32,064 nt of DNA from a virus. Positions within the stretch are counted from its first letter, which is position 1, and each line of letters opens with the position of its first letter. The translations under genes were made by a program, and so were the position numbers. Under the pieces are notes generated by a model. That model saw only the letters and a list, made by a program, of their open reading frames with translations. It made no database searches and was not told where the DNA came from. The stretch covers positions 1-32,064 of the IMG/VR virus record IMGVR_UViG_3300010375_000042; one strand, written 5' to 3'. Positions 1 to 32,064 of this stretch are shown in pieces.

Positions 1-1458
1 ACCAAGAACGGCGTCAACACTGTTTTTACTCTGCCGCCTACGCCGGACGCCACGACGCTTCGTGTCATATTCAATGGCCGATATCTTTACCGCGTAGGCA
101 GCGCGCCGGGCGTCAATGAATACGTACAATCCGGCTCGACTGTAACGCTTGGCCTTGCGCCGAATGCTACCGATCAGCTTTGGGCAATATTCAGCACGAC
201 CGGTGTTGTCTTGTCGGCTGGTTCGGTGCCTGCCGCATCGCGCAAGGAGTTTTATTGGACCGTCGAGCTAAGGAATAAAAACGGCGACCTGGTTGAGATC
301 CTACAGCGCGACGTTTCGGCCTTGTCCTGGGAGTACAACAACATCGGCGGCTGTGGTGAGTGTCAGATCAATCTCAGGCGGCAGTTCGACAATTACGGCG
401 AGGTGGATCTCGACTATGACATACAGATTTGGCGTGGCTCAGATCCACTAGGCATTACCGGTACGCGCCTACCTGCGGTTTTGCCGTTTGCTCTTGGCAC
501 CGCGTTTACGGGCGCGCGCGAACTTCGCTATTCCGGCTTTGTTCGTCAGATCACGCCGTCTTTCGATGAACTTGAGACTGTGCAGCTACGGTGTTCAGGC
601 TATTCCCGCCAACTTGAATACTTAGCTGTTTACGACATCACTACAAACGGACCGAAGCGCTATCAGAACATGGACTGCGGGGCGATCGCACGCGACCTGA
701 TCGACAACTATGTAGTTTTGGGTGCGAAGATAAAGCATACCGCGGCGCTCGGCTTGATGCAGGATACCGGCGTTGTCATTCAGGATGCGACATTTAACGG
801 CAGTGTATGGGAAGCATTAACGACGCTCGGCCAGATTGGCGGTAATGCGGAATGGGGCGTGCGTGCAGACAGAGAGTTCTTTTTTACACCGCGTCAACAG
901 GCCGTCAAGCAAACTTACCTGCTTGGCAACAATGTGCAGCTATATGAGGCGGCGCGAAGCACCGATGACATTGTAAACTTTGTCTACCTTCAGGGCGGCA
1001 ATAACACTTTCTATAAACTCACTAACGGCGCTTACCAATCAGGCTATCAAAAAGAGCGGGTGCTTTTAGTTTCGGCGATTAGCAACGCCACTGACGCCAC
1101 GCTCTGGGGCCTGTCGTACTTTGCGCGGTTCGGCGCAGCGCAGCCTAAGGGAACTTTGACGCTCGCGGCAACTGACGATTGGATAGAGAACGTGGGGAAT
1201 CCGATGGGCCTTTTGCGAGTATTCGGCGGCCCGACATTTATTGCCGGTACAACAAGACTCCCGGCGCTGTTGCCGATCGAGCTCGCCCGCACACTGGGCG
1301 CGACTACCGATCAATCATTTCGCGTGGCGTCTATCGCCTACTCGCCAACCGAGAACGGCTTACAGATCAGAATTCAGCTAGGCGAGAAATCAACGGCATT
1401 AGCCGATCAGTTTAGAAACATAGAATATCAGCTGAGCGCTCTTCGACAGGCGGCGTAA
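1..1458 (+). CDS. Tail hub / minor tail protein, 5'-truncated by window edge
   Basis: The frame is open from base 1, so the gene starts upstream; a TTG at 211 is only an internal start candidate. The visible 485 residues begin with a small domain (about residues 1-68) that is closely similar to the whole product of the next gene. The rest is beta-rich, with text typical of siphovirus minor tail or baseplate-hub proteins that attach the tail tip to the tape measure. A short motif occurs twice: GTRLPAVLPFAL near residue 153 and GTTRLPALLPIEL near residue 415. The gene ends in TAA directly abutting the next ATG. The hub call rests on overall look and position before the fibre genes; a fibre or tail-spike base is possible. 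Confidence 0.6.
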   Translation, partial: TKNGVNTVFTLPPTPDATTLRVIFNGRYLYRVGSAPGVNEYVQSGSTVTLGLAPNATDQLWAIFSTTGVVLSAGSVPAASRKEFYWTVELRNKNGDLVEILQRDVSALSWEYNNIGGCGECQINLRRQFDNYGEVDLDYDIQIWRGSDPLGITGTRLPAVLPFALGTAFTGARELRYSGFVRQITPSFDELETVQLRCSGYSRQLEYLAVYDITTNGPKRYQNMDCGAIARDLIDNYVVLGAKIKHTAALGLMQDTGVVIQDATFNGSVWEALTTLGQIGGNAEWGVRADREFFFTPRQQAVKQTYLLGNNVQLYEAARSTDDIVNFVYLQGGNNTFYKLTNGAYQSGYQKERVLLVSAISNATDATLWGLSYFARFGAAQPKGTLTLAATDDWIENVGNPMGLLRVFGGPTFIAGTTRLPALLPIELARTLGATTDQSFRVASIAYSPTENGLQIRIQLGEKSTALADQFRNIEYQLSALRQAA

Positions 1459-1701
1459 ATGGGCATCGGGCAATGGAAAATAGTTGATCTGGTTGGAACT
1501 AAGAACGGTAGTAATACAGTTTTTACAATTCCCGATGTGCCGGATTTGCAAACGCTGGCCGTCATATTCAATACCTCGGCGCTTTATAGAGTCGCGTCGG
1601 CGCCGACTATTCAGCAATACATGATTACCGGCTCGACTATCACGCTAGGACTAGCACCGAACAGTACGGACAAAGTTTGGGCGAACTATGACATTGCGTA
1701 G
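1459..1701 (+). CDS. Small fibre-base domain protein, paralogue of the upstream gene's N-terminal domain
   Basis: This 80-residue protein is a stand-alone copy of the domain at the start of the preceding gene. Both share TKNG.NTVFT, a VIFN segment, the YRV.SAP turn and STITLGLAPN or STVTLGLAPN, with similar spacing, so duplication is clear from the text. It has no signal peptide or membrane segment. It starts with zero spacing after the upstream TAA and has no clear ribosome site, so it is probably translated by coupling. Its 3' end overlaps the next gene by 14 bases. It may be an oligomerising or attachment module of the tail tip. No family name can be given. Confidence 0.7.
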   Translation: MGIGQWKIVDLVGTKNGSNTVFTIPDVPDLQTLAVIFNTSALYRVASAPTIQQYMITGSTITLGLAPNSTDKVWANYDIA

Positions 1702-2740
1702 GGTTGTACTTTTCATTTTCGTGTTACTCCTGCCGGCGCTAGCCGATGCACAGCTAATTCGCCGCGAGACAATTCAGCCGGGTATAGTTTTCTGTGATGA
1801 CGCCGGGGCGAACGATACTTATACTTGCCCAACGCCGACGCCGGCGCTCGCAGCCTATGACACCAAAATCCTGATCATCTTTAAGCCGAATACTAATAAT
1901 ACCGGCGCGGCGTCGCTCAACGTCAGCGGCTTGGGCGCAATTACTATTGTTGCGTTTGACGGCAGTACGCTTGCCAATAACGCTCTGGTTGCGGCGCAGC
2001 GTTATATCCTTGTCTACAACGGCACTAGCTTTGTTCTCTACAATCCCGGCACTGGCGGTACTGGATTGTCGGGGCTCACCGATGACTGCTTTCTAAAAGC
2101 CAACGGCACGACGGCGGCGGAATGCTCGGCTGCGTTTGATAACGGCGCAGGCACGTACAGCTATGGCACGGTGTCGGGCAACCGCTATGAGTTTAGTTAT
2201 ACCGCTCCAACGGCGGTGCGTTCGATTGTATGGGCAGATGAGTCAGGCACGCCGGCGCTGGCAAAAGTCAAAGCGGGTTGGGATGCCGACAGTATCGTTC
2301 AGGACGAGACGTTTTGCACGGTGCCGGTGACGGGACAAATTAACAGCGGTCCGCGCACACGCTGGTTTCTCTGCGCCGACAACAACAGTTCCTTATTTGA
2401 GGGCAAGATTGTCAATCTGCCCTATACGATCTCGACGGCCGCGATGACTCTCAAAGTTAATCACGGCACGACTGAGACAATTACTTTTGCCGGGGCTTTC
2501 TCAATTCAATGCCGCGCCGCAGGAACGACCGTCAACTCGATCTGGGGTACGGCGGTCAATGCCAACGTAGCGATTACGACGGCCAACCAGCCAGTGCAGG
2601 CAACTGCGAGCGGAATAATTCCGAACGGAACATGCAGTGCGGGTGCTACGCTTTTCTGGCGCTACGTGGTCAATGCGGCGAGTTTTTCGACCAACGCGGC
2701 CAACACGAGGATTATGGGTGTTTATTTGGCAGGCGAATGA
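1688..2740 (+). CDS. Exported fibre-like protein with Sec signal peptide
   Basis: The 350-residue product starts with a basic n-region (MTLRR), a hydrophobic core and a cleavage-like ALADAQ at about residues 18-23, a clear Sec signal. The mature part is rich in T, A, G and N, with repeated beta-strand patterns and paired cysteines, as in phage fibres and extracellular adhesins. No enzyme motif was recognised. The gene lies in a run of overlapping genes between the tail hub and the lysis region, which argues for a late, adsorption-related role. The signal ending LPALADAQ recurs exactly in the Fn3 protein at 6878, so this leader was probably copied or recombined. Confidence 0.65.
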   Translation: MTLRRVVLFIFVLLLPALADAQLIRRETIQPGIVFCDDAGANDTYTCPTPTPALAAYDTKILIIFKPNTNNTGAASLNVSGLGAITIVAFDGSTLANNALVAAQRYILVYNGTSFVLYNPGTGGTGLSGLTDDCFLKANGTTAAECSAAFDNGAGTYSYGTVSGNRYEFSYTAPTAVRSIVWADESGTPALAKVKAGWDADSIVQDETFCTVPVTGQINSGPRTRWFLCADNNSSLFEGKIVNLPYTISTAAMTLKVNHGTTETITFAGAFSIQCRAAGTTVNSIWGTAVNANVAITTANQPVQATASGIIPNGTCSAGATLFWRYVVNAASFSTNAANTRIMGVYLAGE

Positions 2741-3408
2741 AACAACTACTTCTCAGCCTGATCTTCTTTTGTATTAGTACACCGGCGGTCACATGGGCCG
2801 CGAACGGAAGCGACAACTTCACCGGCGATGATCCGGATCTCGGATCGCAGTGGGACCCGTACAACGATGCGACAGCCGGAGGTGCTTCTATGCCGTGCCG
2901 TCGCTACAGCAATACGGCGGCTAACTCATCCGCTACGGATCGGTGCGTTGAGGGCTTCAACGGTTATTTACCGGGCGCCAATCAATACGGGCAGTTTACG
3001 GTTGCGGCGATCGGTGCCAACAACACCGATGTCAGCGCGCTCCTGCGACTACAACCGCCGTTTGACTACTCGACATATCAATTCCGGCTACAGGGCACCG
3101 GCGGGACAACCTCTCGAATCGCGCGACGTGATGCAGGAGTAAACACCACGCTCGCCAGCGAGTCAGCAACGACGTGGGCGCCCGGTGATTTGCTTCGTGT
3201 CGAGGCGAGCGGAACCGGATTAACTCTCAAGCGAAACGGGGTGACATTGCTCACCACTACCGATGCGACTTACGTTAGCGGGCGCGGCGGTATCACTATC
3301 CTTGATGATCAATCTCCCCCGAGCGCTTTACTTGACGATGCTGAGTTCGGCGATTTGGGAACCGCCGGTGCGGCGCTGCGGCGAACTTCGCCGATGATGT
3401 TTCAATGA
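2737..3408 (+). CDS. Exported concanavalin A-like (LamG/jelly-roll) protein
   Basis: The ATG at 2737 overlaps the previous stop (ATGA) and begins a Sec signal, MKQLLLSLIFFCISTPAVTWA. A longer in-frame opening exists from 2509 but lies inside the upstream gene, so 2737 was chosen. The 223-residue protein reads as one jelly-roll lectin/glucanase-type fold: an opening DNFTGDD strand, an FRL segment near the middle, a GVTLLTTTDATYVSGRGGI block and a closing DDAEFGDL strand. Such domains bind sugars and are frequent in bacterial exported proteins and in fibres. No catalytic residues could be assigned. It sits in a gene string with ATGA overlaps at both ends, which suggests stoichiometric expression with its neighbours. 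Confidence 0.65.
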   Translation: MKQLLLSLIFFCISTPAVTWAANGSDNFTGDDPDLGSQWDPYNDATAGGASMPCRRYSNTAANSSATDRCVEGFNGYLPGANQYGQFTVAAIGANNTDVSALLRLQPPFDYSTYQFRLQGTGGTTSRIARRDAGVNTTLASESATTWAPGDLLRVEASGTGLTLKRNGVTLLTTTDATYVSGRGGITILDDQSPPSALLDDAEFGDLGTAGAALRRTSPMMFQ

Positions 3409-5135
3409 AAAAACTTTTTTTCCTGCTGATAATTCTTTGTGGCGCATTCTCGGCAGAGGCCGCAACGAGATACGTTGACCCGTCATCGGGCAGCTGTTCG
3501 GGCAACTATAACGTGAGCGCGCGAAACTGTACCGGCGGCGCAGGAAGCCCTACTGCATACGCGACACTCAACACCGGCGTCGCTTCACTCTCGGCGGGCG
3601 ACACGCTTATTTTGCGCCCAGCCACTTACAACTTCGCATCGAGCTACATGACGCTTGCGCTCCCGACAGGTAACGCCAGTAGCGTCACCATCATTACCGC
3701 ACTAAGCGGTGAAACCGTCACGATCACCGGCTATCCCTTCAACACGTTCAACGCCGCCGCGTCATACGTGACTATTTCGAACCTTATCTTTGACGGCACA
3801 GGGGCGAGCGGACAGCCCAACTGTTTCACGCCGATTGGCGGCGGGACCACTTGCCTAAATAACGGTCCGATCATTGGCAGTAATACCAACCACGGCACAA
3901 TCGACGCCAACATCACGCTCGACAATGTAGAAATAAGAAACTGGAACGGTATTGCTGTTCAGTTAGGCGGGCCGCAGGCGACCATCAAGAATAGCCGCGT
4001 GCACGATAACGGCACCGTCAGCAATGACAACTGCGTTTATGCATCCGACGGCGCGACCAATGCTATCATTGAATCCAATACCGTTTATAATTGTGCGGGC
4101 GCAGGTATCCAGGCATACGCAGGCGCCGACCCGGCTGGTCCGGCAACGATTCGGTTCAATACCATTCATCACGTTTCACAGAGTGAGCGTCACATCAACG
4201 GCTTCTATGTAGAGGACGGCGCCGTTGAAGATCGTATGGACGGCATCATTGTAGCATCGCGCTTTGATAACTCGAAAGTTTACGGGAACGTAATTTATTC
4301 CGTAAAGCGAAGTACTGGCAATCAGCAAGGCGGCATCGCTTTGGTTCTCAGTGTCAGCGGAGTGGCCGTTTATAATAATACACTATGGGACGTGAGCGGC
4401 GGTGGCGTTCTGCACAGCGGCGCAGGCTGCAACATATTCAGAAATAATATTGTCTACGAGCCAGCTTTTTCGACGCCAGCGATTGAAGATACTTCTGGTT
4501 GTAGCACGTTCAGCAATAACCTGACCGCATCTAATCCACTGTTCACTGATACATCCACTGCGAATTTCGTGCTTCTGCCTGGATCGCCAGCGATTGATAC
4601 GGGTACGCCAAATATTGCGCCAGGTATCGTGATTCCTGCTTGTTCTGGCGGAACGACGACCGGCTGCTATAACGGTACAGGGCCTGACATCGGCGCGCTA
4701 GAAAGCGGCGTTCCGACCGTTGCCGGAGGCCCGCCGACACTAAGGCCCAATCCGCCCACAGGAATCCGAGTCAGTCAGCTCATGTCCGTGACCGTCGAGG
4801 ATGACAAGGTGACTCAGCGAACTGAGAATACCGGCGATTATGTCGGGCTATATATTCCCGGTGCTCTCAGCACGGCATTTATCGACTGGTTCTACATGAA
4901 TGGCACGAAGGTGGCGCCATCATCGCCGATCAGTGACGCGATCCTGGCTTTTACCGCGCCTTCAGCGGTTGGCTCTTATGAGTTCAGGTTTTACCGCAAC
5001 AACTCAACTTCAGAAACCGATCGACTGGCAACTGTGGGATTTGTCACCGTCGCTCAAGGAATCATGGTCAAATACAACGGATCATCGATCATAAAAATGA
5101 ACGGCTCAAGCATCGTTAAGGTAGGTGTGCCGTGA
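3405..5135 (+). CDS. Exported right-handed beta-helix protein, choice-of-anchor Q type
   Basis: The 576-residue product has a Sec signal (MKKLFFLLIILCGAFSAEA), then ATRYVDPSSG, the usual opening of pectate-lyase-like parallel beta-helices. Residues about 60-400 show helix rungs rich in N, I, V and G. The text NPLFTD...SPAIDTG...DIGALESG near residues 385-445 is the choice-of-anchor Q signature of bacterial surface proteins. A separate Ig-like segment follows (about 450-550), then a tail with two copies of NGSSIIK/NGSSIVK. In phages such helices form tail spikes that bind or cut polysaccharide; no lyase or hydrolase residues are certain. A signal peptide on a spike-type protein is unusual. ATGA and GTGA overlaps join it to its neighbours. 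Confidence 0.75.
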   Translation: MKKLFFLLIILCGAFSAEAATRYVDPSSGSCSGNYNVSARNCTGGAGSPTAYATLNTGVASLSAGDTLILRPATYNFASSYMTLALPTGNASSVTIITALSGETVTITGYPFNTFNAAASYVTISNLIFDGTGASGQPNCFTPIGGGTTCLNNGPIIGSNTNHGTIDANITLDNVEIRNWNGIAVQLGGPQATIKNSRVHDNGTVSNDNCVYASDGATNAIIESNTVYNCAGAGIQAYAGADPAGPATIRFNTIHHVSQSERHINGFYVEDGAVEDRMDGIIVASRFDNSKVYGNVIYSVKRSTGNQQGGIALVLSVSGVAVYNNTLWDVSGGGVLHSGAGCNIFRNNIVYEPAFSTPAIEDTSGCSTFSNNLTASNPLFTDTSTANFVLLPGSPAIDTGTPNIAPGIVIPACSGGTTTGCYNGTGPDIGALESGVPTVAGGPPTLRPNPPTGIRVSQLMSVTVEDDKVTQRTENTGDYVGLYIPGALSTAFIDWFYMNGTKVAPSSPISDAILAFTAPSAVGSYEFRFYRNNSTSETDRLATVGFVTVAQGIMVKYNGSSIIKMNGSSIVKVGVP

Positions 5136-5404
5136 GAGAGTCGCTACCGACGATCGTTATGATGGCAATTGCGCTTTTATTAGCGCTCGTTGTCAGCAGG
5201 GTGAGTTTCGGCGCCGAGCCTGAGGACAAAGACTTAACTATCCTGCAACTCAAGAAATCAAATCTAGAGTTCGCAATGGAGAATATGGTGTTACAGAGCG
5301 AGGTATTGAAGCAGAAATACAAGGACGCTCAGGCAGAGTACGAGAAAGTCAAGACGGATTTGGATGCCAAAGAGAAAGAGACAAAGAATGATAAAAAGAA
5401 ATAG
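5132..5404 (+). CDS. Small signal-anchored coiled-coil protein
   Basis: A GTG start overlaps the upstream stop (GTGA). The 90-residue product has one hydrophobic segment at about residues 8-27 (IVMMAIALLLALVVSRVSFG), either a signal peptide or an N-terminal anchor. The rest is highly charged and strongly helical with coiled-coil heptads, ending in a lysine-rich tail. One anchor plus a periplasmic coiled coil is the shape of an inner-membrane spanin (Rz-like), but the gene sits among fibre genes rather than beside the lysozyme, so that is only a possibility. Its 3' end overlaps the next gene by 17 bases. Confidence 0.6.
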   Translation: MRESLPTIVMMAIALLLALVVSRVSFGAEPEDKDLTILQLKKSNLEFAMENMVLQSEVLKQKYKDAQAEYEKVKTDLDAKEKETKNDKKK

Positions 5405-6302
5405 TTTAATCGCGGTACTGATCGCATTGTGCGTAATTGCGCCGCGCGCGTTTGCATCAACCGGCTGTACCTATCCTACGACTCTGGATTCATGGACTGA
5501 CAAGATCGCTGGCGATTTCCTCACCATAGCCGACGTCAATCAATTTCGCTGCGCCATTGAGAAACTTGAAACGGGACCACTACGTCCTAACGATGGCAGC
5601 GCGGCTGCGCCGTCCTATGCATTCCGTGGATCGGTCAATACTGGAATGTTTCTTATAGGTGGTCCCGGTATAGGTTGGGCTACAGCTGGAGCAGAGCGCA
5701 TGCGGTTAAGTAATGCGGGCGCGCTATTGATAGCCAACTCCGCATCGACTGGCGTCAACGCTGGTGATGTCGTACTCAGCAATAACAGGAATGTTTTATG
5801 GGTCAATAACGCTGGAACAACTGCGGGTAATTTCTGGATCAAGACGGCTACTACTGACGCAATGTCATTTGGTACTAGCGGTGTCGAAGCGCTAAACATC
5901 GCGAGCAACGGAGCTATGCGGGTAGGCAATCAGGCAGCAACCGGAGTAGCGGCGAATTCTATCGTGCTGAAGAATACTGCGTCAATTCAGTGGGTAACGG
6001 CATCGGGGGCGACGGCGGCGGATTTAGTTATTCAAGCCACCGCTGGCAATCATATGTGGTTTAACGTGCCGGCCAGTGACGGGCAACTCTATCAATTTAA
6101 TTGGGGCGGTCAAACCCTATTCCAGATAACGAGGGAATTAGCGGGTGCAGGTTTAATATTTGCACTAGAGTCCACTACGGATCAATCACCGCCAGCGGCC
6201 AATCAGGCTGTTGTTTATACGAAGGATAACGGCTCAGGAAAGACTCAGCTTTGCGCAAGATTCAATACCGGCGCCGCGCAATGTTTCGCCACGCAACCAT
6301 AA
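5388..6302 (+). CDS. Exported trimeric-fibre-like protein
   Basis: The start chosen is ATG 5388, giving a Sec signal (MIKRNSLIAVLIALCVIAP, cleavage after AFA); an upstream in-frame start at 5364 would only add eight basic residues. The 304-residue protein resembles tail-fibre shafts: AERMRLSNAGALLIANS, a similar block near residues 175-200 (LNIASNGAMRVGNQA), and strands such as VLKNTASIQWV. These short repeated beta units with GAL/GAM turns are common in trimeric fibres. The C-terminus (KTQLCARFNTGAAQCFA) carries two cysteines. No enzymatic domain is visible. It overlaps the previous gene and abuts the next one (TAAATG). Confidence 0.65.
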   Translation: MIKRNSLIAVLIALCVIAPRAFASTGCTYPTTLDSWTDKIAGDFLTIADVNQFRCAIEKLETGPLRPNDGSAAAPSYAFRGSVNTGMFLIGGPGIGWATAGAERMRLSNAGALLIANSASTGVNAGDVVLSNNRNVLWVNNAGTTAGNFWIKTATTDAMSFGTSGVEALNIASNGAMRVGNQAATGVAANSIVLKNTASIQWVTASGATAADLVIQATAGNHMWFNVPASDGQLYQFNWGGQTLFQITRELAGAGLIFALESTTDQSPPAANQAVVYTKDNGSGKTQLCARFNTGAAQCFATQP

Positions 6303-6866
6303 ATGGGAAGTTCTGTTGTAATAGGGGCTGAAGGACCGACAACGCCGCTTGCTACGGTAGTGGCGCAGAACTTCGCTGCTGCAGCAGAGGATTATCTAAT
6401 CCGTTACCCGGATGTAAAGGCTGCTTATGGCGAGAACTATGCCGCCGCTCATTTGCATTACATCTCCAACGGGCAGAATGAAGGGCGAACCTGGAACCAA
6501 TCACAGACGCGGGTTATTTGGGGCTCTCCTGGCGATAAAGGAGCCGGTGGCACGGGTAATGGCATTAACTGTGTGAGGTTCCCCAATGGCGCCAAACTCG
6601 GCGCAATCAATTGGCAGAGTGCGGTCAAGGTCGGTAATAGCGATATTCTCTTCGTCCTGTATTTGCCTAATGGCCAGACTCTCTTGAATACGTTTCATCA
6701 TGGGGAATCTAACATCGTGCGCGGTATTAACTTACCGGAGCCGATTGACATTGAACCAGCAGGGACTATCTGGATCTGGGCCGATGGTTGGGGTGACGCG
6801 AGTCCGGGCGGGATAGAAGTACAAACCGGACTTTATTTTTACGGGAATCCGCCGTGGACAAACTGA
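6303..6866 (+). CDS. Fibre-associated protein with DYLIRYPDV-type repeat domain
   Basis: The ATG directly abuts the previous TAA. The 187-residue product has no signal peptide. Residues about 29-62 carry the pattern DYLIRYPDVKAAYG...HYISNGQNEGR, seen in many extracellular enzymes, calcium-binding repeat proteins and phage tail proteins. The C-terminal part is a compact beta-sandwich rich in W and G (WIWADGWGD). A ligand-binding or adsorption role fits the neighbourhood, but the exact function is unknown. It is the only gene between 1688 and 7495 lacking an export signal, so it may be the true virion component of this string. Confidence 0.6.
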   Translation: MGSSVVIGAEGPTTPLATVVAQNFAAAAEDYLIRYPDVKAAYGENYAAAHLHYISNGQNEGRTWNQSQTRVIWGSPGDKGAGGTGNGINCVRFPNGAKLGAINWQSAVKVGNSDILFVLYLPNGQTLLNTFHHGESNIVRGINLPEPIDIEPAGTIWIWADGWGDASPGGIEVQTGLYFYGNPPWTN

Positions 6867-6877
6867 AAGGGGCGACT

Positions 6878-7495
6878 ATGAGTGTACTTTTTCTGATTGC
6901 GGCGCTGCTTGCCTTGCCTGCACTAGCAGACGCACAGACGCACACATTCAAGCTTAACTGGACGTTGCCAGTAGTTGCCGCCGATGGCTCAAACGCTGCA
7001 ACGGGCATCAGGATAGAGCGCAAACAGGGCACAACCGGCGTCTATGCGCAGATTGCGCAGCTCGGCTTGGTGAATACTTATTCAGATCCGATTGGCAATC
7101 CGCCACCGGGCGGCGTTGTTTACTGTTACCGTCTACGCGCGTTCAATGTTGTTGGCAACTCGGCTTATACTACCGAGGGCTGTGGCACGACGGCGCCCGT
7201 AGTCGTGCCGGTAGCACCGGATGTGCCTACCGGGTTTAGCGTGTCAGCTATCTCGCAAAGCATGATTGAGCTCAGTTGGGGCAGCGTGGACACCGCGGAC
7301 GGTTACAAATGGGAGCGGCGCAAGGGCAATCAACCGAAGATCATCGAAGCTACCGGAACGGTATTGGCTACGGCAACGAACTTCCGAAACAGTAGTTTAC
7401 GAAGAGGCACGACTTACTGTTACGACATTTGGGCTTACAACCTGGGCGGGACATCGCAACAGTCGCCGATCTTGTGCGCAACCACGCGGCCATGA
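6878..7495 (+). CDS. Exported protein with two fibronectin type III domains
   Basis: The start chosen is ATG 6878 because GAAAGGGG lies just upstream; the in-frame GTG 6854 would add eight polar residues before the signal. The 205-residue product has a Sec signal (MSVLFLIAALLALPALADAQ) and then two Fn3 repeats, about residues 21-105 and 112-205. Each ends with a tyrosine-corner strand (VVYCYRLRAFNVVGNSAY; YCYDIWAYNLGGTSQQSP). Fn3 domains serve as spacers or carbohydrate and surface contacts in tail proteins and secreted enzymes. Its signal ends in the same LPALADAQ as the protein at 1688. It closes the exported adsorption block. Confidence 0.75.
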   Translation: MSVLFLIAALLALPALADAQTHTFKLNWTLPVVAADGSNAATGIRIERKQGTTGVYAQIAQLGLVNTYSDPIGNPPPGGVVYCYRLRAFNVVGNSAYTTEGCGTTAPVVVPVAPDVPTGFSVSAISQSMIELSWGSVDTADGYKWERRKGNQPKIIEATGTVLATATNFRNSSLRRGTTYCYDIWAYNLGGTSQQSPILCATTRP

Positions 7496-7502
7496 TGAAA
7501 CA

Positions 7503-7715
7503 ATGTCGGTAAAGTGTCCGAACTGTCATCATAGGGTCTGGTTCAAATGCCGCTTGTGCAAACGCTCACTAGGCGACGACAATACTTCGGGCTTATGCAG
7601 GCACTGCGTGTGCGCGGTAAGAAACATTGATCCGGCTATGATTGAGAAAATGCAGAAAGCAAAGAAAGATAAATGGTTCAAAGGTTTCGCGGCGACAATA
7701 CCGGCCGATGGCTGA
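7503..7715 (+). CDS. Small zinc-ribbon protein
   Basis: The ATG at 7503 gives a 70-residue protein; a longer in-frame opening from 7266 runs inside the Fn3 gene and is rejected. Cysteine pairs CPNC (residues 5-8), CRLC (16-19) and CRHC (32-35), with HH near residue 10, suggest one or two zinc sites. A basic helix follows (EKMQKAKKDKWFKGF). It may bind nucleic acid or a protein partner. It overlaps the next gene by eight bases. No specific family was recognised. Confidence 0.55.
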   Translation: MSVKCPNCHHRVWFKCRLCKRSLGDDNTSGLCRHCVCAVRNIDPAMIEKMQKAKKDKWFKGFAATIPADG

Positions 7716-8331
7716 ACAAGAGGATAGATTTTCTTTAGACCGCCGTCCGATTCCCGATCCGACGGTACTGACGACGCAGCAGCTACAACGCGAGGTAGCA
7801 GCGCTCAAGGAGATTATCTTCACGCGATTGGATGCCAACGATAAGGCTGTTCAGTTATTACATGATGACGTTACACGAGTCCCGACCGACACTGATAAAC
7901 AAATTGCGCACCTGAAAGAACTGCATGAGGAAAAATTCGAGTCTATCGTCAAGCAATTCGCCGAACGCGACGCGCGGATGGATCGAGAGGCGGTGAGTAA
8001 TAAGACATCCCTGGATGCAGCGCTTCAGGCGGCGGAGAAGGCAGTCAACAAGCAAAATGAGACATTCGCGTTATCGATTAACAAGAGCGAGAACGCGACA
8101 AATAAACAGATCGATCAACAAGCGTCGCTGATTCATACGTCTAACAATGCTTTAGAAAGTAAGATTTCAGACTTGAAAGATCGAGTAACCATTATTGAGG
8201 GGAAGAGCAGCGGCCAGATCGTCGCGCAGACGAGTACTCAAATCAATCATAGTTTCCTGGTGGCCGTATTCGTCGCCTGCGTGAGTTTTGCGGGTTTGCT
8301 TGTCGTTATCATTCGGGAAGTCATAAAGTAA
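7708..8331 (+). CDS. Long coiled-coil protein with C-terminal membrane anchor
   Basis: The start is ATG 7708, overlapping the zinc-ribbon gene; an in-frame opening from 7642 is internal to that gene. Of the 207 residues, about 25-175 form a charged helix and coiled coil (LQREVAALKEIIFTRLD... DLKDRVTIIEG), followed by one membrane helix at about 183-202 and a short basic end. Tail-anchored coiled-coil proteins of this shape often precede holin and lysin genes in phages. It could be a lysis regulator or scaffold between membrane and wall, but there is no family evidence here. Confidence 0.65.
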   Translation: MAEQEDRFSLDRRPIPDPTVLTTQQLQREVAALKEIIFTRLDANDKAVQLLHDDVTRVPTDTDKQIAHLKELHEEKFESIVKQFAERDARMDREAVSNKTSLDAALQAAEKAVNKQNETFALSINKSENATNKQIDQQASLIHTSNNALESKISDLKDRVTIIEGKSSGQIVAQTSTQINHSFLVAVFVACVSFAGLLVVIIREVIK

Positions 8332-8341
8332 TGGAGGTTCT

Positions 8342-8521
8342 ATGAACGCAAAGAAAACCAAGAAGGACGCCAAGCCGAAGAAACATCGGGTAAGCGTCTT
8401 GGATAGAATTATAGACTTGGAAAACAGAATGGCGGTGGTCGAAGGTACGATTGCCGGATTAAATCCTGCTGTACCTACGCCGACGGCGGTTGAATCGCCG
8501 GAACCGGTAGCGGTGCCTTGA
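8342..8521 (+). CDS. Small basic protein with proline-rich tail
   Basis: A strong ribosome site (ATGGAGG) lies six bases before the ATG. The 59-residue product starts with a lysine-rich segment (KKTKKDAKPKKHR), continues with an amphipathic helix (VSVLDRIIDLENRMAVVEG) that could form a short coiled coil, and ends in a PTPTAVESPEPVAVP tail. It is too short for many gene callers but is well supported by its ribosome site and its TGATG coupling to the next gene. Function unknown. The short coiled coil may pair with the neighbouring coiled-coil protein. Confidence 0.55.
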   Translation: MNAKKTKKDAKPKKHRVSVLDRIIDLENRMAVVEGTIAGLNPAVPTPTAVESPEPVAVP

Positions 8522-8847
8522 TGCCAACCGAACCAGACAAAGTTGTAATGACAGAGCGCGCCGGTGAAAAACCACCAACGCACGCCGAGATAATTGTTTT
8601 AACATGGTGGCAGCAGGCGTTGATCCGCGGCTCGCGCGTTTATTTGCAAAGTCTCGTAGGCTTTATCATTGCGGCTGGCACGGGTGCGGCGGCTGCGGTT
8701 GGCGTCAATTTGCCGGTTGGCGATTTCGGCAAGCTTCTTTTATCGGCGGCATCGATGGCGGTTGCGCCAGCAGTAATATCGCTGCTGCAAAACTCTATTG
8801 AGATTTTGAGCAGACTTGATTCGAGCAACCCGCAGGTACGAGCATAA
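8521..8847 (+). CDS. Putative holin (two membrane helices)
   Basis: ATG 8521 overlaps the previous stop (TGATG); a TTG one codon earlier is also possible. The 108-residue protein has a charged N-terminal part, then two hydrophobic helices at about residues 42-63 (YLQSLVGFIIAAGTGAAAAV) and 70-90, joined by a short loop (NLPVGD), and a charged C-terminus. Size, topology and position upstream of the lysozyme fit a two-helix holin that makes inner-membrane holes for endolysin release. Several other small membrane proteins sit nearby, so which one is the holin and which an antiholin is not settled by sequence. Confidence 0.55.
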   Translation: MPTEPDKVVMTERAGEKPPTHAEIIVLTWWQQALIRGSRVYLQSLVGFIIAAGTGAAAAVGVNLPVGDFGKLLLSAASMAVAPAVISLLQNSIEILSRLDSSNPQVRA

Positions 8848-8914
8848 CTGATTTCTGATCGTGTCATTTATGGTATTGGCAATCAAACTAAAGAGAAGAA
8901 GGAGACAACAACTT

Positions 8915-9118
8915 ATGGCTAATCCTCATGCAAACGTAACTCACTGGCAAACGTCGGCTGATAATTTCGCAAAAATCAAAGCGGCAGCAGATGCGATTGT
9001 TGCGAATCCGGCCAGTACTCCGGACGAGGTGGCAGACGCTAAAGATACATCGGCAGCGATGACGAAAAATCTGGCGCGGCTTTTGAGCAAGTACGGCGTA
9101 TCACCAGCGGCAGTGTAA
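8915..9118 (+). CDS. Small helical protein, unknown
   Basis: The ATG at 8915 follows AAGAAGGAG at a good distance; an in-frame GTG at 8861 would add a basic stretch with no ribosome site and is rejected. The 67-residue product is alanine-rich and mostly helical (NFAKIKAAADAIVANPAS... AAMTKNLARLLSKYG), without cysteines or membrane segments. No family was recognised. It lies between the holin candidate and a tiny two-helix membrane protein, so co-expression in the lysis operon is likely. Confidence 0.6.
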   Translation: MANPHANVTHWQTSADNFAKIKAAADAIVANPASTPDEVADAKDTSAAMTKNLARLLSKYGVSPAAV

Positions 9119-9167
9119 TTAAGTAAGGGCTTTGAATGGCACGATCAGAATTTAATTAGAGGTTAAA

Positions 9168-9335
9168 ATGACTATGAATAGAGTGTTTGTTTTAATTGCT
9201 GTGATTTGTTTTCTGCTCGCGTTTATCGGCTCAGCGGTTAGCCTGAACGGCGGGCATCCTTACGGGAGCATGAGTTGGGCTGATTTGGTTGCTCTCGGTT
9301 TGTTTTTCTGGGCCGCGGCAACCTTTGTTGTATAG
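9168..9335 (+). CDS. Tiny two-helix membrane protein, holin-like
   Basis: This 55-residue gene starts at ATG 9168 after an AGAGG site. It has one hydrophobic helix at residues 5-25 (RVFVLIAVICFLLAFIGSAV), a short loop with HPYGSMSW, and a second at about 40-55 (LVALGLFFWAAATFVV). This fold, with the phrase LVALGL followed by aromatic residues, recurs in short membrane proteins of many phages near lysis genes. It could be a holin, an antiholin or a lysis helper. It stops ten bases before the peptidase gene. Confidence 0.5.
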   Translation: MTMNRVFVLIAVICFLLAFIGSAVSLNGGHPYGSMSWADLVALGLFFWAAATFVV

Positions 9336-9345
9336 AAAGACAAAA

Positions 9346-10038
9346 ATGAAAACATCATCATTTGGGCGTCGTATATCCAAGGACGAGCGCGACAAACAAT
9401 ATTTGATGCGCAGGCTATTAGCGCCAGCTCGCGCTGTCTTGCCGACTAATAAAATGTGGAAGATTGCGGCGAAGAATTTAGATCAAGGCGATTACGGAAC
9501 ATGCGTCGGCAATGCGTGGACTAATTTTCTCCGTTGCGCGCCCATTCAGACAACCGCCGATGAATCGATGGCACTTACGATTTACGACGCAGCAATTTTG
9601 CTCGATGAGTGGACGGACAACGACAACGACACGGACCGTCAAATGGGTACGTCGGTACGCGGCGGCGCAATGGCCGTGACTAACATGGGCAAACTCAAAT
9701 CATATTTGTGGGCATTCGAGCTTCAACCTGCTGTTGAATGGGTGCTCACGATGGGTCCGGTTGTATTAGGAACTACGTGGTACTCAAGCATGATGAAGCC
9801 GGATGCACAGGGCATTGTACAAATAAAGCCAGGAGCGCGAGATTTAGGCGGCCATTGTTATCTGTGGCGTGGCGCCGATACTAAGAAGGCATTGGCTTAT
9901 TGTTGCAATTCTTGGGGCGATTCGTGGGGATTGAGCGGTAACTTTGCAATTCCATTTAAGGACGTTGAGACACTTATACATAATGACGGCGAATGCTGTA
10001 CGGCAATCCAAAAATCGTTGAAGGCGCTTTCGGTTTAG
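9346..10038 (+). CDS. Papain-like (C1A) cysteine peptidase
   Basis: The chosen ATG at 9346 gives 230 residues; an in-frame upstream opening from 9289 overlaps the previous gene and is unneeded. All papain-family active-site positions are present. Q47 and C53 lie in DQGDYGTCVGNAW (oxyanion glutamine and nucleophile), H170 in LGGHCYLW, and N188 in CCNSWGDSWG, the family's NSWG..WG signature. There is no signal peptide or pro-region of eukaryotic length. A complete C1A peptidase in a phage lysis region is uncommon. Likely targets are peptide crosslinks, a virion protein to be processed, or a host protein; sequence cannot separate these. Confidence 0.8.
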   Translation: MKTSSFGRRISKDERDKQYLMRRLLAPARAVLPTNKMWKIAAKNLDQGDYGTCVGNAWTNFLRCAPIQTTADESMALTIYDAAILLDEWTDNDNDTDRQMGTSVRGGAMAVTNMGKLKSYLWAFELQPAVEWVLTMGPVVLGTTWYSSMMKPDAQGIVQIKPGARDLGGHCYLWRGADTKKALAYCCNSWGDSWGLSGNFAIPFKDVETLIHNDGECCTAIQKSLKALSV

Positions 10039-10044
10039 GGGGTG

Positions 10045-10113
10045 ATGCCCGTGTGTCCAAATTGTCATTTTATACCATGTCAGTGTGGAACTTATAATTT
10101 TATAGCGTTCTAG
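10045..10113 (+). CDS. Possible 22-residue zinc-knuckle peptide
   Basis: After the peptidase stop there is a strong AGGGGGTG ribosome site and an ATG opening a 22-codon frame. It encodes CPNC and CQC cysteine motifs around a short hydrophobic turn, enough to bind one zinc. A gene this short cannot be proven by sequence. The ribosome site and the four ordered cysteines are the only support. It could equally be a leader that tunes the downstream membrane genes. Confidence 0.3.
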   Translation: MPVCPNCHFIPCQCGTYNFIAF

Positions 10114-10156
10114 CCGGGGATCACCGAGCGGTAACGAGTGATGGGAGAAAATACTC

Positions 10157-10309
10157 ATGTATCTCTTATTGATCATTCTATTAGTGCTTGCGCTTCTCGG
10201 TGCGTTGCCAACCTGGCCACATAGTCAAGCGTGGGGGTACTACCCGGCAGGTGGGCTCGGTCTGGTGCTGCTTATTGTAGTGATTCTGATTTTGGTGGGG
10301 AGATTTTGA
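10157..10309 (+). CDS. DUF3309 family small membrane protein
   Basis: This 50-residue gene has a GGGAGAA site before the ATG. It matches my memory of the DUF3309 family almost along its whole length: a hydrophobic helix, the conserved LGALPTWPHS, a WGYYPAGGLGL turn, then a second helix ending GRF. The family is common in the chromosomes of Proteobacteria and has no established function. Two helices around a short conserved loop also fit a holin-type pore. Its place directly before the lysozyme suggests a host membrane protein recruited to the lysis operon. The next gene starts within its stop (TTGA). Confidence 0.75.
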   Translation: MYLLLIILLVLALLGALPTWPHSQAWGYYPAGGLGLVLLIVVILILVGRF

Positions 10310-10413
10310 AGGCAATCGAAGTTATCGGGTTTGTTCTTTTATCGATTGCAATCGTGATTGTTTTGGGGATGTGTGTGGCGCTTATAGTTCTAATGTTTTT
10401 CGGGGGAGAGTAA
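10306..10413 (+). CDS. Single-helix membrane peptide
   Basis: A TTG start overlaps the DUF3309 stop (TTGA), behind a GGTGGGGAG site. The 35-residue product is almost entirely one hydrophobic helix (about residues 6-31), ending FFGGE. Overlap with its neighbour and one base of spacing to the lysozyme ATG support expression as part of the lysis set. It may be an antiholin or a helper of the DUF3309 protein. A start farther upstream in the same frame (10231) lies inside DUF3309 and is less likely. Confidence 0.45.
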   Translation: MKAIEVIGFVLLSIAIVIVLGMCVALIVLMFFGGE

Positions 10414-10414
10414 A

Positions 10415-10840
10415 ATGACGCCACAAGGTTATAGCAAGCTGATCGAATTCGAGGGCGAACAGTTCAGTGCTTACAAAGACACCGAAGGTTACACCACAAT
10501 CGGAATCGGCCATTGCATCGATGAGCGTAAAGGCTGCGGTATCTCGCAGAACATCTCGCGGCGTCTTTTCGAAGATGATCTTGCCCGGTTTACGGCAACG
10601 GCGCGCGCAAACTTTGAATGGTTCGATGCGCTCGATCCGGTACGCCAGGACGTAATTGTAATGCTGCTATTTAATCTTGGGGCGAGCGGCTTGCACACGT
10701 TTCATCTGTTGCTGAAAGCTTACGGTGAGCATGCTTGGCACGAGGCGGCATTCCAACTGGCTAATTCTCTGTGGGGAAGACAAGTCGGGGCTGAGCGTAA
10801 ACGCGAAATGTGCAACGCGATTGAGCTAGGCAAGTGGTGA
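10415..10840 (+). CDS. Endolysin, GH24 T4-type lysozyme (muramidase)
   Basis: The 141-residue protein shows the full GH24 catalytic spacing: E13 in FEGEQFSAYKD, D22 in YKDTEGYTTIG, and T28, that is E-x8-D-x5-T as in T4 lysozyme. The GIGH motif follows at 30-33. It cuts the glycan strands of peptidoglycan to release phage. The length is typical of small phage muramidases. There is no signal peptide or SAR anchor, so it should need a holin. It ends in a TGATG overlap with the DUF1353 gene. The AGGGCGA-like purines near its start lie inside the gene; the likely ribosome site is GGGGGAG just before the ATG. Confidence 0.93.
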   Translation: MTPQGYSKLIEFEGEQFSAYKDTEGYTTIGIGHCIDERKGCGISQNISRRLFEDDLARFTATARANFEWFDALDPVRQDVIVMLLFNLGASGLHTFHLLLKAYGEHAWHEAAFQLANSLWGRQVGAERKREMCNAIELGKW

Positions 10841-11202
10841 TGCCATTTACAACCGAAATAGATATTTCACCTATAAGCGAAACCGGCTTTCGTACTCGCT
10901 GGAAAGTGATTCAACCTTTAAATTTTCATTCCGTAAACACTGGCAAAAACTATGTCGTCCCGGCTGGAGAAACTACCGACCTTGCTTCCGGCCTCGTCAT
11001 GGCCGCGAGCGCCGCGGCAATCCTGCACGATCATCTTTATGAGCGCGGTATCCATTTCAAGCAAATCAAAGATCAGCGGGAAGCTGACAATGTGTTTTAT
11101 GAGGCCATGATCGATACGGGTGTTCCTCAGTGGCGGGCGCAGTCTTACTATTGGGCCGTCCGAATGTTCGGCTGGCGTTATTACAAACCGGCAATAGTAT
11201 GA
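10840..11202 (+). CDS. DUF1353 family phage protein
   Basis: ATG 10840 is chosen from a GTG-GTG-ATG cluster at the endolysin stop. The 120-residue protein matches the DUF1353 pattern: Y.VPAGETTDLASG near residues 40-51, ILHDHLY at about 61-67, READNVFYEAM at about 80-90, and WRAQSYYWAVRMFGW at the end. The family is frequent beside phage endolysins. The conserved H, D and E residues suggest a metal site, but its reaction is not established. Coupled translation on both sides places it in the lysis operon. Confidence 0.85.
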   Translation: MPFTTEIDISPISETGFRTRWKVIQPLNFHSVNTGKNYVVPAGETTDLASGLVMAASAAAILHDHLYERGIHFKQIKDQREADNVFYEAMIDTGVPQWRAQSYYWAVRMFGWRYYKPAIV

Positions 11203-11396
11203 GCGACGTTCAGACTCAAGAAGAGTTGCAGGAGAATTTGAGACTTGTGATCCGCAACTGGACACTGCGTCAGAAATACGAAGCGCTAAAATATTTGTAT
11301 GCTCTGCTTAACGTCAAAATAGATGACCTCCCCGCGCGCATAGCTCGTGAGCATAAAGCCGAGGTCGCCCAAGGAAAGCCAGGATCGCATGAATAA
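11199..11396 (+). CDS. Small helical protein, unknown
   Basis: The ATG overlaps the DUF1353 stop (ATGA). The 65-residue product is charged and helical (QEELQENLRLVIRNW; YEALKYLYALLNVK), with no cysteines or membrane segment. It precedes a lipoprotein gene with an eight-base overlap. Position in the lysis operon is its only functional clue. Confidence 0.6.
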   Translation: MSDVQTQEELQENLRLVIRNWTLRQKYEALKYLYALLNVKIDDLPARIAREHKAEVAQGKPGSHE

Positions 11397-11730
11397 ACCG
11401 GAATCGATGTTCTGGATAACCGCCGCGCTCTTGCTTGCGTTGTTCTTGTCGTCGGGTTGTGGCGCGGCGTACTTTTCAGCTAGGACTACAGCCACATATT
11501 CTATTCTTCCAGATGGCACACTTCAGGCCAGTTACGACAGCAGTAAAGATCAACAGGGTCTTGATTTGGACGTCGAAGCCGATAACGGCAAAATCAAGGT
11601 GGTGCGGATTCATGCCGATCGTGCGGGTACCAATGAGAGCGCCATTGCGGCGGCGCTGCAAGCCAACCTGAAATTGATCGGGCTTATAGAAACGCTCAGT
11701 GCAATCGCAGCTAAAGGCGGCGGATCATAA
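11389..11730 (+). CDS. Putative lipoprotein (spanin candidate)
   Basis: ATG 11389 gives a 113-residue protein with a hydrophobic segment (FWITAALLLALFLSSG) followed by a cysteine at about residue 24, a lipobox-like LSSGC. The rest is short and soluble, with strands (TATYSILPDGTLQASYD) and an alanine-rich helix near the end. A lipoprotein two genes after the endolysin is where an outer-membrane spanin would be expected in a phage of a Gram-negative host. It lacks the proline richness of Rz1, so the spanin role is a suggestion only. Its frame opens at 11347 inside the previous gene, so the start rests on the signal. Confidence 0.6.
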   Translation: MNKPESMFWITAALLLALFLSSGCGAAYFSARTTATYSILPDGTLQASYDSSKDQQGLDLDVEADNGKIKVVRIHADRAGTNESAIAAALQANLKLIGLIETLSAIAAKGGGS

Positions 11731-11731
11731 A

Positions 11732-11890
11732 ATGGAAGAACAAACGACCGACAAAGAAATAAAGTGTCCTGATTGCGATGGGACCGGTAATGATCGTTAC
11801 GACATTGAATATTTCTCGGTGACGGGCGAGGGCGACATCATGGCTTGTGGAAAATGTAATGGGAGTGGTCGAATAAAGGCGGGATCGTGA
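11732..11890 (+). CDS. DnaJ-type zinc finger mini-protein
   Basis: The 52-residue product carries two CxxCxGxG repeats, CPDCDGTG and CGKCNGSG, separated by about 24 residues. This is one half of the DnaJ central zinc domain. Stand-alone proteins with this motif occur in many phages and bacteria and probably bind one zinc. The chaperone link is by motif only, since the J-domain is absent. The gene starts two bases after the lipoprotein stop and overlaps a tiny downstream frame (GTGA). Confidence 0.65.
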   Translation: MEEQTTDKEIKCPDCDGTGNDRYDIEYFSVTGEGDIMACGKCNGSGRIKAGS

Positions 11891-11967
11891 AGCGGTTATG
11901 GTACATGATTGTCATAAAAACCGTGCAACTTTATAATAGATTGCTGCGACGAAAGATCATGCCATGA
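11887..11967 (+). CDS. Possible 26-residue basic peptide
   Basis: A GTG overlaps the previous stop (GTGA) and the frame ends in an ATGA overlap with the secreted HNH gene. This double 4-base coupling matches the style of the operon and is the main reason to list it. The product is basic with a hydrophobic first half (LWYMIVIKTVQLYNRLLRRK) and may lie at the membrane. It is too short for homology judgement. Confidence 0.4.
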   Translation: MKRLWYMIVIKTVQLYNRLLRRKIMP

Positions 11968-12257
11968 TTGAAGCCATTTTTATAATCTTGCTTTTCTTTG
12001 CTTCGTTTGCCGAGGCTCGCGATTCAGCGCAGGTGAGGGCATTTAGAAAAGCCAATCCTTGCCCAAGCACCAGCAAGACTATCGGGGCTTGTCCAAATTA
12101 TGTAGTGGATCACATTGTGCCGCTCTGTTGGGGCGGCGCTGATCGTCCTAGCAATATGGCATGGGAAGAAACGAAAGCGAGTTATAAAAAAGACAAGTTT
12201 GAACGTGAGGCGTGTGCCATGAAGAATAAACAGGTTGTACCGAGTCAACTCAAATGA
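11964..12257 (+). CDS. Exported HNH nuclease-like protein
   Basis: The 97-residue protein starts with a signal peptide (IEAIFIILLFFASFAEA) and is followed by the secreted HNH pattern NPCPSTSKTIGACPNYVVDH at residues 31-50, then PLCWGG..RPSNM. D49/H50 and N64 fit the HNH active site; the final histidine is not obvious, so activity is uncertain. Similar short periplasmic HNH proteins occur in Proteobacteria. In a phage it could degrade incoming or host-released DNA in the periplasm, or protect against superinfection; this is inference. ATGA overlaps tie it to both neighbours. Confidence 0.75.
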   Translation: MIEAIFIILLFFASFAEARDSAQVRAFRKANPCPSTSKTIGACPNYVVDHIVPLCWGGADRPSNMAWEETKASYKKDKFEREACAMKNKQVVPSQLK

Positions 12258-13696
12258 CTACCGCCAACGATTATTTCAAAGGCTACGCGCCCAAGGTTAC
12301 GGTTGGCCAGGGCAATCCTGAGACAATCAAGTATGGCAAGATCTGGAACATCCCAGAGTACAGAAAGTATGCACCGGGCGAGTTTTACAGCCAATTGTTT
12401 TTGACGCACGCGAAGCCAAGGCCCGGCGCTCATGTCATTGATTACGGCTGCGGCACCGGTCGCGGCGGGGTAATGCTCGCAAGTCTCGGCAAGCTTAAAG
12501 TCACGATGCTCGATTTCGTCAATAATTGCCTTGATGAAGATGTAAGAAATCTCATCATGAGCTCGGGCGGGCAACTCACCTTTATCAAGGCGGATTTGGA
12601 AAAGCGCATCCCGGTTGTGGCCGAGTATGGTTTTACCTCAGATGTGATGGAGCACATCCCGCCGGACAAGCTTGATCTTGTCCTGGATAACATCCTTCAG
12701 TCGGCGCAAACGGTATGGTTTACCATCGCCACATTCGAGGACAGTTTCGGAGAAACGATCGGTGAGCATCTTCACTTATCGGTGCACCCGTTTGAGTGGT
12801 GGAAGGAGCAATTCGAGAAGCGCGACTGTGAGATTTACTACTCGCAGAACCAGGACAATTATTATGCGCATTTCTATGTGCGCGCGTGGCGAAGCGGTCA
12901 GGAAGTTGTTGACGCCGGGCGGCTCAATACCGAGGAAAAAGCGATCATCGAGAACGTCAAGCATAACATCGCTCAGGGCTGGCAGCAGGTAGTGCCGCAC
13001 GAGACAAACGAATTTGAATGCATGATTCTGGGCGGCGGGCCGTCGCTCAATCAGTTCGAGGAAGAGATCATACGAAACCGCGCCGATGGTGTGAAGTGTA
13101 TTACCCTAAACGGAGCATATAATTGGGCGGTGCACCACGGAATCACGCCGTCGGCGCAGATCGTAGTAGATGCGCGTCAGTTCAATGCGCGGTTCACTAA
13201 GCCGGTAGTGGATGACTGCCGGTATTTGATCGCGTCACAATGCCATCCCGACGTGTTTAAGGACTTGCCGAAAGACCGGACTTTCATCTGGCATACGATG
13301 GCCGAGCAGTTGGGCGAAGTACTCGATGAACAATACGGCGCTGGTGGGTGGTACGGCATACCGGGCGGTACGACAGTGCTCCTGCGGGCCATCCCGCTGA
13401 TGCGGATGCTCGGCTATCACAAGTTTATTCTATACGGGTGCGACTCTTGTCTAATGGGCGATTCGCATCATGCTTATGAGCAGAACGAGAACGCGAATTT
13501 TTATAGCTTGCCTGTGATTATCAATCCAAGCGGACGGACGTTTCGCTGCGCGCCGTTTATGGCGTCACAGGCGCATGAGTTTATAGACATGATCAAGTAC
13601 ATCGGCGACGAGATTGAGCTTGACGTTAAGGGTGACGGGTTGCTCGCGCATATACTAGAAGTGGGCGCGGAGCAGGCGGATTTGCAACAATTATGA
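12254..13696 (+). CDS. Class I SAM methyltransferase fused to DUF115 (MptE-like) domain
   Basis: The 480-residue product has two parts. Residues about 55-215 are a Rossmann methyltransferase with motif I VIDYGCGTGRG (residues 61-71), the acidic strand MLDFV, and a later TSDVMEHIPPDKLDLVL segment as in small-molecule methyltransferases. Residues about 255-450 start with ECMILGGGPSLNQFEEEI and include ITLNGAYNWAVHHGI and VVDARQFNARF, the pattern of DUF115, a family related to 6-hydroxymethylpterin diphosphokinase MptE and found near glycan genes. The fusion suggests modification of a sugar or glycan, perhaps on the cell surface or the virion. No membrane segment is seen. Coupled by ATGA at both ends. 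Confidence 0.75.
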   Translation: MTTANDYFKGYAPKVTVGQGNPETIKYGKIWNIPEYRKYAPGEFYSQLFLTHAKPRPGAHVIDYGCGTGRGGVMLASLGKLKVTMLDFVNNCLDEDVRNLIMSSGGQLTFIKADLEKRIPVVAEYGFTSDVMEHIPPDKLDLVLDNILQSAQTVWFTIATFEDSFGETIGEHLHLSVHPFEWWKEQFEKRDCEIYYSQNQDNYYAHFYVRAWRSGQEVVDAGRLNTEEKAIIENVKHNIAQGWQQVVPHETNEFECMILGGGPSLNQFEEEIIRNRADGVKCITLNGAYNWAVHHGITPSAQIVVDARQFNARFTKPVVDDCRYLIASQCHPDVFKDLPKDRTFIWHTMAEQLGEVLDEQYGAGGWYGIPGGTTVLLRAIPLMRMLGYHKFILYGCDSCLMGDSHHAYEQNENANFYSLPVIINPSGRTFRCAPFMASQAHEFIDMIKYIGDEIELDVKGDGLLAHILEVGAEQADLQQL

Positions 13697-13896
13697 TTGA
13701 TGTGGACGCGCTTTCTGACTGGATGATTAACGACTTCAATGATGATACTGGGAGTTTTCTCAATACCGAGGAAATGCGCGAGGCGCTTAAACAATTTTTA
13801 AGAGTTGCCGAAATAGAAATGGCGCACCGCAATCAGCATATTGCGTATGTCGATGACTGTGGATTTTGCGAGAAAGCCGTATGGTCAGGAACCTAA
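13693..13896 (+). CDS. Small acidic protein, unknown
   Basis: The ATG overlaps the fusion gene's stop (ATGA). The 67-residue product is acidic at the N-terminus (DVDALSDWMINDFNDDTG), helical in the middle and ends with CGFCEKAVW, a possible half zinc site. No family was recognised. Tight coupling suggests it is made together with the methyltransferase-DUF115 protein and may be its partner. Confidence 0.55.
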   Translation: MIDVDALSDWMINDFNDDTGSFLNTEEMREALKQFLRVAEIEMAHRNQHIAYVDDCGFCEKAVWSGT

Positions 13897-13897
13897 A

Positions 13898-14083
13898 ATG
13901 ACTCTCCCTGATTGGGTGCAAGCCGCGATCAAGAACCTTGAGCCGCCTAAGACAGGCAAGGTGGTGATCGAGATCGAGTGTTATATGGGCGGAGTAACCA
14001 AGATTGAAATCGGTGGGCATGTGAGGGTAAAGCCGGAAGTAAGCCAAGAAAGAGAAAAACCGCCTCAGTTTGTGAAAGCGTGA
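13898..14083 (+). CDS. Small beta-rich protein, unknown
   Basis: ATG 13898 lies two bases after the previous stop region; an opening from 13841 in the same frame is internal to the neighbour. The 61-residue protein reads TLPDWVQAAIKNLE, then two strands (KVVIEIECYMGGVTKIEIGG; VRVKPEV) and a charged end. This small helix-plus-hairpin shape is common in phage accessory proteins. No function can be assigned. Confidence 0.5.
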   Translation: MTLPDWVQAAIKNLEPPKTGKVVIEIECYMGGVTKIEIGGHVRVKPEVSQEREKPPQFVKA

Positions 14084-14097
14084 TATAAGTAGGATCG

Positions 14098-14859
14098 ATG
14101 AAAGTTTGCAAGGAAAGTGGGTGCGGGAAAAAACATTTCGGCTTGGGCTGGTGCGCAATGCACTACTCACGAATGGCGCGGCATGGTAGCACAGAAAACC
14201 CACCGCGAAAGAGTCCACCAAATAAGGGAACAACGCTGGGTAGAAAATGTACAGTACCAAATTGCGACAGAAAGCATCACGGTAACGGTAAATGTTTTAT
14301 GCACTTCAAGCGATTTTACAAGCACGGCGATCTCAATCTGCATCGAACTGGCTGGCATCACACCGAAGAAACAAAAAAACGGTTAAGCTCAACTCATTTT
14401 GGTATTATTCGATCACCGGAATCACGACAGAAAATGAGCACGGCAAAAAAAGGCTTACCGTCTTGGAACAAGGGAATCAAAACGGGACCATTGCCGGAAT
14501 CGACACGAGCTAAAATGCGCGGTCGAAGAGCTTGGAACTTTGGGCTTCCTTCACCGTGGAAATCTTGGCGATTCGTCAATTACAACGGCACGCAAATGCG
14601 GAGTTCATACGAGGTTCGCTTTGCAAAAATATTAGATAAAAGAAAAATGAAATGGCATTACGAACCAAAGCGATTCAATCTTGGTTGGTGCACGTACCTT
14701 CCAGATTTCTATGTACCAGCAATGAAGAGTTATATAGAGATCAAAGGATGGTTTGCGCCGACAGCACAAAAGAAGATCGCATCATTTAGACAACTATACC
14801 CTCAGCACAATCTTATCGTGGCTTCAGATAGAGTTTTAAAAATGTTTGAAGCTGTCTAA
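14098..14859 (+). CDS. Homing-type endonuclease: zinc fingers, NUMOD3 repeats, PD-(D/E)XK nuclease
   Basis: The 253-residue protein is modular. Residues 1-75 hold two tandem zinc-finger-like repeats with C..C..C..H spacing (C4, C9, C19, H22 and C51, C56, C66, H69). Residues about 86-150 contain three NUMOD3-like DNA-contact motifs (HTEETKKRLSS; SPESRQKMSTAKKG; PESTRAKMRGR). Residues about 165-240 are a PD-(D/E)XK domain: E172 in SSYEVRFA, PDF at 202-204 and EIK at 214-216. NUMOD3 is typical of mobile endonucleases, usually with GIY-YIG or HNH; pairing with PD-(D/E)XK is less common. It is probably a free-standing selfish gene. Its upstream spacer TAAGTAGGATCG serves as the ribosome site. Confidence 0.75.
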   Translation: MKVCKESGCGKKHFGLGWCAMHYSRMARHGSTENPPRKSPPNKGTTLGRKCTVPNCDRKHHGNGKCFMHFKRFYKHGDLNLHRTGWHHTEETKKRLSSTHFGIIRSPESRQKMSTAKKGLPSWNKGIKTGPLPESTRAKMRGRRAWNFGLPSPWKSWRFVNYNGTQMRSSYEVRFAKILDKRKMKWHYEPKRFNLGWCTYLPDFYVPAMKSYIEIKGWFAPTAQKKIASFRQLYPQHNLIVASDRVLKMFEAV

Positions 14860-14892
14860 TTAAATTCACGAGCAGTTCGCGGCGGCATGAAG

Positions 14893-14925
14893 CTCCTTAA
14901 ACACTCGACGAAAGTCGAGAAGGAG
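14893..14925 (+). promoter_or_regulatory. RBS-sequestering hairpin before the 14934 gene
   Basis: CTCGAC (14904-14909) pairs with GTCGAG (14914-14919) around a GAAA tetraloop, a very stable GNRA hairpin. Below it, CTCCTT (14893-14898) can pair with AAGGAG (14920-14925), which is the ribosome site for ATG 14934; five unpaired A/C bases form a bulge. Folding would hide the ribosome site, and opening it would permit translation. This suggests translational control of the structural gene. Pairing is exact by eye; energy was not computed. Confidence 0.6.
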
Positions 14926-14933
14926 TTCGACCT

Positions 14934-15428
14934 ATGGCCGCTGGAACCTGGAAGATTTTTTCAAAAGCGAAACGGATTATCGGAGCTGGTGGGTCAGCAA
15001 TGACCTCCGGTGGCATTACGCTCGGTGTAGGTGTGTTTAAAATGAGTTTACACAGGGCGTCGGCCAGCGCTAATTTACTCCTAAACGCAATCGGCGGCAT
15101 CAGCACGTTTGCCTCAGTCCCCGGTGAGATCAGTCCGCTCGGCGGCTATGCGGCAGGCGGTAGAAACCTGCTACCGGCAACCGGCACCTGGACAACCGGC
15201 GCAAGCACCAAGCAATTAAAGTTCACTTACTCCACGGTTGGCCTGATCTTCACGGCTAGCGGCGCATCACTGAAGAACATCAAGTACGCCGTGATCCGTA
15301 CATCGAGCGGCGCAGGCGCTGGCAAGGTGCTTTGCTTCTGCACGCTGAGTACTGCGGCGTTCAGTATCACCAGTCCCAATACGCTCACTATCTTGCCGGC
15401 TGCGACTGGGGTCTTCACCTTAGCTTGA
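14934..15428 (+). CDS. Phage structural-type protein, probably virion-associated
   Basis: The 164-residue product (AAGTWKIFSKAKRIIGAGG..., VFKMSLHRASASANLL, GGYAAGGRNLLPATGTW, SPNTLTILPAATGVFTLA) belongs to a group of glycine- and alanine-rich proteins that I recall from many uncultured and soil phages, encoded with tail or decoration proteins. It is beta-rich with no signal peptide, enzyme motif or zinc site. The perfect AAGGAG ribosome site, locked in a hairpin, suggests high but controlled expression. A head decoration or tail-fibre role is possible; the exact one is unknown. Confidence 0.6.
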   Translation: MAAGTWKIFSKAKRIIGAGGSAMTSGGITLGVGVFKMSLHRASASANLLLNAIGGISTFASVPGEISPLGGYAAGGRNLLPATGTWTTGASTKQLKFTYSTVGLIFTASGASLKNIKYAVIRTSSGAGAGKVLCFCTLSTAAFSITSPNTLTILPAATGVFTLA

Positions 15429-15437
15429 GCAGCTTAG

Positions 15438-17213
15438 GTGAATCGTAGGGATTTCCTCAAGGCTGGGGCATTGGCTGCTATGTCGGCGGCTGCAAAGCCG
15501 TCCGGCGGCATAGCTCTCACTGGTCCTACTGAAACAGGGATCTGTGCCGGTGAGTCGGTACCGCTCACTTATAGCCTGACAAAGGGTCCGGGACAATCGC
15601 TGTCCACCACGTTCTCGGTTTCCGGCTTGCCGCCTGGAATAACCGGGACATTCTCGCCGACATCGTGTAAGCCTAACTGCGGAACGACGCTTACGTTGAG
15701 AGCAGCGTCTAATTATGTCCTTGGTGATTATAGTTTTATTGTCAGGGCGCAGAACTCAAAGGGTATTGCAATGGCGAACACAAATATTAAACCGCGCTGC
15801 GCTATTGCAGTAAAACCGCCGCCGTCAAATCTAGTCGGCTATTTTGTGTCGACTAGCGGCAACGACGCCAACGACGGATCGATCGGTGCTCCGTGGGCGC
15901 ATTGTCCGGGAATGGCGGCATGGACAGGATCGGCTAGCCTTGTATCAGGCGATACGGTTTATTTTAACAACTCTGATACGTTCGCTCCTGCCGGTACCGA
16001 TCAGCTTTTACAAACCACGACCGCCGGGGTTACTTACGACGGTGCGACATGGGGCGGCGGCACGCGGGCCGTGTTTCAGGCGCAGGCGGATTACGTCAAC
16101 AACACGGTCATCCTGGTCTACCACAGCAACACGATAATCAGGGGCATCGACATTGACGGTAATGCCAAAAACACCTGCGGTATTACAGTCAACTGGCCGT
16201 CTGCCGCTGCCAGTATCTCCAATATCGAACTAAACAACTGCATTGTAAGAAGCACAGGACACAGTGACGTTTTTCGCTACGGCATTATTGTTGGCGCGAC
16301 CGGCGGATTCACGACCACCAATCCAACTGTGACAAACTGCACGGTTCACGACGTGCTGCACGAGGGGATCTGTCTTTATCCCAGCGATACGCCGGGAACA
16401 AACCGGGTCGTCAACGCGACCGTTACTAACAACACGGTTTACAATACGGGCGGGCAGGCCGCTGACTTTGGCGTTGGACTTCTGATTAAGAATTATACAA
16501 CCGGCGCAACCATCGAGGGAAATAATTTTCACAACAATTTTCACGGCATCCAGTTTGAAAATGCCAATGCATCATCCAATCCACAGACGGGCATTATCAT
16601 CCGCCGAAACAAGATTTTCGATAATCTGCACTGGGGCATTTATATTCTGGGGCAAGGGCGCTCTATTACCTCGGATATTTACGACAATCTGATTTACGAC
16701 AACGGCAAGGCGGGGCAGGTCGAAGGCGGGCCGATATTCTTTACAACCGGGGATCACGCAGCGGGAGTATGGAATATCCTCAATAACACTATCTATTCAG
16801 TCAACGTCGGCGCCACTTCGCAATACGGGGTCATCAATTCCGGCTCTGCCACCGGGACTCCAACGATCACGGTTAAAAACAATATCATTTACACCGTCAA
16901 CGAGATTGCCATCGACGATCGAAAGAACTGGTTCACTCACAGCAATAACCTGGCATTCAGGACTTCCGGGGCGGCGGCGAACGTGGCTTATAACGGGACT
17001 ACCAACTACACGCGCACCACGTATACGACCTATGAGCCGACCGGCATTAGTGCTGACCCGTTATTTGTGAATGCGTTTGCCGATTTTCATCTGCTTGTGG
17101 CCTCGCCCGCCATCGATGCCGGCGCAACTCTTTCGGAAGTCACGACCGATTACGATGGAACCGCTAGGCCACAGGGGGCAGCCTATGACATCGGGGCATA
17201 TGAGTTCAGTTAG
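15438..17213 (+). CDS. Right-handed beta-helix protein with Tat signal
   Basis: The GTG start opens MNRRDFLKAGALAAMSAAA, a near-perfect twin-arginine (RRxFLK) signal; an internal ATG at codon 15 would remove it and has a poor ribosome site. Residues about 30-120 are an Ig-like domain (SLSTTFSVSGLPPGITGTFSP). From about 135 (GYFVSTSGNDANDG) the protein is a parallel beta-helix with rungs such as NNTVYNTGG and IEGNNFHNNFHG. It ends in the choice-of-anchor Q signature (SPAIDAGA...YDIGAYEF), as does the Sec protein at 3405. A Tat-exported beta-helix is normal for a bacterium and very rare for a phage. A surface polysaccharide-binding or degrading role is likely. Confidence 0.78.
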   Translation: MNRRDFLKAGALAAMSAAAKPSGGIALTGPTETGICAGESVPLTYSLTKGPGQSLSTTFSVSGLPPGITGTFSPTSCKPNCGTTLTLRAASNYVLGDYSFIVRAQNSKGIAMANTNIKPRCAIAVKPPPSNLVGYFVSTSGNDANDGSIGAPWAHCPGMAAWTGSASLVSGDTVYFNNSDTFAPAGTDQLLQTTTAGVTYDGATWGGGTRAVFQAQADYVNNTVILVYHSNTIIRGIDIDGNAKNTCGITVNWPSAAASISNIELNNCIVRSTGHSDVFRYGIIVGATGGFTTTNPTVTNCTVHDVLHEGICLYPSDTPGTNRVVNATVTNNTVYNTGGQAADFGVGLLIKNYTTGATIEGNNFHNNFHGIQFENANASSNPQTGIIIRRNKIFDNLHWGIYILGQGRSITSDIYDNLIYDNGKAGQVEGGPIFFTTGDHAAGVWNILNNTIYSVNVGATSQYGVINSGSATGTPTITVKNNIIYTVNEIAIDDRKNWFTHSNNLAFRTSGAAANVAYNGTTNYTRTTYTTYEPTGISADPLFVNAFADFHLLVASPAIDAGATLSEVTTDYDGTARPQGAAYDIGAYEFS

Positions 17214-17223
17214 GATTTAACTA

Positions 17224-17961
17224 ATGGCCCTTACCGACAACTTAGTAGCATATTGGGATTTGTCCGAAGCAAGCGGTACGCGAGCGGATGGGTTAGGATC
17301 AAACAATCTTACCGATAACAACACCGTCACGGGAACCACCGGACCCGGCTCGCATAACGCTTCGCTGTTCACCCACGCCAATAATGAATCGCTGAGTCAT
17401 ACCGACAACGCTACCCTCAGCATGGGCGACATAGACTTCACGGCCTGCGTCTGGATAAAGTTCACTACACTTATTTTGTACACCAACATATTCGGCCAAT
17501 GGAATTCCTCCACTAACCAACGATCTTGGACTGTTTACTACGACGACAACACGTTTCTGACATTTGGGGCTTCAAGCAATGGTACAATCGAGACATTTTT
17601 GAGCAATAATAACACAGGGGCAATAACTACGGGAGTCTGGTATTTCGTTGTTGTATGGCATGACTCAGTTGGAAATACCATGAACTTTCAAGTAAACGAG
17701 GGCACGGTTAAGTCGGCCAGTTATACTACAGGCGTATTCGATTCCAGCGCTGTATTTAATTTCGGAGTCCACGACGGTAATACTAACTACCAAGACGGCG
17801 CGATGGCCATGGCTGGGCTTTGGAAGCGCATCTTGACGGCGGGCGAAAGGACAACGCTTTTCAATAGCAACAATGCGCTTAACTATGCTGAGATTTTAGC
17901 CCTAGCAGGCGATCCCGTCGGTTCAATCCGTCCACGCACAACCGTTTCCATAGTCCCGTAA
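17224..17961 (+). CDS. LamG-like / concanavalin A-like lectin domain protein
   Basis: The 245-residue protein opens LVAYWDLSEASGTRADGLG, the standard start of a LamG/jelly-roll domain, and continues with DFTACVWIKF, WTVYYDDNTFLTFG, WYFVVVWHDSVGNTMNFQVN and the closing AMAGLWKRILTAGERTTLFN. This one domain covers nearly the whole length. LamG domains bind glycans or proteins; in phage tail genes they usually bind the cell surface. No signal peptide is present, unlike the jelly-roll protein at 2737. It lies between the Tat beta-helix gene and the giant repeat gene with short gaps. Confidence 0.8.
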   Translation: MALTDNLVAYWDLSEASGTRADGLGSNNLTDNNTVTGTTGPGSHNASLFTHANNESLSHTDNATLSMGDIDFTACVWIKFTTLILYTNIFGQWNSSTNQRSWTVYYDDNTFLTFGASSNGTIETFLSNNNTGAITTGVWYFVVVWHDSVGNTMNFQVNEGTVKSASYTTGVFDSSAVFNFGVHDGNTNYQDGAMAMAGLWKRILTAGERTTLFNSNNALNYAEILALAGDPVGSIRPRTTVSIVP

Positions 17962-17962
17962 A

Positions 17963-20900
17963 ATGGCCGTCACGATCGGGCAGGCTGGCTTCAGGCTGAG
18001 AAACGACGATGGCAGCGAAACCACCGCCACGTGGAAGGGTGCGCAAAATACCAACACAGTCATCAATGTTGATACAAATTTCCGCTGTCGTTTTCTCATG
18101 CAGAACAGCGGCACGACGGCGAGTAACAATGTCACCGCACAGCTCGAATATTCTCTCAACGGCGGCGCTTATACCAACGTCACCGCGTCCAGCACAGTAG
18201 TTCGCTCCTTCGCTTCTCCCAACGTCACCGACGCAGCAAACATTACCCAGCAGTTGACCGGTGGTACAGGCACGTTTATTGGCCTTACCGGCTATGACGA
18301 AGTGGACGGCGCGGCCGGTGGTAACTCGCTCGATGTTCCTGCCAGCGGCAACTTCGAGGTTGAATATTGCATTCAGCTTCGCGGCGTCGATCTAAACAAC
18401 GGCGATCAGGTTCAACTAAAAGTCACTAATAGCGGGACGGACTTTACCGGCACCTACGCTCAAATCCCGTCGATTATTGTCGCCGAGTCGGTAAGCAAGA
18501 CGCCGCTGGTAGGCGCGTTGACTCTTGTCGGCGTATCACCGGGCATTATCAATCCTGTCAAAATCACACCAAGCGCCGGCATCCTGCGCTTTGGCTTGCA
18601 GTCCTACGCGATCAAGCCGGACGTTGGCGATGTTGACATAACCGGAGTTGCGGCGGTTATAGGCAGTGGCGTAAGTCCAGTTATCATCACACCGAATTCA
18701 GGATCGTTGACGCTCATCGGGTATGCGCCGATCGACATCGTATCATTCAACATCACGCCGATTATTGGAGCAGTTTCTTTTGTTCTAATCGCAGGCAGTA
18801 CGCGCACAGACTTTATCCGCGGTCCTCCGGTAGCAGCGCTTGCTCTCACCGGGATCGCTCCTACTCTTCGTACCGCATTTAGCATCACACCATCCGTCGG
18901 AACACTCACCGCAACCGGCAATCTAGCAACAGTACAAAGCGGCGCAAATATCGCCGTCACTCCGTCCGTCGGCGCGCTCACTTTATCAAGCGTTGCTCCG
19001 ACAGTCACCGCAACTAACAATCAATCCCGCACACCTACCGTAGGGACTCTGACTCTCACGGGAGTCGCGCCCACGGTGATAGCAGGTGCCGGAATAAACA
19101 TCACGCCGTCTCCCGGTATTTTGCGCTTTGGCCTTCAGTCCTACGGAATCACTCCGGGCATAGGATCAGTTGCCATAACCGGACAGGCTGCGCAAATCGG
19201 CGCGGCGGCAAGTGTCTCAATCACTCCTGCGCGCGGCTCTCTGACACTAGCGGGCAATGCTCCGTCATTGTCGTTGACAACGGCAATCACGCCCGTAACC
19301 GGTACGCTTACATTCGGGACGTTCTTTCAGGAAATCACAGCCGATTCAGGGGGGCTAGCGATTACCGGCAATGCTTCTACAGTTCAGACCGGCGCTAATG
19401 TCTCGCGAACCCCGACGACAGGAACTCTTGCGCTTTCCAGCGTTGGCCCAACGCTCAAGACAGATACGCGAATCACACCAGCCGTCGGAGCATTGGTTCT
19501 TGCCGGTGCCGCGCCAACCGATATTGCCGGGACGCTCCTTACCCCTATTGTTGGTTCGCTTGCTCTAACCGGAATTGCACCGACTCGAATTCAAAACAAT
19601 ATTGAATCGCCGTCTGCTGGTTCTCTGACGATTGCAGGCAATGCGCCGAATATCTCTCGAAGTATTACCCCAAATGTCGCCTCTCTCGTTATCGCGGGAC
19701 TACAACCGATAGTCCAAGCCGGAGCTGGCGTAAATACTCAACCGGGAACCGGGGCACTGACTCTTGCTGGCGCTCAGCCAACCGTTCAATCAACCGCGAA
19801 TCTGGTAATCACGCCGAGTGCCGGGGCTTTGGTTCTAACCGGTGTCACGCCTAACAACAATCGCGCGGTTATCGTAGCTGTTGGCTCGCTTGCCCTGAGC
19901 GGAATACAGCCAATCGTCCAGGCGGGCGCAAGTCTCTCAAGGACTCCAAACGCTGGCAGTCTAGTTTTTACCGGCAATCAACCGACTGTTAATCAGACTG
20001 CTGGCGTAGTTTTGACGCCGTCAGTGGGCACTTTGGTAGCCGCGGGAGTGGCGCCGACCGTTCAGACAACCACTAACGTTGTTCGAACACCTATTACCGG
20101 AGCTCTGGCAGGTACCGGACTGCAACCCACCGTCCAAAGCGGTGCCAACCGCGTCGTAATTCCTACCACTGGGGCTCTCACGTTGGCCGGTACGCAACCC
20201 GTAGTGCAGGCCGGGGCAAATGTGAGCATAACGCCGCAAAGTGGCGCGTTGGGCCTCACAGGCGCAAATTCGGGCGTTTCCAGGAGCATTAGTCCTACGG
20301 TTGGGAGTCTAGTCCTTGCCGGTAATGCGCCGAATATCTCCGGCAGCATTACCCCGACTGTTGGCGCTCTGTCCTTAACTGGCGTTCAGCCAACCGTACA
20401 GACAACCGGGCACGTAATTCTGACGCCGAGCTCCGGAGCGCTGACACTAACCGGTGGCCAGCCGAGAACCGGTGGCCAGATCATTCCCAACGTTGGCACG
20501 CTGACAATCACCGGCAATTCTCCGGTCATCAAGCAAGTCATTACGCCCGCAACCGGCTCGATGACGTTTAGCAGTGACGCGCCGACCGATGTAGCGGGAA
20601 CTCTTCGAACACCGCTTGTCGGCGCTCTCACATTAACGCCGGTCCTTGCGACGCGAGTAATCGACAATCCCGAATCGCCGCAAACCGGTAGTTTGTCACT
20701 TTCCGGACAAGCACCGCGGCTGGATTTCAAGGTCATTCCCGCTACCGGCGCACTGGCGCTGCAGAGCGATCCGCCGCAAGCCGGACTATCTATCAGTACC
20801 CGTCCAACGGTAGGCGCGCTGACAATAGCTGGTACTCAGGCCGGACGGCTGCAAAACTCCGTCAGAGAGTCACAGGCTGGGGCGCTGACTTTTACCGGAG

Positions 20901-21187
20901 GCCAGCCACAGATACCGATAAGAATCACGCCGTCAACCGGCGCTCTGATCATTGTTGAAGGTGATGCACCGGGTAAGGCGTTCGCCGCACCGGCTTTTCT
21001 CGTCAATACCGGATCTCTGAATTTCAGCAGTGATGCGCCGACTTTCAGTTATACAAGCTTTGCTGATTTAGGATTTGCTACGCTAAGCGATCGCGCGGCA
21101 AACACGGCCACAGTAACCGACCAGGCAACCGGGAGCGCAACCGTAAGCGATACAGCGCTAGGCAAGGCAACTGTAAGCGATATTTAG
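17963..21187 (+). CDS. Giant repetitive fibre-like protein, about 39 short repeats
   Basis: The 1074-residue protein has a unique N-terminal beta domain (about 1-175), then about 39 repeats by eye, each about 20-24 residues, with the core TPxxGxLxLxG followed by xAPTVxxxxN. Examples are TPTVGTLTLTGVAPTV and TPSSGALTLTGGQP. A larger unit with GILRFGLQSY occurs twice, eight repeats apart, showing block duplication. The C-terminus changes to four short ATVSD-like repeats. There are almost no cysteines and no signal peptide. This pattern suggests a long stiff beta-solenoid or extended fibre. It is the largest gene here and probably a side or tip fibre; repeat number may vary between relatives. 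Confidence 0.75.
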   Translation: MAVTIGQAGFRLRNDDGSETTATWKGAQNTNTVINVDTNFRCRFLMQNSGTTASNNVTAQLEYSLNGGAYTNVTASSTVVRSFASPNVTDAANITQQLTGGTGTFIGLTGYDEVDGAAGGNSLDVPASGNFEVEYCIQLRGVDLNNGDQVQLKVTNSGTDFTGTYAQIPSIIVAESVSKTPLVGALTLVGVSPGIINPVKITPSAGILRFGLQSYAIKPDVGDVDITGVAAVIGSGVSPVIITPNSGSLTLIGYAPIDIVSFNITPIIGAVSFVLIAGSTRTDFIRGPPVAALALTGIAPTLRTAFSITPSVGTLTATGNLATVQSGANIAVTPSVGALTLSSVAPTVTATNNQSRTPTVGTLTLTGVAPTVIAGAGINITPSPGILRFGLQSYGITPGIGSVAITGQAAQIGAAASVSITPARGSLTLAGNAPSLSLTTAITPVTGTLTFGTFFQEITADSGGLAITGNASTVQTGANVSRTPTTGTLALSSVGPTLKTDTRITPAVGALVLAGAAPTDIAGTLLTPIVGSLALTGIAPTRIQNNIESPSAGSLTIAGNAPNISRSITPNVASLVIAGLQPIVQAGAGVNTQPGTGALTLAGAQPTVQSTANLVITPSAGALVLTGVTPNNNRAVIVAVGSLALSGIQPIVQAGASLSRTPNAGSLVFTGNQPTVNQTAGVVLTPSVGTLVAAGVAPTVQTTTNVVRTPITGALAGTGLQPTVQSGANRVVIPTTGALTLAGTQPVVQAGANVSITPQSGALGLTGANSGVSRSISPTVGSLVLAGNAPNISGSITPTVGALSLTGVQPTVQTTGHVILTPSSGALTLTGGQPRTGGQIIPNVGTLTITGNSPVIKQVITPATGSMTFSSDAPTDVAGTLRTPLVGALTLTPVLATRVIDNPESPQTGSLSLSGQAPRLDFKVIPATGALALQSDPPQAGLSISTRPTVGALTIAGTQAGRLQNSVRESQAGALTFTGGQPQIPIRITPSTGALIIVEGDAPGKAFAAPAFLVNTGSLNFSSDAPTFSYTSFADLGFATLSDRAANTATVTDQATGSATVSDTALGKATVSDI

Positions 21188-21199
21188 GAGGGCTTATTT

Positions 21200-21490
21200 A
21201 TGGCCAACGTCTATGATATAGGCGATATTGTTAGAGTTTCAGTTGAGTTCAAAAACATAGCCGGCACGCTCACCGATCCGACAACCGTCACTCTCAAATA
21301 TAGAGATCCGTCAGGCGTACTTACGCCGTGGGCAGTCATTGCAGGACAAATCGTCAAGGATGGCGTTGGCCTGTATCACGCCGACATCAGTCCGACGGTG
21401 GCGGGTATTTGGAGCTATAGATTTGTCGGTGTCGGCACATTGCAAGCAGCAGAGGAAGGGACGTTTTTAGTCAAGCCCGAGCTGTCATAA
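21200..21490 (+). CDS. Ig-like phage protein
   Basis: A strong AGGAGGG site precedes the ATG. The 96-residue product reads VYDIGDIVRVSVEF... GTLTDPTTVTLKYRDPSG... GLYHADISPTVAGIWSYRFVG... EEGTFLVKPEL, a pattern I know from many tailed phages as a small Ig-like or beta-sandwich tail-associated protein. It probably decorates the virion or assists fibre attachment. It is the last gene of the rightward late block; the next gene converges on it ten bases away and no terminator is visible between them. Confidence 0.75.
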   Translation: MANVYDIGDIVRVSVEFKNIAGTLTDPTTVTLKYRDPSGVLTPWAVIAGQIVKDGVGLYHADISPTVAGIWSYRFVGVGTLQAAEEGTFLVKPELS

Positions 21491-21500
21491 CTTGTAGGTT

Positions 21501-21842
21501 TTAATAGGGTGGCCGAAACACCCGCGTTTCGCCGTCCTCCGGCTGAATTATCAGCACTACGTTCTTAGGATCTTTCCACGGCCATGACAAAATTGTTTGA
21601 GCAAATCTATCCTCGTAGAAATGATTCAGGCCTGCACCGAACACTAAATGCTGCGGGTGCTTATTACCGCCATACTGGCCCGATAATTCAACAAACTTTC
21701 GGCTGATTTTCTGATCCAAAGAGGCCAGGCATTTATTTAGTCTAGCAAGCAGCAAATCACTAGAGCTGTCATAAACTTGGGGATCTTCGCTCCCGGTTTC
21801 CCCTAGTCCACAAATCAACGTGACGCCACTCACCGTGCTCAT
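21501..21842 (-). CDS. Minus-strand protein of unknown function
   Basis: An ATG at 21842 was chosen; a TTG three codons upstream (21851) is possible, and neither has a clear ribosome site. The 113-residue product has no membrane segment. It has helices (DLLLARLNKCLASLDQKISRK) and a strand-rich end (NVVLIIQPEDGETRVFRPP). It converges with the late genes and lies downstream of the repressor on the same strand, a place typical for lysogenic or superinfection-immunity genes. The composition looks coding, but no family was recognised. Confidence 0.45.
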   Translation of the reverse strand: MSTVSGVTLICGLGETGSEDPQVYDSSSDLLLARLNKCLASLDQKISRKFVELSGQYGGNKHPQHLVFGAGLNHFYEDRFAQTILSWPWKDPKNVVLIIQPEDGETRVFRPPY

Positions 21843-21926
21843 GTAATCCAAAGTACTACACGAAAATTGCCAATTTGGCCACTTGCATGAGGCAATGAGA
21901 GTAATAGGATGCCCAGTGTCGTTTAT

Positions 21927-21989
21927 ATCGGAGGGCGGGTGGGAGCCACGTACCCGGCGCTATTCCGGCGGCTCTCCACCACCTCCGAT
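21927..21989. other. Strong stem-loop in the 21852-22048 spacer
   Basis: ATCGGAGG (21927-21934) is the exact complement of CCTCCGAT (21982-21989). Inside it GGTGGGAGCC (21938-21947) pairs with GGCTCTCCACC (21970-21980) with one bulged base. The loop is about 22 bases. There is no U-run on either side, so it is not a classic terminator; it would sit in the 5' leader of the minus gene at 21842. The remaining spacer bases show no gene. It may be an mRNA structure, a small RNA or an attachment site. Confidence 0.5.
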
Positions 21990-22048
21990 TCCTTCAAGGG
22001 CGGTCCCGCGTTTCAATAATAATTATCGACCGTAGTGTTAGCAATGGG

Positions 22049-22360
22049 TTATGTGTGTCCTGGATATTCTAGTGATCCTTTCAGACGTGATATCCGCCGC
22101 TTGACCTGATCGTAGGTTTCCTGCTCGCCATCGAGTGCTGCCGTCAGCATCTTAACTTCACTTTTAATTTCGTTTTCAAGCCGAGCATTACGCGATTTTA
22201 ATAACCGTATTTCGGCACGTAAAAAGCCGATATCGACTTTACTTTCATGGTTGTTATTGCCTACACTATGTGTAGTACTTTGTAAAGTGTAATTTTTGAC
22301 AATAGAAACGGGATCTTCTGTATTTGATTGCACGTTTTTGTGTCTGATAATTCCTGACAT
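22049..22360 (-). CDS. Coiled-coil protein of the immunity region
   Basis: The 103-residue minus-strand product starts with a polar segment (SGIIRHKNVQSNTEDPVS) and continues with a long coiled coil (DIGFLRAEIRLLKSRNARLENEIKS, then EQETYDQVKRRISRLKG). It has no membrane segment, signal or DNA-binding motif. It lies in the same direction as the XRE gene, 169 bases downstream, and the spacer between them (22361-22529) shows nothing I can support. It could be a partner of the repressor, but that is only position. Confidence 0.5.
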   Translation of the reverse strand: MSGIIRHKNVQSNTEDPVSIVKNYTLQSTTHSVGNNNHESKVDIGFLRAEIRLLKSRNARLENEIKSEVKMLTAALDGEQETYDQVKRRISRLKGSLEYPGHT

Positions 22361-22529
22361 GATAACTTGTGATCTTTATGGCATGGCTTTTACGCAAGTG
22401 ATCTGCCGGAATGACAAAACGTCTGATAAGATATATTTTAGAAATCAATAACTTAGACGCTACTTTCTATGCTCTTGTTGAGACTTTATCCAAGGCTTGT
22501 TTCTTGAGTAGTAAATCTGTTGGTTTATG

Positions 22530-22910
22530 TCAACCTTCGTCATCCCCGCCCGCGCTCGTGCGAGTACTTCGGCGCGATGAAACAACGCCAATATTCTTCT
22601 TTTTACGGCGTTCCGCTGAATCCGGCTTAGTCCTGCCAAACTCCTTATCAGTCTCCTGTTGTGCATGAGTTGTCACGTTCCTTTCAATTTGGTTTACGTG
22701 ACGGACGTTCAATTCCTGTACCGGATCGATCTTTAGTTCTCTGCATACGGTTAAAATTTTAACGAAGAGTATCCACTGTTTTTGAATAGTGGTGCCTGCG
22801 TTCTCTAATTTTTGAATATTTTGCTGGAGCACGCCAAATGCCGCCGCCATTTCTTGCTGCGTCCAGTTTTTTTCTCGCCGAATTTTCTTAATGAATTCGT
22901 TGATAGTCAC
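22530..22910 (-). CDS. XRE-family transcriptional regulator (probable phage repressor)
   Basis: A GTG start gives 126 residues. Residues about 1-62 are a lambda-Cro/XRE helix-turn-helix: FIKKIRREKNWTQQEMAAAFGV, the recognition region LQQNIQKLENAG and a closing helix. The C-terminal part is charged (KEFGRTKPDSAERRKKK) and lacks the LexA-type serine peptidase, so release would not be by RecA-stimulated cleavage. It is divergent from the early genes and sits beside two direct repeats and a strong promoter, so it probably represses that promoter and perhaps its own. A different frame on the same strand (22460-22666) overlaps its 3' end and also looks partly coding. Confidence 0.8.
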   Translation of the reverse strand: MTINEFIKKIRREKNWTQQEMAAAFGVLQQNIQKLENAGTTIQKQWILFVKILTVCRELKIDPVQELNVRHVNQIERNVTTHAQQETDKEFGRTKPDSAERRKKKNIGVVSSRRSTRTSAGGDDEG

Positions 22911-22931
22911 AAAATCTCACTCTTTTTTTAT

Positions 22932-22970
22932 TACCCAATACACAAAACGCTTGACAAAATACCCAATACA
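22932..22970. promoter_or_regulatory. Two direct-repeat operators for the XRE regulator
   Basis: The 11-base sequence TACCCAATACA occurs at 22932-22942 and again at 22960-22970, 28 bases apart, about 2.7 helical turns. The second copy lies within the spacer of the rightward promoter, and the first lies just upstream of its -35 box. A regulator bound there would block RNA polymerase. No third perfect copy was found in the window. That the neighbouring XRE protein binds them is inference. Confidence 0.65.
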
Positions 22971-22979
22971 TTGTAATTT
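22951..22979 (+). promoter_or_regulatory. Early rightward promoter
   Basis: TTGACA (22951-22956) is a perfect -35 box, followed by a 17-base spacer and TAATTT (22974-22979), a near -10 box. It faces the early operon, whose first ATG is 23023. A weaker leftward promoter may overlap it: TTGTCA on the other strand at 22952-22957 with a poor -10 toward the repressor gene. Confidence 0.75.
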
Positions 22980-23022
22980 CATCTCGTCCCCACACAACCT
23001 TACTTCATAAGAGGTAGCACGT

Positions 23023-23226
23023 ATGAGCACTAATTTAAAGAGGCGACATTGTCAGGTCTGCAAGAAGGAATTTGCCGCAAAGACATTCTGGCAAAAGTAC
23101 TGCTCCGATCGTTGTCGCTGGACAATAGTTAATCGGCGAAATTCCAAGATGGTGCGCCAATACAAAAAGATTCGCGCAGCGGCAGAGGCAGAACGCGCAA
23201 AGGCCACCAAATCAGCAGAAGGGTGA
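23023..23226 (+). CDS. Cys4 zinc-finger protein, first early gene
   Basis: A GAGG ribosome site precedes the ATG. The 67-residue product has HCQVCKKEFAAKTFWQKYCS DRCRW (residues about 9-32), a treble-clef-like zinc finger with C..C and C...C pairs, then a basic helix rich in R, K and A. This is the first gene after the operator, where Cro-like proteins are often found. It has no helix-turn-helix, so if it regulates it does so by another fold. Nucleic-acid binding is likely from the basic tail. Confidence 0.65.
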   Translation: MSTNLKRRHCQVCKKEFAAKTFWQKYCSDRCRWTIVNRRNSKMVRQYKKIRAAAEAERAKATKSAEG

Positions 23227-23229
23227 CAT

Positions 23230-23688
23230 ATGCGTGGCGTAATGAACGATCCAAGCCAACGAAAAAAACGCGAGCGGTATAGCGGTCCGCCGTGTCCGCA
23301 TTATCCACATAAATTCAAAACTGAAGCAGCGCATCAAGGGAAACTGCAAGCACGACTACGTGCCCACCATCGGTTTATGAAGTCATCACTTGACTATCGC
23401 CTGAAGGCCATTCTGCGCACTGTTGTCCAGCGGTGCGATGATCCGCGTCACGCCTCTTATCGCTGGTACGGCGGCAAGGGCATCAAGAATTTTCTCACCT
23501 TCGAGGACGTCAAATATCTTTGGTTTCGCGACAATGCAGCGGCGATGAAGCGGCCAAGTTTAGATCGCTGTGATTCATCAGATGACTACAACTTCGATAA
23601 CTGCCGGTTTATGGAGCTTTATGACAATCAGACGCGATGGGATCGGCACAAGAAAAACATGCCGAAGAAGGAGAGCGCAGTCGCATGA
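23230..23688 (+). CDS. HNH endonuclease-like protein
   Basis: The 152-residue protein shows the phage HNH/AP2-associated pattern: RCDDPRHASYRWYGGKGIK at about residues 69-87, then PSLDRCD (about 109-115) and YNFDNCRFM (about 120-128). These match the YGGRGI...SLDRID...NCRW order of that family, with some substitutions (C for I and F for W). A basic N-terminus precedes it. It may be a homing nuclease or a DNA-processing enzyme, and some such copies are inactive. The start is ATG 23230 behind GAAGGGTGA; ATG 23242 is possible. Confidence 0.7.
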   Translation: MRGVMNDPSQRKKRERYSGPPCPHYPHKFKTEAAHQGKLQARLRAHHRFMKSSLDYRLKAILRTVVQRCDDPRHASYRWYGGKGIKNFLTFEDVKYLWFRDNAAAMKRPSLDRCDSSDDYNFDNCRFMELYDNQTRWDRHKKNMPKKESAVA

Positions 23689-23828
23689 AGCGCTTCTTCC
23701 TGCGCCTCTTGCGCCGGTTTCGCAGCCGCAAGCTGGACTGGCTCGAGTTGAGTGAATCGCAGCGGCAAATGTTGTTAGCGATAAAAAAGAAGCACGACCG
23801 CTACGAGCGGCTGAGGATAGTGAAATGA
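23685..23828 (+). CDS. Small basic protein
   Basis: ATG 23685 overlaps the HNH stop (ATGA) and has GAAGGAG upstream. The 47-residue product is strongly basic (MKRFFLRLLRRFRSRK, then KKKHDRYERLRIVK) and helical. An upstream in-frame opening at 23637 lies inside the HNH gene. It overlaps the next gene by four bases. It probably binds nucleic acid, an inference from charge only. Confidence 0.5.
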   Translation: MKRFFLRLLRRFRSRKLDWLELSESQRQMLLAIKKKHDRYERLRIVK

Positions 23829-24049
23829 GTGAGCCCTACGCCTATCTCTACTTTCAGATCGACTTGGACAATCACCGTTATGTGAGCGAGTCCACCGGCA
23901 TAGACGTGGTGCCCTATTGCTTCTGGCATTGGGCATTTGGCAACCAGGGCGTCTATCGCGTGGACGTGCTCAATCGTGATCGCGAGAATGTGGGCGCCAT
24001 GCTCTACGAGTATATCGTGGAGCGGTTTGCGAGCGTGGAGCTGCAATGA
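23825..24049 (+). CDS. Small early protein, unknown
   Basis: The 74-residue product begins SEPYAYLYFQIDLDNHRYVSE and contains aromatic strands and a central CFWHWAFG. It has no membrane segment or known motif. ATGA overlaps at both ends place it firmly in the early operon, just before the cytosine methyltransferase. A shared transcript is the only functional clue. Confidence 0.6.
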   Translation: MSEPYAYLYFQIDLDNHRYVSESTGIDVVPYCFWHWAFGNQGVYRVDVLNRDRENVGAMLYEYIVERFASVELQ

Positions 24050-24609
24050 GACCGCGCTTGCTTGACCTGTTCTGCGGTGCAGGTGGCGCAGCTATGGGCT
24101 ACCACCGCGCAGGGTTTGAAGTGGTGGGCGTGGATATCAAGCCGCAGCCGCATTACCCGTTCGAGTTTCATCAGGCCGACGCGATGACCTATCCGCTGGA
24201 TGGATTCGATGTGATTCACGCGAGTCCGCCGTGTCAGGGGTATAGCGCCCTTGCCGCAATGCATCCCGATCTGGAATGGGAGCGTTTAATCGGCCCCGTA
24301 AGAGACCGGCTGGTAAGTAACGGCAAGCCGTTTGTGATCGAGAATGTTGAAACTGCTCCGCTGCGACATTCGCCAACTCTTTTCGGACTTCACGGCGTTA
24401 TTCTCTGCGGTTCGCATTTTGGACTCGGCGTAGGACGAGGCTACCTCCGGCGGCACCGCAAGTTTGAATCAACCGTCATCATTCAGCAATTGCCGTGTGC
24501 TCACGGAATAAAAAAGGCAGTCGGCGTTTATGGGCATGGCGGGCATACCGGCAAACACCGATGCTTTATCGCAAAGAAGCGGGTGAAGCGCTCGACATTG
24601 ATTGGATGA
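24046..24609 (+). CDS. C5-cytosine DNA methyltransferase, catalytic part (3' end frame-disrupted)
   Basis: The first 175 residues are a clear m5C methyltransferase: motif I LLDLFCGAGGAAMGY (residues 5-19), motif IV PPCQ at 61-64 with the catalytic cysteine C63, motif VI ENV at 99-101 and the RRHRKFE arginine motif. It transfers methyl groups to cytosine in duplex DNA, which would protect phage DNA from host restriction. The expected ending, with motif X (PPAYTEFIGRQLL), is absent from this frame, which ends in basic nonsense (FIAKKRVKRSTLIG). That ending lies in the -1 frame immediately downstream. The gene is therefore either mutated or needs frameshifting. Confidence 0.85.
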   Translation: MRPRLLDLFCGAGGAAMGYHRAGFEVVGVDIKPQPHYPFEFHQADAMTYPLDGFDVIHASPPCQGYSALAAMHPDLEWERLIGPVRDRLVSNGKPFVIENVETAPLRHSPTLFGLHGVILCGSHFGLGVGRGYLRRHRKFESTVIIQQLPCAHGIKKAVGVYGHGGHTGKHRCFIAKKRVKRSTLIG

Positions 24610-24689
24610 ATCGCGACGAAATGTGCCAGGCCATCCCGCCAGCCTACACGGAATTTATCGGCAGGCAGTTATTGGAGCATCTGCAATGA
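24561..24689 (+). pseudogene. C-terminal motif X segment of the cytosine methyltransferase, in another frame
   Basis: This frame encodes MLYRKEAGEALDIDWM, then IPPAYTEFIGRQLLEHL, the conserved end of m5C methyltransferases that completes the AdoMet site. It is -1 relative to the upstream part. Its stop overlaps the next ATG (ATGA), the rule in this operon, so this frame is the original end of the gene. One missing base near 24556-24563 would join HTGKHR to MLYRKEAGEA smoothly. A perfect slippery heptamer (A AAA AAG at 24510-24516, correct phase) lies 45 bases earlier, but slipping there would destroy the conserved VYGHGG. An indel or sequencing error is therefore the likelier cause. Confidence 0.7.
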
Positions 24690-24928
24690 GCAAGGACGCT
24701 TACGCCAAGTATGCGAGCCGTGCGGAGCGGGAGTTGGACGAGCTGTGGGAGGCTCATCTGAATTACCAATGCTCAGCCAGCACGTGCTCGTGGTGTTTGG
24801 CCGAGGAGGTCGAGGCGATGGCCGCATACTTCGACGATCAAAGTGATACGCGCTCATGCCCGCGCTGCGGTGCGGTGGATTTTGAATATATCGGCGATCA
24901 ACAACGGTGTGCGCAATGTGGCAAATAA
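24686..24928 (+). CDS. Small zinc-ribbon protein
   Basis: The ATG overlaps the true methyltransferase stop (ATGA). The 80-residue protein has a helical first half with CSASTCSWC at about residues 29-37 and a C-terminal zinc ribbon, CPRCG...RCAQCG, at about 58-79. It probably binds one or two zinc ions. Its end overlaps the next coding frame by 13 bases. No specific family was recognised. Confidence 0.6.
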   Translation: MSKDAYAKYASRAERELDELWEAHLNYQCSASTCSWCLAEEVEAMAAYFDDQSDTRSCPRCGAVDFEYIGDQQRCAQCGK

Positions 24929-25158
24929 TTCAATCCGACGTGACTAACCCACTGCCGCTCAAGGACGATAGCGTTCAGTGCGTGGTTACAAGCCCACCAT
25001 ATTGGGGGCTGCGCGATTACGGCACGGCGTCATGGGCGGGCGGCGATGCGGACTGTAAACACGGCGCACGCATAATGGGCAATGCCAACAAGGGCAATGT
25101 GCGTGAGGTTTTAGTTGAAACTGGATTATTGCCAGATGGCGAGCCGGCGCTGCTATGA
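24916..25158 (+). CDS. Truncated N4/N6 DNA methylase (amino-terminal fragment)
   Basis: The start is ATG 24916 or GTG 24907. The 80-residue product begins IIQSDVTNPLPLKDDSVQCV and has VTSPPYWGLRDYG, the amino-methyltransferase catalytic motif IV (TSPPYW) with the sequence around it typical of phage enzymes of about 300 residues. The SAM-binding FxGxG region and the rest are missing. A short unrelated-looking tail (REVLVETGLLPDGEPALL) follows. No continuation was found in the other frames. It is probably a remnant and inactive as a methylase, though the start and coupling remain intact. Confidence 0.7.
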   Translation: MWQIIQSDVTNPLPLKDDSVQCVVTSPPYWGLRDYGTASWAGGDADCKHGARIMGNANKGNVREVLVETGLLPDGEPALL

Positions 25159-25182
25159 CGATGCGCCGTTACTGACATTTCT

Positions 25183-25533
25183 ATGAGTAAGGTATTTCAA
25201 GCCCCGGCCATTCTTACCGGCGTGCGCGCGACCAATGACAACGGATTGGCGCTATCGTTTCGCACCAATGAACTCAGCAACGAAGAGAAAGTAACGGCGA
25301 TGCAGTTTCATCAAAAATTTGGATTCGTGCTCTTTCGTGAAAACCAATTCGCTGATGCCGACGTGCCCGACACGGATGCACCCACGGATGAGGACAAGAC
25401 GCCAAGCCAGCGGCTGCGCGCGGTGCTCTATGTGCTCTTTCAGCAGAAGGGCGAGCCGGGAAATAACTTCGAGTTGTTCTATCGACAGAATCTAGAAAAA
25501 GCCATTGAGCGGGTAAAAAGGCTACTGGACTGA
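25183..25533 (+). CDS. Conserved early phage protein, unknown
   Basis: The 116-residue product reads FQAPAILTGVRATNDNGLALSF, then ELSNEEKVTAMQFHQKFGFVLF and KTPSQRLRAVLYVLFQQKG, then NFELFYRQNLEKAIERVK. I recall this pattern from early regions of several siphophages, encoded near recombination and SSB-like genes; no function is established. It is a soluble alpha/beta protein without zinc or membrane segments. The position beside an SSB-like gene and a RecB-like nuclease suggests a replication or recombination helper. Confidence 0.7.
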   Translation: MSKVFQAPAILTGVRATNDNGLALSFRTNELSNEEKVTAMQFHQKFGFVLFRENQFADADVPDTDAPTDEDKTPSQRLRAVLYVLFQQKGEPGNNFELFYRQNLEKAIERVKRLLD

Positions 25534-25664
25534 TGACTGTGACGATCCGTATCAAGATTGGCGATTATGAGATCGAAGCGACTGGACCGCAAAAATGGGT
25601 CGAGACAGTTTTGCAACGGTTCATTATGAAAATAAGACGGAGACAAAATGCAACTCACAATTGA
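25533..25664 (+). CDS. Small early protein overlapping the SSB-like gene
   Basis: The ATG overlaps the previous stop (TGATG) and the frame overlaps the next gene by 17 bases. The 43-residue product starts with a strand (VTIRIKIGDYEIEATGPQ), then a helix (WVETVLQRF) and a basic end (MKIRRRQNATHN). The coupling at its start is good evidence that it is translated. Function unknown. Confidence 0.5.
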   Translation: MTVTIRIKIGDYEIEATGPQKWVETVLQRFIMKIRRRQNATHN

Positions 25665-26067
25665 CCGAGTTACCGACGTCAAGCAAGGCCAGTACGGCTG
25701 GTCATCCAAGATCCACGTCGGCAATGACGCCTTCTACGCCAACGAGGACGCCACTCAGTACGCCGGCAAGACAGTGGATGCCGAGCTCACCGAAAAGAAA
25801 AGCGCCAAGGGCAACGTCTACAAGATTGCCAAGATCCTCGGCTTGGCCAAGGAGCAGCCGGCGTACGCCAACGGCGCAACGACTTGGAGCGAATGGGAGT
25901 CGTGGCTGACAAAGGTGAATGAATTTTTAATGGTGCTCTTTCCTGACGAACCTGACTTTCGCTTTGATCGTGCGCCGCAGCGCGCAGCTTTATTTCTGAG
26001 TCTTATTTTGCGTCGGGCTGAGGGCAAGATAGCAACCGATGAAAGCGAACAGGACGCGCCGTTTTGA
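25648..26067 (+). CDS. SSB-like protein with acidic tail
   Basis: The 139-residue protein has a short OB-fold-like start (MQLTIDRVTDVKQGQYGW, KIHVGNDAFYAN, KTVDAELTEKKSAKGNVYKI), then a helical middle and a very acidic ending, DESEQDAPF. SSB proteins end in a similar acid plus hydrophobic tip (DDDIPF) that recruits repair enzymes. This tail, and the nuclease two genes away, suggest a single-strand binding or recombination mediator role. The OB fold is inferred, not certain. GACGGAGAC serves as the ribosome site. Confidence 0.55.
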   Translation: MQLTIDRVTDVKQGQYGWSSKIHVGNDAFYANEDATQYAGKTVDAELTEKKSAKGNVYKIAKILGLAKEQPAYANGATTWSEWESWLTKVNEFLMVLFPDEPDFRFDRAPQRAALFLSLILRRAEGKIATDESEQDAPF

Positions 26068-26213
26068 AGATCGACACCGTCCACCGCCAGCACATGCGCG
26101 AACTGATTATCGCCTTGCTGCGCGCGTATGGCGTGGAGAAAGACTTGACGCTGCTCGATAACGGCGCGCTAAAGGCGGAGCTGGAAAAGGCGCTTTGCGG
26201 GATTACGCAGTAG
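26064..26213 (+). CDS. Small helical protein overlapping the nuclease gene
   Basis: A TTG start overlaps the previous stop (TTGA), and the end overlaps the nuclease gene by 19 bases. The 49-residue product is helical (HMRELIIALLRAYGVEKDLTLL; ALKAELEKALCG) and slightly acidic. TTGA overlaps recur in this genome, which supports it. No function can be given. Confidence 0.5.
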   Translation: MKIDTVHRQHMRELIIALLRAYGVEKDLTLLDNGALKAELEKALCGITQ

Positions 26214-26968
26214 GAGGATCTACGCCGACACCAAAAGAAGGTTACTACGTAGACGGTAAGCGGGTGCCTAGTTATTCGAGCATCTCGGGCCGTTTCAAAG
26301 AGTCCGGTGGCCTTGTCTGGTGGTCGTGGAATATCGCGAATGTTGGGCTATGCGAAGCGCGCGCGTTACTTGAGGACGCGCTCAATGGCCAACAGCTAAT
26401 TGAGCAAAGCAAAGAATTTCTAAAAAAGCCGCTTAGCAACTGGGACTACAGAGTAAAGCGTGATGAAGCAGCCGATAGCGGCACGATCGCGCATGAAATG
26501 GTTGATTGTCATGTCCACGGCAAGCAATTTGACGCGAGCAAATATGATCCGGTTTTAGTCGAGCGTGCTAAGCCTGCCTTCAATGGTTTTCTGGCGTGGG
26601 TGAATCAAGTCCATTTTGAAATCGTAGAGACTGAAGTGTCTTTAGTGTCGCGTAAGCACCTATTCGGCGGCACACGCGATGCAATTCTGATCGGCGGTAA
26701 GAGGGCGCTAGGGGATTGGAAAACGTCGAACGCGATCTATCCCGAATACCTCTGTCAACTCGCCGCCTACGGCATTTTGGACGAGGAAGCCGGCAACAAG
26801 ATCGAGGGCGGCTATCACTTGCTGCGCTTTTCAAAGCAAGACAAGCCAGATGATCCGGTGCATTTCAGTCACCACTACTGGGATCAGCTCGACAAGGCAA
26901 AGGAAGCGTTTCTGCTGATGCGGCGGCTTTATGATCTCATGGGCGATCTGAAGAAGATGGCGAAGTAA
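26195..26968 (+). CDS. PD-(D/E)XK exonuclease, RecB/Cas4-like
   Basis: A TTG start follows AAAAGG; the first conserved block, GYYVDGKRVPSYSSISGRFKE (residues 16-36), fits the family's beginning. The core is complete: H100 in SGTIAH, E147 in VETEV, D162 in GGTRDAIL, D174-W-K176 in LGDWKTS and Q188...Y192 in YLCQLAAYG, the RecB-type motif order. Such phage enzymes resect DNA ends for recombination with an SSB or annealing partner, consistent with the SSB-like gene just upstream. The last 60 residues are helical. The AGGAGG at 26212-26217 is inside the gene and has no good start after it. Confidence 0.85.
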   Translation: MRDYAVGGSTPTPKEGYYVDGKRVPSYSSISGRFKESGGLVWWSWNIANVGLCEARALLEDALNGQQLIEQSKEFLKKPLSNWDYRVKRDEAADSGTIAHEMVDCHVHGKQFDASKYDPVLVERAKPAFNGFLAWVNQVHFEIVETEVSLVSRKHLFGGTRDAILIGGKRALGDWKTSNAIYPEYLCQLAAYGILDEEAGNKIEGGYHLLRFSKQDKPDDPVHFSHHYWDQLDKAKEAFLLMRRLYDLMGDLKKMAK

Positions 26969-27545
26969 AAAATTTAGTTTCACATAAACAATGAACTACC
27001 CTGAGCAATATCCACTATGCCTCTACAGCCGAGGACGGCGAATTCCTAGTCGGAAGGCTAGGCGAGTTGTAGAGCCTCAATGTGGTATTCGGCGGGCGTT
27101 ACAAACATGCGTCAGAGCAGCACGGCGCTGTGATGTGACAATCACACGATGTTGTCTCGGTCCCGAAGTTTGTAATGTCACGCACCGTTGGCCGATTAGG
27201 GTTAAGGGGAACGGGGCGAGCGGCTTCGCCGGTACATTGTTTTTATACCCAAGCCGTGACGGGGCGGAGCAGGAATCGGAGAACCCGGTTGCTCCGCCCA
27301 AGCGAGGCATAAAAGGTTCTGGCGAGCGGTCGCGCGAAAATTTTTTCGTGTGGCTGAACTCGGCATTCTCTTGGCAGGTTTGAAAATTTTTTCGCGCTCA
27401 TCGCTCCTTTTCAAATCCCTCCAGAACAAGCCAAGAAGAAAAGAATGCCGAGCACCGGGGCATATCCGGGGTATTGGGGCAGGTAGCGAGATGCTGAAGC
27501 GAGTCGGGGCGGGCTTCCTAAGGGGTTACTTTGCTCTAAATTCCA
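26969..27545. other. 577-base structured noncoding segment (possible replication origin)
   Basis: No convincing gene lies here; the long frame 26991-27383 reads as noise. The segment is full of symmetry. A 10-base perfect inverted repeat, GGGCGGAGCA (27262-27271) and TGCTCCGCCC (27290-27299), encloses 18 bases. GAAAATTTTTTCG occurs twice (27336-27348 and 27382-27394). GGCGAGCGG occurs at 27216 and 27321. CTCGGCATTCT plus CTTGGC (27359-27375) pairs with GCCAAG (27430-27435) and AGAATGCCGAG (27442-27452). AT tracts flanked by stems beside a replication-type gene suggest an origin, but a structured RNA is also possible. Confidence 0.5.
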
Positions 27546-27893
27546 GTGACAGTAAAAGTAGATACAGTAATCAAACCGTGGTCAGACAAAATATTTGCGC
27601 TTAATCGGCGGAAGTATTCAAAGTTGATTAAATGGATCATTGCAGCGCAGCGCACATACAAGCCGGAGCAAATAGCCACAGCGCTTCAGCAGTTTTACCC
27701 CTATGCTTTGACGGAAAATAATTGGTGGGGTTACTTAGACACCTTATTAAATAAGATTGAGGGGAAAGAGAGTGGGCGCGAATCGGAGGCCGAGCACGAA
27801 GATAGAAAGTCCAAAGAGGCCGACTTCGCAAGAGCTACGTTTGGCGGAAGAGGCTTATCGAAAGAGGCACGGCAAGGTCGTGGTAAACCGTGA
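27546..27893 (+). CDS. Replication-associated protein (C-terminal-domain-like)
   Basis: A GTG start is the first in the frame, right after a stop at 27537; no ribosome site is clear. The 115-residue product reads FALNRRKYSKLIKWIIAAQRTY, then IATALQQFYPYALTENNWWGYLDTLL and GRESEAEHEDRKSKEAD. In memory this resembles the C-terminal part of phage replication or helicase-loader-type proteins, whose N-terminal DNA-binding domain is missing here. It may be the only remaining part of such a gene, which would explain the noncoding stretch before it. It overlaps the next gene by 122 bases in a different frame. Confidence 0.5.
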   Translation: MTVKVDTVIKPWSDKIFALNRRKYSKLIKWIIAAQRTYKPEQIATALQQFYPYALTENNWWGYLDTLLNKIEGKESGRESEAEHEDRKSKEADFARATFGGRGLSKEARQGRGKP

Positions 27894-28002
27894 GCTCCAG
27901 CGCGAGGGTTTTCGCATGATCAATGATGTACTCAAGGGCAAGATGACGGTGGAGGAGTATGAGCGGCATTGGCAAAAACTGTGTGAGATTTACAAGGCAT
28001 AG
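27772..28002 (+). CDS. Small basic protein overlapping the upstream gene
   Basis: A GTG start at 27772 follows GAGGGGAAAGAGA; a TTG at 27757 is possible. The 76-residue product is basic at the N-terminus (NRRPSTKIESPKRPTSQELR), then helical (LAEEAYRKRHGKVVVNREL... VLKGKMTVEEYERHWQKLCEIY). Its first 122 bases overlap the replication-associated gene. Both frames look coding there, but the unique part (27894-28002) is the most secure. Function unknown. Confidence 0.55.
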   Translation: MGANRRPSTKIESPKRPTSQELRLAEEAYRKRHGKVVVNRELQREGFRMINDVLKGKMTVEEYERHWQKLCEIYKA

Positions 28003-28011
28003 GAGGTCACG

Positions 28012-28068
28012 ATGGGCGCACTACAAGAGCCCCCCCAATATCCGCAGATCGCCGAGGCACAGAGGTGA
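28012..28068 (+). CDS. Possible 18-residue leader peptide
   Basis: A perfect AGGAGG lies five bases before an ATG that opens 18 codons (GALQEPPQYPQIAEAQR) and stops in TGA inside the ribosome site of the next gene. Seven consecutive C residues lie within it. A strong ribosome site on so short a frame is typical of a coupling leader or attenuator, but a very small protein is possible. Confidence 0.35.
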   Translation: MGALQEPPQYPQIAEAQR

Positions 28069-28072
28069 AGAA

Positions 28073-28276
28073 ATGAAGGGTGTAACCCAATATAGCACCA
28101 AGATTGAGGGAACATGGGGCAATTACAACTGGCCGGTCAGTTTCGATATTAGTAATGGATTTGTCGGAATCAACCAGTATGAAGGCGAAACGATAAAAGA
28201 CCGCATTTTACTGTCGCCGTTACAGGTTCAGGAATTCATTGCGTTTGTAAAGCGCCAAGCCGAGGTGAAGAAATGA
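28073..28276 (+). CDS. Small early protein, unknown
   Basis: ATG 28073 follows GAGGTGAAGAA, a start context shared with two nearby genes; an opening at 27959 is internal to the neighbour. The 67-residue product is beta-rich at first (TQYSTKIEGTWGNYNWPVSFDISNGFVGINQYEGE), then helical (SPLQVQEFIAFVKRQAE). No family was recognised. Its 3' end carries the first long copy of the start-associated repeat. Confidence 0.6.
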   Translation: MKGVTQYSTKIEGTWGNYNWPVSFDISNGFVGINQYEGETIKDRILLSPLQVQEFIAFVKRQAEVKK

Positions 28277-28404
28277 TTTTAGCGCCATGTTGCTGACGAC
28301 TTACGCAACTAAGGTGTACGGGCCAAGGGCGCAGCGTGGGTTCCTGCCGTACCAGGAACCGCCTTCAAGGAAGATAACTCGCCCAAGCCGAGGTGAAGAA
28401 ATGA
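28255..28404 (+). repeat. Repeated start-associated sequence, AGCCGAGGTGAAGAAATGA type
   Basis: A 22-base sequence that includes AGCCGAGGTGAAGAAATGA is identical at 28255-28276 and 28383-28404. The last 15 bases also occur at 28062-28076, and the CCAAGCCGAGG part at 28976-28986. Each copy ends at or next to an ATG and supplies its ribosome site (GAGGTGAAG). The copies fall at gene junctions, as do start-associated sequences in some mycobacteriophages. The segment between the two long copies contains a hairpin but no good gene. Confidence 0.7.
28339..28360 (+). other. Perfect 8-bp hairpin in the spacer before 28401
   Basis: GGTTCCTG (28339-28346) pairs exactly with CAGGAACC (28353-28360) across CCGTAC. 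It lies in the 124-base spacer bounded by the two long start-associated repeats. It has no U-run, so a terminator is unlikely; an RNA processing site or protein-binding site is possible. Confidence 0.5.
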
Positions 28405-28997
28405 ACGATGACGCGGACAAAAAGGCGGCTGAGTTATTGCCATGTTTAGTGCGATGCGGCACAAAAAAGCATTACATGACGTGTCCGGCTGCTTACCCCG
28501 AGGTGGTTGCCGCCGCGCTTAGGGAAAGGGATGAAAGTTTAGCAAAAGAATGTGCCGACTGGAAAAAAGCCTACACTGCTATGTGCGACGACTACAACGC
28601 CGATATCGCTAATCTCAAGGCCGAGTTGGAAGCGGCGCGTAATGACTTGGATGATGCACTGGATTTGAAGGCAGGTCATGGGCCTACCGTGTTGACTAGA
28701 CTAGTGCGGGAGCGCGACGAGATCAAAGCCGAGTTGGAAGCGGCGCGGTCTGCAATAAGGGAGCAGGACACACGCATTGCCGAGCAGGACCGGCAAATTG
28801 AAACCTTGACGGCAGAGCGCGATTACCGCCCACGCATGGATGAATACGAGCGGCTCAAGGCCGAGTTGGAGCAAGCGGCAGAGCGGCAGCGGGAATACAA
28901 GCGGCTATACGATCTGCGTGGAGAAGCATTGAAATGTCCTTGTCCAAAGTGCGGTTATGTAGCGACCATACTCACCCAAGCCGAGGGGCAAAAATGA
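28401..28997 (+). CDS. Long coiled-coil protein with C-terminal zinc knuckle
   Basis: ATG 28401 is chosen because it follows the start-associated repeat; the frame opens at 28287 but that part reads as spacer. The 198-residue product has a cysteine-bearing head (ELLPCLVRCGTKKHYMTCPAAYP), then a long coiled coil with three KAELEAAR/KAELEQAA repeats, and a CPCPKCGY zinc knuckle near the end. The repeats probably come from internal duplication. It may be a scaffold or DNA-binding accessory. It ends in an ATGA overlap with a membrane peptide. Confidence 0.65.
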   Translation: MNDDADKKAAELLPCLVRCGTKKHYMTCPAAYPEVVAAALRERDESLAKECADWKKAYTAMCDDYNADIANLKAELEAARNDLDDALDLKAGHGPTVLTRLVRERDEIKAELEAARSAIREQDTRIAEQDRQIETLTAERDYRPRMDEYERLKAELEQAAERQREYKRLYDLRGEALKCPCPKCGYVATILTQAEGQK

Positions 28998-29089
28998 TTA
29001 TAGATAAGCTCTTCGTGCTCGTCCTTGCTCTGGCGGTTATAGTGGCGCTTGCCGTTATCGTCGTGGATGTATTCAGGATTACACTATGA
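28994..29089 (+). CDS. 31-residue membrane peptide
   Basis: ATGA overlaps at both ends place this tiny gene between the coiled-coil protein and DUF1064. It is one hydrophobic helix (LFVLVLALAVIVALAVIVV) with charged ends. Single-helix peptides of this kind are common in early phage regions and can alter the host membrane or inhibit a host protein. The overlaps are the main evidence for it. Confidence 0.55.
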   Translation: MIIDKLFVLVLALAVIVALAVIVVDVFRITL

Positions 29090-29472
29090 GCGCACTAAGG
29101 TGGAGTGTCGATGAATACAGAGCATGGCAGAAAACCGGCACGATGCCTAAAGCCAAGGCGAATAAATACCATGCTCAAAAGACCGTAGTTGACGATATAA
29201 CGTTTGATTCAAAGAAAGAGGCGGCTAGGTATCAAGAACTCAAGCTGATGCTCACAGCGGGAAAAATTAGCGATTTGAAGGTGCACTATCCGTTCAGTTT
29301 GGACGTGCGCAACGTGAGATGTGGAAGTTATGAGGCGGACTTTGTTTATTTCAATCAGGAAGGGAAAATCGTGGTTGAGGATGTGAAGTCGAAGGCAACG
29401 CGCACAAGTCTGTACCAATTCAAGAAGAAAGTGTTTCGCGCGATTTATAACTTGGATATTGTGGAAATATGA
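29086..29472 (+). CDS. DUF1064 nuclease-like protein
   Basis: The 128-residue protein matches DUF1064: NKYHAQKT (residues 26-33), FDSKKEAARYQELKLM at 40-55, YEADFVYF at 82-89 and VVEDVKSKAT at 96-105. E45, D85, D99 and K101 form a PD-(D/E)XK active site. Such proteins are frequent in siphophages in the position of Holliday-junction resolvases and may resolve recombination intermediates before packaging. It is coupled to both neighbours by ATGA. Confidence 0.85.
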   Translation: MSALRWSVDEYRAWQKTGTMPKAKANKYHAQKTVVDDITFDSKKEAARYQELKLMLTAGKISDLKVHYPFSLDVRNVRCGSYEADFVYFNQEGKIVVEDVKSKATRTSLYQFKKKVFRAIYNLDIVEI

Positions 29473-29627
29473 TACCGTTGCGCCCACTCTGCCTCTTGTC
29501 CTGGTCGGCCTGGTCTACCATGGACGACGCGCTGGCAAGAATACGGATATTGATCCCGGCAAGCGCGACGCAGCAAATAGTCAGGCAAAACGAGGACGGC
29601 AGCATCTGGCGGGGAGAGCATGGCTGA
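29469..29627 (+). CDS. Small protein after DUF1064
   Basis: The ATG overlaps the DUF1064 stop (ATGA). The 52-residue product has a hydrophobic beginning (IPLRPLCLLSWSAWSTM), a helix (DDALARIRILI) and a polar end (NEDGSIWRGEHG). A different frame through the same bases (29459-29668) lacks this coupling, so this frame is preferred. Function unknown. Confidence 0.45.
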   Translation: MIPLRPLCLLSWSAWSTMDDALARIRILIPASATQQIVRQNEDGSIWRGEHG

Positions 29628-29630
29628 ACA

Positions 29631-30296
29631 ATGAACATTATCTCACTAGGGGCTGGAGTCCAAAGTAGTACACTTGCACTTATGGCAAAGCACGGCGAGA
29701 TTACGCCGATGCCAGACGCGGCTATCTTTGCTGATACGCAGGCCGAGCCGAAGGCGGTTTATGAGTGGCTTGATTGGCTAGAAAAGCAGTTGCCGTTCAA
29801 GGTTGTTCGCGTAAGTAAAGGCGAATTAGGAGCGGCCAATAATCGCGTTTTTGTAAGTAAAAAGACCGGCAAGCCATACCGCAAAATATACATTCCGACT
29901 TACGGCGAGCAAGGGCCGCTGCCACGCAAATGCACGACTGATTTCAAGTTAGTGCCGATTTACCGATATGCGCGTCAATATCGGCCAGTAACGATGTGGA
30001 TCGGTATCAGTTTGGATGAAGCATCGCGGATGAAAGAGCCGTTTCGTAAATGGGTTAAGAATCGTTACCCATTGATTGAATTGAACATGCGCCGAAGCGA
30101 TTGCCTGCGCTGGATGTCTAAGAAGGGCCGTCCCAAAGGCACGCACATAACTATCCTGCCGCGCCCGGTACGCAAGTGCGGCAAGCTATTAGAGCGCACA
30201 ATCCGCTGCGAATTCTGCGGCGCAACTTTCAGATCGCTTACTTTCAAGGCGGATCACATCTTTAGATTTCATACATTCAACGTCGATTTGTGTTGA
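29631..30296 (+). CDS. PAPS reductase-like PP-loop protein with unusual zinc-finger tail
   Basis: The 221-residue product starts with NIISLGAGVQSSTLALMA, a PP-loop ATP pyrophosphatase signature, and has AIFADTQAEPKAVYEWLDWL and PRKCTTDFKLVPI, as in phage proteins related to PAPS reductase. Such proteins normally end in a CxFCPxH region after the CLRWM segment. Here the end is replaced: from about residue 165 the text turns basic and forms a C2H2-like finger, CEFCGATF...DHIFRFH. It may activate a small molecule or modify nucleic acid; the phage family's role is uncertain. A fusion or recombination joint is likely near 30130. Confidence 0.75.
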   Translation: MNIISLGAGVQSSTLALMAKHGEITPMPDAAIFADTQAEPKAVYEWLDWLEKQLPFKVVRVSKGELGAANNRVFVSKKTGKPYRKIYIPTYGEQGPLPRKCTTDFKLVPIYRYARQYRPVTMWIGISLDEASRMKEPFRKWVKNRYPLIELNMRRSDCLRWMSKKGRPKGTHITILPRPVRKCGKLLERTIRCEFCGATFRSLTFKADHIFRFHTFNVDLC

Positions 30297-30336
30297 CAAC
30301 CTCGAATAAAAAGCATGCCATAGGCACAGCACTCCC

Positions 30337-30531
30337 ATGCAAGGACCGGATTGTGTGCATGAAATAGGGCTCGGCGTAGAAAGAGGCTGGCATCAAGGAT
30401 TTGACTGCGACGCGTTTATGATCAGGGCTGAGGTGTATAAGTGGCTATGCCAAGTAGGATTACTTCGCGCAACGCAGGTAGTGGGCGAGATAGTGGACTT
30501 GGAAGAAGGCCGTTGTGATAGGAGTTGCTGA
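30337..30531 (+). CDS. Small early protein, unknown
   Basis: The 64-residue frame starts at an ATG with no good ribosome site. It reads GPDCVHEIGLGVERGWHQGFDCDAFMIRAEVYKWLCQVGLL, a composition that looks coding, with several cysteines. The bases from 30297 to 30336 hold nothing I can support. It is followed closely by the next gene, whose AGGAG ribosome site lies inside this frame. Confidence 0.4.
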   Translation: MQGPDCVHEIGLGVERGWHQGFDCDAFMIRAEVYKWLCQVGLLRATQVVGEIVDLEEGRCDRSC

Positions 30532-30534
30532 TTT

Positions 30535-30735
30535 ATGAGACAGACTCTAGGCAAGAAGAAGATCGCATTTTATAAGAAAAAGACAGGACTTCCCGTTGTC
30601 GGTGGCATGGTGCGTGGCGATACCGACCATCGTGTCGATCTTCTGTTAGAAGACGGTCTTGTGGCATGGCTTTACAAGAATGGCGAGATAGAGATCGACT
30701 CAAGACTACGTTGGACAAGTAAAAATAAAGAATGA
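30535..30735 (+). CDS. Small basic protein, unknown
   Basis: AGGAG precedes the ATG. The 66-residue product is basic (RQTLGKKKIAFYKKKTG) followed by strands (HRVDLLLEDGLVAWLYKNGEIEIDSRL). It has no zinc or membrane features. Its stop overlaps the next ATG. The small beta domain could be an SH3-like nucleic-acid-binding fold, which is only a guess. Confidence 0.55.
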   Translation: MRQTLGKKKIAFYKKKTGLPVVGGMVRGDTDHRVDLLLEDGLVAWLYKNGEIEIDSRLRWTSKNKE

Positions 30736-31370
30736 AAAAAATAGTTCTAGCCGCGGTTCTCTGGTTTTCGCTGGCGGGCGTAGCTCATGCGACATGGCAT
30801 CTTTATGTCGTCGCGGTTATCGGCGCCGGTACTGAGCAGGATGATAGGCGCGGCAAATATACCGATCTCGCAACATCGTTTTCATGTACCGATTATGGTT
30901 TTCAGCCAGTGATGATTTGCGCGATGGATGTTAGCGGTGCAAATGATACGTTTATCAACGCGCAATCGGACGCGACGAGATTACCGGATAATCTCGATTC
31001 GACTATATCGGCGGGCGCGTTGACAGTAGTTCAAAATGCGCTTGAGAATCGAAATATTCCCGCTGGTTGGGTTACGGCCGGCTTGACGTATCGTGAGTTG
31101 CTCAGGACTGTCGATGGCTTTTTTGCCTTTATGCAAAGGTATCTCGGTGTTACCGGCAAGAAATTACCGGTATTCGGCGGATCGGTAACGCTCAATACGC
31201 AGTTCAATGATCTCTCGCAGACGCTTAAAAACGAACTGGCATCGACGGCGCAGAGTCTTGGACTGGATACATCGCAGTTAAGCGGCACGAATACTCTTAG
31301 GCAGATACTAAAGAACATTGCCGATCAATGGGGCCAGCGTAGTTTCGTGTTGGGCGGGATTACGATCTAG
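30732..31370 (+). CDS. Exported version of a conserved phage protein
   Basis: The 212-residue product has a Sec signal (MKKIVLAAVLWFSLAGVAHA) directly followed by TWHLYVVAVIGAGT. I recall phage relatives that begin MATWHLYVxPVIG without a signal and share DYG.QPVM, LDSTIS, NIPAGWVT and YRELLR...FMQRY. The core therefore looks like a known siphophage family of unknown role, with a signal attached in front. The last 60 residues are helical (LSQTLKNELASTAQSLGLD). It sits between early genes and the packaging-type HNH gene. Coupled by ATGA. Confidence 0.7.
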   Translation: MKKIVLAAVLWFSLAGVAHATWHLYVVAVIGAGTEQDDRRGKYTDLATSFSCTDYGFQPVMICAMDVSGANDTFINAQSDATRLPDNLDSTISAGALTVVQNALENRNIPAGWVTAGLTYRELLRTVDGFFAFMQRYLGVTGKKLPVFGGSVTLNTQFNDLSQTLKNELASTAQSLGLDTSQLSGTNTLRQILKNIADQWGQRSFVLGGITI

Positions 31371-31372
31371 TT

Positions 31373-31678
31373 ATGCCTTATCGTGCATCAACATTACGCC
31401 CTCTCAATCAACCAGCCTACGAACCCAAGCCGCGGCTATCGGCGAAGGAACGCGGGTATGATGCGGATCATCGCTTTTGGCGTAAGGCTATATTGGCAAG
31501 AGATCAGATATGTAGGCGTTGCGGTAATGCGCGTGCATCTCATGCTGATCATATTGTATCAATAAGTAAGAGGCCGGATTTGCGGCTTGATTTGAGGAAT
31601 GGACAAGGATTGTGTCACGCTTGCCATAGTAAGAAGACGGCGAGTGATGATGGTGGGTATGGGAATAGAAGGCGATGA
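31373..31678 (+). CDS. HNH endonuclease, packaging type
   Basis: The 101-residue protein is a compact HNH nuclease: CRRCG (C47, C50), HADHI with D59-H60, N76 in LRNGQGLC, and C81-C84 with H85 in CHACH. This is the complete zinc-HNH active site. Small HNH nucleases of this type are often encoded beside the terminase genes and help cut DNA at packaging, so the terminase probably lies just past the window. The start has no ribosome site and may be coupled to the upstream gene. Confidence 0.85.
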   Translation: MPYRASTLRPLNQPAYEPKPRLSAKERGYDADHRFWRKAILARDQICRRCGNARASHADHIVSISKRPDLRLDLRNGQGLCHACHSKKTASDDGGYGNRRR

Positions 31679-32064
31679 GTAGTGCAATGCGTCGAGTATA
31701 CAAAGAAGGTAGGCGTGGGCCGTTCACTTGCCTGCACTGTCATAAGATGTTACTCCGTAAGATCACGAAGAGCGAAAGGTGAGGGGGAAACGTTTTGTAC
31801 TCGTGATTGTGCATTTGCATGGCGTAAAACGCATCCTGAATGGACAGTGCTACATCGGGGACGAGCTGTTAAGGGTAAGCTGCTTTCGTTATTCTATAAA
31901 TCGTGCATATTCTGCGGTGCTCTCACGTGAATGCAACGGACGAAAGAATGATAAACCACTAGGACAGCAATGGCTTCAGGGCTTCGCTTCGTTCCAAAAA
32001 CGTAAAGTAAATCAATTAGATAACCACGCCGGTCATTTTCTTGGGCGAATTTCTCCGCCTTTAC
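31675..32064 (+). pseudogene. Frame-disrupted zinc-finger gene at the window end
   Basis: An ATG at 31675 overlaps the HNH stop (ATGA) and encodes RRGPFTCLHCHKMLLRKITK, then stops at 31782. The matching second half of a zinc finger (GETFCTRDCAFAWRKTHPEW) lies in the +1 frame, ending at 31930, and a third open frame (+1 again) runs from 31926 to the edge (RECNGRKNDKP...). One extra base in the GAAAGG at about 31770-31774 would explain the first shift. Two shifts in 150 bases suggest gene decay or sequence error. The intact gene would be a Cys4 zinc-finger protein of unknown role. Confidence 0.55.

Follow-up and report, generated by a model that had tools for sequence, protein, structure and literature searches.

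Predicted export of fibre-type proteins encoded between the tail and lysis genes of a siphophage

The cytoplasm is where phage tail proteins are assumed to fold and assemble. What, then, should be made of a siphophage operon between the tail hub and the lysis region, in which most genes begin with apparent export signals? We considered this question in a 32,064-nt virus record, IMGVR_UViG_3300010375_000042 (hereafter the window), which holds the tail end, the lysis region and early genes. The complementary part lies on a near-identical sister contig (G002, 99-100% at both window ends), where PHROG assignments give HNH, terminase, portal, HK97-type capsid, tape measure and Dit genes. The relatives are few: this sister contig and two further phages that carry the exported-type genes as a module (G001 and G003).

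The operon and its N-termini

Eight genes, rather than the seven counted in the initial annotation, lie between the hub and the lysis region. Short overlaps or near-zero gaps chain them together, and several starts overlap the upstream stops as ATGA.

211-1458, + strand: tail hub (name from the initial annotation), directly downstream of Dit in sister contigs; anchors the operon; no signal
1459-1701, + strand: no signal; 80-aa tail-type protein, copying the hub N-terminal domain found in relatives
1688-2740, + strand: predicted exported fibre-type protein; signal peptide, phage-fibre ASLNV module, C-terminal domain in common with G003; 8 cysteines
2737-3408, + strand: predicted exported protein similar to virion structural family phrog_2804; signal peptide; 2 cysteines
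3405-5135, + strand: predicted exported right-handed beta-helix protein; signal peptide; 10 cysteines
5132-5404, + strand: small coiled coil, membrane-anchored or exported; weakly spanin-like
5388-6302, + strand: predicted exported tail-fibre homologue; signal peptide, then phage-fibre modules; 4 cysteines
6303-6866, + strand: operon gene with no signal peptide
6878-7495, + strand: predicted exported Fn3-domain protein; signal peptide; 4 cysteines

The 80-aa protein is 57-64% identical to the hub N-terminus (L002:9755-11254), i.e., a duplicated domain that has become a free-standing gene.

Signal peptides were scored with a home-made von Heijne-type method rather than SignalP; it does separate the controls. 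On this scale, eleven established signal peptides from E. coli-type proteins fall between 12 and 19, and lambda Lom, which is genuinely exported, reaches 7.8. Among 308 genes of lambda, T7, P22, RR1-B and Mvi-Yong1342, five reach a score of 6, none of them a recognised tail structural gene. The starts at 1688, 2737, 3405, 5132, 5388 and 6878 score 6.6, 14.1, 9.8, 11.4, 8.8 and 8.9, respectively. Each of the six combines a hydrophobic core with an AXA-type cleavage region, and the n-region is positive in most of them (net charge is zero at 5132). Six of eight operon genes against 5/308 controls gives a binomial P of ~5e-10 if genes are treated as independent, and the export-like N-termini first noted in the initial annotation are thus borne out. 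It is very probable that the operon proteins are exported to the periplasm.

The 5132 product may be an exception. Tested as an Rz-type i-spanin (N-terminal anchor plus periplasmic coiled coil), it gives a weak match to phrog_739 (E 0.006), and it may be an anchored coiled coil of spanin type instead of being secreted. As for the folds originally assigned, the beta-helix (Pfam, 4e-12) and Fn3 (9e-7) labels hold, and the trimer-fibre label of 5388 derives from homology to phage fibre proteins. The jelly-roll of 1688 is narrowed to the C-terminal part: the model is poor overall (48.4) and usable only in its last ~120 residues, which appear jelly-roll-like at low confidence.

Exported-type genes also occur elsewhere in the window; for the HNH nuclease, loci in other phages are listed as well.

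30732-31370, + strand: predicted exported protein with no family match; Sec signal; homologue inside the module in G001 and G003; 2 cysteines
11964-12257, + strand: HNH nuclease whose N-terminus is signal-like; G001 has it within the module, G003 immediately after
L042:28280-28558 (- strand), L002:14887-15171 and L027:9572-9841: other signal-bearing HNH loci
11389-11730, + strand: predicted lipoprotein; has homologues alongside the module (G003) or downstream of it (G001)
15438-17213, + strand: beta-helix-type protein with a putative twin-arginine (Tat) type signal, MNRRDFLKAGALAAMSAAA

The model of the 30732 protein is better (pLDDT 79.5) and gave no convincing PDB match, the best VIA-align Z being 5.0 over the first ~75 residues. 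At least four environmental phages, one of them a Manatee Spring podovirus, encode the small HNH nuclease with its N-terminal signal-like segment, which is possibly a periplasmic nuclease acting against incoming DNA. On the sister contig, a 142-aa protein with a signal peptide and four mature cysteines is encoded directly after the major capsid gene (L033:10071-10499, - strand); no counterpart was seen in G001.

The 15438 protein belongs to a second fibre-like locus (14934-21490), whose genes mostly have no signal. It starts VNRRDFLKAGALAAMSAAA, a putative Tat-type signal that is unusual in a phage protein; an RRxFLK-type motif is present, and PF10518 (TAT_signal) matches with E 0.003 and 18.0 bits, under the curated cut-off of 22.7. 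Also in this locus, 17963-21187 encodes 1074 aa of degenerate ~40-residue repeats (ITPSVGxLxLxGxxPT...), for which Pfam and PHROG gave no match and of which G001 has a shorter version (603 aa). Two further genes can be described. One in the lysis region (9289-10038) has no signal peptide and resembles papain-like (C1) peptidases below the curated cut-off, and the other (12254-13696, 480 aa) is methyltransferase-like in its first half, with a 57% counterpart in G001 and a partial match (36%) in a Manatee Spring siphophage.

Conservation of signals and cysteines in relatives

G001 (44 kb) is a siphophage with the same terminase-to-hub order as the window and G002. Its hub is followed by homologues at 19953 (78%), 20997 (39%) and 21650 (43%), the HNH nuclease, a 5132-like protein, the 30732 homologue (59%) and homologues at 24618 (39%) and 25456 (47%). 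Exported proteins of G001 and the window are thus 39-78% identical, and signal-like N-termini are kept in all of the listed G001 proteins, the 5132-like one being a longer anchor. The cleavage motifs ADAQ|L and AEA|AT are retained; signal-peptidase-type sites persist even though the remainder of the signal segment drifts.

G003 (52 kb), picked up via a motif of the 30732 family, is a podovirus-like phage. Its portal and capsid are different (phrog_1216 and phrog_371), and blast matches none of its genes to the virion genes of the window, G001 or G002; some early genes are also common to G003 and the window. It nevertheless carries, in one block, a 1688-like fibre, homologues of 30732, 2737 and 3405, two small Fn3-like proteins, the lipoprotein and the HNH nuclease. 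Some of its signal scores are weak (1688-like, 3.0, start uncertain; 3405-like, 4.3; HNH, negative), but hydrophobic segments can readily be seen by eye. The survey of related phages therefore favours export: signals are kept in G001, which has the same gene order, and in G003, which has no detectable virion gene in common, despite protein divergence to 26-78% identity. The sequences suggest that the module moved between unrelated virion types, or stayed while virion genes were replaced, and that the exported proteins are not tied to one tail type. The 30732 family is not always exported, since a homologue in a further genome (G004) seemingly has no signal.

Cysteines give evidence that is independent of the signals. 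Even counts occur in 21 of 22 cysteine-bearing exported proteins, which are not independent of one another, versus 53 of 80 other genes with two or more cysteines (Fisher p 0.006). Mature-protein counts are 8, 2, 10, 4, 4, 4 and 2 in the window, 6, 2, 10, 4, 0, 2 and 6 in G001, 14, 2, 2, 22, 2, 2 and 4 in G003, and 4 in the G002 protein; the sole odd count is that of the Tat-type protein, with nine. Between relatives, counts shift in steps of two. For example, C134 and C146 of the 1688 protein are both missing in G001, and the window's cysteine pair in 30732 is missing in G001, with G003 holding a different pair. The four C-terminal cysteines of 1688 are invariant across the window, G001 and G003. 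As far as sequences can tell, the steps of two are the trace left by disulfides, although in the HNH protein the four cysteines may rather be metal ligands. Because counts are even and pairs are gained and lost together, real export is supported, and we infer disulfide-bonded folding in the oxidising periplasm.

The initial annotation had proposed an exported set made during infection or lysogeny. The first part gains weight because two other phages conserve the signals and because the cysteines pair; lysogeny is not indicated, as no integrase was recognised in the window's ORF list. Receptor masking or superinfection exclusion, which it named among the possible roles, stays plausible.

Origin of the fibre modules and known parallels

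Microcystis phage protein XAN61289 aligns with residues 51-120 of 5388 (39%, E 7e-12), its own copy of the stretch beginning at residue 32. Without its 23-residue signal, 5388 would start approximately where this ordinary fibre starts. Likewise, 1688 includes a stretch ~50% identical to the fibre of Rhizobium phage RR1-B, so both proteins have tail-fibre homology. Across XAN61289, cyanophage genes and the RR1-B fibre, the homologous modules are ~32-52% identical over 50-105 residues, but these ordinary fibres have neither the signal peptide nor comparable cysteine pairs. Signal and cysteines were therefore apparently added to ordinary phage fibre modules in 1688 and 5388. Homologues lacking the N-terminal segment, which the initial annotation would have taken as evidence against export, thus exist among more distant ordinary fibres and possibly as the G004 homologue of 30732, and not in phages with the full module. 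Its suggestion that the proteins were recruited from host secreted proteins does not suit 1688 and 5388; at best it fits the beta-helix and Fn3 proteins, which could equally be of bacterial origin.

Searches for a prophage or host origin yielded little. A pattern scan of genome contigs gave chance matches only, and one marginal match to the fibre N-region (E 1e-3) fell in a bacterial locus of the sampled genomes whose ORFs show no fibre protein. No 30732 homologue was found in ~400 Pseudomonadota and ~400 Bacteroidota sampled genomes, a search with no positive control that excludes little. The phage database held no match for the hub, 30732 or the G003 fibre, and patterns for a wider class of cysteine-bearing fibres matched only the known relative and unrelated genes.

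Single phage-encoded proteins exported from infected cells have precedents, whereas we found no description of exported tail-fibre sets in the open-access literature. T5 Llp is an outer-membrane superinfection exclusion lipoprotein that blocks the receptor from the periplasmic side and prevents progeny loss on debris, and exclusion proteins are described as expressed early (PMC9586334). Llp is thus a precedent for receptor blocking, but it is one small lipoprotein, described among early exclusion proteins, while the window has several predicted secreted fibre-type proteins in an apparently late operon. Lambda Lom is also exported, and its gene lies immediately downstream of the one for the central tail fibre, but it is annotated as a single outer-membrane protein, not a fibre, beta-helix and Fn3 set.

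What the predicted exported proteins may do

The reading we favour, with a probability of about 0.4, is that the infected cell exports a fibre- and lectin-type module which masks receptors or surface glycans. A Gram-negative cell would send these proteins out via Sec, and one further protein via Tat. The signal peptides would be cut off and the proteins would fold with disulfide bonds, the set deriving at least partly from ordinary tail-fibre modules with signal peptides added. Expression late in infection is probable, because the genes sit between tail and lysis genes; cleavage, timing and the Gram-negative host are points that we infer. Inside the envelope or at the surface, the proteins would occupy the phage's own receptors or surface glycans, thereby blocking the adsorption of competing phages and keeping released progeny off debris, with the signal-bearing HNH nuclease and the lipoprotein assisting.

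Masking is favoured because the set has binding-type folds (beta-helix, Fn3 and, in a low-confidence model, a jelly-roll-like C-terminus close to tailspikes and carbohydrate-binding modules), is accompanied by the nuclease and the lipoprotein, and is independent of virion type. As a function it is still a guess, and several points count against it. Tail-fibre genes are often swapped between unrelated virions, so sharing of the module is compatible with a virion role. The best-conserved part of 5388 is its N-terminal fibre region, as expected of a docking domain, with the remainder variable. To block a receptor and nothing else, five or more proteins seem too many, and the operon looks late, versus the early exclusion proteins of the T5 paper.

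The main rival to masking, which we consider doubtful, is that the exported fibres acquire their disulfide-bonded fold in the periplasm and are added to the exterior of completed virions once lysis brings the two compartments together. The genes lie directly after the hub, the usual tail-fibre site, they retain phage-fibre modules, and 5388 resembles a docking part joined to a binding part. The place directly after the major capsid gene, where G002 has its signal-bearing protein, is the usual one for a decoration protein; that such a protein, along with the fibres, is exported, disulfide-bonded and joined to virions only at lysis is unlikely. Against assembly from two compartments, G003 has the module but no detectably shared virion gene to dock on, the window has its second, mostly signal-less fibre-like locus, and we know of no tailed phage that builds virion parts via the periplasm.

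It is improbable that the proteins are host-directed adhesins altering the infected cell's adhesion, matrix or neighbour binding, comparable to the MAT proteins of Bdellovibrio, which are exported and phage-fibre-like. The likeness is in the build: MAT proteins have a signal peptide, a conserved ~130-aa domain shared by all, and phage-fibre-like trimeric modules with varied binding tips, 13/21 ending in an S74 chaperone and 8/21 not (PMC10769870). The low-confidence 1688 model also matches Bdellovibrio Bd1399, alongside phage tailspikes and carbohydrate-binding modules. However, MAT proteins are bacterium-encoded, and our comparison is with their published description. The Pfam scan found no S74 in the proteins it covered (as 8/21 MATs also have none), temperate genes were not recognised in the window, and a late operon leaves little time to benefit the host.

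Quite improbable is the view that the hydrophobic N-termini are uncleaved anchors or assembly elements of ordinary cytoplasmic virion proteins. It suits the tail operon position and the tight coupling of starts to upstream stops, but not the conserved signal-peptidase-type sites in a drifting segment, nor even, co-varying cysteines, which are not expected in a reducing cytoplasm; moreover, the homologues with no signal are the ordinary fibres. Finally, misplaced starts or a phage contig fused to host DNA are very improbable, for although these are single metagenomic contigs scored with a home-made predictor, and the start of a G003 827-aa protein is uncertain, conserved gene order already contradicts an artefact, as do the presence of the set on three separate contigs and in two virion types, the ATGA overlaps, and the contiguity of hub, 80-aa gene and module in both siphophages.

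If export is real, this conserved, transferable operon would encode disulfide-stabilised exported fibre proteins. It would amount to a device of several phage proteins on the infected cell's surface or, alternatively, to virion assembly in a second compartment. The proteins themselves would be naturally secretable glycan binders.
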